From the NCBI GenBank assembly GCA_013286235.1, contig JABDGE010000006.1, positions 1-64,000 on the forward strand: 64,000 bases of DNA. The letters run 5' to 3'. Every line of letters starts with the position of its first letter. Positions within the stretch are counted from its first letter, which is position 1. A program made the translations under genes and the position numbers. Positions 1 through 64,000 of the stretch are shown here, piece after piece. The stretch is from Bacteroidota bacterium (GTDB taxonomy: Bacteria > Bacteroidota > Bacteroidia > Sphingobacteriales > Sphingobacteriaceae). Under the pieces are notes generated by a model, which was not told the DNA's origin, made no database searches, and saw nothing but the letters and a program-made list of their open reading frames with translations.

Positions 1-5
1 ATCAT

Positions 6-2030
6 TTATAAGGGCAGGGTAACGGTAAATTCGGTATACTCATTTTCTTTTGACAATACTTCAATATTTCCTCCATGGCCTTTCACTACAATATCGTAAC
101 TCATTGACAGGCCGAGGCCTGTGCCTTCGCCGGTGGGCTTGGTGGTAAAAAAGGGCTGCATGATCTTTTCCTTTATATTGTCGGGGATGCCGTTGCCATT
201 ATCCATCACTTTTACCTGCAAATATTTCCCGGCTTTTCCACCCGGCGACTTAGCAGCGGCGTGGGTAATGATGCCTGTTGTTAACTCCAGTAGCGGTTTA
301 TAGCCTGCAGGCGCAGTCTTTTGCTTTTGCTGGATGGCATAAAATGCGTTTGTAAATAACTTGAGCAATACCCGGCCGATATCCTGCGGCACAACGTTTA
401 CCAACGGCAGGTCTTCGGCGAAGTGCATTACCCATTCGGCGTTAAAAGACTTGTCCCTGGCCCGCAATCCGTGATAGGCCAGCCGCAGGTATTCGTCGAC
501 TAATTTATTGATGTCGGTTGGCTCTTTGGTATCGTTGCCTGCGCGGCTATGCTGGAGCATGCCTTTTACAATGCCTTCGGCGCGCTTGCCATGATGGCTG
601 ATCTTTTCGAGGTTTTGTTTAATGTCCTCTAAAATGTCAATTACTTCCTCTTTTGTACCGGTCTCCAGTTCGGTTTGCATTTCAGAGATCAATTCAATAT
701 TCACCTCTGAAAAATTATTCACAAAGTTCAAAGGGTTCTGGATCTCGTGCGCTACGCCTGCCGTAAGTTCGCCGAGCGAAGCCATTTTTTCCGATTGGAT
801 CAGCTGTTTCTGTGTAAGCTGTAATTGCTCCAGCGCCGCTTCAATTTCTTCTTTTTGCCGCAGCAGCAGCAGATTCGCCTGCTTCCGGTTCCTGGCATTG
901 CGCCAAAATAAAAGCACCAGCAGCAACAGCACGGCAAGGCCGGCCATCAGCGCCCACATGCGCACCTCTTCGCGGTACCGCAGTTGGGCTTCGGCTATTT
1001 CCTGTTTGCGATTCTTTTCCTCAAAATCCATCGAAAGCAGCTGTTTTAACCTATCCTGGCTATACAGGCTGTCTTTAGCTGCGGTAGCCAGTTTGAAGTA
1101 TTTGTAGGCGTCGGCAACATCATTGTCTTCGTCATAGTCTGTGTAAAGCACTTTACCCGCATTTAAAACATCCTGCTCATATTTACCATCACTGGCGGTT
1201 TTCAGCGCCTTCCAGGCATATGCCTCTGCCGAATCCTGCTGTTTAAATTTATGGTAGAGTTTTGAAGTACTTAAATAAGTTATGCTGAGCATTTCAACAT
1301 CATCAATGGATTTAGCAACGGCCACGGCGGTAAGCAGGTGCTTTAATGCAGCAGCCTTATTTCCCCGCGAAATTTCAACTTCGCCCAAATCACGTTCAAC
1401 ATTATCTATTTCTTCCGTGAAATTATTTTTTTTAGCGTCTGCATAGCAGAGATTTAAATAGTAAGCTGCTGAATCGATCTTACCCGTATATAAAAAACAT
1501 TCCCCGATATTCATATTCAATACGGCATTTTGCGTCCGATCTACAAGCCTGATCAATTTGTGTGTGGCTGCATAAGGGCGCCATTTGTTAACGGCGCTGT
1601 CAAGATAGGTTAAAGCATCTTTATAATTACCTTCCTGCACATCCGTAGAGCCGATATTGTTATAAACGGTAACTATTCCAGATATATCGTTCAATTGTTC
1701 GTAAACCATTAAGGCCCGGAAATAATACTGCATGCCCTTAACATAGTCGCCCATGGTAGCGTAAGCATTCCCCATATTACTCAGCATCCTGCCCTGTCTT
1801 AATGGTTTATTGAGCTTTGCGGCCAGGTCATAAGCCTGTTGAGAAAATATTATTGACGAATCAGGGTTAGGTATAAAATAGTCGTGACTCAGTCCTGTCA
1901 AGGCATTTAAACGATCGGAATCTGTCTTAGCATTACGCAAAGCCAGCCGCAGCGTATCAATGTGCTTGCGCTGCGCCTTGCAGTGGGCAACAACGCACAG
2001 CAACAAAAAAAACAGCAAGGCTTTTTTCAT
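6..2030 (-). CDS. TPR-repeat sensor histidine kinase (orphan, no receiver)
   Basis: 674 aa; signal peptide, TPR-like N-terminus, one TM, H-box [20 protein letters not shown]-box [27 protein letters not shown]. Confidence 0.93.
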
Positions 2031-2038
2031 TAACAGGT

Positions 2039-3343
2039 TTAAATAATAGGCAAGGTAACAATAAATTGCGAACCTTCACCTTCGTTGCTTTGCAGGTCAA
2101 TTTTACCGCCATGTGCCTTTACCACAATATCATAGCTTAATGACAGTCCCAGCCCCGTGCCTTCGCCGGTAGGCTTGGTGGTGAAGAAGGGCTGCATGAT
2201 CTTGTCTTTAATATCGTCGGGAATACCGCAGCCGTTGTCTTTAACAACTATTTGTATTGAACCGGCCTTTAAGCAGGTGTTCACCTCGATTACAGGTTTG
2301 AAATTGGAGTTGGTGGCCTGTTTTTTTTGAACGGCATAAAATGCGTTGTTGAACAGGTTGAGCAGTACGCGCCCGATGTCCTGCGGGACGATATTAATGT
2401 GCGGGAGTTTTTCATCGAAATGCGTAACCAGCTCGGCGTTGAAGGTCTTGTCCTTCGCTCTTAATCCGTGGTACCCAAGGCGAAGGTATTCATCGGCGAG
2501 TTTGTTGATATCTGTGGGTTCTTTGGTACTGCTGCTGGCACGACTGTGCTGCAACATACCTTTTACAATGCTGTCGGCGCGCTTTCCATGGTGGATCACT
2601 TTTTCGAGGTTTTGTTTGATGTCGGCGGCTATCGCAATGGCTTCCTCTTTGTCTCCTTTGGCCAGTTCCTCTTCCATTTCGTCGATCATTTCCATGCTTA
2701 CCTCGGAGAAGTTGTTGACGAAGTTTAACGGGTTTTGTATCTCGTGCGCAATGCCGGCCGTTAATTCGCCCAATGAAGCCAGTTTCTCCGATTGAATAAG
2801 TTGCTGTTGGGTGGTTTGGAGTAATTCCACGGTTTTTTGGAGCTCATCTTTTTGTTTGGTCAGCTCGACCGTTCGCTCGGCTACCATCTTATCCAGCATG
2901 ATGTTTTGCTGCGTGACAAAATTGAATTCTTCGCGCTGCTTTTTTGTTGTGGCCCAGCGGGCAAATATCCAGATGAAGGCGCCGAGTATGGCGAACACGA
3001 AATAGTTTTCGTATTCATCGTAAAATTTATCGGAAATGAGGTTTACCAGGCCCGCCAAAATACTGGCGCCTGCCAATGGATAATGCGCTTTCAGGACTGT
3101 TGAAAAGGCTTCGAAGTCGGGTTCCCGCTCCAGGAAGATGACTTCGGCCAGTAAAAGACCGCCGCCCAGTATCGGTGTAAGCCAGTCCTGCAGGCAGCTT
3201 TCGCCTAAAATAAAGCCTCCGGCAATGAGCCACGAGGCCATGGTAAATTTCGAGATCCATTTGACCCGGATGGGAGAAAACCTCAAGGAACGTCGCAGAC
3301 GCCATATCAATAAAAAAGCCGCAAGGAATGCAAATACACTCAT
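2039..3343 (-). CDS. Membrane-anchored sensor histidine kinase
   Basis: 434 aa; several N-terminal hydrophobic segments, coiled coil, H-box [12 protein letters not shown], HATPase motifs. Confidence 0.92.
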
Positions 3344-3438
3344 AGGATTGTTACGGCCCTAATTTAAGTGTTATCTGATGAAAATCGCTAATACTATTCC
3401 TGATAGTGCGAATATAGCTGGTTAAGCCACATAAATGG

Positions 3439-5685
3439 TTATTGTGGTACCGGTATTGTAATCGTAAATGTTGAACCTTTGCCTTCTTTACTTTCAATAT
3501 TAATAGCACCACTATGCCCTTTAACTATGATGTCATAGGTTAGGGAAAGGCCGAGGCCGGTGCCTTCGCCGGTTGGTTTGGTGGTGAAAAAGGGCTGCAT
3601 GACCTTTTCCTTTATGGAATCGGGTATACCCACGCCGTTATCCTTCACCGTGAGTCCCCATCCTCCTTCAGGGGGCGAAAAAGTAGTTATTTCAACAGTC
3701 GGGTTATAACCGGGGCCGCCTGCTTTTGCTTTTTGGTTTACGGCGTAAAAGGCGTTGTTGAAGAGGTTAAGAAAGGCGCGGCCAATATCCTGCGGCACTA
3801 TGGATAGTTTTGGGAGGTTTTTTTCGAAATGTGTAATCAGCTCTGCCTTAAAGTCCTTGTCTTTAGCCCGCAAGCCATGAAGAGCAAGCTTTGAAAACTC
3901 GTCGGCGAGGATATTTATGCTGGCGGGCTGTTTTTCACCGGTGCCGGTGCGGCTGTGCTGCAGCATCCCTTTCACAATAAAATCGGCGCGTTTGCCGTGA
4001 TGATTTATCTTCTCTTCGTTTTGAATCAGGCCATTAATAAGTTCAATTTCCACCTGCTCATTCCTTTTCGCTTTTGGCTTTTCGCTTTCAGCTTTCAGTT
4101 CCTCCAGCATTTCCTTGTTCACTTCGGAGAAGTTGTTGACGAAGTTGAGCGGGTTTTGAATTTCGTGGGCGATCCCGGCAGTTAATTCTCCAAGCGAGGC
4201 CATTTTTTCGGACTGGATAAGTTGGTTTTGAGTGGCTTTGAGGTCGCCGAGGGCTTTATTCGTTTTATCACGCTCCTGTTCTATTATTTGTTTTTGCTTG
4301 CTAAGGAGGTTATTGGCCTTTTGTTTTTGACGGTTATTGCGGTACAGAACGACGACGGTTATGCCGATAAACACCACCACCACCAGGGCGCCGAGCAGGA
4401 ATGCGTTTTGCAATTTTTTCTGCTGGTTGAGTGTAGCTATTTCCTCCTGTTTTTTTGCCATATCGTAATTGTATTGCAACAATCCAGCCTTGTTGGTCAC
4501 CTCGCTGTTAACCATGCTGTCGCGATAGGCAACATACAAGCCCTGGTATTTATAGGCGCTGGCGAAGTCCTTTTTTTGCGCGTAGGCGACTGCCAACGCT
4601 CCGTAATTGTCGCGCATAAATTCTATCGTCCCTGCCTTTTTTGCAGCTTGCAGTCCCTTATCGCCATAGTAAACGCCACTGTCGGGCTTATTTGCTTTAT
4701 TATAGGCTCTGCTCAATATGCCATCTATCCAGGCAATGCCTTCGGTATCATCGATCTGAACGGCCAGCCGAAGCGAATGAAAAGCATATTTGAAAGCCAT
4801 TGACAATTCACCCGTCCTTACGTATACATCTGCCATGTTGCTCTCGCAAACCTCTCTATAATAGGTGGTTAGTCCGGCTATGGCGAGTTGCTGCCTGTAG
4901 GCTTTGATAGCTTCGGGATAATTACCCATTAAACGATACCGTTCACCAATGTCATTATACAGCCTGGAGCTGAGGTTACTGTCGTCAAGCGTTTTGTTGG
5001 CTTGCAGTGCTTTTTTGTAATAGTAAAGCCCGTTTTTATTGTCGCCGATGGTGGTATAAAAACCAGCCAGTCCAGTCCATGAATTCGCCAATTCGTCAAG
5101 GGAGTTGGCCTCCTCGGCCGAGGTTATGGCCTTTAACGTCCATTCGATTGCTTTTGGATAATTGCTTAAAGAATTTGCGTAAGCGCTGCCGACTGCACGC
5201 TGCACAATAGCTAGTAGTTTCTTGTTGGGAAGCTTTTCAGCGAGGGTGTCGGCTTTTAGAAAACAAGAAAGGGATTTTTGATTATCGATCTGGGCACTTA
5301 TCCTGGCCATAGTAATCCAGTAGCGCACCAAAACCTGATCATCATTTACATTTGCCATTAACGCGCGGGCATGGTTCAACACCATTATAGCTTTCTCCCT
5401 ATGCCCCTCCTGCGATAAGGCGGTTGCCTGGTTAACCAGGGCGAACGTTTCGCCATACTTATACCTGATTTTTTGAGCAATTGCTAAGGCTTCGGCCGAA
5501 AACGTATCTCTGCCGGCGGTATTTATGGAGTACATCGCACCGAGTTCGTTCAAGTGATTCACCCGGAAAGTGTCAGCTTGCGGATGCTCACTTAGCTGTT
5601 GCTTCAATTGCCTGACCTGGCGTTGCTGGCCGTGTGCCCCTCCAATGTAAACCACCAGCAGGCAAGCTATAAGTACGCTTTTCAT
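3439..5685 (-). CDS. TPR-repeat sensor histidine kinase
   Basis: ORF 3439..5793; start preferred at [20 protein letters not shown] (signal peptide) at 5685; TPR repeats, TM, HisKA and HATPase motifs. Confidence 0.92.
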
Positions 5686-5845
5686 TGTGATATTTTTCGA
5701 GTTAGACCGGTAAGTTAATAATAAATTCCCACCCCGGGCCGGAACATTTAACCTGTATGCTTTCGCCATGACCGTTCGCCAACCCGTTGCCACACCAGGT
5801 TGGGGGACGTTATACCTTTTTGTTCTTGCGGGCTACCTCTTTTGG

Positions 5846-8800
5846 TTAGCCGTAAGGCATTGTTATTGTAAATGTCGACCCGTCTCCTGCCTTGCTTTCA
5901 ACATTGATAGTACCGGCATGCCCTTTCACCACGATATCATAGCTTAGAGATAAGCCCAACCCCGTGCCTTCTCCGGTAGGTTTTGTGGTGAAAAAGGGCT
6001 GCATGATCTTTTCCTTTATCGCCTCGGGAATGCCGGGGCCGTTATCCTTTACTTTGATAATTACTTGTCCGGCAACCGAATTGGTCGTCACCGATACATT
6101 AGGTTTATAATCCGCATCCGCGTTTTTTTGCTTTTGATTCACTGCATAAAACGCATTGTTAAACAGGTTGAGCATTACCCTCCCGATGTCCTGCGGAATA
6201 ACGTTAACCAATGGCAGGCTTTCATCGAATTGGGTAATGAGTTCGGCGTTGAATGATTTATCTTTTGCGCGCAGGCCATGGTATGCCAGGCGCAGATATT
6301 CATCAGCCAGCTTGTTGAGATCGGTGGGTTCTTTTTGCCCGGATGCAGCCCGGCTATGCTCAAGCATGCCTTTTACAATGCCATCCGCGCGTTTGCCATG
6401 GTGACGAATTTTCTCCAGGTTTTGCTTTACGTCCGATGCGATGGCTTTGGCTTCAGCGATGTCGCCCTTATCCAGTTCTTCATCCAATTCATCAACAAGC
6501 TCCGCGCTTACTTCGGAGAAATTATTAACAAAGTTTAAAGGGTTTTGTATCTCATGGGCAATGCCTGCAGTAAGTTCACCCAGCGAGGCCATTTTTTCGG
6601 ATTGGATCAACTGGGTTTGGGTGGCTTTCAACTCGCCCAGCGTTTGTTCTAACTCGTCGCGCTGCGCCTCTATTTCTTCCTTTTGCTGCATTACTTCTTC
6701 GGTACGGATATGTACCTTGTGCTCCAGCACCTTCTTGTCCTGCAGCAATTTGCGCGACCGGTATGCTATAAATGCATAAACTGCCGAGACAAACAGAACT
6801 ATCCATAGCGCCCAGGCCCACCAGCGCACCCACCAGGGCGCGTTGATTACGATTACTATATTGTCGCCTGTTTTGTTCCAAACGGCCGAACTGTTGGCTG
6901 CAATAACCGTAAAGGTATAGGTACCGGCTGGTAAATTGGTATAAGTTGCCCACCGGGTATGCCCACCCTGCACCCAGTTTTTATCATATCCGCTTAGCTT
7001 ATAGGCGTAGGTGTTTTCGGCGGAATTATCAAAGTGAATGGCCACAAAATTAAAGGTCACCTTGTTTTGATTATAGCTTGCCTCCAATTTTTTCTGGCCG
7101 GCAACTATTATGCGGCTGCCATTCTCATCGTTTGACAGCGGGTCGGTAAAATAAACGTCCTCAATGTTTACAAATGGCGGATGCTGGTTATCCGCTAAGT
7201 CAGCAGGGTTGAATGTAACCAGCCCGGTATTTAGCGGAAATGCAATATCACCGTTGCCCAGCACCGCAGTAAGGCTATTGGAGTTTGCTATTGTTTTGCC
7301 GGGTATAATGTCTTCGGCCTTAAAGTTTTTAATTTCCAGATTTTTAAGGTTCATCCTGGAGAAACCGCGTTGTGCTCCAAGCCAGAGGTTTCCGGTCGAA
7401 TCTTCATCGATTGATCTTATATCATTAGAAATCAGTCCGTTTTGCTCTGTGATGCGTTTGGTGTAAGTGCCTTTTTGGGGATCGAATAAAAACAGACCTT
7501 CCTCATAGGAGGTTACCCAAAGCCTGTTGAACCGGTCCTGGTGAATAGCCAAAATGCAGGTTATGCTAAAGTTTTGCCGGGTATAATAAGAGATAAATTT
7601 ACCTGTTTTACGGTCGAAACGGTTCAAGCCACCATCGTTTGTTCCTACCCAGATATTATGCTGACGATCTTCATAGATCACATGGGCATTACCATCATCC
7701 AGCACCCCATTGTTAGCCTGTGTGGTTAATTTAAGATCACTGCGAAAAGGATAACGTTTGAATTTTTTAGAAGCGATATCAAATGAAACCATTCCCCAGT
7801 CTCCTGTTCCGATCCAAATCGTTCCGTCAGACGCCTGCATTATGTATCCAACGCCAATGGTTGGAAAAGCAGTGCTGTCTTTTGGATTAACCGGGTACAA
7901 AATGTCCGTTTTTTTTACGGGATCGTATACCCGGAAACCTTTTGAAGTGGATATATACCAAATCCCATCTTTACCTTTTATCATCCCGCCGTAAAAACGT
8001 TCGCCTGCCGGCAGCGTATAAAACTTTTGCGTGTTGTATGTGCCTGGTCTCCACTCGTATAAATTAGTATTATCATTTAGCTCTACGCCGCTTTTATCGG
8101 CGTTTGCGATCATGTTATCCGGTAAGCCCTTTTTGCCGGTTTTGTCGACAATGTAAGTGGTAAAGGCGCTCTTTATCCGGTCGGGCCGATTAACGCCATC
8201 GATATCGGTTCCTATCCATGGCACCCCGGACTTATCGATAAATGGGGCCCTTGGGAAGAAATCGCTGAAAGCGCCCGGCTGAGACAGATCGGGTAAAAAA
8301 CTTTCAAATTGATTAGTTGAGGGGTGGAACCGGAGGAGGCCTCTTTTTGTCGACAACCAAAAATCTCCTGCACCGTCTGGCGCCATTGCAGTGAAAGGGT
8401 TTTTTTGGCCATGTAAAAAGGTATCCTGTTGCACGTAGAGCGACCAATCTCCTGTTTTTTTATCTTTTTTCAGCAGCCCGGAATCGGTTGCGAACCAAAG
8501 CTGTCCCTTCGTGTCTTCATAAGCTTGTCCAATTTTTTGCCCGTATTTTAGCGTGTCGATATTGAACGGTTTTTGGGCATGCGTATGGGTGTCGAACAGG
8601 AATATTTCGGCGTGCTGCTGATGCCTTCCGCGTGTTTTTATCCAAAGTATGCCTGGCGCGGAAGGCGATTCATAAAATGGGATAACTCTTTTGGCCCGCG
8701 CGGTATCGGAATTGGTAAAATAGCCCTGCAAAGCGTCGCTTTTAGCATCATAATGAAACAGGCCATTATCGCTGCCCAGCCATACCGAACGATCGGCAGT

Positions 8801-9346
8801 TTTAAAGACGTTTATCAGTTTCGGTTTAAATAAATACCGGTTTTTTTCATTGGGACCAAAAAAATCGAAGCGCTTTGTGTTAAAGCTAAACCTAACCAAA
8901 ACGTATGTTGGTCCGACGTAGGCGCCACACCATAAACCTGTTTCATCGTCGTCGATAGCATACACAAATTGCATCGGTGTCCTCGGATAAGAAAATTGTT
9001 CGAAACTATCGGTCGCCGGGTTATATTTAAAAAGACCGTTTTCAGAGAGCGTGACCCAAAGATTTTGCGATTTGTCCACGTAAATAGTTATCACATCGGT
9101 GCGCGCAATGCGGTTTATCTTTGGATTGCCCAACTGGTATATTTTATACCGGTAGCCATCATACCGTACTAAACCACTTTGCGTACCTATCCATATATAA
9201 CCACGGGCATCCTGCGCAATGTCCCTTATGTAATCATCCGGCAGGCCGCTTAAAGCATCATAATGATCAAAATAAATGCCCCTGTTTTGGCTGATGCCGA
9301 TAACAGGTACAATCAATGTTAAAATGAGGAACAGGATCTTTTTCAT
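5846..9346 (-). CDS. Two-component regulator propeller histidine kinase (Reg_prop + Y_Y_Y + TM + HisKA + HATPase), no receiver/HTH
   Basis: ORF 5846..9394; start preferred at MKKILFLILTL at 9346; repeated 'DxxGxxWIGT' propeller motifs, Y_Y_Y-like YAYKLSGYDKNWVQGG, kinase core ending FTITMPYG. Confidence 0.93.
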   Translation of the reverse strand: MKKILFLILTLIVPVIGISQNRGIYFDHYDALSGLPDDYIRDIAQDARGYIWIGTQSGLVRYDGYRYKIYQLGNPKINRIARTDVITIYVDKSQNLWVTLSENGLFKYNPATDSFEQFSYPRTPMQFVYAIDDDETGLWCGAYVGPTYVLVRFSFNTKRFDFFGPNEKNRYLFKPKLINVFKTADRSVWLGSDNGLFHYDAKSDALQGYFTNSDTARAKRVIPFYESPSAPGILWIKTRGRHQQHAEIFLFDTHTHAQKPFNIDTLKYGQKIGQAYEDTKGQLWFATDSGLLKKDKKTGDWSLYVQQDTFLHGQKNPFTAMAPDGAGDFWLSTKRGLLRFHPSTNQFESFLPDLSQPGAFSDFFPRAPFIDKSGVPWIGTDIDGVNRPDRIKSAFTTYIVDKTGKKGLPDNMIANADKSGVELNDNTNLYEWRPGTYNTQKFYTLPAGERFYGGMIKGKDGIWYISTSKGFRVYDPVKKTDILYPVNPKDSTAFPTIGVGYIMQASDGTIWIGTGDWGMVSFDIASKKFKRYPFRSDLKLTTQANNGVLDDGNAHVIYEDRQHNIWVGTNDGGLNRFDRKTGKFISYYTRQNFSITCILAIHQDRFNRLWVTSYEEGLFLFDPQKGTYTKRITEQNGLISNDIRSIDEDSTGNLWLGAQRGFSRMNLKNLEIKNFKAEDIIPGKTIANSNSLTAVLGNGDIAFPLNTGLVTFNPADLADNQHPPFVNIEDVYFTDPLSNDENGSRIIVAGQKKLEASYNQNKVTFNFVAIHFDNSAENTYAYKLSGYDKNWVQGGHTRWATYTNLPAGTYTFTVIAANSSAVWNKTGDNIVIVINAPWWVRWWAWALWIVLFVSAVYAFIAYRSRKLLQDKKVLEHKVHIRTEEVMQQKEEIEAQRDELEQTLGELKATQTQLIQSEKMASLGELTAGIAHEIQNPLNFVNNFSEVSAELVDELDEELDKGDIAEAKAIASDVKQNLEKIRHHGKRADGIVKGMLEHSRAASGQKEPTDLNKLADEYLRLAYHGLRAKDKSFNAELITQFDESLPLVNVIPQDIGRVMLNLFNNAFYAVNQKQKNADADYKPNVSVTTNSVAGQVIIKVKDNGPGIPEAIKEKIMQPFFTTKPTGEGTGLGLSLSYDIVVKGHAGTINVESKAGDGSTFTITMPYG

Positions 9347-9424
9347 GTTATCACCAGGTTTTTGATTCTTTTTCCTACGATGGACTGTTCCCATCGTTAG
9401 CGTATGCCGGGGCTTCGCCCGTGG

Positions 9425-11455
9425 TTATTCAGCTTTTCGGGGCAGGTGGACAACAAACTCCGAACCTTCGCCTTCAACACTATTAACCTGTATATTTCCA
9501 CCGTGCCCTTTTACCACCATATCATAGGTTAAACTCAAACCTAAACCGGTGCCTTCGCCTGTGGGCTTGGTTGTAAAAAATGGCTGCATGATCTTGTCCT
9601 TAATCACATCAGGAATGCCAATGCCATTATCTTTTATCTTTATAACCACGCGCTCATTTTCCAGTAAGGTGGTAACGGTTACTTCGGGTTTGTAGCCATG
9701 CCCCGCGGTTTTCAATTTTTGATTTACCGCATAAAATGCATTATTAAAAAGATTAAGCATTACCCGGCCCATATCCTGCTGCGATACATTTATTTTAGGC
9801 AGCTTCGGATCAAAATGGGTGACCATCTCGGCGTTGAACAATTTATCTTTTGCCCGCAAACCGTGGTACGACAGTTTTAAAAACTCGTCGCAAAGCACAT
9901 TCATGTCGGTTAGCTGCTTTTCGCCTGTATTGGTGCGGCTGTGCTGCAGCATGCCTTTTACTATAAAATCGGCCCGTTTGCCGTGGTGGTTTATTTTTTC
10001 TTCATTCTGCCCGATATCCTCAGCAATAGCAAGCGCTTCGTCCACATTCCCGCCTTTTAATTCGACTTTTAACTCATCAATCATTTCCCGGTTTACCTCC
10101 GAAAAATTATTGACGAAGTTGAGCGGGTTTTGTATCTCATGGGCAATACCGGCCGTTAGCTCACCCAACGAGGCCATTTTTTCTGATTGGATGAGCTGGG
10201 TTTGGGTAGTTTTAAGTTCAGCAAGCGTAGCTTGGAGTTCGTCGCGCTGTTGGGTGAGCAGGTCCTTTTGCTCATCTAATTTGCGATTTTTTTTGCGTTG
10301 CGATAAATTATTCCGCCATATAAGCAAAGCTACGGTCAAGATAAAAAGTACAAGGGCAACTGCGGCAATAAGCTGGTAACGCTCTTTTTGATCCTGCTGT
10401 TCCTGCAACAATTTTTGCTGCCGTTGCTGTTCGTCAGATAGTACATGCTGTATCTTGTTGAACTTTACAGCGCCAAAAAGGGTGTCGTTATAATTTATAG
10501 CCAACTGCTGGTAGTGGTAGGCGCTGTCAATATTCGATTTGCTTGCGTACAGGTGGGCAAGCAACCGGGTAGCATCGAGTTCGGTACCGGGGAATGACAA
10601 TTCTTTGGCAGTTATAAAAGCTTTACGGGCATAATAAATACTTGAATCAGCTTTATTCACTTTGTTAAACAAGTTAGCCACCTGTAAATCAATCAACATA
10701 CCGTCAGCCGGCGCTTTCGCAGTTACAGCGTCAACCAATCCCTTCCGGTAATAACCCAAAGCAACTTCGTATTTACCAAGCATCGTATATGCATTACCCA
10801 ATCGGCCCAGCAATTCGGGTATTATATCAAATGGAAAATGCTTGTTATGGTACATACGCAATTCATAATTCAGCGCGGAATCGGGCATATTCAGTTTTTC
10901 ATAGGCATTACCAATATTCGACAGTTCATTCATCGTCCAGTAAAAATAAACTCCCGACGATCTAAGTAAAATTGCATGTGATGTTTGGTAATACCTTAAT
11001 GCGGTTCGCGGGTCACCCATATCCAGGTAGGTATTTCCTATGCTATTCAGCTCATATCCCTCTCCAAATAGCGCTTTTTGTTGTCTTGTGAGCTCAAGGG
11101 CCTGAAATTGAATGTTCAATGCTTCGGCAAAGTCACCTGTTTCGCGAAGGACCCATTCCATATCAGATAGGGCGAGGGCTACCATCAGCTTATTCCTGGT
11201 TTTTTTTGCTACGTCCAGTGCTAAATGCGCATAGAACAAGCATGAATCAGTATTAATACGCCGGTAATAAGACGATTCCATATCATATAGATTAACCAAA
11301 TTCTGATCGTTTTTGGCCGCGGCATAAGCTTGACGATATTTTTTGAGCGAATCGTTAATATTGTAGTTAGTTACTTGCTGCGCTTTTATCCTGCCTGCAG
11401 AAAACAGAAAAATAAATAGGAGCAAATAAAAATATCTTTGTTTCTTCATAATCAA
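9425..11455 (-). CDS. TPR-repeat sensor histidine kinase
   Basis: 676 aa; signal peptide, TPR repeats, [12 protein letters not shown]-box, KDNGIGIPD. Confidence 0.92.
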   Translation of the reverse strand: MIMKKQRYFYLLLFIFLFSAGRIKAQQVTNYNINDSLKKYRQAYAAAKNDQNLVNLYDMESSYYRRINTDSCLFYAHLALDVAKKTRNKLMVALALSDMEWVLRETGDFAEALNIQFQALELTRQQKALFGEGYELNSIGNTYLDMGDPRTALRYYQTSHAILLRSSGVYFYWTMNELSNIGNAYEKLNMPDSALNYELRMYHNKHFPFDIIPELLGRLGNAYTMLGKYEVALGYYRKGLVDAVTAKAPADGMLIDLQVANLFNKVNKADSSIYYARKAFITAKELSFPGTELDATRLLAHLYASKSNIDSAYHYQQLAINYNDTLFGAVKFNKIQHVLSDEQQRQQKLLQEQQDQKERYQLIAAVALVLFILTVALLIWRNNLSQRKKNRKLDEQKDLLTQQRDELQATLAELKTTQTQLIQSEKMASLGELTAGIAHEIQNPLNFVNNFSEVNREMIDELKVELKGGNVDEALAIAEDIGQNEEKINHHGKRADFIVKGMLQHSRTNTGEKQLTDMNVLCDEFLKLSYHGLRAKDKLFNAEMVTHFDPKLPKINVSQQDMGRVMLNLFNNAFYAVNQKLKTAGHGYKPEVTVTTLLENERVVIKIKDNGIGIPDVIKDKIMQPFFTTKPTGEGTGLGLSLTYDMVVKGHGGNIQVNSVEGEGSEFVVHLPRKAE

Positions 11456-12606
11456 ATTGTTGGCAGATAGACGGTAAACTCGGACCCTTCACCTTCTGTG
11501 GTGTCGACGGTTAGGTTTCCCCCATGTCCTTTCACCACAATTTCATAACTCAACGATAAACCTAACCCCGTACCTTCGCCGGTTGGCTTGGTGGTGAAGA
11601 AGGGCTGCATGATCTTGTCTTTTATTGAGTCGGGGATGCCGTTGCCGTTGTCGCGTACTGATGCCCCCCAACCCCCTGAAGGAGGAGTAAAAGTTGTTAC
11701 AGTTACAGTAGGTTTATAGCCCGGACCGGCAGATTTTGCTTTTTGGGCAATTGCATAGAAAGCGTTGTTGAACAGGTTGAGCAGAACCCGGCCGATGTCC
11801 TGCTGTACGATGTTAACCGCCGGCAGGCTTTGATCGAAATGGGTTATGAGTTCGGCATTGAAGTTTTTGTCTTTCGCGCGGAGGCCGTGGTAGGAAAGTT
11901 TTAAAAATTCGTCGGCGAGAACGTTGATATTAGTCAACTGCTTTTCGCCGGTGCTGGTGCGGCTGTGCTGCAACATGCCTTTTACGATAAAATCGGCGCG
12001 TTTACCGTGATGGTTTATTTTTTCCAGGTTTTTCACCATGTCGGCAGCTATATTTTCCGCTTCGGCTATATCACCTTGTTTTAGCTCCTCCCTGAGGTCG
12101 TTCGCTAATTCAATAGTCACCTCCGAAAAATTATTCACAAAGTTTAACGGGTTTTGAATCTCGTGGGCGATGCCTGCCGTAAGTTCGCCGAGGGAGGCCA
12201 TTTTTTCGCGCTGCACCAGTTGGGTTTGTGTGGCTGTAAGTTCCAATAAGGTCTTTTCAAGCGCCTTGTGCTGCTGTTCTATCTGCTCATTCCGTTGATG
12301 CAGCAAGCGGTTGGCCTTTTTTCTATTGGAGTTATTAAACCACAGAATTACGAGGATGAGCACGACCACCCCAAGGATGCCGGTAAGCGCATAAAACCTG
12401 ACCTTGTTTTGATAAGCGACTGCTGCGGCTTTTAACTCATCCTGCCGTTGCTGTTCGTTGAATGTAAGGTTTTGTACCTGCAGGGTTTTTTGCTGGCTGA
12501 ACAAACTATCCTGCGCCTTCAGCATGATCTGCTGGTAATCATACGCCTGTTTATAGTCATTTTTCGATTTGAAAACATCGGTCAGCAACAAAGTTACCAG
12601 CATCAC
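11452..12606 (-). pseudogene. 5'-truncated TPR histidine kinase (kinase core intact; signal peptide and most TPRs missing)
   Basis: 384 aa ORF; the same frame continues upstream as ...SIYCAKTAYQQAQLEHNPNQVMLVTLLL... then runs into DUF2461 coding sequence at ~12.67 kb. Confidence 0.7.
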
Positions 12607-12622
12607 CTGGTTTGGGTTGTGC

Positions 12623-12961
12623 TCAAGCTGCGCCTGCTGATAAGCTGTTTTTGCGCAATAGATACTCGGCCCGGCCCGGTTTGAGCCCTTTGGTTGGGAT
12701 ACTGACGCCGAAATAATCTTTGTAGGGTGTTTTATCTTTGCTGAAGCGAATGTCGCGGTAGATGCGCATCACGCATTTTTTCGGGTCGAGGTTTTCATCG
12801 ACATTTTCATCAATTGTATGGACGGCATGCAGCAGGGCGACTGTAAACTCCACAACGTTTTCGCGCGCCGCCTCGTAACGGTCTTTGTTGAGCTGAAACC
12901 ATTCGCGGTTATTGTTCCGGATTAAGTCCTTTAAAAAATCAAACGTTTCCTGCCTGATCAT
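12623..12961 (-). pseudogene. DUF2461 (TIGR02453-like) N-terminal fragment, truncated at fusion with kinase
   Basis: MIRQETFDFLKDLIRNNNREWFQLNKDRYEAARENV...KKCVMRIYRDIRFSKDKTPYKDYFG is the family N-terminus; only 112 aa, ending in an out-of-frame tail. Confidence 0.75.
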
Positions 12962-13382
12962 CGGTGTCTAATTGTGCCTGGTAATGGATTTTGGGCGATA
13001 GCCAGTAGAGCAGCATCACCCGCGAGTACCTGAAATTTATAGGGGAAAGAACGATGCAACCGATAATGATGGTGCTTAAATAAAGCCAGGGCGACGTTTT
13101 ATTTTGAGTAATGATAAAAGTTAATAAAGCGATGGTAACCGCTTCGGCCACGTTTAGCGCATAGCTTACATACATGGCCGCGTAGAAATAGCCCGGCTCA
13201 ATTTCGTAGTACAGGTTGCAATGCGGGCAACGGTCGAGTATTTTGTTGGAGCCAAACCTGTAAACGCCGCCTTTGAACATATCGCCCCTGCGGCAACGCG
13301 GACACTTGCAATGAAGCATTGCCCATGATTTTGGAGTGTTCGGCATGGTATGTATAAAATACCCCATAGGGGCATGGTTCAA
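12939..13382 (-). CDS. DUF983 family protein
   Basis: CPRCRRGDMF...CPHCNLYYEIEPGYFYAAMYVSYALNVA motif. Confidence 0.85.
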   Translation of the reverse strand: MNHAPMGYFIHTMPNTPKSWAMLHCKCPRCRRGDMFKGGVYRFGSNKILDRCPHCNLYYEIEPGYFYAAMYVSYALNVAEAVTIALLTFIITQNKTSPWLYLSTIIIGCIVLSPINFRYSRVMLLYWLSPKIHYQAQLDTDDQAGNV

Positions 13383-13661
13383 TTAATTCAGATGCAGCTT
13401 TTCGTTGCGGATATCGAGGTTTACATTTTTGCGGCGGAATTTTTTGTACCAAACATATCCGACAATTGCTACCGCGAGATAAGGCGCCGCTAATAAAAAC
13501 ATGATGCCTTTGTTTAAGCCGTTCGCAGTGACAGAGCCGTTGGCGGCATTTGTTTTTACAGCGGCTGCGCAAGCCGCACATTGAGCTATTGCCGGATGCG
13601 CCGCCATTAAAGCCAAGCCAAATACGATAAGGGATAGCGCAATTTTTAAGCTTGTTTTCAT
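13383..13661 (-). CDS. Small secreted/membrane protein with CAAC motif, unknown function
   Basis: Start preferred at MKTSLKIALS (13661); signal peptide, QCAACAAAVKTN, C-terminal TM segment. Confidence 0.7.
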   Translation of the reverse strand: MKTSLKIALSLIVFGLALMAAHPAIAQCAACAAAVKTNAANGSVTANGLNKGIMFLLAAPYLAVAIVGYVWYKKFRRKNVNLDIRNEKLHLN

Positions 13662-13742
13662 GGGGACAAAGTTAGGGAAATAATAAATAGGATGCAATCG
13701 AATGGCACTGTATGCAATTGAATTGAAATAAGAGAACTTGTA

Positions 13743-14051
13743 TTAGGATTGAATAGGTTCTCCGTATACTGCTCTCCAGGGAGTTGAATTTAGAATAACA
13801 CATCTTAATAGACGTATTTGGTCGCCGGCTGCCCTTCTCTGATTAATAATTGCAATAGCCTGTTGTATATCACTGAGAGCTTGTTGGCTCTCGGTGTTTG
13901 GCTTCCAAACCATATTATGTGGTAAATATATCGTCTTTTTGTCAGGGGTTGAGGTGGAATCCCATGCAATATAGTATCCTGTTGCTCGCATCTGTTCTCT
14001 AACTAAATTTTCTAGGTTGCTAGAAACATCAAAGGTTATTACAGAATTCAT
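13743..14051 (-). CDS. Hypothetical protein (third gene of overlapping trio)
   Basis: 102 aa; start overlaps upstream stop by 4 nt (ATGA). Confidence 0.6.
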   Translation of the reverse strand: MNSVITFDVSSNLENLVREQMRATGYYIAWDSTSTPDKKTIYLPHNMVWKPNTESQQALSDIQQAIAIINQRRAAGDQIRLLRCVILNSTPWRAVYGEPIQS

Positions 14052-14359
14052 GAATAAAATTTGTTTTTTATAGCGTAAGATTTTAGAAAAGCAATTGCAC
14101 CAAGCACGGTTCCAGACACTATCCCCAAAGGAATTTTTTTCCCGTCTGGGTTTTCATTTTTAATTTTTATGTATTGATAAAAATCATTAAAACCATTACT
14201 GACGATGGCGCTTTTTATATAATCTTTATTGCCTCCAACTGCCGCAATAAAGAAGTCAAGTTCTTCATAGTCATTAACAGTAGCAACATTGCTATTAATC
14301 TTATCTTCTAAATCGTTTAAGTTTTTTAAACTTAAAACAGGATTGTCCACTGCCATCAT
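14048..14359 (-). CDS. Hypothetical small protein with C-terminal hydrophobic segment (second gene of trio)
   Basis: 103 aa; TAATG overlap with upstream gene. Confidence 0.6.
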   Translation of the reverse strand: MMAVDNPVLSLKNLNDLEDKINSNVATVNDYEELDFFIAAVGGNKDYIKSAIVSNGFNDFYQYIKIKNENPDGKKIPLGIVSGTVLGAIAFLKSYAIKNKFYS

Positions 14360-14919
14360 TAGCTCGGTATTGATTGATTATTTTCTTGTGTTGGTTCTAT
14401 TTGTTGATTGCTTTCTTCGCCAGGTTGGCTTGATTTATTAAGTTCTTGCTTTAAAGAAATTTGTTCAGCTAAATCCAGTTTTGTCCGAATTTCATTGAGA
14501 TATTTTTGAGCTTCTCCATTCATTGCCTCTATGTCATTCTTATAATGACCGAAGTGCTTGTTCATGTGTTTCGTAACCTCTTCTTCAGTCTTGAAATAAA
14601 CGCTTCCTACAATGATAATTACAAGGGTAATAATTATTGTAATAGACAGATAGAGATCGCCTATTCTATCATTTAATGATTTAAACTTCTCTTGAATTAT
14701 TTCATTTTGTTCTTTTATCTGAACTTCGTCTCGTTGTTTAATTTCGATTTTATAATTTCCTGCTTGAATAGTATCAATTTTTGTGCCTGTTTTGGAATTA
14801 TATTGTAATTCACCGCCGAGGGACCGTTGTTCCTTAAATTCAAGAAAAAAATAAAACGCAATCGAAATAGCAATCCCGAATGCAATCCCGACAAAGACTT
14901 CTAATTTGCGTCGTATCAT
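14359..14919 (-). CDS. Hypothetical two-TM coiled-coil membrane protein (first gene of trio)
   Basis: 186 aa; hydrophobic segments VFVGIAFGIAISIAFYFFL and LYLSITIIITLVIIIVGSVYF, charged helical tail. Confidence 0.65.
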   Translation of the reverse strand: MIRRKLEVFVGIAFGIAISIAFYFFLEFKEQRSLGGELQYNSKTGTKIDTIQAGNYKIEIKQRDEVQIKEQNEIIQEKFKSLNDRIGDLYLSITIIITLVIIIVGSVYFKTEEEVTKHMNKHFGHYKNDIEAMNGEAQKYLNEIRTKLDLAEQISLKQELNKSSQPGEESNQQIEPTQENNQSIPS

Positions 14920-15213
14920 TATAAGATAAGGAGGTCAAATATATTCAAGTTAATCGATCCTTTTCGTTAAGATAATTTATTCAGTAAATTATTACACTAT
15001 ACTAAGAATAAAGTCACGGTAAAAAATTTCTAATAAGTCATCTAAAATTATTAATAAATTTTTTATTATTCAAATGCAAACGGATAGTTCGCTTATCTGT
15101 CGAGCCACAATCTTTCTGTTCAATCTTGGCTAAAGTGTGTTGATAATGTTTCATTTCGCAATCATACCCTTTGATCGAGGATTGTGACATTGAAGGGACT
15201 CCCAGGGTGGGCT

Positions 15214-15786
15214 TTAAAAATGATAATAGGGTGATATCATCAAATAAACGATCACGCCTGTTACGGTTACGTATAGCCAAATGGGGAAGGACCATCTTAC
15301 CAGCCGTTTATGCTTTTCTACCTGCATTTGGAGGCCGCGGTAAAAGCTGAGCAGGATGAGCGGCAATACTACTGCGGCTAATATGATGTGCGAAGTGAGG
15401 ATCACATAATACACATAACGGATATTGCCGGCGGTGGCTTTCTCCGCGTCAGACAGGATGTGATCTCCGTTGATATCGCCGTACATGGTTTCGGGGGCGA
15501 GGTAATGGAATAATATGTACGAAACCAAAAACAGCGACGACAGGCAAAATGCCAGTATGTTGACCCGTTTGTGAATGGTTATGTTTTTTTGCTTGATAAA
15601 ATAAAGGGAGGTGAGCAACAGGATACTGCAGGTGCCATTTAATGCCGCATTGAGCTTTGGTAAATAGGCAACAAAGGATGGAACCTGCGCCGGCGCCGGG
15701 ATGAGATGGCGGTTGAGTACCAGCACCACTACAAATACGAATATGGATACGGCTGCTACGAAACGGAAGATGAATTTGTCAGTCAT
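15214..15786 (-). CDS. DUF420 family membrane protein (cytochrome oxidase-associated)
   Basis: Start preferred at MTDKFIFRF (15786); multi-TM, LPKLNAALNGTCSILL, position at end of cox locus. Confidence 0.85.
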   Translation of the reverse strand: MTDKFIFRFVAAVSIFVFVVVLVLNRHLIPAPAQVPSFVAYLPKLNAALNGTCSILLLTSLYFIKQKNITIHKRVNILAFCLSSLFLVSYILFHYLAPETMYGDINGDHILSDAEKATAGNIRYVYYVILTSHIILAAVVLPLILLSFYRGLQMQVEKHKRLVRWSFPIWLYVTVTGVIVYLMISPYYHF

Positions 15787-15982
15787 TTTTTTGAGTCTTA
15801 AGTCATTAGTCTTGAGCCAGAAATCAGCGTAAAACATGTTACTTAGTTTTTGGCTCCTGGATTATTTAATTGCGTCTATCAGTTAATTTTCCACAGATGA
15901 GATTCATTCGCTTGATATCAATGTTTTTGCTTTTTTTCGCTTTTAACCTTCTTTTCGTTGTCCGCTTTCAGCCTTCAGCTTT

Positions 15983-16684
15983 TTAATATTCGGGTGTGTC
16001 GTGACTTAATATTTCCTGGGAAATGAGCACTTTGATCTCATCATTCAACCGGCTCACATCATCGATAACTGCCCCGCTATAGTAGCCACGGATACGTTTT
16101 TCTTCATCGATCAGCATCAGCTTGTCGCTGTAATAAAAATCAGTTTTGGAAACCTGCAAAGCGTTTACCAGGAAGCCCTGCCTAGCGAGGTTGTAGATGG
16201 TGGTGGTATCGCCGGTCAGGAAGAACCATTTCGGCGGATGGGCATCAAAGCCGGCAGCATACTTTTTTAGGACGGGAACGGAATCGCGGGCGGGATCGAC
16301 GGTGATGGAAACGAATTCAACCAAATTGTTTTTGGCAAAGGCGTCAACAAGGCGGTTAATGTTGGCGTTCATCTGCCCGCAAACGCCGGGGCAATTGGTG
16401 TAAAAAAAACCGGCTATAAATATTTTACCGCTGAAAGTATTGAGCGAAACCTGCTGCCCGTTTTGATCGGTAAGCTTAAAGTTTGGCAGGGTATGGAATA
16501 TAGTGTCGGGAATGTTTTTTCCATGTACCCGGTGGGTGGTTGTGGCGAGCTGTTTCGGCCCGAATACCGGCAGCGCATGGTAATGGTTTTTGCCTAAAGA
16601 GATCAGTAAATAATATAAAAATCCCGGTACGGCTAACACCAGCACCAGGATCACAATTTTTTTCAGTATGCCGGCTTTCTTCAT
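15983..16684 (-). CDS. SCO1/SenC family protein
   Basis: TNCPGVCGQMNANINRL, SITVDPARDSVPVLKKYA, TM anchor. Confidence 0.92.
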   Translation of the reverse strand: MKKAGILKKIVILVLVLAVPGFLYYLLISLGKNHYHALPVFGPKQLATTTHRVHGKNIPDTIFHTLPNFKLTDQNGQQVSLNTFSGKIFIAGFFYTNCPGVCGQMNANINRLVDAFAKNNLVEFVSITVDPARDSVPVLKKYAAGFDAHPPKWFFLTGDTTTIYNLARQGFLVNALQVSKTDFYYSDKLMLIDEEKRIRGYYSGAVIDDVSRLNDEIKVLISQEILSHDTPEY

Positions 16685-17047
16685 TTAGAGCCTCAAATCA
16701 ATCCAATAGTGGCTTTCGTTTGTGAGCACCAATATTAAACCGATTATGAAAAGAACGGGAACGATAATAGCCAGGGCCATATCCAGTTTTTCGAACTTTA
16801 AGTGCATAAAATAGCCCACGATGTAAAATGCTTTAAACAGCGTTAACACGATATAAATAGGGTTAGCCCAATGCGAAGCATTTCCGCCGGAGTTATAATG
16901 CGGCACAAGGTACAGCGCAATAAAAAACTCGATGCAGGTAATGCCCAAAAGGATATAGAATACTCTCCAGATGCGCTTCTTGGTCATGGTATCATGCTCG
17001 CCGTGACCGGCTTCTTCCGCATGAACGTTGGTGGTTTCTGTTGACAT
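16685..17047 (-). CDS. Cytochrome c oxidase subunit IV family
   Basis: Three TM, KRIWRVFYILLGITCIEFFIAL...YFMHLKFEK. Confidence 0.85.
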   Translation of the reverse strand: MSTETTNVHAEEAGHGEHDTMTKKRIWRVFYILLGITCIEFFIALYLVPHYNSGGNASHWANPIYIVLTLFKAFYIVGYFMHLKFEKLDMALAIIVPVLFIIGLILVLTNESHYWIDLRL

Positions 17048-17067
17048 GTATGCCAGGTTTTAAAGGA

Positions 17068-17805
17068 TCAAACTAAATAAAAGAATGTAAATACAAACAC
17101 CCACACCAAATCTACAAAGTGCCAGTAAAGGCCCACTTTTTCGACCATTAAATAGCTTCCGCGTTTTTGGTAGGTTCCCGCCAGCACGTTGACCGTGATG
17201 ATGATGTTGATGATAACACCCGAAAACACGTGGAACCCGTGGAATCCTGTTATCGTAAAAAACAGGTTTGCGAACTGGTGCGACGTCATGGCCTGTTGAG
17301 CGTAGGAAGGGAGTACGTTATTGTGTGCTTGAAAAAATTCCTTCAAAACTTCCGCTGTAGGAATATGTCCCCACCAGAAACCTTCGCCATGCAAGTGAGT
17401 CCATTCAGCCGCCTGGCAGCCCAAAAACATGAGGCCGCCGAGGATGGTAAACAACATCCACATTACCACTTCTTTTTTTGCGTTGCGGTGACCGGCTTCA
17501 ACGGCCAGTACCATGGTAACGGAGCTCATGATGAGGATAAAGGTCATCATACCTACGAACACCAGGGGTGCGCCGTGTTCGATCAAACCCGGGAAAGATT
17601 GGAATACCAATGACGGTGCGGGCCAGGTTGGGGCGCTAAAGCGTAACGCACCGTAAGAGATCAGTAAGGATGAAAAGGTGAAGGCATCTGACAAGAGGAA
17701 AAACCACATCATCAATTTACCGTACTCCACGTTGAAAGGCGATCTGCCTCCCGACCATGGGGTGGATTTCACCTCATCCATTGGTTGTGTTACTGCTGTA
17801 CTCAT
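17068..17805 (-). CDS. Cytochrome c oxidase subunit III
   Basis: FFLLSDAFTFSSLLISY...GFHGFHVFSGV...YWHFVDLVWVFVFTFFYL. Confidence 0.93.
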   Translation of the reverse strand: MSTAVTQPMDEVKSTPWSGGRSPFNVEYGKLMMWFFLLSDAFTFSSLLISYGALRFSAPTWPAPSLVFQSFPGLIEHGAPLVFVGMMTFILIMSSVTMVLAVEAGHRNAKKEVVMWMLFTILGGLMFLGCQAAEWTHLHGEGFWWGHIPTAEVLKEFFQAHNNVLPSYAQQAMTSHQFANLFFTITGFHGFHVFSGVIINIIITVNVLAGTYQKRGSYLMVEKVGLYWHFVDLVWVFVFTFFYLV

Positions 17806-17812
17806 TTGTGTT

Positions 17813-18391
17813 CTAATATTGGTTCAAAAGTAAAAAAACATAAAGATAAATCCATATAATATCGAGAAAATGCCAAAAAATAGAAGTCATTTCCATGCGA
17901 TACAGGTTTTTGACCTGCGGCGTATTTTTGTAGGTCGACCGGATGGTGCTTGCCACTACAATTAAAGCCGCAATAATGTGCAATAAGTGCATCCCGCAGA
18001 ATACATAAATAAAGGAGCGGGAGGCGTTGGGATCAACAAAATAGACGCCCATTTTGATGGCCAGCACGTACAGGCCATATAGCTGCAATATTAGGAAAGT
18101 GATGCCTAAAAGCAAGGTGATCCATAACAAACGCCGCTGATTATCGAATTGCAGCCGCTTCGCAGCGCGCGAGGCAAGGATTAAGGTAATGCTGCTAATG
18201 AACAAAACAGCCGTACTATACATAAATACTTGCGGCATGATCACATTAAGGCCGTGGCCCTTGCCCCCGCTATACACAATAAACCCGCTGGATAAGGCTG
18301 CAAAAAACATAAACGAGGTGAATATAAATATCCACATGTTGAACTTTTTGGCCCCGAGGTTAAGCCTGTCTTCCTGTTGTCCTGTTGCCAT
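17813..18391 (-). CDS. Cytochrome c oxidase subunit III-like (second copy)
   Basis: GMHLLHIIAALIVV...IFWHFLDIIWIYLYVFLLL. Confidence 0.9.
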   Translation of the reverse strand: MATGQQEDRLNLGAKKFNMWIFIFTSFMFFAALSSGFIVYSGGKGHGLNVIMPQVFMYSTAVLFISSITLILASRAAKRLQFDNQRRLLWITLLLGITFLILQLYGLYVLAIKMGVYFVDPNASRSFIYVFCGMHLLHIIAALIVVASTIRSTYKNTPQVKNLYRMEMTSIFWHFLDIIWIYLYVFLLLNQY

Positions 18392-19254
18392 TACTTCGCT
18401 TTCCCTATAAAATCAAACAAAAACATTAATTGTACTACCGGCAGGTAAATAAACGAGCCGTACATGAGCTTTTTTGCCGCGTCGATGTTTAAGCGGCGCA
18501 GGAGGGTAAAAGCCAGCGCCAAAAACGCCAGGCTGAATACCAATGATACCCCACCGACGTAATAACCGCCGAAATGGTAGAAGGTTGGCAAAAGGCTAAC
18601 CGGCACCAAAAGCAGTGTAAATATAAAGGTAATTATTGCACTTGTTAGGTTGCGTTTGCCGCTGGGGAGGAGGCGAAAGCCCGCTAACTTATAATCATCG
18701 TCCAGCACCCAGGCAATGGCCCAAAAATGCGGGAATTGCCAAACGAACTGGATACAGAACAAGATGACGGCAATGGCGTCGATACGCTCATGCGCGGCTA
18801 CGTAACCGATGAGCGGGGGCAGCGCTCCTGGTATTGCGCCAACGAACACCGCGATGGGCGATTTCCGTTTAAGCGGCGTATAAGCAAATGCGTATAAAAT
18901 TATGGAGAACACCGAAAGCAAACCCGTAGGGTAATTCAGGCTGCCCAACAAATAGGTACCGGAAATGCCCATAAACAGGCCCAAAACAAGTGCCTGGCCG
19001 GTGGTCATCCTGCCGGCGGGGATGGGTCGGTCCATGGTGCGGCGCATAAGACGGTCGAGGTCTTTTTCGATGATCTCGTTGAAGCAATTGGCGGCGGCTG
19101 TGACCAAAAATCCACCAATGATAAGTTTTACCCAATTTTCCCAAACAATGTGGCCGTTAACCTTGCTGCCGATGAGAAAAGATATCGAAGCCGAGAAAAC
19201 CACAAGGAAGGTGAGCCTGAGCTTAATTAGTTTTGAAAAATCAGCCCATTTCAT
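18391..19254 (-). CDS. ctaB: Protoheme IX farnesyltransferase (heme O synthase)
   Basis: NCFNEIIEKDLDRLMRRTMDRPIPAGRM prenyltransferase signature. Confidence 0.95.
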   Translation of the reverse strand: MKWADFSKLIKLRLTFLVVFSASISFLIGSKVNGHIVWENWVKLIIGGFLVTAAANCFNEIIEKDLDRLMRRTMDRPIPAGRMTTGQALVLGLFMGISGTYLLGSLNYPTGLLSVFSIILYAFAYTPLKRKSPIAVFVGAIPGALPPLIGYVAAHERIDAIAVILFCIQFVWQFPHFWAIAWVLDDDYKLAGFRLLPSGKRNLTSAIITFIFTLLLVPVSLLPTFYHFGGYYVGGVSLVFSLAFLALAFTLLRRLNIDAAKKLMYGSFIYLPVVQLMFLFDFIGKAK

Positions 19255-20312
19255 CTGCGCACCTCCTGTTTCCTGGTTGAACTATATAGATTGAGCATGA
19301 GGTAAAACTGCGCGCCGAAAATGAGGCTTGCAAGCAAAATATGGGCCGCCTGCGCAAAGGGCGGCAGCGACCAATAGGAAAGCAATATGCCGGTGACAAC
19401 CTGCAGCGCAATCATCAGGAATACAAAGCTCATCACCTGCTGCTGTACGGAATGCCGGGTGAAGCCGTTTCTTACGAGGGCGAACAACACGATGTTGGCG
19501 AGCACCACCAAAATGGCGATGTCGCGGTGCTGAACAAATATGATGCCGGCATCGGCTATCCACTGTTCGCGGTAACCGCCCTGCAGGTGGGCCGATACGG
19601 CGTCGATCTTTTCGCGCACCTCCGTACCGAAAACAATTTGCGTTACTGAGATAATCAGCGCGAGCAATGTTACTACATGCGTTATGGCGCTTGTATGCAG
19701 CTTATGCTTGCCGTAAACTTTCGCCATGTGGTAAGTGCCTATCGCGATGGCTACAATTGCAAGCGCCAGTAACATATGTATGGTGACGATACCGGGTACG
19801 AGATTGGTAGAAACTACGATGGAACCCAGCCATGCCTGGAAGCCCACCAGCAAAAGATTGACCACGCATAAAAATGGGATCAGCTTATTTTCGCGGCGGT
19901 AGCTGAAGGAGAAGATTGCAGCGAACAGCAATCCAAGGCCGGTAATTTCGCCTAATACGCGGTTGATGTACTCCGTCCAGGTTTTGGCGGCGTTAAATTC
20001 TTCGGGCAGGAGGATGGATTTATCCTCGCGGATGCGGCGGGCCAGGTCGCCAAAACCAAATACATCGAGTGTTTTAGCGAATTGCTGGTTTTTGGCCACG
20101 CGGCCTGCTACGTATTTTTGTTTGTAATCCTTTGGCAGCTCGCTTACAGATGTGGGCGGAACATACCTTCCGAAGCATTTTGGCCAATCAGGGCATCCCA
20201 TCCCCGAACCCGAGCTGCGCACAACCGCGCCGGCCAGGATCAAAATAAAAAGCAAAGCTATTGTGATCAAATTAGTTTTTTGAAACCTGCTTTGTGAAGG
20301 GGATGTCTTCAT
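19251..20312 (-). CDS. ctaA: Heme A synthase (COX15/CtaA)
   Basis: GAVVRSSGSGMGCPDWPKCFGRYVPP...EYINRVLGEITGL. Confidence 0.93.
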   Translation of the reverse strand: MKTSPSQSRFQKTNLITIALLFILILAGAVVRSSGSGMGCPDWPKCFGRYVPPTSVSELPKDYKQKYVAGRVAKNQQFAKTLDVFGFGDLARRIREDKSILLPEEFNAAKTWTEYINRVLGEITGLGLLFAAIFSFSYRRENKLIPFLCVVNLLLVGFQAWLGSIVVSTNLVPGIVTIHMLLALAIVAIAIGTYHMAKVYGKHKLHTSAITHVVTLLALIISVTQIVFGTEVREKIDAVSAHLQGGYREQWIADAGIIFVQHRDIAILVVLANIVLFALVRNGFTRHSVQQQVMSFVFLMIALQVVTGILLSYWSLPPFAQAAHILLASLIFGAQFYLMLNLYSSTRKQEVRR

Positions 20313-20330
20313 TTGTGGATGTCGTCCAGG

Positions 20331-20463
20331 TCTTAAGCCTAAAGTCTTGAGTCTAAAGTCTTAAGCCGGGACTGGGCTATCACGTTGAGTTAAAAATAAA
20401 GTCCTTAGTCTCAAGCCAATTGAACAAAGCACGACTCAAGACTAAGGACTTCAGACTTTCGGA
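20331..20463. repeat. GACTTAAGACTCA-type repeat block with 12-bp hairpin
   Basis: AGTCCTTAGTCT (20400-20411) / AGACTAAGGACT (20439-20450); flanking agtcttgagtctaaagtcttaag. Confidence 0.7.
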
Positions 20464-20464
20464 C

Positions 20465-22351
20465 TTATTTTACTTGTTCGTTGGCTTTGTTAGTAACGGT
20501 CCATTTATTGTATTCTTCCAGCCCTTCGGGGTTATCCTCGAAGTCGTGCGGAAGGTTTGAGCTCATTGTTTGCGAGAAAGGCACGGTTTGAGGGATAAAA
20601 TCCTCGTCGGCGCCCGGCTTGCTGTAATCATACGGCCAGCGGTAAACGGTTGGTATTTCGCCAATCCAGTTACCATGGTGGTGCTCGATAGGAGCTGTCC
20701 ATTCCAGCGTGTTTGACTGCCAGGGGTTCTGTATCGTCTTTTTACCCCAGAATATGGAATAAATAAAGTTTACGATGAATGCGATCTGCGCTGCGCCGGT
20801 CATAAAGGCCGCCCATGTGATAAATACGTTCACAGATAACCAACGCGCCATCGACGGGAATTCAGTGAAGGCGTAATATCGACGCGGAACGCCATCTAAA
20901 CCCATAAAGTGCATGGGGAAGAACACGAGGTAAGCTCCGATGAAGGTTATCCAAAAGTGCAGGTATCCCAAACGCTCGTCCATCATACGACGGAACATTT
21001 TCGGGAACCAGTGGTACACACCGGCAAGCATACCGAATATAGCGGCGGAACCCATTACCAGGTGGAAGTGGGCAACCACGAAATAGGTATCGTGCAAAGT
21101 AATGTCAAGAGCGGAGTTACCCAGGAAAATACCGGTTAAACCACCAGAGATAAAAAAGGAAACCATACCGATGGCAAATAACATGCCCGGCGTGAACCGG
21201 ATGTTGCCCCGCCAAAGCGTAGCCAGCCAGTTGAACGTTTTTACAGCCGATGGTACAGCAATAATGAGCGTGGTGATCATGAACACACCGCCGAGGAAGG
21301 GGTTCATGCCGGTGACGAACATGTGGTGGCCCCATACGATGAACGACAGTACGGCGATACCGATGAGCGAGTAAACCATCGCGTGGTATCCAAAGATAGG
21401 TTTACGCGAATTTACAGCTAGCACCTCGGACGAGATACCCATTGCCGGCATGATAATGATATATACTTCGGGGTGACCGAGGAACCAGAATAAGTGTTCG
21501 AACAAGATCGGACTGCCGCCTTCAAATGGCTGAACGGTGCCGTTCAATACAATGTCTGAAAGATAAAAGCTTGTGCCAAAGCTGCGGTCGAAAATAAGGA
21601 GCACTACGCCGGCAACCAATACCGGGAACGAAAGCACACCTAAAACAGCGGTAAGGAAAAGGGCCCACACCGTTAAAGGCATTTTCCACAGGTCCATACC
21701 TTTGGTGCGCATGTTCAATACGGTACTGATGTAGTTGATACCACCCATCAGCGAGGATCCTATAAAGCAAACCATGCTGACTAACCAGAGAGTCATACCT
21801 TCAGCAGAACCAGGCATCGCCTTTGGTAAAGCTGATAGTGGCGGATATACGGTCCAGCCGCCGCTTGCGGGGCCTTTTTGTACAAAGAATGATGAAAGCA
21901 TGATGATACTGGCGGCGAGGAAAAACCAATAAGAGAGCATGTTTACAAATGGCGAGGCCATATCGCGGGCGCCCACCTGCAGCGGGATCAGCAAATTGGC
22001 GAAAGTACCGCTTAAGCCTGCAGTTAACACGAAAAATACCATGATGGTACCGTGTATGGTAACCAGCGACATATAAAAATCGGGGCTAAGACGGCCACCC
22101 GGCGCAAAACGACCCAGTAAAGTTTCCAATAGCGGGAAGGTTTTATCGGGGTAAGCTAATTGTATCCTGAACAACAGGGAAAGACACATGCCGATGAAAG
22201 CCATGGTAATACCTGTGATAAGGAATTGCTTGGCGATCATCTTATGGTCCTGGCTGAACACATAAGTATTAAGGAAAGTTGCTTTATGATGGTGTTCGTG
22301 ACCTTCTTCGTGATGTACCAACCCGTGATCGTGAACTGCTAATGTTGACAT
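20465..22351 (-). CDS. ctaD: Cytochrome c oxidase subunit I
   Basis: WFLGHPEVYIIIMPAMG, HHMFVTGM, HDTYFVVAHFHLVMG. Confidence 0.97.
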   Translation of the reverse strand: MSTLAVHDHGLVHHEEGHEHHHKATFLNTYVFSQDHKMIAKQFLITGITMAFIGMCLSLLFRIQLAYPDKTFPLLETLLGRFAPGGRLSPDFYMSLVTIHGTIMVFFVLTAGLSGTFANLLIPLQVGARDMASPFVNMLSYWFFLAASIIMLSSFFVQKGPASGGWTVYPPLSALPKAMPGSAEGMTLWLVSMVCFIGSSLMGGINYISTVLNMRTKGMDLWKMPLTVWALFLTAVLGVLSFPVLVAGVVLLIFDRSFGTSFYLSDIVLNGTVQPFEGGSPILFEHLFWFLGHPEVYIIIMPAMGISSEVLAVNSRKPIFGYHAMVYSLIGIAVLSFIVWGHHMFVTGMNPFLGGVFMITTLIIAVPSAVKTFNWLATLWRGNIRFTPGMLFAIGMVSFFISGGLTGIFLGNSALDITLHDTYFVVAHFHLVMGSAAIFGMLAGVYHWFPKMFRRMMDERLGYLHFWITFIGAYLVFFPMHFMGLDGVPRRYYAFTEFPSMARWLSVNVFITWAAFMTGAAQIAFIVNFIYSIFWGKKTIQNPWQSNTLEWTAPIEHHHGNWIGEIPTVYRWPYDYSKPGADEDFIPQTVPFSQTMSSNLPHDFEDNPEGLEEYNKWTVTNKANEQVK

Positions 22352-22371
22352 AATCGCTAATCTTTGTTATA

Positions 22372-23574
22372 TTAATTGTTTAACGCTAACCTGCTTGCTG
22401 CAGCCGGAACTGATTTTTCTGAAGCCAGCTTTAATTGTTGTTTTAATTGTGGTGTTAAGTATGGTTTTTGGTGCGAGATCCAGTCCTGGTATTCGGCCTG
22501 GGATACCACCCTGACAACTTTTTGCATGTTATAGTGGATACCGCCACATATTTTGTTGCAGTAAAGCAGAAATTCAAAGTTCGGATTGTCTGTTTCCACA
22601 CGCATTTGCGCAGTAGTTATGGTTGGGGTAAACCTGAAGAATGTTGGCAATCCCGGCACGGCATTCAGCTGTACGCGGAAGTGCGGCATAAATACGCTAT
22701 GGATCACATCCTGCGCGTGGATATTTAACCTTACCGGCGTGTTAACCGGCAATACCAGCGTGTCGGCCTGCAGGTCATCTAAACTATAACGATCTTTAAA
22801 ATCGATGCCCAATACGTTCAGCGGGCTGGAGAGAGTGTAATTTACAGTTCCAAGTTTTCCATCGGGACCAGGGTAACGGAGTTCCCATTTAAACTGGTGG
22901 CCGGTAACATCGATGTTTAAGTCGCCTTTTTGCTCATCGGAGTTCATTACTTTTTGCCAGGTGAAAAATCCGAACACCACCAGCACCGTAAGCACGATGG
23001 CCGGGATAATGGTCCATAATTTTTCAATGGTATTGTTATGGGGCAAATAGTAGCCCTTGCGTTTTTCGGAACCACGGTATACAAATGCAAAGCCAAACAG
23101 TAATATTTGGGTAATAACAAAGACGATGAGCGTTAAGATGGTTGTTACGTTAAACATGGTATCGATTTCGCCGCCATGTGCCGAGGCCGCTACCGGAAGT
23201 TTCATGCTCCCCTGGACGAATATCGACCAAAATGCGCCATACATACCTGCAATAAGGAATACGAGGCAGATAATGCCCATAAAGCCGTTCCAGTTTATGC
23301 CCTTTTTACCCTGCATTTTCTGGGTAATGTCATAAACCTTTAATATCCTGCCAACAATGGCAAGGCAAACGCAGCCGACCAGGAATAACAATGTGTAATA
23401 TAATACGCCTGTCCACATTGCGCTGTTAGCCATGGAGTCGGGCGATCCGGGCGTTGTTGTGCCCTGGGCAACCGCAGTAGTAGCATCCTGTGCCATCACC
23501 GTCGTGCCAAACAGCATTAGCGCCGCCAGGAGCGGATATATTTTTTTAGATCTTATTACTTTTTTGAATGCCAT
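22372..23574 (-). CDS. ctaC: Cytochrome c oxidase subunit II
   Basis: ORF 22372..23838; start preferred at MAFKKVIRSKKIYPLL (23574); CuA motif CNKICGGIHYNM. Confidence 0.94.
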   Translation of the reverse strand: MAFKKVIRSKKIYPLLAALMLFGTTVMAQDATTAVAQGTTTPGSPDSMANSAMWTGVLYYTLLFLVGCVCLAIVGRILKVYDITQKMQGKKGINWNGFMGIICLVFLIAGMYGAFWSIFVQGSMKLPVAASAHGGEIDTMFNVTTILTLIVFVITQILLFGFAFVYRGSEKRKGYYLPHNNTIEKLWTIIPAIVLTVLVVFGFFTWQKVMNSDEQKGDLNIDVTGHQFKWELRYPGPDGKLGTVNYTLSSPLNVLGIDFKDRYSLDDLQADTLVLPVNTPVRLNIHAQDVIHSVFMPHFRVQLNAVPGLPTFFRFTPTITTAQMRVETDNPNFEFLLYCNKICGGIHYNMQKVVRVVSQAEYQDWISHQKPYLTPQLKQQLKLASEKSVPAAASRLALNN

Positions 23575-23621
23575 TTTTTTGTCGTTTGGTATTCTGCTTA
23601 TTGTTGCAAATTTAATAATTA

Positions 23622-24890
23622 TTAGATGTGGTGATGCAGGCTCTCTTCCAGGAAGGGGTGCTTCCTGGGAACAAGCGATTTGAATGTGCTCAGCGCGCTC
23701 ATGGTCGTAAACACAAACAATCCAACAAAACCTATAAATATGGTGATTTCGGGGATGCCGATCTCGGTGTACCAGGCTGATTGCGGACCAACGGCGCCCG
23801 GCATGATCATCTGCCAGTAATCCAGCCAGTGACCGCAAATCAGGATTACGCAGGCGGTTTTTAATACTTTAACCGCACGTTTTGAATCGCGCGACATCAA
23901 TACCAGTAAAGGCGTTAAGAAGTTGATGATGATGTTTAACCAGAACCATGGTTTAAACTCGGGTACCCACCGCAGGTAAAAATACGAGGCTTCATCAGGG
24001 ATGTTAGCGTACCAGGTTAACAGGAACTGCGCGAACCAGAGGTAAGTCCAGAATATCGAGAAACCGAACATTAATTGCCCGAGGTTATGCAGGTGATCTT
24101 CGGTAACCCATTGCACGTAACCGTTTTCGCGCAGGCGGATGAGCGTGTACGTAATCACGGATAGGCCCCCAACCCATAATGCTGCAAAGTTATACCAGCC
24201 GAACATGGTTGAAAACCAGTGTGCCTCCAGTGACATGATGGTATCGAAAGCAAACAGCGGCACGGTAAAGCCGAAGATAACGAGGAATATTACCGATACG
24301 TTGAAGCTCTTTTTATAGTTGAACATGCCGCCCAATGCATCTTCATTTTCGGAATACTTGATCAGCAAACGGCCGAGGATTGCGTAGGAAACCAGGTAAA
24401 AAATAATGCGGATGAGGAAGAAGGGGATATTTAAGAAACCTGATTTTTTGGTGATCACCGCATCGTAATTAACGCTTCCGGGTGTGGTTATCCCTTTTAA
24501 TGCCCATGCCTTGTACAGGTAGGGCAGTGTAGTTTGTTTACCATATTCGTTCAAGCCGGTATGGGTGATGAATAGGCCGCCGAGGATGATAGCCAGCAGG
24601 ATAGCTGCTGCGATCGGCAATGTTTTACCAAATGCCTGTGGGATCCGCAGAATGGAAGCCGACCAACCGGCCTGTGCAACATATTGCACGGCGCAAAAGA
24701 ATATGCCGCAAATACAAACACAGGTAAAGTAGTAACCCATCAATAGCAGGTTTGCAAAGGTGCGTTCGCCACCAAAAACAACAAAGCTGAATATAGCGCC
24801 AATCACGCCAACTGCTATCATGATAAGGCTCCAGCTTTTAGCTTTCCCCTGGAATTTAAATATTTCGTCGAAACTATGAGAAGTCTTCAT
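23622..24890 (-). CDS. actF: Alternative complex III subunit ActF (quinol:cytochrome c oxidoreductase membrane subunit)
   Basis: Multi-TM, GWYNFAALWVGGLSVITYTLIRLRENGY, operon position. Confidence 0.9.
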   Translation of the reverse strand: MKTSHSFDEIFKFQGKAKSWSLIMIAVGVIGAIFSFVVFGGERTFANLLLMGYYFTCVCICGIFFCAVQYVAQAGWSASILRIPQAFGKTLPIAAAILLAIILGGLFITHTGLNEYGKQTTLPYLYKAWALKGITTPGSVNYDAVITKKSGFLNIPFFLIRIIFYLVSYAILGRLLIKYSENEDALGGMFNYKKSFNVSVIFLVIFGFTVPLFAFDTIMSLEAHWFSTMFGWYNFAALWVGGLSVITYTLIRLRENGYVQWVTEDHLHNLGQLMFGFSIFWTYLWFAQFLLTWYANIPDEASYFYLRWVPEFKPWFWLNIIINFLTPLLVLMSRDSKRAVKVLKTACVILICGHWLDYWQMIMPGAVGPQSAWYTEIGIPEITIFIGFVGLFVFTTMSALSTFKSLVPRKHPFLEESLHHHI

Positions 24891-24903
24891 TTAAAAAACG
24901 TGC

Positions 24904-25488
24904 TTATAAAGTTTGTAAATGGTGAACATACATGATCACTTTCCAGCGCTCAGTCGGATCAAGCTGTGAAGCATAGGACCCCATTGCATTCAACCCATAA
25001 GTAATTGTATGATAAATTTTACCGTCGGTAAGGTCTTTCATGGCGCCGCCGCGTGACGAGGTACCTTTTGAGTACGATGGGGGGGCAGGGAAGCCGTGTG
25101 CAACTACCAAACCATCGCCCTGGCCGTTAACACCATGACATGGAGAGCAGAAATGCAGGAACAATATTTTCCCTTCGGCATAATTTGCCTGGGTTTGCGG
25201 CAGCGTGGTTTTCACTTCATCGCTTGCAGCGAGGTAGCCGTCCTTGGTATTTGGATAGTCAAAACGGACAAAGCCAATCGGGGTGGTTCCGGCAGGCGGA
25301 AGCTGCGCGGTTTTGCCATCCTTAAAATTGGGGTTCTTTTGATCCGGATCGTATGCAATATGCTCATACATATTGGGGGCGTATTCCCAGCCGGTGCTGC
25401 GCTTGTCATTGCAGGACGATACGGCGATCAATGCAGTAACGGCGACAGCGATGGTTCCCAATATTTTTATCTTATTCATAGCTAACAT
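24904..25488 (-). CDS. actE: ActE mono-heme cytochrome c subunit
   Basis: Lipobox-like SSCN, heme motif CSPCHG. Confidence 0.9.
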   Translation of the reverse strand: MLAMNKIKILGTIAVAVTALIAVSSCNDKRSTGWEYAPNMYEHIAYDPDQKNPNFKDGKTAQLPPAGTTPIGFVRFDYPNTKDGYLAASDEVKTTLPQTQANYAEGKILFLHFCSPCHGVNGQGDGLVVAHGFPAPPSYSKGTSSRGGAMKDLTDGKIYHTITYGLNAMGSYASQLDPTERWKVIMYVHHLQTL

Positions 25489-26008
25489 ATTTTCTGTCGT
25501 TATGCTTCACTTCTACAGCGCCTGCTTCTTTTAATATTTTTGTTATATCCTCATGCGGGGTGTTTCCTTTTGCATCTATCGCGATCACAAAACGGTCGTC
25601 TGTCGCCCGCAGGTCCATTACCCTCGGCGTACGGCCGGGGAACAAGTGTGTGGCGTAGAAGAAAGTGAGCGTCATACCGAAGGCGGTGAACAATACGGTC
25701 CATTCAAATGTGATGGGTACAAAGTCGGGTATGGCAAAAGCCGGTTTGCCGCCAATATTCATCGGCCAGTCATGCACCAGCATGTAATAAGCCATACTGA
25801 ATATGGTTGTACCGCCCAGGCAGCCGAACATAAATGCTGCATAACCGAGGCGCGAATCCTTTATGCCTAATTTTCTTTCGATGCCGTGGATAGGCATAGG
25901 GGTGAAGACATCGTATATAGGTACGCTGTTTTTTTGCAAAAGGTCGATCCCGTGCATCATTTCATCAGGATCAGCAAAAAGGCCTAAAATATATTTGGTT
26001 TTACTCAT
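25472..26008 (-). CDS. actD: ActD (DUF3341)
   Basis: ILGLFADPDEMMHGIDLLQKNSVPIYDVFTPMPIHGIE. Confidence 0.93.
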   Translation of the reverse strand: MSKTKYILGLFADPDEMMHGIDLLQKNSVPIYDVFTPMPIHGIERKLGIKDSRLGYAAFMFGCLGGTTIFSMAYYMLVHDWPMNIGGKPAFAIPDFVPITFEWTVLFTAFGMTLTFFYATHLFPGRTPRVMDLRATDDRFVIAIDAKGNTPHEDITKILKEAGAVEVKHNDRKYVSYE

Positions 26009-26010
26009 TT

Positions 26011-27483
26011 TTATACTTTTTGATAATCAGCAATTTCAACGCTATCAAATTTAACCAGCGAATCCTTGTAGTATTTTACCTGCTCGGGGTCGAGGTCGCC
26101 ATGGGCCAGTAATTTTTTCTTCGCCTGCTCGCTCGTGCTCTTCAGGATCAGCTTCACTTCGCCCATTGCTATGGATGGCAATACGCGTATGAACAGCAGG
26201 AACATGGTGAAGAACAAACCAATCGAACCGATAAATACGCTCATATCAACCCAGGTTGGGTGAAACATAGCCCAGCTTGAAGGAAGGAAGTCGCGGTGAA
26301 GCGAAACAACGATGATCACAAACCTTTCGAACCACATACCGATGTTTACCACGATAGACAGTACCCAGGAAATCGGGATATTTCTGCGGACGGATTTAAA
26401 CCACATCAGCTGGGTCATCAGTACGTTACAGCCATACATCATACAGCCAGCCCACCAGTACGGACCGATAAACCTGTTGAGGAAGGTATAACGTTCGTAT
26501 TCGTTGCCTGAATAGTAGGCAATGAAGAACTCTGTAAGATAAGCCACACCAACAATAGACCCCGTTAACAGGATGATCTTGTTCATGGCCTCGATGTGGA
26601 ACATCGTGATATAATTCTCCAGCCCTAAAACCTTGCGCGTCACCAGCAACAGTGTTTGCACCATGGCAAAACCGGAGAAGATAGCCCCCGCGACGAAGTA
26701 TGGCGGGAAGATGGTGGTATGCCAGCCAGGTTCCAGCGAGGTGGCAAAGTCCATGGATACGATGGTGTGAACCGAAAGTACCAGCGGTGTCGATATACCT
26801 GCCAGGATCAAACAAACGGTTTCAAAACGCTGCCAGGTTTTTACCGAACCTGTCCAGCCGAATGACATTACCGAATATATTTTTTGACGGATGCCGGTTG
26901 CGCGGTCGCGGATACTTGCCAGATCGGGCAAAAGGCCTGTGTACCAGAACACCAATGAAACCGAGAAATAAGTCGATATTGCAAATACGTCCCAAACCAG
27001 CGGTGAGTTAAAGTTCACCCAGATAGAGCCGAACTGGTTTGGCAGCGGCAATGGCCAGTATGCTAACCAGGGGCGGCCCATGTGCGAAACAACGTAAGTG
27101 GCGGCACAGATCACCGCGAAGATAGTCATGGCCTCCGCGGAGCGGTTGATGGAGTTACGCCAGTTTTGACGGAAGAGCAGCAAGATGGCCGAGATAAGTG
27201 TTCCGGCGTGACCAATACCTACCCACCACACAAAGCCGGTGATGTCCCAGGCCCAGCCCACTGTTTTGTTAAGGCCCCATTCGCCTATGCCGTACCAAAA
27301 TGTCCAGCTTACGGCAAAAACCCAAAGGCTTGCGCCCAGGGAGGCTATCGTAAAGCCGATCCACCAGGCCCGGCCGGGCATATTTTCCACGGGACGCAAA
27401 ACATCATTAGTGATTTGCGCGTAGGTAATATTGTCGCCCGTGATTAAGGGTTCTCTTATTATTGATTCGCTATGAGATGCCAT
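26011..27483 (-). CDS. actC: ActC, NrfD/polysulfide reductase-like membrane subunit
   Basis: Multi-[23 protein letters not shown]. Confidence 0.93.
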
Positions 27484-27502
27484 ATTTTATCCCTGTTGTA
27501 TT

Positions 27503-30500
27503 TTAAGCTTCTGTTTCTGTAATATTTCTAACCTTTACCTGGTAACCTACGCCCGGCTGCGTACCCAATTCTTCCAAAACATAGTAAGTTCTGTCGCTCT
27601 TTAAAGCCTTTGAAACTTCGGAGTTCGGATCGTTGGCATCGCCCATCACGATAGCGTTGGCAGGGCAGGTTTGCTGGCAGGCAACTTTAACATCGCCGTC
27701 CTTAAGCGGACGTTTTTCGATCTTCGCTTTTAGCTTACCGGCCTGGATGCGCTGTATACACATCGAGCATTTTTCCATTACGCCACGGAAACGGGTAACC
27801 ACATCGGGGTTTAGTACAAGCACGGTATGATCGTTTTGGATATAGTTTTCGAAACGGGCGTCGTTCCAGTAGTTGAACCAGTTAAAGCGGCGCACTTTGT
27901 ACGGACAGTTGTTGGCACAATAACGGGTACCCACGCAACGGTTATAAGCCATGTGGTTCAAGCCTTCGGAAGAGTGAACGGTGGCCAATACCGGGCAAAC
28001 GGTTTCGCAGGGTGCGTGGTCGCAGTGCTGGCATAGCATCGGCTGGTAAACTACCCGGACGTTGTCAAAGTTGTCGAGATTGGCAATTTCGTGCTCCTCG
28101 GTTTTACCACCATCCCCATTGTCGTCAAAGCTATAGTAACGGTCGATCCTGATCCAGTGCATTTCGCGACGGCGGCGAACTTCGTCCTTACCTACCACCG
28201 GAACGTTATTCTCGGCGCTGCAGGCAACCACGCAGGCGCCGCAGCCGGTACAGGCGTTCAGGTCGATGGCCATTACCCAGTTATAGGTAGGGTGCTCATA
28301 TTTTTGCCAGAAAAGGTCGTAATCTTTATGGTCTTCCTCCTCGCCCGAACGTGCGGCAGGGTTTTTAACGTACTCCTTGAAGGTAGCTTCCTTAATGATG
28401 CTGTTACGACCTTCGATAGAGTGGTGTGTTTGCGTTTGTGCCAGCGGCCAGTTATCACCGGTGGGCTTTAAAGTGGCAACACCCGATGTTTGCAGCGTGC
28501 CATTCCGCAGGCTATACAGCGGGAAAGTGTTTTTGCCTACGTTATCGCCAACAGGACCTGAAATGGTGCGTCCGTAGCCTACTGCCAATGAAATGGTCCC
28601 TTGTGCCTGGCCGGGCTGTGATAGTACGGGGATAGTTATGCTGTAGCCGTTTGCCTCGATTTTCACCGCATCGCCATCTTCATAACCCCATTTTTTCATG
28701 TCGGAAGGGGATACGTTAGCATAGTTGTCCCAGGTAACTTTCGATACCGGATCGGGCAACTCCTGCAGCCATGGGTTGTTAGCCCTTTTACCATCGCGCA
28801 GGGCAACTGTTTGGTACAATGCAAATTCTACACTGCCACTTGCTGCCGCCAGCGCTTTGCTGTGGTCGAGTATTTTTTGGCTTACACTGTCTAAAGCATA
28901 AGTGAACGAGTAGGAACCTGCTGCTTTTGGCGCGGCTTTTATAAAGCCGGTTTGCAGCAAAGTTTCCCAGCCCTTCTGACCAGTCAATCCGCCGATTGTC
29001 AATAATTTTTGATCCCAATTGTTGCGCACGTAGGTATAATAATCCTTCGCTGCGCTGCCCGACCATACCAACAGGCTGTGTTCTGCCTGGCGGGTATCAT
29101 AAACCGGGTTGATCGTAGGCTGTAAAATGGTATAATAGCCTTCGAGCGCATTGTCATCGCCCCATGACTCCAGGTAATGGTGGTTTGGCGCAACTGCCGT
29201 GCAAATGTTAGCTGTTTCGTCGTTGTGATCGGAGAAGGATACTGATAGGCGCACTTTTTTGAGGCCGCTTACTACATCCTTGCTCTTGTAATAATCATAA
29301 ACGGGGTTGGCATCAAGGAAGAAAACCGCGTCCACTTCGCCACGGTTCATTTCGGCAACAAATTCGGTGAACTCGCTGTCGTTACCGGCAAACTGGTGCG
29401 ATGGGTTATCCAGATCGATCGTTGTGCCATAGCTGCCAAGCAGGGAGTTGATGGCATTAACCAATATCTGCGTAGCTACATCATTCGAACCGGCAATTAC
29501 AAGGGCTTTTCCTTTTGCGGCAACCAATTCCTTGGCGGCAAGCGCTATGGCATTGGCTGCAACTTTGTTATTTGTTAGCGATGCATCTCCGGGAAGTGTT
29601 TTGCCAGAAATGGCGTTGTATAAGCTGATTAGGGCCGGACCTTCTTCGGACGGTTTGATGGGGATGCGTGCATCGGCATTACTGCCTGTCACGCTCAAAC
29701 CTGTTTCGAAGTGGATATGGCGCGACATTTTCTTCGCTTCCAGCGATTTATTGTTGCGGGTTTGAACGTATTGACGGATAAATTCAACCGGTGATATCCA
29801 GGTGCCCAGGAAATCGGCGCCAAAACTCACGATCACGTCCGCGTTGTCGAAACTATAATGCGGCAATACGGCTTTTCCAAAGCTGTTCTGGTTGCCCTGG
29901 ATGATCCCGGTGTATGACACCGCGTCATAATTGATATGTTTTGCAGTTGGAAACGCAGTGATAAAGTCGGCAATAACCGCCAACGTAGAGGGGCTGGTTA
30001 TGGTAGAAGTTATCAAACGTATGTTCTTGCCGCCTGCTTTGATCGCTGTAAGCTCGTCCTTTATAAAATTATCCAGCTGCTCCCATCCGTAATCGCCGTT
30101 GTTTTTTACAGGATTTTTAAGACGGTTGATATCGTACAAATCGAGTACCGAGGCCTGCGCCCTTGCACTCAAACCGCCTTTTCCGATCAGGTCGTTCGGG
30201 TTGCCTTCCACTTTGATGGGGCGGCCTTCACGGGTTTTTACCAGGATAGCCTGGCCTTCGTAAGTCGAAACGTAAAAATTGGCAACGCCCGGGGTAATTT
30301 CTTCTGGCTTAATCAGGTAAGGCATTGATTTATGAACCGGAACCGGCTGGCACGCTGCCAATGACACTGCGCCAACACCGAAGCCGAGGGCCTTTAAAAA
30401 GTCGCGGCGGGGTGTTTTACCCATTAAACCGCCACCGGTCAAAACGTCTTCTATAGGAATAGGTTCGGCGAATTCGTGTTTGTTCAACTCCACAAACTCC

Positions 30501-30553
30501 GTGGTTTGGTCGAGCTCTTCTAAACCTTTCCAGTATTTTTTATTGCTATCCAT
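27503..30553 (-). CDS. actB: ActB, TAT-exported molybdopterin-oxidoreductase-like/4Fe-4S subunit
   Basis: TAT motif TPRRDFLKALGFGVGAVSLAAC, CTGCGACVVAC and CQHCDHAPCETVCP clusters. Confidence 0.94.
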   Translation of the reverse strand: MDSNKKYWKGLEELDQTTEFVELNKHEFAEPIPIEDVLTGGGLMGKTPRRDFLKALGFGVGAVSLAACQPVPVHKSMPYLIKPEEITPGVANFYVSTYEGQAILVKTREGRPIKVEGNPNDLIGKGGLSARAQASVLDLYDINRLKNPVKNNGDYGWEQLDNFIKDELTAIKAGGKNIRLITSTITSPSTLAVIADFITAFPTAKHINYDAVSYTGIIQGNQNSFGKAVLPHYSFDNADVIVSFGADFLGTWISPVEFIRQYVQTRNNKSLEAKKMSRHIHFETGLSVTGSNADARIPIKPSEEGPALISLYNAISGKTLPGDASLTNNKVAANAIALAAKELVAAKGKALVIAGSNDVATQILVNAINSLLGSYGTTIDLDNPSHQFAGNDSEFTEFVAEMNRGEVDAVFFLDANPVYDYYKSKDVVSGLKKVRLSVSFSDHNDETANICTAVAPNHHYLESWGDDNALEGYYTILQPTINPVYDTRQAEHSLLVWSGSAAKDYYTYVRNNWDQKLLTIGGLTGQKGWETLLQTGFIKAAPKAAGSYSFTYALDSVSQKILDHSKALAAASGSVEFALYQTVALRDGKRANNPWLQELPDPVSKVTWDNYANVSPSDMKKWGYEDGDAVKIEANGYSITIPVLSQPGQAQGTISLAVGYGRTISGPVGDNVGKNTFPLYSLRNGTLQTSGVATLKPTGDNWPLAQTQTHHSIEGRNSIIKEATFKEYVKNPAARSGEEEDHKDYDLFWQKYEHPTYNWVMAIDLNACTGCGACVVACSAENNVPVVGKDEVRRRREMHWIRIDRYYSFDDNGDGGKTEEHEIANLDNFDNVRVVYQPMLCQHCDHAPCETVCPVLATVHSSEGLNHMAYNRCVGTRYCANNCPYKVRRFNWFNYWNDARFENYIQNDHTVLVLNPDVVTRFRGVMEKCSMCIQRIQAGKLKAKIEKRPLKDGDVKVACQQTCPANAIVMGDANDPNSEVSKALKSDRTYYVLEELGTQPGVGYQVKVRNITETEA

Positions 30554-30594
30554 TTAAGCTAACTAAACTGTAATGATAAGTTTCAATCAATGTA

Positions 30595-31860
30595 TTAATA
30601 GTGGCATTTTCCGCACTCGATACCGCCCATTGCAGCTTCGGTTACCGGTTTACCTGCCTTGATCAAATCGTGCACGGCTTCCATCTTTTCGTAGTAGGCA
30701 TTGCCCTTCATGTTCACATCGGTGCGTTTGTGGCACTGTATACACCATTTCATGGTGAGCGGCGAATATTGGTAAACTTCCTTCATTTCCTGCACCGGTC
30801 CATGGCATGTCTGGCATTTCAACCCGGCAACCTTTACGTGCTGCGAGTGGTTAAAATAAACAAAGTCGGGCAGGTTATGGATGCGTACCCATTGAATGGG
30901 GTGCGACTTGGTGCTGTCGTATTTCTGGGTGGTGGGATCGTAACCCAAAGCATCATATATCTTATGTATTTCCGGCGATTCGGTCTTAACTGTTTTATGG
31001 CAGTTCATACAAACGTTTAGCGGCGGGATAGAGGCATTTTTTGATTTGTAAGCCCCGAAGTGGCAGTATTGACAATCTATCTTCATGGCCCCGGCATGCA
31101 GGTCATGCGGGAAATGGATCGGCTGCTCAGGCTGGTAACCCTGGTGCACGTTGGTATGCCACATGGTAACCCACGTCCAGCTGCCGAGGGCGAGCGTACC
31201 GACTAATAAAGTAAAAAATACAAACTTTTTATTTTTAGCAAGTTTTTTGATCAGTGCGAAACGGTCAACCGGAACGGCTTCAACTTCAGCTTCGGTGACT
31301 AAGATACCTTCGCTTTTCACCAATACTTTTTCCAGGGTTCCAATAACGCGGTTTAGTACGAGTATGATGATGAAGGCAATAATGATAACAGCGATCAAAG
31401 CATATATCGTCAGGCTGCCTGGCCCGGTTTCAGGTGCGACGGCGGGTAATTTAGAAGCATTTACGGGATTTGCCGGGTCGGTTTTCCAACTGGCACGGAC
31501 ATAAGCCAGCACATTAGCAACATCGCCATCGGTAAGGCTGCCGAAGACAGTCATGCCGGCCTGGTTGTACTGGTTGTAAATGGCCAGCGCTTTGGGGTCT
31601 TTGGCAGCGATTAAGGCCTGGTTATTCTCGATCCATTTGGTGAGCCATTTGTCGTCAGTTTCAGACGTGATGGTTGGTCCTAAAGCGGGGCCAACAACCC
31701 TGGTTCCGATTTTATGACAGGTGGTACAATTGGCTTTGAATATTCCTTCGCCTTTGGCAGCATCCCCCTGTGCGTGGGCCGCCGTGCCAAAAAGTACGAA
31801 AACCGCAGCAAGTAGAACCGACCTTGAGCGTTGTTTAAAAAGTAATGAGAGACGCCTCAT
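30595..31860 (-). CDS. actA: ActA multiheme cytochrome c with N-terminal mono-heme domain
   Basis: Six CXXCH motifs: CTTCH, CQYCH, CMNCH, CQTCH, CIQCH, CGKCH. Confidence 0.93.
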   Translation of the reverse strand: MRRLSLLFKQRSRSVLLAAVFVLFGTAAHAQGDAAKGEGIFKANCTTCHKIGTRVVGPALGPTITSETDDKWLTKWIENNQALIAAKDPKALAIYNQYNQAGMTVFGSLTDGDVANVLAYVRASWKTDPANPVNASKLPAVAPETGPGSLTIYALIAVIIIAFIIILVLNRVIGTLEKVLVKSEGILVTEAEVEAVPVDRFALIKKLAKNKKFVFFTLLVGTLALGSWTWVTMWHTNVHQGYQPEQPIHFPHDLHAGAMKIDCQYCHFGAYKSKNASIPPLNVCMNCHKTVKTESPEIHKIYDALGYDPTTQKYDSTKSHPIQWVRIHNLPDFVYFNHSQHVKVAGLKCQTCHGPVQEMKEVYQYSPLTMKWCIQCHKRTDVNMKGNAYYEKMEAVHDLIKAGKPVTEAAMGGIECGKCHY

Positions 31861-32147
31861 ATAGTGTAATTGTGCTTAATAAAGTTTTATTTCAAAGGGC
31901 TGAAGTCCATGTAGGGATGTAAATTATACCCCGAATTTTCGAACAAAAGTATAATTTATTACAGTATCCCTGACAAATTAGTGACAGTAATGTCTAATTT
32001 ATAATTGTTCTAAATAAATAAAAAACTTAGCTAAATTCCCAAAAAAAGCATTGCAGGGCATCGGTTTATAATGGCGGGAAGTGTGGCTAACGCTCATGTA
32101 AATTTAAATGTATTTTTGGAAAAATCAAGTGTGTTTTATTGTTGGAT

Positions 32148-32245
32148 TGTTTTATTGTTTTGTTGTTGAAATGTTGGAAGGTTGGAAGGTTGGAATGTTG
32201 AAATGTTGAAATGTGTTTGATTGTTTTATTGTTGAAGGTTGTTTA
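32148..32245. repeat. Degenerate tandem repeat of (GAA/T)TGTTGGAA units
   Basis: gttgaaatgttggaaggttggaaggttggaatgttgaaatgttgaaatg. Confidence 0.7.
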
Positions 32246-32283
32246 GTTGCAGAGAATTTTTGGAATTAGAGAGGACCAAATGT

Positions 32284-32307
32284 AGAAACGCGATGCTTTG
32301 CGTCTCT
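32284..32307. repeat. Short imperfect palindrome AGAAACGCGATGCTTTGCGTCTCT
   Basis: Ends AGAAACGC/GCGTCTCT are near-complementary; intergenic. Confidence 0.5.
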
Positions 32308-32408
32308 GCCGCCGGCATTAACGTCGTTTTCGTAACAATTTGATACCCAACCGTGCCTGCGGGTTACCTTTTGCGGGTTGCCGGTATCAATGTTAAATCC
32401 AAAAAATT

Positions 32409-33254
32409 ATGAAAACTAAAATTTTAATCCCGCTTGCGGGGCTGGTGCTTTTTTGTGCCTGTAAAGGGAAGGGCGGATATGAGGTCGGGAGCAGCGGCGA
32501 TGCGGATACTTCCCTGAGAGCAGATATTGTAACCAAAGAAAAGCTGGTAAAAACGGCTGGAATGAGTTTCAAAGTTAGGAATGTGGCGCAGACCGGGCAA
32601 AAGATTGTTGCGCTTACGTCGGCATTGGGCGGGATGGTTGTCCACCAGCAAATGGGGTCGGCGGCGGAAAGGACCGGGGATGTTAAAGTAAATGCGGATT
32701 CGGTTATGCGAATAACAGCGCTAACCACTACGGCGGACATGACCGTTAAGGTACCGTCCGTGAAGTTGCAGAAATTTATGGACAGCGTTGCGACCATGGG
32801 GCTCTATGTAACGAACCGCAGCCTGGACGTTAGCGACGAAACCCTTGATTATCTTTCCGCACAAATGAAGCTGAAAAGCAGGAGCGAGCTGATCAGTCAG
32901 CAAAAGCAGGGGAAGATTGTTATTAAAGATCCTGCAAAGGTACTTGACCTGAGGGATGATATGATCGATCAGCAGATCGGCAACCGGAAGATCGATGATG
33001 CGGTTAGCAATAGTACCGTTAACCTAAGCTTTTATCAAAGTAATACCATCAGCCGTGAGGTAGTGGTTAATGACGATCCATCAGCCTATGAGCTTCCTTT
33101 TTTCAAGCGAATGCTGCTGGCATGTGAAAACGGATGGGCGTTGTGTAAAGAGGTGCTGGTAGGACTTGCCAATCTATGGTTCTTTTTGCTTTGCGGGTTA
33201 GGGGTGTGGTGGTTGGTGAGGAGGAGAAAACGTAGCAGTGTTGTTGTTCATTAG
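32409..33254 (+). CDS. DUF4349 lipoprotein
   Basis: Lipobox LVLFCACKG; TLDYLSAQMKLKSR...C-terminal TM and basic tail. Confidence 0.88.
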   Translation: MKTKILIPLAGLVLFCACKGKGGYEVGSSGDADTSLRADIVTKEKLVKTAGMSFKVRNVAQTGQKIVALTSALGGMVVHQQMGSAAERTGDVKVNADSVMRITALTTTADMTVKVPSVKLQKFMDSVATMGLYVTNRSLDVSDETLDYLSAQMKLKSRSELISQQKQGKIVIKDPAKVLDLRDDMIDQQIGNRKIDDAVSNSTVNLSFYQSNTISREVVVNDDPSAYELPFFKRMLLACENGWALCKEVLVGLANLWFFLLCGLGVWWLVRRRKRSSVVVH

Positions 33255-33276
33255 TTCACTGGCAATATACTAAAAG

Positions 33277-33389
33277 CTTTGTCATTTCGACCGAGGTACG
33301 AGGGAGAAATCTTATACGTCTGACAGTACCGCCTGCACAGTCCGCCAGTATGGCGTATAAGATCTCTCCCTACGGTCGAGATGACAAAG
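33277..33389. repeat. 113-bp imperfect inverted repeat (REP-like intergenic palindrome)
   Basis: CTTTGTCATTTCGACCGAGG...AAATCTTATACG / CGTATAAGATCTCTCCCTACGGTCGAGATGACAAAG. Confidence 0.85.
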
Positions 33390-33522
33390 TGTTTTGGGCG
33401 GGACTAAGAAATGGGCGAGAAGGAAGCCGGCTAACTTTTACCTACTATACTAAATAATTTCCCCAATTCATCAAACATTTATATTTTTGCGGGGACGTCA
33501 ACATAAATTAATCTCCAGCAAT

Positions 33523-33708
33523 ATGAGCTCAACCGAGAATGCAAATGCAGAAAGCCATTATCTAACCATCGTTTTAGCCCTTGTAATTGGCATCCCGGGC
33601 GTTTACCTGCGCTTTGTCGATTTTCACAATAACGTTATCGTCGCCAATATCCTGTTGGTTATCGGTGTGGTGATTGCGTTAAAAGGTGTTTTCGGTATAT
33701 TGAAGTAA
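33523..33708 (+). CDS. Small two-TM hypothetical protein
   Basis: Start preferred at MSSTENANAESHYLTIVL (33523). Confidence 0.65.
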   Translation: MSSTENANAESHYLTIVLALVIGIPGVYLRFVDFHNNVIVANILLVIGVVIALKGVFGILK

Positions 33709-33784
33709 GTCGGGAAGACCGAAAGTCCGGAAGACAGGAAATTGGGCGGTTACTGTCCCAGGTTATGATTTATTTCCATCATGG

Positions 33785-33950
33785 AAGTTAACTCATTACT
33801 GCCAACTGCTACTGAAACTGCTACTGCCACTTTCACCACTGCCCACTGCCCACTGCCCACTCACTACTGCGAACTGCAACTGCAACTGCAACTGCAACTG
33901 CTACTGCCACTTTCACACACTGCCAACTGCCAACTGCAAATCGCAAACTC
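33785..33950. repeat. Imperfect tandem hexamer/heptamer tract (ACTGC[CA])n
   Basis: cactgcccactgcccactgcccactcactactgcgaactgcaactgcaactgcaactgcaactgc. Confidence 0.9.
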
Positions 33951-35010
33951 ACCCCTTCGGCCTGTACTTAGCATCCTCCAAAATTTTCTGGGCATCGTTT
34001 TCCTTCACCAAATCCTCCGGGGTCATATCAGGGTGTTTTTCCATGTATTTACGGACGATCTGCCAGCCAAGCCATATGCCGAGTTTGGGGGCTGATTTGT
34101 TATCGTCACCGAGGCCGGGGGTGAACGGCGTCTCCCCAATGTATTTGTTGATTTTCAGGTCATCGGTTTCGTACAACAGGTTTTCTTCCAAAAAATAGCC
34201 CCATATTTTCGGCTCGAATTGCCGGCACCATTTAAGCTGGGCGGCCGTGTAGCCGATCTTTAACGTGTCGGAGGCGTCGGGTAAGATTTTATCCATCAGG
34301 TACATGATCTTGCCGTTATAGATCATTTTTGACAGCAGGGTTTTGTCGCTGTCGTTCTCAGGGCAAATGTTTTCCCGGGCCAATCCTTCAACTACCCTGG
34401 GGCAAATATTTTCCGGGTTAAAAGCGCGCGAAAGATAATGCGGGTATTGCTGGCTGAGAGAGGGATAGAACCTCGAGTTGCCGCCTAAAAATTGATCCAG
34501 CCCGATGCCAAAATAGTCGTTACCAATAACAGTTTGGGCCTCAAAGCCGGAGAAATACGCGTATAATTTTGGCAACTGCTGCCCGGGGAAATAATATTTG
34601 ATGTGTTTAAAGGCATCGGTCAATTCTTCGGTGGGTTTATCGAGATTAGGGTATATGGAATCGACATCGTGTTTGAGGGGATTGTAATCTTTGTCGGCAA
34701 ACACCTTCCGCAACAATGAAAAGTAGGCGGTATCGTTGGTATTGATATCATTGTCCTGCAGCAGTAAAACGATGAAATTGTGATAGAAATCGCCGTATTT
34801 TTTTTGCAGATAAGCCGCCTGCTGCGCCATGGGTTTTGTTTTCATTTCGTCAAATTCCCTGTCGAAACGCTCTATCTTCACATTAACCTGTATATTGCTG
34901 ACATCAACCTTGTTACCGTTATGGCAGCCATATAAAATGACGGCGGTTAAAAAAAACAGGTAAATTTGTTTGATTTTGTTTGAAATGACCATTTGTAAGT
35001 GTTTGGGCAA
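33949..35010 (-). CDS. gldB: Gliding motility lipoprotein GldB
   Basis: Lipobox ILYGCHN; VNVKIERFDREFD, YFGIGLDQFLGGNSRFYP; adjacent to nadE. Confidence 0.88.
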   Translation of the reverse strand: MPKHLQMVISNKIKQIYLFFLTAVILYGCHNGNKVDVSNIQVNVKIERFDREFDEMKTKPMAQQAAYLQKKYGDFYHNFIVLLLQDNDINTNDTAYFSLLRKVFADKDYNPLKHDVDSIYPNLDKPTEELTDAFKHIKYYFPGQQLPKLYAYFSGFEAQTVIGNDYFGIGLDQFLGGNSRFYPSLSQQYPHYLSRAFNPENICPRVVEGLARENICPENDSDKTLLSKMIYNGKIMYLMDKILPDASDTLKIGYTAAQLKWCRQFEPKIWGYFLEENLLYETDDLKINKYIGETPFTPGLGDDNKSAPKLGIWLGWQIVRKYMEKHPDMTPEDLVKENDAQKILEDAKYRPKG

Positions 35011-35180
35011 AAATAATTTTTTTATTTGCTTAAATACCCTAAACGGGATATTTGAAACGTTAGTTCAGTGCGTCACCTTTTTGTTTTTAACACAGAGAGC
35101 ACTGAGAAGGCGCGGAGAACGCAGAGGTTTTTCGTGCAACTGAAAACATCTGACCAATTAGTTGACGAATATATTATATA

Positions 35181-36830
35181 ATGAAGATTGCCTTAGCCCA
35201 GCTTAATTATCATATCGGGAACTTTGAATCGAACACCAATAAAATAATCGATCATATCAGGAAGGCGCGCGAAAATGGCGCGGACCTGGTTGTTTTTGCG
35301 GAATTATGTGTTTCGGGTTATCCCTCGCGGGATTTCTTGGAGTTTGATGAGTTTATTGACCTTTGCGAAGCATCGGCCCAAAAAATAGCCGAAGAATGCA
35401 CGGATATTGCCTGCATTATCGGGCTGCCTACGCCCAACGACAAGCCCGAAGGAAAGGAACTAAATAATACCGCCTATTTTATTGAGAATGGTGAAGTAAA
35501 AGCCCGGGCGCACAAGGCCCTGCTGCCGAACTATGATATTTTCGACGAATACCGCTATTTTGAGCCCTCGACGGAATTCAGCTGTATTGAATTTAAGGGG
35601 CACCGGATCGCACTTACCATTTGCGAAGACCTTTGGAACACCATAGAAAACCCACTGTATATTACCCGGCCAATGGATATCCTGATAGAAGAGGAACCCG
35701 ATGTGATGATCAATATCGCGGCGTCGCCCTTTGCCTATAACCACGATGAGGAACGTATCGGCATATTAAGCGACAACGCCAACAGGTATGGTTTGCCGCT
35801 GTTTTATGTGAACAATGTTGGCGCGCAAACGGAGCTGATCTTTGACGGCGGCTCACTGGTGTTTGATAATACCGGGCGGATGGTTGATGAGATGCCTTAT
35901 TTTGAGGAAGCTATGGCCTATTACGACCTGGATAAGCAGGGAAATGTAAGCTTTGCGCATCCATCGACGATGCGTAAAGCACGGCAAAGCGATATCGAAC
36001 AAATTCATTCGGCCATCCTCGTGGGTATCCGCGATTATTTTTACAAGTCGGGCTTTAAGCAGGCGATACTTGGATTGTCAGGTGGCATCGACTCGGCGGT
36101 TGTGTGCGCCCTGGCTGCGGAGGCTTTGGGGGCGGAAAACGTGATGGCCGTATTGCTGCCTTCGCGGTTTTCGAGTGACCATTCCATCAAGGACGCGGAG
36201 GACCTGGTGAAGAACCTGGGTTGCATGCATACCACCATCCCCATTAAAAGTGTTACCGAAGCGTTTGAACATATACTGGAACCGCAGTTTAAAGGCCTGC
36301 CGTTTAACATTGCCGAAGAGAATATCCAATCCCGCAGCAGGGCGGTACTGTTGATGGCCATGTGCAATAAGTTTGGCTATATACTGCTGAATACGTCGAA
36401 TAAAAGTGAGGCTGCCGTTGGGTACGGAACTTTATACGGCGATATGTGCGGCGGTATTTCGGTTATAGGCGATGTTTACAAAACCCAGGTCTTTGAGTTG
36501 GCGCGGCATATTAACCGCAACGGAGAGATCATCCCTGAAAACTCGATCGTGAAACCCCCTTCCGCCGAATTGAGGCCGAATCAAAAGGATACCGACTCGC
36601 TGCCGGAGTACGAAATATTGGACCAGATATTGGCTGAATATATTGAAGGCCGTTCGTCATCAGCCGCGATAATCCGCATGGGTTTTGATGAAAAAACGGT
36701 ACGCCGCGTGATCAAACTGACGAACCTTGCCGAACATAAAAGATACCAGACCCCACCCATACTAAGAGTATCGCCCAAAGCGTTTGGTATGGGCAGAAGG
36801 ATGCCGATTGTAGGGAAGTATCTTTCTTGA
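35181..36830 (+). CDS. nadE: Glutamine-dependent NAD+ synthetase
   Basis: Nitrilase domain (FAELCVSGYPSRDF, TICEDLW) and synthetase LGLSGGIDSAV, NTSNKSE. Confidence 0.97.
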   Translation: MKIALAQLNYHIGNFESNTNKIIDHIRKARENGADLVVFAELCVSGYPSRDFLEFDEFIDLCEASAQKIAEECTDIACIIGLPTPNDKPEGKELNNTAYFIENGEVKARAHKALLPNYDIFDEYRYFEPSTEFSCIEFKGHRIALTICEDLWNTIENPLYITRPMDILIEEEPDVMINIAASPFAYNHDEERIGILSDNANRYGLPLFYVNNVGAQTELIFDGGSLVFDNTGRMVDEMPYFEEAMAYYDLDKQGNVSFAHPSTMRKARQSDIEQIHSAILVGIRDYFYKSGFKQAILGLSGGIDSAVVCALAAEALGAENVMAVLLPSRFSSDHSIKDAEDLVKNLGCMHTTIPIKSVTEAFEHILEPQFKGLPFNIAEENIQSRSRAVLLMAMCNKFGYILLNTSNKSEAAVGYGTLYGDMCGGISVIGDVYKTQVFELARHINRNGEIIPENSIVKPPSAELRPNQKDTDSLPEYEILDQILAEYIEGRSSSAAIIRMGFDEKTVRRVIKLTNLAEHKRYQTPPILRVSPKAFGMGRRMPIVGKYLS

Positions 36831-37013
36831 AGTTTTTTGTGATTTCACCGATTGTGTTTTGTGATTTCACCGATTTGTTCGATCATCGGGAAACAAGCGA
36901 TCGGCATGACTTTTGGATAGTTGGATAAAAGGCAGGAATCTAAGAAGATTTTTTTAACTTTAGGCGTTAAACCATTTATAAGTTGTTAGTCTAATTATAT
37001 ATACCCCAATACT

Positions 37014-37634
37014 ATGAAAAAGCTATTTTATTTGGCGCTGACGGTATGTGTGCTGCAGGGCCTGTCATCGTGTACAAGTTATAATTATTACCAGGCCGCC
37101 ATCAACAAAACCAACATGACCGGCTATCATACCTTTGCCTGGATGCCGCCGTCGAAGACCGGCAACACCAATGCAATGGGATCAATGGCGGATGCAAAAA
37201 TTAAAGATGCCACCACGAGCGCGTTGGTTGCCAAGGGCTTCCAGCTCAACGCAAACCACCCAGACCTGGTGGTTACCTATACCGATATTGTAGGTAAGGG
37301 CACCCGTACCAATTACTATTCGCCCTATTGGGGCGGCTGGGGCTGGGGACCCGGTTGGGGTTTCGGATGGGGCTGGGGTTGGCGCCCATATTATGCCTTT
37401 GGCGGGCCGTTCCCGTATTATGGCGGTTTGACTTACGCTGAAAAAGAGCATTACCGTGAAGGAACGGTGATCATCGACCTGATAGATACGCATACCCGCA
37501 AAATTGTTTGGCGCGGATTTGGCGTTGGCGAAGTGCACCGCGATCCGCAAAAAGATGCGGAAGATTTGCCTAAAGTTGTAAACGGCATATTAGACCAATT
37601 GCAGGTTGCGCCGCAAGCGATGAGAAGGACATAG
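37014..37634 (+). CDS. DUF4136 lipoprotein with Gly/Trp/Tyr-rich insert
   Basis: LSSCTSYNYY lipobox; YYSPYWGGWGWGPGWGFGWGWGWRPYYAF. Confidence 0.85.
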   Translation: MKKLFYLALTVCVLQGLSSCTSYNYYQAAINKTNMTGYHTFAWMPPSKTGNTNAMGSMADAKIKDATTSALVAKGFQLNANHPDLVVTYTDIVGKGTRTNYYSPYWGGWGWGPGWGFGWGWGWRPYYAFGGPFPYYGGLTYAEKEHYREGTVIIDLIDTHTRKIVWRGFGVGEVHRDPQKDAEDLPKVVNGILDQLQVAPQAMRRT

Positions 37635-37640
37635 AAATTT

Positions 37641-37724
37641 AGATGTGAGATGTGAGATGGGGAGGCTATCTTTAGGTCACCAGATTTAAGCTAATTGTCT
37701 CAAATCTCATGTCTCAAATCTAAA
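37641..37724. repeat. TGAGATGTGAGAT-type repeats in inverted orientation
   Basis: agatgtgagatgtgagat...atctcatgtctcaaatct, imperfect hairpin between convergent genes. Confidence 0.6.
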
Positions 37725-37763
37725 ATACAGTCCAAGGCGTGGTCATTGTTTTTGCAATGGCCT

Positions 37764-39065
37764 TTATTTTTTTATACCCTGGTTACGCCCCATTATCCAG
37801 CGGAAGCGCTGGCTTATTAAAGGGAATTTATTCATATCATATTCCCGCAATTCTATTTGAAGCGAATCGCTGCGCCATTTTCCGCGTAAAAGCAGCATGC
37901 CCCTCGCAGGATGGCTATAATTGAATGTGTACTTGCCCGGGGTATCCGTTTTCGAGTACATCGTAATTTTGTGGTTAACAGTATCCGGTTCAAATACAAA
38001 ATTCGTGGTGCTGTCATTCATCAGGATGACGGCCGCAGTACCTTCTGGTGCGGAAACCGCCAGTTTATTCCAGCGTGTGGTATCAGTGGTCAATGGCTTT
38101 AAAGTATTCTTGTTCCTTATAAAAGAAGTTACGTTGTAAATACCATACAACGGCGGCTTTTTAAGGTGGCCGTTGTACGCTTTTGCCCGGGCAAAGTAAC
38201 CCCGAAGATCAAAAAACACCAGGAACAGTATAAATGCACACTTAGCTACCCTGAAGGCGGTGTTTTTCCATTTGGTATTAAATCGTACCGGCGAATCCCT
38301 TTCGGGATAAACCGTTTTGCCCAGGAAAAAGAAATTGACCAGCCTGGCTACATCTTTGGACAGGATGAATAAGGTCATAACCATTAACACGGTAATCAAC
38401 AGTTTTACATTTACCTCGAAAATGTAGTCGAACGCCAGTACGTTGGCAAACATGATCAAGCCGATCAGGTTGGCAAAAGTGCTCGTCCGCCTGAAAAACA
38501 ACAGAATACCGACCGCCAACTCGCTAAGGCCGATACAATAGTTGTATACGGTTGAATAGCCCATAAAGGCCCAGGCCAAATCTTTCGGACTCGAATTGCC
38601 ATAGGTTTGCAGCAGCGTAACCGGTGATAGCGGCGGGAACTGCAGCCCCGCGATTTTTATGGAACCATAAGCTATCCAGGTAATGGCCAGGTAATACCTT
38701 AAAATTAACAGAAGGATACGGTACAATTTGGGGTAGCCGCTTGTTTTTTTGCCGGCGAGCACCCATACCAACGAACCAATAAGCGACAGGGAAATAATAA
38801 ACAGGATAGTGAGGTAACCAAAAACGGTATCGATGGTGCTGTTGTAAAAGGAAACGGCAGGATTAACGATATGCAGGGCATCTTTACTGAGCCATGCCGC
38901 CAGTTTTGTATAAGTCGGAATGTACAGGTTTTGGACATACCAGGAGTAGGGGACGATATTGTTGGGATTTAGAAAGATGTACAGCAGGAAGAAAATAAAG
39001 AAAAAACAAAACAGCTGTTTTTTGATTACTGACCATTGCGCCGGCTGTAGGTCACTGTGTGACAT
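37764..39065 (-). CDS. DoxX-like multi-TM membrane protein
   Basis: RYYLAITWIAYGSIKIAGLQFPP...GLSELAVGILLFFRR. Confidence 0.75.
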   Translation of the reverse strand: MSHSDLQPAQWSVIKKQLFCFFFIFFLLYIFLNPNNIVPYSWYVQNLYIPTYTKLAAWLSKDALHIVNPAVSFYNSTIDTVFGYLTILFIISLSLIGSLVWVLAGKKTSGYPKLYRILLLILRYYLAITWIAYGSIKIAGLQFPPLSPVTLLQTYGNSSPKDLAWAFMGYSTVYNYCIGLSELAVGILLFFRRTSTFANLIGLIMFANVLAFDYIFEVNVKLLITVLMVMTLFILSKDVARLVNFFFLGKTVYPERDSPVRFNTKWKNTAFRVAKCAFILFLVFFDLRGYFARAKAYNGHLKKPPLYGIYNVTSFIRNKNTLKPLTTDTTRWNKLAVSAPEGTAAVILMNDSTTNFVFEPDTVNHKITMYSKTDTPGKYTFNYSHPARGMLLLRGKWRSDSLQIELREYDMNKFPLISQRFRWIMGRNQGIKK

Positions 39066-39295
39066 GGATATAGATAATTTTTCTGAATTACACCCGTAAA
39101 AAACGGCCCGGGGAATAACAAAAAGCTTTCATTTATCCCTGGCAGCCTGACAAGTGCTGAAAGATAACGTTTTTCGAGAAAGATATTTGTAAGAAACAGC
39201 ATTAAACCGGGAACGATGAGCGGTGTGGGTCCTGTTTTTAGGCCTTATGATTAATTATAAGGCGGCGTGGTTATGGGTTCAGCACGGGCTGGCAA

Positions 39296-39526
39296 TTACC
39301 GGGAAAGGGCAGTCTTTTGGGCGTTGCGTTTACGGTACAAATGCCAGGTGGCAAAAACCACAGCGACCACAGCGAGGATAATCACCCAATTATCCAGCGG
39401 ACATTGCGAGTCCGGGTCGTTGCCCTCACATGGTTCGCCAATTCCCGATCCCTGCGCAAAAAGCACCGCTGTATTCAGCACGAACAGAAGTAGTGTTCCG
39501 AGAAAGATTTTAAGGCGCATCAACAT
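39296..39526 (-). CDS. Small PID-CTERM-like exported protein
   Basis: Signal peptide, short Cys-containing linker, CPLDNW + TM + basic tail (YRKRNAQK). Confidence 0.6.
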   Translation of the reverse strand: MLMRLKIFLGTLLLFVLNTAVLFAQGSGIGEPCEGNDPDSQCPLDNWVIILAVVAVVFATWHLYRKRNAQKTALSR

Positions 39527-39639
39527 GGATTTAAAAACTCCGTTTTAGCAAAGTTACGTTTTCTTTATTAATTACCGCATAATCAGCGGTTAAATCACTA
39601 TTTTAAACTATTACGAAATTTTTCCCGGTATTTTTTGCA

Positions 39640-42600
39640 TTACAATTTAATAAACTTCTGCTCGCCGACAATACTGTTGTCGGACTTGGTTAAAACCTGG
39701 AGTACGTACGTTCCGGGGGTGAGGTTGCTCACATCGGTTTGCCAGGTTTGCTGGTTGGTGGTGGCCGTTTTTACAACACTGCCGAGGATGCTGGTAATCT
39801 GGATGTTGTAAGCAAGCGCTGGAGAAATGGCTGCTGATTGGCCTGCGGATGTGTTGAACCCGGGGGCAATGCTCAGGTTGAGCGCAGCTTTTGCCGGGTT
39901 GGGATAAACCGAGATACCGGTTTTAACCAGGCTGTTGGTATTGGCCCCATACATGAGCGTGACGACGCTTGAATAGGTGATATTGCCGTTAAGGTCGGTG
40001 ATCTGCAGGCGGTAGCTATCGGCGCCGGTAACCGGGCTGGTATCAAGGAAGCTGTAAGAGCCCTGGCTATTTGACAAAAGTCCGTCGATTACCGTATAGC
40101 TGGCGCCTCCGTCGGTACTTCTTTGGAGGGCGAAGCCGGTATAGCTGGCTTCGTTTTCGGTTACCCAGGCGACTTGTGAACCACCGGTTGCTTTTACAGC
40201 GGTGAAATTAAGCAGGTGAATGCTTAAAGCAGGGTTTTGACGGAGTACTACTACAAATCGGTTTTTGCCGTAGGATGCGGTATCGGTTAAGTCGACATCA
40301 AATACATAGGTAGTATTTGCGCGGATGTCGAGAGAGTCTTTTTTATAACGATCCATCAGCCAAACCCCGTAAATCTGTGGGATGGCATTAAAGTCGGTTC
40401 GTTGAATAGTATATTGACCGCTTGTGTTGACCAATACCCTTAGCGGTATTTCCTCGCTCTTGAGCAGGGGCATCCATTTTACCGAGGTGAAGACACTGTC
40501 GCCGCTTTGTGCGGCGATTGATTGAAGGTTACCGTCGCCCTGCATAAATTTGCTGTCTTCGGCAGGATTGTATTGAGTAACAGAAGTTGGGTTCAACCCG
40601 ATAACCATATCGTCGTTATTCGCCGTATCAGTAACAAGCACTAATCTAAAATAGCTGTTATAGCTGTTGTTGCTGGCCGGCGAAAAGGCGCTCTCGTTTA
40701 CCCTGCGATCCATTAAAAGCGTGGATGGCTGGGAATTTGATTTAGCGGCCTCGGTAAAGGTGAGTGACGGCGAGGCTGCTGTCGCCAGTACAAAAAAGCC
40801 CTGGCCGCTGGATATTATTTTACCTGCGCTGCCGGTGGCCACGCCTGTAGTAGCGTTATAAGTGTCGTAATTTTTTGTAAGCGGGTTAAATATCCAGGTA
40901 GATGGGCTGACATTTGGGCCATAGATTGCAGCAGACGAACTGGAACTGCTGAATTTACTCCAATCGATCGAGCTGGCGTAGGGGTTGCCGACCAAATTAA
41001 AGCCGCGCACGGTGTAGTTGGTAGTTGTTTTGCTGGTTCCAGTACCTGTATGGCCGATATTGGCCGATGATGGCGTGTACCAATTATGCACCACCACGTT
41101 ACCCTGGTTAAGCGTTCCGGTGGTGCTTAAGGTGACAGCTACGTTTGTGGTGTAAGTAACTGTTGTTTCTGTTGCAAGCGCGGCGGAGGCCCGGTTTCCC
41201 CTAAAGAAGACCATAGCGCCGTTACCCACTGGCAAATTATAATTGGTGGAGCCGCCGTTGACGTAGTAATTATAAGCGGGCGAATTGTTGATGGCGCTGA
41301 TGCCCCAGAAATTCCCGCTGGTGAAAGTGGCGTTTGACGGTATTTGATCTTCGCGGAACAAGTAAATCGTAGGATTGCCTGTTTTATCAAAGCCGCCGCC
41401 GGCATTGCCTGTCAGGTACATGCCGGTTTGCAGATAGTTTATGCTATAGATATTATTTGAGCTTACAGTCGCTGTATAAACCGGGGACGATATGAGCCGG
41501 TAACTGCGGTACCCCAAGCCACCGGTAAGGTAACGCTGTACCGATACATTGCCCGAAATGGAATAGCCGCTGGCTATTGCAGCCACACTTGCTGTTTGTG
41601 TTGCGGTGCTGTGCAGTGTTAGCGCGGCCGGTGAGGCGCCAACCACCAGGTTACCTTCGGTTATAGTGAGCACGTTGAAAATGTCGACCGGGCCGCCGCT
41701 GATCGTTACGGTTCCCCCTCCCGTGTTATTGACGGTCATGTTGCCTAACTCGGCCGTCGTGCTGGTGTTTTGGCCGGTATAAGTTTGTACGGGAACGCTT
41801 CCGTTCCAGGTAATGCCCGACGAGTTGTTGCTGCCGTAAATAATACCGTCGCCTGTCGTATTTGCACCGTTCACAATATCGCAGCCAACACTAAGCGTGT
41901 AGCCGTTTAAGCTAAACGTGGCGTTGCTTCCGATGGTTAGCCCATAAACGCTTTCGTTGGCGGTTAACACAGGATATGTCGTTAGGCCCGAAGGAATCAG
42001 CAGGTTTGATGTGCTGGTAAATGGAGGGAGGTGATCCCAGTTGCCTGCTGTTGTAAGGCTTGTGGTGCCTGCTGCGCCGCTCCAGGTATAAGTGATCGCG
42101 TCTCCGGGTGCGGTTACATCGATGGTGGTGGTACAACCGGTTGCGCTGGTTACTGTAAGCACATATATGCCGGCTATAGCCTCGGATGCAGGAACTGTCG
42201 GATTTTGCGAAGAGGAAGTAAAGCCACTGCCGCTTGGGCCTGCCCAGGAGTAGGTTGCGCCGGCTACCGTATTGGCAGTCAGCGCCATGGTGTTACCCGA
42301 GCAGAATGTTCCGGAGCCGGCGCCGTACAGCACATTGACACCCGAAGGGGTTAGCTCAGTATTTGCAACGGCGACATCATCGATTGAGCCATTAAAATTA
42401 GTGGTTGTCGGTGCGTTTGTCCAGCCGGTAAGCGAATCGTAAGCTACGCGCCAATAACCCAGCAGCGAAAATGCGCCATTCATTGCCGGATTTGAGGCAA
42501 CCAAAGCCCCGTCAACGTACAGGTTACTGCCGTTGGTTGTTGAAAAAGTGGCGACCGCGTGGTGCCATTGGCCATTGTTATAGGGGGACGTGGAATTTAT

Positions 42601-44409
42601 GGTTGATTTAACGCCGAGCGGGGCCACGCCGAAATAAAGTTCGCCATTGGTGCCCATATACAATACCCGGTCGACGCTGGCGCTTGCCCCGGTTTGTGAG
42701 CTGCCATAACCAACGAGATAGCCGCCCGCGGTGTTGGTTTCGAACCAAACGCTGATAGAAAATGTTAGTGGCCCTGGCAAAATGCTGGCCGTGGTTGTTG
42801 AAATGTATTGGCTGCTGCTGGCAGAAAAGTTCAAAGCATTGTTGCCGGTATTGTAACGATCGGTGGTTGTGGCCGGGGACCCGTGGGTGACACCGGTATT
42901 ACCACTCCCCGAGAGGTCGGTAACGCTGCCTGCGGTAAACCCGTACGAAAAATAAGCCCCACTGGTTGGAGCGGTTGAGAGAACCGGGTCGGCGCCAACT
43001 GTTACAGTTACAGGAGTGCGCGTCGCACAGGTTACGCCACCTTGTGTGTAATCTACATAATAAGTTGTAGTAACGGTCGGGCTAGGGCTATACGTTGCAC
43101 CGGTAGCCAGGGCCGTGCCGCCTGTTGAAGCCGCATACCAATTGAATGTGCCGCCTGATGGCGCACCGGCCGACGCGGTAAGTGTAGCCGAACCGGCGCC
43201 GCAAATGGTTTGCCCGGGAGCCGTTGGCCCGGTGGGGTCGACCGTAAGGGTTACAGTTGTGTAGCCGGTGCCGGATGCGTTGTGTCCCGCAATGGTATAT
43301 GTGGTGGTAGCCGAAGTTACGGTTGGTGTACCTGAAATTTGCCCGGTGGTGGTGTTAAAGCTCATCCCGGTGGGCAGGGGTATATCGATGGAATAGCCAC
43401 TGGGCGAGAATTCTTCAACGTCGTCGCCGCCGCTATTCGCTATGTAGGTGTTACCATTGGTGTCAAAGCAGGTAGCACGGGGTTGTGTTAGCCCCTGAAC
43501 GTAATTGGTGTATGTCGTAGTTGCCTGGGAAGTGCCTGGGACCAGCTTTACGATCGTCCCGAGGCCTTCGTCGGCAACATAAATGTCGCCGGAAGCATCG
43601 ATGGAAAGGTTGCGAAAATTGGAACCGCTTGCATTGGTGGTAGTATATAACAGGGTAGTTCCGCCGGTGGTAGAGCCGCTGGTTACCGTGTAAACACAAT
43701 TTGCCACGGAGCCGCTTGAATATTCCGACGCATACACCTGGCCGGCACTGTTTACGGTAACGCCATACAGGTCAGTAAAACCTTTTGCATAAACTGTGGC
43801 TGTGGTTGCGCCGGGTGCAATCTTGTAAATAATATCCGAACCCTGGTCGCCGACATATATGTTGCCGGAGGCGTCGATACACATGCCGTCGGGGGTATTC
43901 ATTGCTGTAGGAGAGCCAGTTATGGTAGAAAAAACGCCTGCGGGCGTGATCTTTACCACATCATTGCCAATAGGATTGGCCTCATAAATATTGCCGGAAG
44001 GGTCGACCACGATATCTTTTGGGCCGCCGGCGCCAATATCGGTTGTATAGGTATGCAACAGTGTGCCGGTGGGCGAATACACGTAAACATCGCCGCCTGC
44101 AAAGCTATTGGTTATAATATCGCCGTTTACAGGATCATAAGCTATGCCGTAGGGCTCGCCCGTCGGGTCGGTTGAAAAAGTTGTTAAAGCTCCATTGGCA
44201 ACCGCTCCACCGGTATTGGTTGGCGATAATGTTGTTATGGTTGTATTGACCGTGTAGACATTGGTAGACGGTGAATAGCTGATGACCGGAGCCTGGGCAA
44301 GTGCCAGGTTCATCGAAACTATGAAGGTGCAAGGCAGTAAAAAAAGGCGTAAAAGTGAACTCATGTTTTGAGATTTCGCTAATAAACAGCGCATTTGTAC
44401 GGCACACAC
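39640..44409 (-). CDS. Large T9SS cargo protein: NHL-type propeller, Ig-like, LamG-like, conserved C-terminal cassette, type A sorting domain
   Basis: NHL-like repeats 'DxxGNIYVAD', LamG-like segment, SVYPNPAKAALNLSI...PGTYVLQV...EQKFIKL; start may be internal at MSSLLRLFLLP. Confidence 0.88.
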   Translation of the reverse strand: MCAVQMRCLLAKSQNMSSLLRLFLLPCTFIVSMNLALAQAPVISYSPSTNVYTVNTTITTLSPTNTGGAVANGALTTFSTDPTGEPYGIAYDPVNGDIITNSFAGGDVYVYSPTGTLLHTYTTDIGAGGPKDIVVDPSGNIYEANPIGNDVVKITPAGVFSTITGSPTAMNTPDGMCIDASGNIYVGDQGSDIIYKIAPGATTATVYAKGFTDLYGVTVNSAGQVYASEYSSGSVANCVYTVTSGSTTGGTTLLYTTTNASGSNFRNLSIDASGDIYVADEGLGTIVKLVPGTSQATTTYTNYVQGLTQPRATCFDTNGNTYIANSGGDDVEEFSPSGYSIDIPLPTGMSFNTTTGQISGTPTVTSATTTYTIAGHNASGTGYTTVTLTVDPTGPTAPGQTICGAGSATLTASAGAPSGGTFNWYAASTGGTALATGATYSPSPTVTTTYYVDYTQGGVTCATRTPVTVTVGADPVLSTAPTSGAYFSYGFTAGSVTDLSGSGNTGVTHGSPATTTDRYNTGNNALNFSASSSQYISTTTASILPGPLTFSISVWFETNTAGGYLVGYGSSQTGASASVDRVLYMGTNGELYFGVAPLGVKSTINSTSPYNNGQWHHAVATFSTTNGSNLYVDGALVASNPAMNGAFSLLGYWRVAYDSLTGWTNAPTTTNFNGSIDDVAVANTELTPSGVNVLYGAGSGTFCSGNTMALTANTVAGATYSWAGPSGSGFTSSSQNPTVPASEAIAGIYVLTVTSATGCTTTIDVTAPGDAITYTWSGAAGTTSLTTAGNWDHLPPFTSTSNLLIPSGLTTYPVLTANESVYGLTIGSNATFSLNGYTLSVGCDIVNGANTTGDGIIYGSNNSSGITWNGSVPVQTYTGQNTSTTAELGNMTVNNTGGGTVTISGGPVDIFNVLTITEGNLVVGASPAALTLHSTATQTASVAAIASGYSISGNVSVQRYLTGGLGYRSYRLISSPVYTATVSSNNIYSINYLQTGMYLTGNAGGGFDKTGNPTIYLFREDQIPSNATFTSGNFWGISAINNSPAYNYYVNGGSTNYNLPVGNGAMVFFRGNRASAALATETTVTYTTNVAVTLSTTGTLNQGNVVVHNWYTPSSANIGHTGTGTSKTTTNYTVRGFNLVGNPYASSIDWSKFSSSSSSAAIYGPNVSPSTWIFNPLTKNYDTYNATTGVATGSAGKIISSGQGFFVLATAASPSLTFTEAAKSNSQPSTLLMDRRVNESAFSPASNNSYNSYFRLVLVTDTANNDDMVIGLNPTSVTQYNPAEDSKFMQGDGNLQSIAAQSGDSVFTSVKWMPLLKSEEIPLRVLVNTSGQYTIQRTDFNAIPQIYGVWLMDRYKKDSLDIRANTTYVFDVDLTDTASYGKNRFVVVLRQNPALSIHLLNFTAVKATGGSQVAWVTENEASYTGFALQRSTDGGASYTVIDGLLSNSQGSYSFLDTSPVTGADSYRLQITDLNGNITYSSVVTLMYGANTNSLVKTGISVYPNPAKAALNLSIAPGFNTSAGQSAAISPALAYNIQITSILGSVVKTATTNQQTWQTDVSNLTPGTYVLQVLTKSDNSIVGEQKFIKL

Positions 44410-44574
44410 TCGACGAAGGTTTCATTTTACACATCTCGCACGAATAAAATTTAACGATTAGTGAATTTTTGAGGCTAAGCGAAAATAATCCATCCGCTTG
44501 CCGGGCAACGTTAGCTTACCGGCGGGAGACGCCCAATTAGGGTAACGAATTTGGCAATACCGCTTTCTTCGCCT

Positions 44575-47500
44575 TTATAATTTTATAAAAGTGCCCGATC
44601 CCACGAGGCTCTGGTTGCTGTTATTGACAACCTTTACTGTGTAAGTCCCGGGCATAAGATTGCTGACATCGGTTTGCCAGGTTTGGGTGCTGGTGGTAGT
44701 TTGCCTTACAACGGAGCCAAGGATGTTGGTTATTTGTATGTTATAGGATAAAGCAGCCGTTAAGGCATACTGGTTTGGATTGAAGCCAGGAGCGATATTG
44801 AGGTTAAGTGTAGTGGAGGCGGGGTTTGGATACACTACCAGTCCGGTCTTTACTAGGCTGCTGCTGTTGGCATACATAATCGTAATAACGCTGGAATAAG
44901 TGATGTCGCCGTTAAGGTCGGTGATCTGCAAGCGGTACGAATTGGCGCCGGCCACCGGGCTTGCATCGAGATAATTGTAGGCGCCCTGGCTATTCGACAG
45001 AAGACCGTCGATAACCGTGTACGTAGTACCCCCATCGGTACTTCTCTGCAGCGCGAATTTGGTATAATTGGATTCGTTTTGGGTTACCCAGGCAATTTGT
45101 GAGCCTCCTGCTGCTTTAACAGCCGTGAATTTGAGCAGCCGCACCATCTGGGTAGGATTTTCGCGTATCACCAACTGAAACCGGTTCGTACCGAAACTTG
45201 TGGTGTCTGACAGGTCGATATTGAATCCGTAGCTTGCGTTATTTTTTATGTCGAGGGAGTCTTTTGCATAGCTGTCCAAAAGCCAAATGTCGTAGAGCGG
45301 CGGGATAGCTTCCAGGTCGGTTCTCAGGATCTGGTACTTGCCGCTGGCAGCCGCGGAGCAGCCCATTGGAATTATTAGGCTTGCCGTGCTTTTGGGAAGG
45401 GGTACCCATTTTACCGAAGCGTGGACGTTGTCGCTGCTGATTGTTGAGATGTCCTGCGGTGCACCCGAACCGGCCAGCAATTTAGCATCTATGGCGCTAT
45501 TGAAGGCCATAGTGGCGGCCGGATTAAAGCCGACGACCATGTCGGTTTGATTGATGGCATCGGTTACCATATTCAGCCGGATAAAACTGCCGTAGCCGGT
45601 TTGCGGTTCGGTTCCCGCGGCTACGCGCCGGGCCAGCTCTAAGTTTGTGCTGGTAACCTGGGTGGCCGACTTGGCATTTTCGGTAAAAGTAAGCGCCGAA
45701 GAGTGGTTGTTCGATTCCACGAAAAATCCCTGGCCGCTGGGTATGATCCTCGAGGCTTTGCCGGTTGAAATACCCGTTGTGGCATTGTAGGTATCGTAGT
45801 TGCTGGTTGTCGGATCTAATAGGTAAATCGTGGGGTTCACATTCGGTCCATAAATGGCAGCTGTTGAAACGGTATTACTGAATGTGCTCCAGTCGATGGA
45901 ACTTGCATAGGGATTGCCCACGAGGTTGTAGCCCCGTACGGGAGCGTTCCCCGGGTTGCTGGTTGAGTAAAGCAGGCCCGCGTAACCCGTCCACGACACC
46001 ACTGATATGGTTCCCTGGTTGAGATTGCCGGTCGTGCTAAAGGTTACACTCTCCGGCGCCACGTATGGGGCGACGGTTTTGCTTGGCGATCCGCTTAGGT
46101 GGGTGACCTTGTCGCCGCGGAAATACAGCATATAGCCGCCTCCCTCGTAAACCTTAGCCGATCCGTAGGTGGCATCAGTTGTGGTGATATGACCGGTAGC
46201 TGCAGTGTTTGCTATGTTGGTTACTCCAATGAAATTTCCGCCGATAAATGAATTTCTATTTGGCGTGTACGTCTCGTAAAATAAAAACAAGCTCGGGTTA
46301 CCCGTTGCGGTTGAATAGGACGACGTGCAATCCGTGATAATGGTGCCGGCGCCGAGGTAATTCAAACTTACCGGGTAATTGCCATTTCCGTCGACGCCCT
46401 CATTCACCTGGGATGACATCAGCCGGTAATTGCGCGATACCCATCTGCCGGCGGCGTAAGTGCTGCCGCCTTGCACAAAACGCTGAACCGTTACATTACC
46501 GGTGATGCTGCTGCCTGATGGTATTGCCGCTACCGTAGCCGTACCGGTGGTGTCGGAGTTTAAGGTGATGAGCCCATTGGTAGCCAGTGTACTGCTCCCG
46601 CTCATGGTGAGCGTGCCTGCGCTGGCCAGGTAAAATGCGCCGCTTGCCAAAGTTTTTGTGCCGCCGCCGCTGAAGGCAAGGCCGTAGAATTTTGTGCCGG
46701 TACCGGAGCCGCCGGCTACTGATTGTGTAGTGCCGTTGAAGGCCACCGTCGACCCGGTGAGCGCTACATAGTCGCTTGCATCGTTGGCCAGCGTGTTGGT
46801 ATAATTCCCTGATACGTTCAGTGTTCCTGCTGTAGCCGTTTTGATACCGGAGCCCGAAAAGCTGATATTGGAATAGCTAACGCCCGAAGACAAGCCCGTT
46901 ATGGCGGCCGAAGTGTAAACAGTTTGGGCGCCTGCCGCCGAATATTGAATGGTTGCCCCGGAGTTGTTAAATGTCACTGTGTTTGTGCCTGAAGTTGAGA
47001 GGCCCGACAAAGCGGTCGCATTTGCTAACTGAAGGGTAGCGTTCGTTACCGTAAAGGCGGATGTGCTCCCGGTGACATTTGAAGTTTGCAAGCTGCCGGC
47101 CAGGGCAACTGTACCGCCGGTAATATTAAAAGTAGCATTGCTGTACTTGGAACTTGTATAGGTAGAGGTGAGTGAAATATTGCCCGACAAATTCAGGGTT
47201 GTAACGGATGAGCTAAGTGTTTGCGTATAATTTGAACCGGAAATTGCCGTATTTGCGGTTACGGCTATGCTGCCTGCGCTGATGGTCCCCGTACCCGCTA
47301 ATGTGGCTGTGTATGCATTTGTTGAGTGCGCATCGCTTTGGTAGGCAATTGCCCCGGTTACGTCGAGCACGGCCGGACTTGTTACCGTTATCCCTGCTGC
47401 TGCGCCGCCGCCTGAGCCAAACTCAATACTGCCAACCGCATTTGTGCCGGTGGTAAATACGGGCATGCGTGTTAAAGTATAGCTGGTTGAAACGCCGATG

Positions 47501-48663
47501 CGGGCCATGTCATACGGGCCGGGGACTACTCCGCCGCCCCAGTTGCCCGCGGTTCCCCATGTTGTGCTGGTGCCTCCCTTCCAGTCGTAAACCGAATAGC
47601 AGGAAATGGTGACGCTTGTGCTGCTGTTGCCTGATGCGTTATAGCCGGTAACCGTATAACTCGTTGAAGCGAACGAGACGGTAGGCGTCCCCGAAAACGT
47701 TCCCGTTAATGTGTTGAAACTTAATCCCGTTGGCAAGGTACCGGTAAGCACATAACCACCCAATGGCGGATATTCATAGATGGTATTGCCGCCATAACTT
47801 GCAACATATATAATTCCGCTCGCGCCTACAACAAGGCCTTCGGGATCGGTAACGGTTATGGTATTCAGAAGCGTACCGGATGAGTTGTAAATATCAACCT
47901 TTCCGTTGCCGGAATCGCCCACATAAACATTCCCTGCTGAACTTATGGCTATCGCGTAAGGGCCATTATAGCCGGAACTGAATACAGATTGATACGCGCC
48001 GCTCGAATTGTATTTGGTGACGTTGTTAGTTCCGAAATTAAGCGAATATATGTTGCCCGAAGCATCAACCCTGACATCTGTGGGCTCGCTCACGTTTGAT
48101 GTGATAGTAAGCAGGGGCGAACCGCCCGTATTGGCATATTTCAAGATCTGGCTGGAGTTCGTGTTTGCAACGTACAGGTAACCCGACGCGTCGATCCCAA
48201 TGCCGTAAGGGCCATTTAAGCCGGTGATCAATGTGGTTTTGACGCCTCCACTGGTAATTTTATAGACATCATTTGAGCCGGGATCGGCGACGTAGGAGTT
48301 GCCTGAAGCGTCGATGGCAATACCGTCCGGATGGGTATAACCTGAAGCGAGCGCGCCCACATAGGTTAAGCTTGAGCTGTAATAGGTTACCGTCCCGTTG
48401 GTATATTGAGTGGCGTAAAGGTTGCCGGAGACCGGGTTGATCGCCATGCCGCTGGGGCCCGACACGCTTGTAGAGGAGTAAGCAGAACTGATGGATCCGC
48501 CGGTATTTGTGGGTGTCCAGGCTGTTATGGCCGTGCCCACCACATAGGCATTGCTTGATGGGCTATAACTTATATTCGGGGCTTGCGAAAAAACGCTGTT
48601 TGTCAAAAATGGAAGCAAGCAAATTGCAAAGAACAGGGCACGGCGAAGTACTTTCACTGGCAA
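44575..48663 (-). CDS. Large T9SS cargo protein: NHL-type propeller, repetitive Gly/Ser/Thr region, C-terminal cassette
   Basis: 1362 aa; NHL repeats, VYPNPASTTLNLNI...GTFIKL C-terminus. Confidence 0.88.
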   Translation of the reverse strand: MPVKVLRRALFFAICLLPFLTNSVFSQAPNISYSPSSNAYVVGTAITAWTPTNTGGSISSAYSSTSVSGPSGMAINPVSGNLYATQYTNGTVTYYSSSLTYVGALASGYTHPDGIAIDASGNSYVADPGSNDVYKITSGGVKTTLITGLNGPYGIGIDASGYLYVANTNSSQILKYANTGGSPLLTITSNVSEPTDVRVDASGNIYSLNFGTNNVTKYNSSGAYQSVFSSGYNGPYAIAISSAGNVYVGDSGNGKVDIYNSSGTLLNTITVTDPEGLVVGASGIIYVASYGGNTIYEYPPLGGYVLTGTLPTGLSFNTLTGTFSGTPTVSFASTSYTVTGYNASGNSSTSVTISCYSVYDWKGGTSTTWGTAGNWGGGVVPGPYDMARIGVSTSYTLTRMPVFTTGTNAVGSIEFGSGGGAAAGITVTSPAVLDVTGAIAYQSDAHSTNAYTATLAGTGTISAGSIAVTANTAISGSNYTQTLSSSVTTLNLSGNISLTSTYTSSKYSNATFNITGGTVALAGSLQTSNVTGSTSAFTVTNATLQLANATALSGLSTSGTNTVTFNNSGATIQYSAAGAQTVYTSAAITGLSSGVSYSNISFSGSGIKTATAGTLNVSGNYTNTLANDASDYVALTGSTVAFNGTTQSVAGGSGTGTKFYGLAFSGGGTKTLASGAFYLASAGTLTMSGSSTLATNGLITLNSDTTGTATVAAIPSGSSITGNVTVQRFVQGGSTYAAGRWVSRNYRLMSSQVNEGVDGNGNYPVSLNYLGAGTIITDCTSSYSTATGNPSLFLFYETYTPNRNSFIGGNFIGVTNIANTAATGHITTTDATYGSAKVYEGGGYMLYFRGDKVTHLSGSPSKTVAPYVAPESVTFSTTGNLNQGTISVVSWTGYAGLLYSTSNPGNAPVRGYNLVGNPYASSIDWSTFSNTVSTAAIYGPNVNPTIYLLDPTTSNYDTYNATTGISTGKASRIIPSGQGFFVESNNHSSALTFTENAKSATQVTSTNLELARRVAAGTEPQTGYGSFIRLNMVTDAINQTDMVVGFNPAATMAFNSAIDAKLLAGSGAPQDISTISSDNVHASVKWVPLPKSTASLIIPMGCSAAASGKYQILRTDLEAIPPLYDIWLLDSYAKDSLDIKNNASYGFNIDLSDTTSFGTNRFQLVIRENPTQMVRLLKFTAVKAAGGSQIAWVTQNESNYTKFALQRSTDGGTTYTVIDGLLSNSQGAYNYLDASPVAGANSYRLQITDLNGDITYSSVITIMYANSSSLVKTGLVVYPNPASTTLNLNIAPGFNPNQYALTAALSYNIQITNILGSVVRQTTTSTQTWQTDVSNLMPGTYTVKVVNNSNQSLVGSGTFIKL

Positions 48664-49071
48664 GTAAGTTTTAGTAAATAATTAATCAAATAGTTTAAAT
48701 ACCGTAAAATACTGGTAAACAATAGCTTAAATGGAATGAAATAGCCCCGTTCCATCATTATTTCCCCACTAAAGCACGGTATTGCCACTAATTAACTAAC
48801 AAATGTTAAATCGACAGTTGAGTTGTTACCAACATGTTAACATTGTGATGGCCGAAAAACTAAGTTTTGAGTTATAAAAATAAAAAGATGATTAATTTAT
48901 TATTTCCTAATCATCACAAAGAGTTTGATTTGGGGTGCAGAGAAGAAGTAGTAAAAGACCACATGGGTGTTGCGTTTAAACTCAACTGTAAAGCATATTT
49001 TATCAGCCTTGCTATAGAATAGACAATGTTATTTACTGGTTTTTTAGATTGAGGTGTATATTCTCGTCAAA

Positions 49072-49103
49072 TAAAAAAACCCTAGGTCACAGGTACCTAA
49101 GGC
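49072..49103 (-). terminator. Rho-independent terminator of 49128..50462
   Basis: On minus strand GCCTTAGGTacctgtgACCTAGGGTTTTTTTA. Confidence 0.8.
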
Positions 49104-49127
49104 TTTTCCATGCGCATTTATGGGTAA

Positions 49128-50462
49128 TCAAAGTTTGACGAAGGTAGTGTGGCCGACCACTTTGTTATTGAGGCTGTTTTTTACAGTAACAATATAAGTG
49201 CCCGGTGAAAGGGCTGCTACGTTATCCTGCCAGGTTGAAGCCGACGATGACACCGATTTGATGATCATTCCGGCAGTGTTAACGATGCTGATGTTGTAAA
49301 CTGCGGTTGTGGCCACGGATTCCGGCGCCAGGGATTCGGTGGAAAGGGAGCTTTGAGATGATCCGTTATCAGGCATTATTTGTATATTGATAACGCTGTT
49401 GGTTGGATTCGGATAAATACTCACGTTCCCGGTTATGGTATTTGCGCTGTTGCCGTACATCAGGGTCACTACATTTGAATAGGTAATAGTACCATTAAGG
49501 TCAGTCATCTGTAAGCGGTACTGGTCCGACGCCGCAGGCGGTGTTTTGTCGGTATAGCTGTAACTCCCAAGCCCCGATGATGTAAGGGAGTCGAGGCTGG
49601 TATAGGTTCCGCCGCCGTCACTGCTCCGTTCAACCACAAATGTGGTATAATTTTCTTCGTTCTCGGTTGTCCAGGTTACCTGTGTGGTATTGTTGGCCTT
49701 AGTGGCGTTAAATTCCACTAAGTGTACGGCTAAAGCGGGATTTTGGAAAACGTCGACTTTGAAGCGGTATGAACCGTAGCTGCTGGTGTCGCTTTTGTTG
49801 ATGGTGAACACATAACTTGAATCAGTACGGAGGTTCACGGAATCCTTTGCAAAATTATCTACCAGCCATATTGAGTATATGTTCGGGATGGGGTCGAACT
49901 CGGTTCTCAGGAGGGTTATCGGCCCGCTGTTGGCCGCCTGTACCTTCAGCCTGATCACATCCGGCGTTTGCTTTGGCAGCGGTAAAAAGTTGATCGACAA
50001 CGGCACACCGTCGCTCGAATAACTGGCCAGGCCCTCGGCGGCGCCGATGCCCGGCAGGTACTGGGAGTCATAGTTAAAGTTGTAAACAGGCGTCGTTCCC
50101 GCATTAAATCCGATCACGATGTCATCATAATCGTAGGGGTCGAGATATAATTTTAGGCGAAGCAATTCGCTGACGCTGTCGAACGCGGCAACCCTCGGCC
50201 TCACTAAGCCCGCTATTTTAGAAACCGTAAGGTTAACCGGGGCGGTGTTAACCACCTTGGTGTTCTTTGTGCTGTTCGACGGCAAACTTGCGCGTTGACT
50301 GAAATGGATTTTACCGGCCCTAAGATTTTTATGCGATACCGGACGACTGTTCATGCGGTATACCGCCGGATGATACAGGTGTGAAGTTCTGTTGGTGCGT
50401 GTTTTGCCCGAGGCAGACAACAAACCAAAGATCACAAAGCAGCAGAGTAGTTGTGTTTTCAA
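49128..50462 (-). CDS. T9SS cargo protein consisting mostly of the C-terminal cassette
   Basis: 444 aa; ALAVHLVEFNATKANNTTQVTWTTENEENYTTF..., SIYPNPTNSVINIQI...GHTTFVKL. Confidence 0.85.
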   Translation of the reverse strand: MKTQLLCCFVIFGLLSASGKTRTNRTSHLYHPAVYRMNSRPVSHKNLRAGKIHFSQRASLPSNSTKNTKVVNTAPVNLTVSKIAGLVRPRVAAFDSVSELLRLKLYLDPYDYDDIVIGFNAGTTPVYNFNYDSQYLPGIGAAEGLASYSSDGVPLSINFLPLPKQTPDVIRLKVQAANSGPITLLRTEFDPIPNIYSIWLVDNFAKDSVNLRTDSSYVFTINKSDTSSYGSYRFKVDVFQNPALAVHLVEFNATKANNTTQVTWTTENEENYTTFVVERSSDGGGTYTSLDSLTSSGLGSYSYTDKTPPAASDQYRLQMTDLNGTITYSNVVTLMYGNSANTITGNVSIYPNPTNSVINIQIMPDNGSSQSSLSTESLAPESVATTAVYNISIVNTAGMIIKSVSSSASTWQDNVAALSPGTYIVTVKNSLNNKVVGHTTFVKL

Positions 50463-50778
50463 ATTAAGCCCAATAATTTATCATTTCAGTTAATACCCTG
50501 CAAACAGCGTGCTAAGGGGCTATGAAAGTAATAAAATATGTGGAAAAAAATAAGCAAAATGTTGATAAACCAAATTATTTGCCTTGTTTACTGCAATTAT
50601 TAATTTAATAGAAACATTTTGTCTTTTGAGTTTGCTTTTATTTTAAGGGGAATAGGGAAAACTATCAACGCGATATTATAAATCCGGCAAAAAGATGAAG
50701 GGACATCCACTGAAAGGGGTTAAAAATTTACGATTTGGGGAAATAAATAGTGCTTATAACGAAAGGATACAAACCAAA

Positions 50779-50812
50779 AGCGACCAGTCACCGTGTTGGT
50801 TGCCTGGTCGCT
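50779..50812 (-). terminator. Hairpin terminator downstream of 50832..54656
   Basis: 9-bp stem AGCGACCAG/CTGGTCGCT; minus strand followed by TTTTGGTTTG. Confidence 0.65.
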
Positions 50813-50831
50813 ATCAGGGGTATTGGCTCTG

Positions 50832-53800
50832 TTACAATTTTATGAAGGTGCTGGAACCCACTAAACTGTTATTGCTGCCGTTAATTACTTTGATGACATA
50901 TGTACCCGGCGACAAGTCGCTTACGCTTTGCTGCCAGGTTGGTTGTGTGGTTGAAGCTGTCCTTACTACAGATCCTGTCATGTTTACGATGGTGATATTG
51001 TAACCCGACGAATTGGTCGCGGCTAAAGTTTGACCACTTGTTATGGAACTGGTTTGCAGCGGCGATTGCGAGGTAACTGTAACGGTATTGGTTTGCTTGA
51101 TCGCCAGGTTTAACGTGGTGCTTGCCGGGTTAGGATAAACACTGATATTGCTTGCGGTAATGGTATTGGAGGTATTGGAATACATGATCGTTATGACACT
51201 GGAATAAGAAATAGTGCCATTCAGATCGGTAATTTGCAGACGATAGGAGTTGGCTCCTGTTACGGGGTTTTCATCCAGGTAGCCATATTTGCCAATCCCG
51301 CTTGAGGTCAATCCTTCGAGCGTGGTAAAGGTTGTGCCCCCATCGGTGCTTCTTTGCAAAGTGAAGGTGGTATAATTTTCTTCATTTTCAGTAGTCCATG
51401 CCACCTGTGAGCCGCCGCTTGCCTTTACAGCAGAAAAGCTTAGCAGGTGCACCATCAGGGCCGGGTCCTGGCGGAAAACCAGTTCAAAACGGTTGTCACC
51501 GTAAGTAGTGGTGTCGGCCTCGTTCACATCGAAAACGTAGGTCGTATTATTTTTTATATCGAGGGAATCCTTTTTCAGCTTATCCATCAGCCATATATCA
51601 TACAATTTTGGGATCGCATCCAACTGTGTACGTTGAAAAGTGAAAGTACCGGTGTAGGCTGCAGCAACGCTTAGCCTAACCACGTATGGTTTAAGCCCCG
51701 GTAACGGGAACGAATTGATAGCCAGTTTTACGCTGTCATCGGAAAAACTGGATAAGCCTTCGGCGGCGCCGTTACCTGCAATATATGGCGCGTCCTCGGT
51801 TGCGCTATAGTTGGCTGAAGCCGAAGAATTGAAAATTAACGCAATGTCGTCGTAGTTGACACTGTCGACGCTCAACTTTAAGCGCATCACCTGACTGCCG
51901 GGCGTTTGGGGCGATGGCGCGAGTGCCGCGATGCGCCTGGCCATCAGCAGGGTGCCGCCGGTGCTTAATTGAGTGGGAGCTTTAGCGTTTTCGGTAAATA
52001 TCAATTGCGGGTTGGCGGCATTGGCCTGCACAACGAATCCCTCCCCGCTCATTACATACCGGCTGCCATTGCCGGTTGCGGTCCCACCGGAAGAAGAAGT
52101 CGCCAGGAATGCATCGTATTGTTTGTTAACCGGATCGAACTCGTAAATCGTCGGGTTGATATTTGTACGGGTTATGCCGGTACCTGAATAGGCAGTACAC
52201 CAGTCGATGGTGCATGGGTAAGGATTGCCTACCATGTTATAACCGCGTACGGCATAGTTGGTCCCTGTGCCTGTGCCGGTATAGCCTAAATAAGATGAGC
52301 CTGGGCTGTACCAGTCTTTTACGGTTATGTTAAAAGTGTTTATGGTGCCTGAATTGGTTAGTATGACGTTTTCAGGCGCGATAAAAGGATTTGCTGTCCT
52401 GGATGTCCATTGGGTTGCAGCGCCCCGGAAAAAGAAGAATACGCCGGTCCCAACTGGCAGGCTATAGGTATTACCGTCGCTGCAGGTGATCGTACCAGTA
52501 CTTGTGGAACTGGTGATGTTGGTTATCCCCAAAAAGTTGCCCGATGTAAAAGTATGATTGCTTGGAGTAATGCTTTCGCGGTACACATAAACCGACGGGT
52601 TTCCGGCGCTGGTGCTGCCGCCGGTACAGCCGGTAATAAAGGCATTGGATGCGCTGTTGGCGCCGGTTGTTTGGCCGGCAGTTGTTCCCACGATGTAATT
52701 AAGGCCAAACACATTGTTACCGCTATAGGTGGTATTATAAACCGGCGAAGATATGATGCGGTAGTCGCGCTCTATCCATCGCTTGGTTGTATTGTTGTAC
52801 GTCGTGCTGCCCTGGTAGTACCGTTGAACCGTATAGCTGGCAGTGCCGCCTACGGATCCTGAAGTACCGATTGGGCCGATAGCAGCGCTGCCATAAGCGT
52901 CAGACATAAGCGTGAAGCTGTTCGCCGCCGTGCTGTTGTTGGTGATAGAAGCCTGGTAGCCGCTGGGATAAATAATAGAAGTTGAGCCCAGCACGAATAT
53001 GCCTGCGCCGGTATTGCTTACATAGGCGCCCTGGGCGCTTAAGGTGATTATGCAGGACGAATTGGAAAGACCTGCGGTAAACGTATTGGAGTTTGTTACA
53101 TACGACTGGTAGTTAGCACACGTAATGTTTGTAGTGGAGTCGGCCACCAGTGTGGCGAAGTTGGTAACATATTGCCCGTTGCCGCCGCCGGATGTAAAAT
53201 TAATGGTACTGCCGTTTAGCGTCATCGAACTGGTTGTTACCGCGGGGTTGGCGCCCGCGGCAGCGCCGTTGCTTAAGTACGAGCTTTGTCCTTCAACGGT
53301 ATAGGTAGAACCATGATCCGTCCATGTGCCCAGGTTCAGTATATAACTGCCCGAGGTATTCATGGTGAACGTACAAGTTTTAAACGTACCGCTTGGCTGG
53401 GTAGCAGTCGCCGGCGTCACGTTAAAAATTTTAATATAGTTGTCGTTTCCAAAAGTGAAGGTGGTAGACGTAGCTTTAAGTATTCCATTATTCGCAAAAT
53501 AGGCCATGGAACCCGACATGTTAACGGTGCTTGACGTTGCCGAAAATGTCGAGGTAATGCTGGTGTTGGTAAAGGATTCACTGGTGTTGCCTATTGTAAG
53601 TGTACACGACGATGCAATGGTAAAAGTGCCCGAGTTAGTAATATAAGCGCCTGAGCTCCCGCTGGTGAGGTTCACCGAGCCGCCGGTAAAGGTGAATGCG
53701 CCGGAGTTGCTGATGTAATCGTTAGTGCCGTTCAGGGTAAATGCGCAGGTAGCGCCTGTAACCGTGCCGCCATTGGTGAGTGAGCAATAATTCGCGAAAG

Positions 53801-54656
53801 AAATGCTTGAACTGGCATTGAAGTTCAGCGTGTTGCCCGAATTGACCACCAGGGTTGAGTACTGGTAAAAGGTCGACGATCCGCTTATTGATTCGGTGCC
53901 GGAGCCTGCGAATGTTAAACCGGAAACGCTGTAGTTGCCCACGGTTAAACCGCCGCCAACGGTAAGGGTGTAGCTGCTGCCAACAGTTACCGTTGGGGTC
54001 ACTGCGTTAGCTATAGTGCAGGCGCCGCTTAAAGTTATATTACCATTTTCGGTAAGGGTATTTGAGCTGTTAAGTGCCATGCTTGCTGCAGAGGTAGTCA
54101 GACTGCCCGCTATAGTGGCTGTGCCATTCACAGTGATCGCCCCGGTTAAGGTAGTACCTCCGTTTAATGTGGCAGTAGTGCCGGAAGCCATTGTTAACGA
54201 AGCTGCATTAATCGAACAGGTGCTGTTTGATGTCAGAGTAGAATTTGTATTTAAGGTGATGGCGCTCGTTCCGGTAACATCGCCGGGGCCGTCGAAATTG
54301 AGCGTCGCGGCTGAAGTTGTACCCACCGTAACTGAATTTGTGACCTTTAATGTCATGCCGGATGCAAAAGTTAATGTAACTGTCGCGCCGTTCGCGATAC
54401 TTAAACTGTAAATGGATCCTTGCGGCAGAGCTGCCACTGAAATAGCCGCACTGCCGTTTATGACTACAGCATCATTGGCTTCCAGGTTGCCGGGGTAAGA
54501 AAAATTGGTACCAAAGCCGGTGATATTCCAGTTGGCCGAATTATTCCAGTTGCCGGAGGTGCCCCCCACCCATGTGCAGGTAATTTGTGCTTTTGCGTTA
54601 TTAAAAGCAAAGAGCAAAATAACTAAGGATAAGCAAGTGCGTATTAGTGTTTTCAA
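50832..54656 (-). CDS. Large T9SS cargo protein with repetitive beta-helix-like N-terminal region
   Basis: 1274 aa; TCTWVGGTSGNWNNSANW start, repeated S/T/N-rich strands, SVYPNPASTTLNLAI...GSSTFIKL. Confidence 0.88.
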   Translation of the reverse strand: MKTLIRTCLSLVILLFAFNNAKAQITCTWVGGTSGNWNNSANWNITGFGTNFSYPGNLEANDAVVINGSAAISVAALPQGSIYSLSIANGATVTLTFASGMTLKVTNSVTVGTTSAATLNFDGPGDVTGTSAITLNTNSTLTSNSTCSINAASLTMASGTTATLNGGTTLTGAITVNGTATIAGSLTTSAASMALNSSNTLTENGNITLSGACTIANAVTPTVTVGSSYTLTVGGGLTVGNYSVSGLTFAGSGTESISGSSTFYQYSTLVVNSGNTLNFNASSSISFANYCSLTNGGTVTGATCAFTLNGTNDYISNSGAFTFTGGSVNLTSGSSGAYITNSGTFTIASSCTLTIGNTSESFTNTSITSTFSATSSTVNMSGSMAYFANNGILKATSTTFTFGNDNYIKIFNVTPATATQPSGTFKTCTFTMNTSGSYILNLGTWTDHGSTYTVEGQSSYLSNGAAAGANPAVTTSSMTLNGSTINFTSGGGNGQYVTNFATLVADSTTNITCANYQSYVTNSNTFTAGLSNSSCIITLSAQGAYVSNTGAGIFVLGSTSIIYPSGYQASITNNSTAANSFTLMSDAYGSAAIGPIGTSGSVGGTASYTVQRYYQGSTTYNNTTKRWIERDYRIISSPVYNTTYSGNNVFGLNYIVGTTAGQTTGANSASNAFITGCTGGSTSAGNPSVYVYRESITPSNHTFTSGNFLGITNITSSTSTGTITCSDGNTYSLPVGTGVFFFFRGAATQWTSRTANPFIAPENVILTNSGTINTFNITVKDWYSPGSSYLGYTGTGTGTNYAVRGYNMVGNPYPCTIDWCTAYSGTGITRTNINPTIYEFDPVNKQYDAFLATSSSGGTATGNGSRYVMSGEGFVVQANAANPQLIFTENAKAPTQLSTGGTLLMARRIAALAPSPQTPGSQVMRLKLSVDSVNYDDIALIFNSSASANYSATEDAPYIAGNGAAEGLSSFSDDSVKLAINSFPLPGLKPYVVRLSVAAAYTGTFTFQRTQLDAIPKLYDIWLMDKLKKDSLDIKNNTTYVFDVNEADTTTYGDNRFELVFRQDPALMVHLLSFSAVKASGGSQVAWTTENEENYTTFTLQRSTDGGTTFTTLEGLTSSGIGKYGYLDENPVTGANSYRLQITDLNGTISYSSVITIMYSNTSNTITASNISVYPNPASTTLNLAIKQTNTVTVTSQSPLQTSSITSGQTLAATNSSGYNITIVNMTGSVVRTASTTQPTWQQSVSDLSPGTYVIKVINGSNNSLVGSSTFIKL

Positions 54657-55131
54657 TGCTGTTGATTTTAAAATATTTACCTCAAATAAACATTCCGATA
54701 ATCCGGGTAATTAACTCTATTACAAAAGTTTTACAAAAAATCCGCAGTTATCAACACATGTTTTCAACAGCCTGTTAATAAAGGCTGCCTTCTAACAAAT
54801 AATTGGATAACGGTTCGCGGCTATTGGACCTTTATACGAGAGGCTATTCAGAAGGTTTCAAATTTTTTTAAGAAAAACGTTGATTAATAGCAAGTTGTCA
54901 CTTTTGTTAATTAGAAGGAAAAAAATGAATCATATTTAATTTTTATGACATATTTATTCCGATGGGTGGTGAAATAGTTTTTCTTTTTTTGCATATCGGG
55001 GTTTATTTTGCCGGATATTTTTTTCCGTAGCCGTATTTTTTGAGGAGTATAGGGTGTAAACCGGCTAAGAAGCGATGTCTGAAATATTATCGGTAAACTA
55101 AACAATGAGTATATTTAGTTAATAATGCGAA

Positions 55132-55169
55132 TCAGGAATCAATCCCGAATATACGGGATTGATTCCTGA
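55132..55169. repeat. Perfect 16-bp inverted repeat, 6-nt loop
   Basis: TCAGGAATCAATCCCG-AATATA-CGGGATTGATTCCTGA. Confidence 0.9.
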
Positions 55170-55266
55170 AGAATACGGATGAGATGGACAAATTGTCGAA
55201 AAGAGACAGAATTGGGCCGTTTGTATCTTTATTTAGCTGCAATTGGACGGATTTACCAGCTTATCC

Positions 55267-55331
55267 TGACTCTTGACTCTTAATTCTTGGTTCTTGGCTC
55301 TTGATTCTTGGCTCTTGATTCTTGCTCTCGA
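55267..55331. repeat. Degenerate tandem repeat TCTTGGCTCTTGATTC
   Basis: ctcttgactcttaattcttggttcttggctcttgattcttggctcttgattcttgctc. Confidence 0.8.
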
Positions 55332-55352
55332 CCCGGGCTAATTGTCAGGATG

Positions 55353-55559
55353 CTATTCTTCCTGGTACTCCAGCAAGTCGCCGGGTTGGCAGTTAAGGGC
55401 TTTGCAAATGGCATCGAGCGTACTGAACCGTATCGCTTTTGCCTTCCCGGTTTTGAGTATGGAGAGATTAGCCAACGTTAGATCAACTTTTTCGGAAAGT
55501 TCATTTAGTGACATTTTGCGTTTGGCCATCATCACATCAACGTTTACTATGATCGGCAT
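55353..55559 (-). CDS. Small Xre/YozG-type HTH regulator
   Basis: MMAKRKMSLNELSEKVDLTLANLSILKTGKAKAIRFSTLDAICKALNCQPGDLLEY. Confidence 0.9.
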   Translation of the reverse strand: MPIIVNVDVMMAKRKMSLNELSEKVDLTLANLSILKTGKAKAIRFSTLDAICKALNCQPGDLLEYQEE

Positions 55560-55561
55560 AA

Positions 55562-56098
55562 TTATACGGTTAAGTCGTTTTCTGTTTGTATTTCAATCCC
55601 CCTTTTAAATACCTGTGCAATGATAAAAAGCATTGCGCCCATCATTAAAAACACATCGGCCCCGCCAAAATATTTGTACATTAAGGGCAGCTTTACCCCT
55701 TGTTTAAGCAGCCATTCGCTGTATTGTGTCCCTAACCAGGAAAGCGTGCAAATAAACAAGGCCATATAAGCTATTTTGAAAATAAGCCGCCCTACTTCGC
55801 TGCTAAAAGGCTTTACCATATTCAGTGTTTTAAAGATCAATATGATCAGGTAAAACATATACGCTTTTATTGCGGCTACCAGGGCCATCAGCAACGCCAC
55901 CATTAAAAAAGCCCCGGTACTGAAAGCATATAAATTTGAAAAATCAATTTCGCCCCGTTGAAAATATTTTGAATCTACCGGGTTAATAAACAGGGTAAAA
56001 AAAGTATTGAATAAAAAGACACCTGCCTGGATACATAATAGAATAAAAAGTGTCCAGGCGATGACATTCAATATTTGCAGCATTTTTTTTGTTTCCAT
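55562..56098 (-). CDS. DUF2975 membrane protein
   Basis: Four TM, pairing with downstream small Xre regulator. Confidence 0.8.
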   Translation of the reverse strand: METKKMLQILNVIAWTLFILLCIQAGVFLFNTFFTLFINPVDSKYFQRGEIDFSNLYAFSTGAFLMVALLMALVAAIKAYMFYLIILIFKTLNMVKPFSSEVGRLIFKIAYMALFICTLSWLGTQYSEWLLKQGVKLPLMYKYFGGADVFLMMGAMLFIIAQVFKRGIEIQTENDLTV

Positions 56099-56393
56099 CT
56101 TGATTTGTTTTTGAATAATGGCGCAATAATAATAAATTTTTATTGATAAACAATAAATTTGTATTTTATTTGATAAATTATTCAGATACTCGAAAGGGAG
56201 TTGATTGTGACCCGCGGTGTAATTTCAATAAACATTTATCAATTGATGTTGAGTTAATCCGAAGGTTCAACAGAATCTTTTTAAAAGCGCCACAATTCAG
56301 CCGGATGGCATATTACCAACGTGTAGCTATTTGATTTTTTGAGAAATTTGGTACGAAACGCATTTTCGGGGTGAATAGCGTGTTTGCCGGTAA

Positions 56394-56756
56394 CTAAACA
56401 GGCTTCAATGCCAGTTCATTTACTAACTGCAACAGGTCGTACAGGTCAAAAGGCTTCGCTAAAAATGCATCGGCACAGCTTTCGGCGGCAATCTGTTCTA
56501 CTTTGAAGTTTGCTGAAAACATAATAACGGGATAGTGCTTAGTCAATTCGCCGGATTTGATCTCTAAACACAGATCACTGCCTAAGCCATTATCGAGCAG
56601 GTTATCTATTAAAATTAAGGTAGGGTTGATCTCCAAAACTTTGCTCAAAGGTATTTTGGTTTTAAAGGAAATTGGCTTAAAACCATCGTATTCAAATACC
56701 TCGCTGACTATCGCAAGGGTGTCAATATCGTTCTCGAATATGAGTACGGGTTTCAT
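56394..56756 (-). CDS. Stand-alone response regulator receiver domain
   Basis: LIFENDIDTL, LILIDNLL (phospho-Asp), MFSAN, FLAKPFD. Confidence 0.85.
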   Translation of the reverse strand: MKPVLIFENDIDTLAIVSEVFEYDGFKPISFKTKIPLSKVLEINPTLILIDNLLDNGLGSDLCLEIKSGELTKHYPVIMFSANFKVEQIAAESCADAFLAKPFDLYDLLQLVNELALKPV

Positions 56757-56930
56757 CAGTTTGCTTAATTAGACTATAAATGTAAGTATATTGATTTTGA
56801 ATTAATTGTAACATATTTAATATTATCCCGGTGGATCTTTGAATAAATGCCCCATGTGACCCTTTTTGACTGATTTAACTCTTGAAAAACTTTTTTTAAT
56901 TATAGGTGTAATTAGTTAAAAGTTTGGTCG

Positions 56931-57095
56931 GTGAAAAAGCGGACATTTGATTTGGAAACTCTTGTAAAGGAAGTGAACCAATTAAGAAAGCGCCATAAAA
57001 TTTTGGTCGATTATCAACGCATGGCATTGGACGATATCCGGAAGCTGGTTGAATTAGAGAAAAAGCGGCATTTTTATCCGGGCGATAAATCCTAA
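56931..57095 (+). CDS. Putative 54-aa charged helical protein (GTG start)
   Basis: VKKRTFDLETLVKEVNQLRKRHKILVDYQRMALDDIRKLVELEKKRHFYPGDKS*; below track length cutoff. Confidence 0.45.
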   Translation: MKKRTFDLETLVKEVNQLRKRHKILVDYQRMALDDIRKLVELEKKRHFYPGDKS

Positions 57096-57180
57096 GTTTC
57101 CCCAAAACGTTTCAGAGGCTGGAGAATCGCGTTTGATAATACCTCTGAAAAAAATAAATTTTTCCTCCGCGTCCCATCTG

Positions 57181-57202
57181 GTGGTTGTGTCCCCACAACC
57201 AC
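57181..57202. repeat. 9-bp hairpin GTGGTTGTG-TCCC-CACAACCAC
   Basis: Perfect inverted repeat, intergenic. Confidence 0.7.
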
Positions 57203-57343
57203 AATCCCTCACCCTTTTAGCCACATGCTTAAGCCAGCTGCAATCCTAAAAGCCTAAAAACGATTTCCTGACACTTAAACGGGTATTTACCGGAGTTTTA
57301 ATTAAAATACCTATATTTTCCCTGGTTATGTTTCCCCCTTTTT

Positions 57344-60300
57344 ATGAATAAACTTTACGCGGCGTTTTTAATCCAATGTTTACTGCTGTGCTTGTCGATG
57401 GGCGCTTTTGGCCAGCAAATACCCCGTGATGCCGCGAAAGAAAACGACCTGGCAATGTTCAGGTCAAAGGCCCAAAGCCTGTATCAATCCAATCATCAAA
57501 AAGCCCTTGCGCTGGCTAACATCTACCACTGGCCTTTAATAAAAAAGACAAAAAATGGCGGTATCGCCCTATTGGAGGGGGTAAACAGTTTGGGTTTTCC
57601 TATTTACTTAACCACCTTCGATAACATCATCGCCGCTGCCACCACCCAAACCAATACGGTAAATCCGGGCGGATCGCTTGGCCTTACGCTATCAGGCTCG
57701 AGCACCTTCCTTAACAATAAACTGGCCATTTTTGACGGCGGCGAGGTTTATGCACCCCACCAGGAATTTGCCGGCAAAACGATAACGCTTGAGGATAATG
57801 CGGCTTACATCGACCACGCCACCCACGTCGCGGGTACCATGATTGCCAAAGGCGTTTATCCGCCGGCAAAAGGCATGGCCTTCAACGCGGCAACGCTGCA
57901 TTCCTACTATTTTGATAACGACGTTACCAAGATGAGTGCTGCGGCTCCCGATTTGCTGCTGTCCAACCACTCCTACGGCGACGAAGCGGGCTGGAGCTTT
58001 GACGATACCCAAAACGTATGGGATTGGTTTGGCCTGCCCGGCGACACAGTGGATTATAATTTCGGTTTCTACGGCACGCGGACCCAGCAATGGGACCAGA
58101 TTGCGTATGATGCTCCTTATTACCTGATCGTAGAGTCGGCAGGCAATGCGCACGCTTATCCGGGGCCGGCAGTGGGAACGGATTATTACGGCTATGCTAA
58201 TGATACCAGCCAGAACCTGACTGACCTTGGCCCCCGGCCTGCCACTATCAGCAGCAATACCGGCTATGAAACCATCAGCACCACCGGAAATGCAAAAAAC
58301 ATCCTGACAGTCGGGGCGGTGAACCCCCTTCCGTACGGCCCGCCAAACGGGCAGGCGGTTTCGGTTGGCTATTTCAGCAGTTGGGGGCCTACCAATGATG
58401 GGCGCATAAAGCCTGATATCGTAGGCGATGGGGTGAATGTCACCTCCTGCGGCTCGGAAAGCCCCGCGACGTATATTACGCTATCGGGCACTTCGATGTC
58501 ATCGCCAAATGTTACCGGATCATTGTATTTGCTGCAGGAGTACTATGCGGAAAAGAATAACGGCGCTTTTATGCGCGCTGCGACCCTGAAAGGCCTGGCC
58601 TGTCACACCGCGCTGGATGCCGGCAACGTGGGCCCCGACTATGTATATGGCTGGGGTTTGCTCAACATGAAAAGCGCAGCCCAGGCGATAACCAATAACG
58701 GCACAAAAAGCCTGATCAAGGAAAATTCATTGGCGCAGGGGCAAACGCAAACGTTTAACGTGGTGGCATCGGGCGACGGGCCATTGTCGGCCACCATCTC
58801 CTGGACGGATCCGCCGGGAGCGGCAACGGCTGACGGAATTGTGGAAAGCCCGACACCTAAGCTGGTAAACGACCTTGACATCCGGGCGAGCGATGGGACC
58901 ACAACCTTTTATCCCTGGGTTTTGGATCCTTCGAACCCTTCGGCGCCCGCCATGACCGGCGATAATGTACTCGACAACATCGAACAGGTTTTAATACCGG
59001 GCGCGGTGCCGGGGAAGGCTTACACCTTAACCGTGACGCAGAAAGGAACGCTGCAATCGGGTCCGCAGGATTATTCGCTTATCGTTACCGGGGCAGGCGG
59101 AAGCGCTTATTGTGCATCGGCCCCGCTCTCGTCCGCCGACTCAAAAGTAAACAGCTTCAGTCTCTCCAACGTTACCTACACGGCGCCGGCGGGCTGCACA
59201 ACCTATACGGATAATACCGCGCTGACCATCCAATTGCAGCAGGGGCAAACTTATCCCTTGAATCTAACATTGGGCACCTGCGGGGCCAATGTTCCCGAAG
59301 CCGCTAAGGTTTACGTCGACTGGAACGGCGATGGCGTGTTTGAAGCGAATGAACTAGTGGCAACAACGAATGTGATCACCGGTACCGGGAACTATTCTAC
59401 CAATATTACAATCCCAACAACCGTAGTGCCGGGGAATTATAGCCGCTTGCGCGTGGTGTTAGTCGAAACCGGCGACGTTTCGACCATACAGCCCTGCGGC
59501 TCGTACGGCGAGGGTGAGACCCAGGACTACCGGGTGCAGTTTGTTGAAACCACAACGGACGCGGGTATAGTCGCTATAACTTATCCCGATTCCACAGGTA
59601 CATGCCCCGGACCTTCGCAGGTGACAGTAACGATTAAAAATTTTGGCAGCCAGCCCATCAGCAATATACCGGTTAACGTGACCATTACAGCTCCGGGAAA
59701 TATCGTTACCAGTTTGAATCAAACTTATGTGCCTACGCTGCAGCCCCTTGACCAGGAGCAGTTTACCCTGAACGGCACCTTCAATGCCGTAGCGGGCGGC
59801 GTCTACACCATCACCGCGGCAACGGAACTGGCCAATGACCCGATTACCTCCAATAACGCGCAATCCGATACTATCACGGTAAATACGCCGCCTGTGCCTT
59901 CCGGCTTGCTGGCTTACTATTGCACGAACACCAAAAATTACCAGCTTTCGGGTACCGGCGACGGAGAAATGCTCTGGTATCAAAATAATACCGACACTAT
60001 TCCTTTCGCCTTTGGCACGCCCGTGTTATCTACCGAGGCGCCGGTGAACAATACGTATTACGCAGGCCTAAATGATTTCCAGGGCAGCGTTGGCCCGAAT
60101 ACCAAGTATGTATTCGGTGGGGGAGGGTATAACCAATTTACGCCTTATGTGAATGTGAGCACGCGGATACCTATCATCATCAAAAGCGCCAGGATGTACA
60201 TCGGCAATTCGGGGCAAATCACGTTTAACGTTACCAATGCCAATGGCGAGGTGGTATCAAGCGCTACCATAAACGCCATAGCCACGCGCACTACACCAGG

Positions 60301-61078
60301 CCCCGGCGCGCAGCCCGACGATCCCAACGACCCGGGAGTTGTGTATCCGCTTAACCTGTTGCTGCCTGCCGCCGGTGCCTACACCATCAGTACCATTTAC
60401 GATGCCAATGTGACCATATACCGCAGCGATACACTTGTTACGGGGTATCCATTCAGGATCGGGGATGTTTTTAGTATAGAGGGGAACGACGCCACTTCAA
60501 CAACAGACACCGCTTATTACAAAGGTTTTTACTATTATTTGTATGATCTCCAGTTGCAAAGCCCCGGCTGCGCTTCGACAGCCAAAACGGCGGTAACGCT
60601 TTCCACGCCGGTGATCACCCAAAACGGAACGATTTTGAACTCCAGCTTTTCCACGGGTAACCAATGGTATCTTGATGGAAAAGCCATAACCGGCGCAACC
60701 GGCCCAAGTTACACCCCCACGCAAAGCGGGAACTACACAGTGGGTATCACATTAAGCAGCGGCTGCCAGCTCCTGTCGGCCGTTTTTACTGATGTAGTCA
60801 CCACCCCCGGCAATGGCAACAGCGACATCGGCCTGGTGATTTACCCCGTGCCCGCGAGCAGCCAGTTGAATGTTATTTTTGCCGCAGCGTCCAGCGCCAG
60901 TTTGAACATGTCGCTCATAGACGCTACCGGGCGCTATGTTTATTCAGGCCAGCAGACCGTTTCGGCAGGCAATGTGAGCACCGGCATCGATGTAAGCAGT
61001 GTGCCGCCGGGTACCTATGTTTTTAAATTGCTTTTAGGAACGAAAGCGTATTATAATAAGGTGGTGGTGATTAGGTGA
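57344..61078 (+). CDS. T9SS-secreted S8 subtilisin-like serine peptidase with GEVED-like domain
   Basis: DxG LAIFDGGEV, HATHVAGTM, SGTSMSSPNVTG; VYVDWNGDGVFEANELV...GEGETQDYRV; VIYPVPASSQLNVIF sorting domain. Confidence 0.92.
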   Translation: MNKLYAAFLIQCLLLCLSMGAFGQQIPRDAAKENDLAMFRSKAQSLYQSNHQKALALANIYHWPLIKKTKNGGIALLEGVNSLGFPIYLTTFDNIIAAATTQTNTVNPGGSLGLTLSGSSTFLNNKLAIFDGGEVYAPHQEFAGKTITLEDNAAYIDHATHVAGTMIAKGVYPPAKGMAFNAATLHSYYFDNDVTKMSAAAPDLLLSNHSYGDEAGWSFDDTQNVWDWFGLPGDTVDYNFGFYGTRTQQWDQIAYDAPYYLIVESAGNAHAYPGPAVGTDYYGYANDTSQNLTDLGPRPATISSNTGYETISTTGNAKNILTVGAVNPLPYGPPNGQAVSVGYFSSWGPTNDGRIKPDIVGDGVNVTSCGSESPATYITLSGTSMSSPNVTGSLYLLQEYYAEKNNGAFMRAATLKGLACHTALDAGNVGPDYVYGWGLLNMKSAAQAITNNGTKSLIKENSLAQGQTQTFNVVASGDGPLSATISWTDPPGAATADGIVESPTPKLVNDLDIRASDGTTTFYPWVLDPSNPSAPAMTGDNVLDNIEQVLIPGAVPGKAYTLTVTQKGTLQSGPQDYSLIVTGAGGSAYCASAPLSSADSKVNSFSLSNVTYTAPAGCTTYTDNTALTIQLQQGQTYPLNLTLGTCGANVPEAAKVYVDWNGDGVFEANELVATTNVITGTGNYSTNITIPTTVVPGNYSRLRVVLVETGDVSTIQPCGSYGEGETQDYRVQFVETTTDAGIVAITYPDSTGTCPGPSQVTVTIKNFGSQPISNIPVNVTITAPGNIVTSLNQTYVPTLQPLDQEQFTLNGTFNAVAGGVYTITAATELANDPITSNNAQSDTITVNTPPVPSGLLAYYCTNTKNYQLSGTGDGEMLWYQNNTDTIPFAFGTPVLSTEAPVNNTYYAGLNDFQGSVGPNTKYVFGGGGYNQFTPYVNVSTRIPIIIKSARMYIGNSGQITFNVTNANGEVVSSATINAIATRTTPGPGAQPDDPNDPGVVYPLNLLLPAAGAYTISTIYDANVTIYRSDTLVTGYPFRIGDVFSIEGNDATSTTDTAYYKGFYYYLYDLQLQSPGCASTAKTAVTLSTPVITQNGTILNSSFSTGNQWYLDGKAITGATGPSYTPTQSGNYTVGITLSSGCQLLSAVFTDVVTTPGNGNSDIGLVIYPVPASSQLNVIFAAASSASLNMSLIDATGRYVYSGQQTVSAGNVSTGIDVSSVPPGTYVFKLLLGTKAYYNKVVVIR

Positions 61079-61099
61079 GATATGAGATGTGAGAAGATG
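61073..61099. repeat. TGAGATATGAGATGTGAGA repeat
   Basis: Same unit as at 37641..37724. Confidence 0.55.
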
Positions 61100-61100
61100 G

Positions 61101-61463
61101 TTAAAAGATCAGTAATAAAATAATTGCAACCAGCGCAGGCAAAGCCTGGATAAAAAATATCCGTTTGCTCACCGTTGCCGCACCATAAACGCCGGCGATT
61201 GCTACGCAGGCCAAAAAGAATAAGCTTACATTATGTTGCCATAGCGGATCGGTGATCAGCAGGCCCCAAAACAGGCCGGCGGCCAGGAATCCATTGTACA
61301 ACCCCTGGTTAGCGGCCATCGTTTTCGTACTCTTAAACAGCTCAGGTGGGATAGTTTTAAAGACCTTCGGACCTTTTGTCGTCCATGCAAACATTTCGAG
61401 GTACAAAAAATAAAGGTGAAGAACAGCAACCAGGCCGGTCAAAATTTTTATAAGCAATTCCAT
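61101..61463 (-). CDS. DUF1304 membrane protein
   Basis: AVLHLYFLYLEMFAWTTKGPKVF, NQGLYNGFLAAGL. Confidence 0.9.
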   Translation of the reverse strand: MELLIKILTGLVAVLHLYFLYLEMFAWTTKGPKVFKTIPPELFKSTKTMAANQGLYNGFLAAGLFWGLLITDPLWQHNVSLFFLACVAIAGVYGAATVSKRIFFIQALPALVAIILLLIF

Positions 61464-61513
61464 CGTATCAGGTTATAATAAGAGTTAGTATTTTATGCGA
61501 AAAAATATCCGCC

Positions 61514-61537
61514 CTTGTTGGTGTTTTCACCAACAAG
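61514..61537. repeat. 10-bp hairpin CTTGTTGGTG-TTTT-CACCAACAAG
   Basis: Perfect inverted repeat, intergenic. Confidence 0.8.
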
Positions 61538-61727
61538 ACCAGCGTAATTATGGTGATAACACCCTTTTTCAGGCGCGCAGGAGCCTGAAGTGCAAAGGCG
61601 ACTTGTGCCCTTTCGACAGGCTAATGAACTATGCAGGTACCCACATTATTCGTTCAACCAAAAATACGTCAATATTCCCAACAAAACTCCCTAATTTCCA
61701 GCGCTTTTACCCGCAATAAAATTTTCG

Positions 61728-61774
61728 TAAGCTTACTCTCAGTGTAACGTGGGCTTACAGTTACAGTAAGCTTA
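61728..61774. repeat. Inverted repeat TAAGCTTACT...AGTAAGCTTA with inner GTAAC/GTTAC
   Basis: 10-bp perfect arms plus inner 5-bp complementarity. Confidence 0.65.
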
Positions 61775-61902
61775 GCAAATCCCGATTTGTGCTCGCCATA
61801 AAAACAAAACATATTTGCAGGGGATCGTAATTTTAAACGGAGATCGGTCCGAGGTGAACCTCTTTAATCGTCGCAAAAATCACATCAATTTTGGATTTTC
61901 TG

Positions 61903-61938
61903 ACTTAAGACTCAAGACTTCGGACTTAAGACTTCAAA
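61903..61938. repeat. GACTTAAGACTCAAGACTT-type degenerate repeat
   Basis: Matches units at 15791..15816 and 20331..20463. Confidence 0.6.
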
Positions 61939-62439
61939 AGCCCCCATAGTTCTTTGAAATTATTTATTTATGCTGCATACACGCAAATGTGAGTACTTTT
62001 CAGGCTTGGTTTACATTTTTGTTTCTGCCTCTATCGTTGTTATGATGCAATTTAAATCATTTATAACCAGTAGTTTATGTGTAACTGCTTGATTTCGGAT
62101 TGCCTTGTTGTACAGGTCCTTTCTGCTTTTGTCAAGTGGAAGAAACCTAATAATAACCCCGCAAAAAACATAGCATTAACCTCGCATCAGCAATGCAAAT
62201 CAGGGCAAAAACACATCCAAAACCCAACATTAACCTCGCATCAACCCCGCATTAAAAAAAGTTCTAAAAGGCGAAAAAAGCCCGGAAAAAGCACCATAAA
62301 TTGCTAAAAAGTGGCTGAAAAGCACCACATAAGCACCACGAAGGCATCATCAAAATGGTCGGATTTACATCCAAAAAAAGCTGTAGATAGCTGACTATTA
62401 GTTCTTTGAAATATCAAATGTTGGTTTTGAATAGGAGTT

Positions 62440-62485
62440 GCCAACGTTTCAACATTACAACGTTTCAACATTACAACATTACAAC
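62440..62485. repeat. CAACGTTTCAACATTACAA tandem repeat
   Basis: Reverse-complement relative of 32148..32245 (TTGTAATGTTGAAACGTTG). Confidence 0.65.
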
Positions 62486-62491
62486 CCATCC

Positions 62492-63010
62492 CTAAAACGT
62501 ATACTTCAGCCCAATCGCCGGCGCCAGGTCAAAGTACGGGCCGCTGGCAAGCTCCGCACGGGGATTAAGATCGACACTGACAGCTATAGGCGATTTTGGT
62601 ATGATATATTCCAGCCCTAAAACGCCGTCAACCCCGAGCAATATATGGGCCGAATTGTAGGTCTCTTCGTTCCCGCCGATTGTTTGATAAACACCGGCTC
62701 CTTCGCCGCCGATATGCGCCCCGGCGCCGTAGTAAAATTTTAGTTCAGGTACGCCAAAGGCTTCCTGGTTGAATTCGTACAAGCCGGTAAAAACCACGCC
62801 ATGTGAGCGGAAGCCCAGCTCGCCCTCGAGGGATACGGAAGTGTTTGCGAAGTATTTGATCGAAACACCATTTTCGTAACCGCCAAATTTTAGGCCGACT
62901 GCCGTTTGGTAACCGGGAGTGATAGATTGCGTGTTCGCTTGCGCCCTTGATTGGTTGCTGATCAGCAGAGCAGCGCATAAAATGGATAGGCTGAATAGTA
63001 ATTTTTTCAT
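62492..63010 (-). CDS. Putative outer-membrane beta-barrel-like protein
   Basis: Start preferred at MKKLLFSLSILCAALLISNQSRAQA (63010); alternating strands, terminal GLKYTF. Confidence 0.7.
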   Translation of the reverse strand: MKKLLFSLSILCAALLISNQSRAQANTQSITPGYQTAVGLKFGGYENGVSIKYFANTSVSLEGELGFRSHGVVFTGLYEFNQEAFGVPELKFYYGAGAHIGGEGAGVYQTIGGNEETYNSAHILLGVDGVLGLEYIIPKSPIAVSVDLNPRAELASGPYFDLAPAIGLKYTF

Positions 63011-63199
63011 AGGTATGTTTGGGCTAAAACGGCAACATGCCGCTTTTATGTTCTTTGGTAACCCTATTGATTGCGTTTGGTTTTGAAGGGATTGATTTTC
63101 AATGGCAAAATTTGGCCCGAGATTGGCCGATATTTGGCACATAGATGGCATTTTCGTCGACATAAAAGGGTAAATTAGGCCCCTAATTTGAAAGGATTG

Positions 63200-63232
63200 A
63201 GACTTACGAAGTTTTAGAAACTTCGTAAGTCT
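63200..63232. repeat. Perfect 15-bp hairpin with 3-nt loop upstream of ggt
   Basis: AGACTTACGAAGTTT-TAG-AAACTTCGTAAGTCT. Confidence 0.9.
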
Positions 63233-63250
63233 TTCCTGTGACGGAAAAAT

Positions 63251-64000
63251 ATGGATAGACTACGAAAAATGAACAGCAACCCAACAAACAGACTGACAGC
63301 GACCAGAACGGTTTTTTCTTTTATATTTATTTTATGCCTCAGCTTTTTAAATACCGTTGACGCCCGCCAACTGCCGGATACTGGGACCTACAAAAACGGA
63401 ATGGTAGTATGCGCCATGCCGCAGGCTTCGCAGGTGGGACTGGATATTTTAAAAAAAGGAGGCAATGCTGTTGATGCTGCGATTGCAGTGCAATTTGCCT
63501 TAGAAGTTACCCACCCCCAGGCGGGAAACATAGCCGGCGGTGGTTTTATGGTTTACCGATCGGCTTCTGGGAAAACCAATACCCTTGATTTCAGGGAAAA
63601 AGCCCCGGCTGCTGCCAGCCGCAACATGTTCCTGGATAGTACGGGCACGGTTATCCCGAATATGAGCCTCGCCACGCGGCAGGCTTCGGGTGTGCCGGGG
63701 TCTGTTGATGGAATGGCGGAAGCTTTTAAAAAATATGGCAGCTTAAAATGGGCCGAACTGGTACAGCCCGCGATAGACCTGGCGCGGAACGGTTTCCCGA
63801 TCACCAGGAAGCTTGCGGCAGATTTGAATTACGGTCGCGGGCAGTTTATCAAGCTGAACCCTGGCAAAAATTATTTATTGAAAGAAGGCGGCTGGAAAGA
63901 AGGCGACCTGCTGGTGCAGGAAGACCTTGCCAAAACGCTGGAACTGATAAGGGATAAGGGCAGGGATGGTTTCTACAAGGGCAAAGTCGCCGATGAGATC
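63251..64000 (+). CDS. ggt: Gamma-glutamyltransferase, N-terminal part (runs off window end)
   Basis: Open through position 64000 (250 codons), absent from ORF track: MVVCAMPQASQVGLDILKKGGNAVDAAIAVQFALEVTHPQAGNIAGGGFMVYR. Confidence 0.92.
   Translation, partial: MDRLRKMNSNPTNRLTATRTVFSFIFILCLSFLNTVDARQLPDTGTYKNGMVVCAMPQASQVGLDILKKGGNAVDAAIAVQFALEVTHPQAGNIAGGGFMVYRSASGKTNTLDFREKAPAAASRNMFLDSTGTVIPNMSLATRQASGVPGSVDGMAEAFKKYGSLKWAELVQPAIDLARNGFPITRKLAADLNYGRGQFIKLNPGKNYLLKEGGWKEGDLLVQEDLAKTLELIRDKGRDGFYKGKVADEI

Follow-up and report, generated by a model that had tools for sequence, protein, structure and literature searches.

The T9SS of Bacteroidota carries a very large, poorly annotated surface proteome. 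Among its described substrates, the closest to the proteins reported here are the gliding adhesin RemA (PDB 8gl6, chain D) and its homolog RemZ (Fjoh_0803; PDB 8gl8/8glm/8gln) from F. johnsoniae. RemZ is a trapped substrate in an extended translocon with the SprE/SkpA rim; in the cryo-EM structures of RemA and RemZ only the sorting domain (CTD) is resolved, the region that we term D1b-D2 (see below) is not, and T9SS passenger domains show no tight or specific interaction with the SprA cavity (PMC10994853). For secretion, a type A CTD of ~100 aa is enough, also in heterologous fusions (PMC12618676).

The window analyzed here, a stretch of 64,000 nucleotides from contig JABDGE010000006.1 (contig C6 of a 4.3 Mb, 65% complete genome whose nearest named relatives are Mucilaginibacter), contains in its ORF list four minus-strand ORFs, A, B, C and D, between positions 39640 and 54656 (Table 1). 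The PF18962 domain was found above the Pfam cut-off in all four; the NCBIfam sorting-domain model matches A, B and D above its cut-off and C below it (18 vs 23 bits). The sorting domain (PF18962/TIGR04183) occupies the last ~75–100 aa of each ORF, and SprA is encoded in the same genome (G000:C96, 2464.8 bits against TIGR04189). A–D are thus type A T9SS cargo of a Mucilaginibacter-like bacterium, as the initial annotation had proposed. Hydrophobic N-termini are seen in all four, as judged by eye only. Neither a sigma-70 scan nor a Bacteroidota -33/-7 pattern yielded usable evidence of promoters, and in the literature searched on Mucilaginibacter T9SS we found no paper treating these proteins.

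Table 1. Features of the array (positions in the window)
Feature	Coordinates	Strand	Remarks
ORF A	39640..44409	-	1589 aa; putative signal peptide, NHL/SGL propeller, Ig_7, laminin-G-like head, D1-D2-D3-type A CTD
A domain D1	40711..41610	-	motifs RxYRLISSPVY ... FFRG ... NLVGNPYASSIDW ... GQGFFV
A domain D2	40228..40695	-	motifs DDMVIGLNP ... KDSLDI ... RF
A domain D3, FN3-like	39928..40227	-	
A type A T9SS sorting domain	39643..39927	-	PF18962 E 4.7e-11
ORF B	44575..48663	-	1362 aa; putative signal peptide, NHL propeller head, D1-D2-D3-CTD
B domain D1	45634..46557	-	
B domain D2	45151..45618	-	
B domain D3, FN3-like	44854..45150	-	
B type A T9SS sorting domain	44578..44853	-	PF18962 E 6.7e-11
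ORF C	49128..50462	-	444 aa; D2-D3-CTD, without D1
ORF D	50832..54656	-	1274 aa; putative signal peptide, beta-helix-like head (no Pfam match), D1-D2-D3-CTD
D domain D1	51942..52904	-	compact beta domain, AF2 pTM 0.85, without PDB match
D domain D2, Ig-like sandwich	51459..51923	-	
D domain D3, FN3-like	51159..51458	-	
D type A T9SS sorting domain	50835..51158	-	PF18962 E 1.4e-8

A, B and D have in common a C-terminal block that shows 46–47% identity over its full length and comprises ~650–690 aa with the sorting domain or ~560 aa without it; it is indeed far longer than the sorting signal, and every motif originally listed for the three large proteins is present and aligned in them. Using an alignment of 41 homologs together with AlphaFold, we divided the block into D1 (~320 aa), D2 (~155 aa) and the FN3-like D3 (~100 aa), followed by the type A sorting domain; D1a denotes the first part of D1, and D1b its C-terminal part, which starts at GNPY. 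ORF C consists only of D2, D3 and the sorting domain (49% identity to D), so that the description of four paralogs is valid for the C-terminal half (D2-D3-CTD), and the whole cassette is restricted to A, B and D. Among the paralogs of the array D3 is the best-conserved part (52–73%), above the sorting domain (33–62%). The PF18962/TIGR04183 domain covers none of D1–D3, and no recurrent Pfam or NCBIfam model was found over D1, D2 or D3 in the window, in the paralogs from the same genome or in sets of 41, 37 and 24 members: existing models recurrently match the sorting domain only. The N-terminal parts differ, as had been noted: Pfam identifies an NHL/SGL propeller, Ig_7 and a sub-threshold laminin-G domain in A and an NHL propeller in B, and finds no match in the head of D. 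The association with the sorting domain extends beyond the array, since PF18962 ends 41/41 homologs (set A3) and 24/24 full-length Mucilaginibacter-type ORFs, and TIGR04183 matches 35/37 distant members. The heads of the 24 full-length ORFs include NHL (12), Ig-type He_PIG (8), laminin-G_3 (4) and Ig_7 (4).

The genome contains three further full copies of the block, one on contig C74 and two on contig C32, as well as a lone D2 in a 219-aa lipoprotein-like ORF on contig C20; own-genome matches between full copies and C have E-values of 1e-106 to 1e-158, which excludes chance. In the three full copies (L004, L005 and L006) the CTD is 86–95% identical and the first part of D1 65–76%, as if their C-terminus had been homogenized recently, judging from these identities. 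The block is a composite of separable domains and not one cassette, because C has the composition D2-D3-CTD, the RemA-type proteins have D1b-D2-CTD without D3, and lipoproteins carry D2 alone; of the single cassette proposed earlier, the shared block itself is real. The lipoprotein-like ORFs with a lone D2 (L008, 1399–2058, plus strand; L139) have, behind the lipobox, the N-termini C-HKDES and C-QKDVS, which resemble the signal C-X-K-(D/E)2-X for surface export of lipoproteins in Capnocytophaga (PMC5080379). The possibility that C is a mere truncation of D was rejected, as it has an independent spacer of ~370 bp with stops in all three frames and a syntenic ortholog. Elsewhere, some copies of the cassette or of D2 are broken by stops or frame breaks (L029 at about 6658; G005:C485:14488-16149; G008:C22:14374-14811), which suggests copy decay, with the proviso that assemblies may contain errors.

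The array is flanked by a subtilase (57344–61078, plus strand) that has a GEVED domain and a T9SS tail and is found in the same place in two other genomes, G138 and G008; a functional link between the subtilase and the array is possible. In G138, a congener, these flanks (subtilase, 70% identity; a 206-aa DUF-like ORF, 70%; a 549-aa NAD-synthetase-like ORF, 87%; names other than that of the subtilase come from reading the sequence alone) surround five cassette genes, and in G008 five or six. Four of the five G138 genes are 1:1 orthologs of D, C, B and A and keep their order (the support for D, C and B is starred, that for A is 96/67); the ortholog of C adjoins that of D and shows 50% identity to C over its full length. 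Since every gene of the array has its own ortholog, in unchanged order, the array is older than the split. This bears on the view that nothing here is modular and that the shared C-termini merely belong to recent tandem duplicates that are still alike. The genes are indeed in tandem, and the three copies on other contigs, 63–79% alike in D1/D2, do indicate recent expansion; nevertheless, we regard this view as extremely improbable, as it is already contradicted by the separate orthologs and by the phylum-wide occurrence of the block, which in many further genera carries other heads. Moreover, heads differ even between orthologous cassettes: the cassette of B is orthologous to that of G138_3 (100/100), yet the head of B is an NHL propeller and those of G138_3 are Ig_7, DUF2341 and laminin-G. 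Heads and stems have thus moved independently of each other, via head exchange or cassette conversion. BLAST alignments between these heads involve low-complexity sequence, and we gave them no weight.

We propose that D1-D2-D3 is probably a surface stem that presents exchangeable binding-type heads, with the CTD alone serving as the export signal; of the two roles suggested initially, a surface-presentation module is thus the best reading of the block. Such a protein, composed of a signal peptide, an exchangeable binding-type head, the conserved stem D1-D2-D3 and the CTD, would be exported by Sec, and its CTD alone would be read by SprA/PorV for passage through the outer membrane. Processing of the PorU type would follow between D3 and the CTD and leave the stem on the mature protein, where D1-D2-D3 would hold the head off the cell surface; exchange of heads would leave export and anchoring undisturbed. 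Our data show the domain order, the paralogy, the co-occurrence with SprA, the decoupling of heads from stems and the predicted folds; we infer the presentation function, the cleavage site, the surface location and an adhesive role. This explanation is supported by PF18962 in all four ORFs and in their homologs, SprA in the same genome and its co-occurrence with the block in the survey below, the diverse binding-type heads, the decoupling of heads from stems, the predicted all-beta stem with Ig/FN3-array matches for D2-D3-CTD, the sufficiency of ~100-aa CTDs, the lack of tight or specific binding of passenger domains to the SprA cavity, and the presence of D1b-D2 ahead of the CTD in RemA and RemZ.

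We surveyed 297 Bacteroidota genomes with a six-sequence cassette profile, a D1b-D2 profile and the SprA model, which match 165, 99 and 230 genomes, respectively. SprA is present in 165/165 genomes with a match to the cassette profile vs 65/132 without (Fisher p values for such counts ignore relatedness), and in 99/99 with D1b-D2; the survey of T9SS genomes suggested earlier thus places D1b-D2 exclusively in SprA-positive ones. Many of the 165 genomes match by D3 alone, so that D1b-D2 gives the cleaner count. In part, the co-occurrence follows from the CTD and from phylogeny, as the listed SprA-negative genomes belong mostly to one family. The complete succession D1-D2-D3 occurs mainly in Mucilaginibacter, where the cultured M. 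flavidus is among the carriers of such genes, and in Sphingobacteriaceae; outside these groups D1b-D2 often runs directly into the CTD. SprA is found in all near-complete genomes of the genus, and its presence there does not discriminate. Four near-complete Mucilaginibacter congeners (G001, G002, G016 and G024) possess SprA and no copy of the block, which is therefore dispensable for T9SS. Plasmids yielded one weak match, on a Hymenobacter plasmid.

These data also bear on the suggestion that the block is an extended determinant of T9SS export or processing, read by the translocon or by a protease. We consider it very unlikely, in spite of the strict co-occurrence with SprA, the position of the block next to the CTD and the T9SS-tailed subtilase that flanks the array in three genomes: the ~100-aa type A CTDs export heterologous fusions (PMC12618676), passenger domains make no specific contact with SprA (PMC10994853), 65 sampled genomes and the four congeners have SprA without the block, D2 occurs on lipoproteins without a CTD, and no catalytic residues are conserved. 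The "processing module" of the initial annotation finds no support. An enzyme or protease reading of D1–D3 was likewise rejected, as a conservation scan of these domains revealed no conserved His/Cys columns and no catalytic triad.

The AlphaFold model of the ORF D block (pLDDT 83.4, pTM 0.76) was searched with Foldseek against the PDB; all its matches had low TM-scores and were to arrays of the Ig/FN3 type or to other beta proteins of several domains. D1 folded alone is predicted, from 41 sequences, to be a compact all-beta domain (pLDDT 81, pTM 0.85) and had no match in the PDB (best E 0.045, TM 0.12). Because the whole block leads to Ig/FN3 arrays and D1 to nothing in the PDB, we read D2, D3 and the CTD as predicted generic Ig/FN3-like sandwiches and D1 as a domain of another kind; the alternative that the block would prove to be only generic beta-sandwich repeats is thus half right: it fits D2, D3 and the CTD, whereas D1 matches nothing solved. 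In a tandem Ig/FN3 array, such as those of gp130, the IL-23 receptor and contactins, all stem domains are sandwiches, which applies to D2, D3 and the CTD and fails for D1. The likeness to these arrays of the block, in a part that we read as D2-D3-CTD, amounts to TM 0.1–0.2 over the query at 8–13% identity, so that they share no more than the sandwich architecture. For the predicted D1 model, absence of a PDB match is no proof of a new fold. The sole good fold match of D1 is A0A8D9C8P8 in BFVD, from an uncultured marine phage (E 2.6e-12, TM 0.51, 299 columns, 21% identity), itself a predicted model whose name, "putative hemin binding protein", is an unverified annotation.

The invariant residues are R630 and N811 in D1 and D955, D1025 and R1056 in D2; near-invariant polar residues of D1 comprise R630, R633, R744, N807, N811, E889 and K892. 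For a passive spacer, D1 is large and its conservation higher than necessary, and it may itself bind something; in addition, hardly any head is left for the short ORF C to present. The main live rival to the stem is D1 as a binding domain itself: D1, perhaps with D2, could be the working part, a conserved surface binder of a glycan, of the cell's own surface polymer or of the gliding machinery, to which the head adds specificity. This is a reasonable, though rather doubtful, alternative. It would agree with the near-invariant polar residues, with D1 being one compact domain without a solved relative, with C being almost headless, and with D1b-D2 being shared with RemZ and with RemA, a mobile surface lectin in gliding. 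On the other hand, C persists as a conserved gene without D1, we saw no conserved His/Cys that would point to a catalytic or metal site, and in the literature searched we found no paper that maps the lectin activity of RemA to D1b-D2.

Phage records contain related genes. In a 634,780-bp record labeled "uncultured phage" (LR745206.1; L134), an ORF at 3086–4912 (plus strand) encodes a 608-aa protein with a signal-peptide-like start, D1b-D2 (E 1.9e-30) and a CTD-like tail that receives no Pfam call; the next ORFs (6505–8183) encode PKD and a D3-like stretch, possibly frameshifted, and the neighbors include RNase H and an RF-1-domain gene. The terminase model PF17289 found no match in this huge-phage record, whose phage nature therefore rests on its label. 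Three IMG/VR contigs (211, 41 and 60 kb) also match D1b-D2 (L137, 3954–5957; L136, 4356–6389; L138, 5001–5255; all plus strand), and the proteins of L137 and L136 (667 and 677 aa) have a similar layout. On phage contigs, genes for T9SS-type cargo seem to be rare, though they recur; in the literature searched we found no title or abstract that deals with T9SS cargo encoded by phages. It is an improbable idea that D1 is an unrecognized fold that defines phylum-wide T9SS passenger stems, is more than a spacer in that it contacts the secretion or surface machinery (e.g. the SprE/SkpA rim), and was acquired by phages whose own T9SS cargo is exported from their Bacteroidota hosts.

A stem present in about a third of the sampled genomes, and in RemA and RemZ, yet without a Pfam or NCBIfam model, means that each protein has several hundred residues without annotation. 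A model of D1-D2 would annotate many "T9SS sorting domain-containing" proteins together and offers a concrete, solvable target, and the array illustrates the exchange of surface heads over a fixed stem. We conclude that the stem is a real, phylum-wide and unmodeled part of T9SS cargo that includes one domain whose predicted fold has no match in the PDB. It is not categorically new, since type A T9SS cargo is what these proteins are and the core of the stem occurs in RemA and RemZ. Searching the PDB with the sequence of ORF D alone gave nothing useful, so that a profile was needed, and the whole-D1 profile found no match; the D1b-D2 profile identified RemA (8gl6_D, E 1.5e-23, residues 1093–1345 of 1436) and RemZ (8gl8_D, E 1.3e-19, residues 761–1020 of 1114). 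The label "undescribed" is hence apt as far as D1–D3 lack a Pfam or NCBIfam model and inapt for D1b-D2, which, going by these profile matches, is already part of the known substrates RemA and RemZ, though unnamed in any library. These two are distant in sequence, D1a is undetected in them by sequence, and their D1b-D2 abuts the CTD, whereas D3 intervenes in A, B and D. Like A, B and D, RemA and RemZ are large type A cargo proteins in which D1b-D2 precedes the CTD and the N-terminal part differs.
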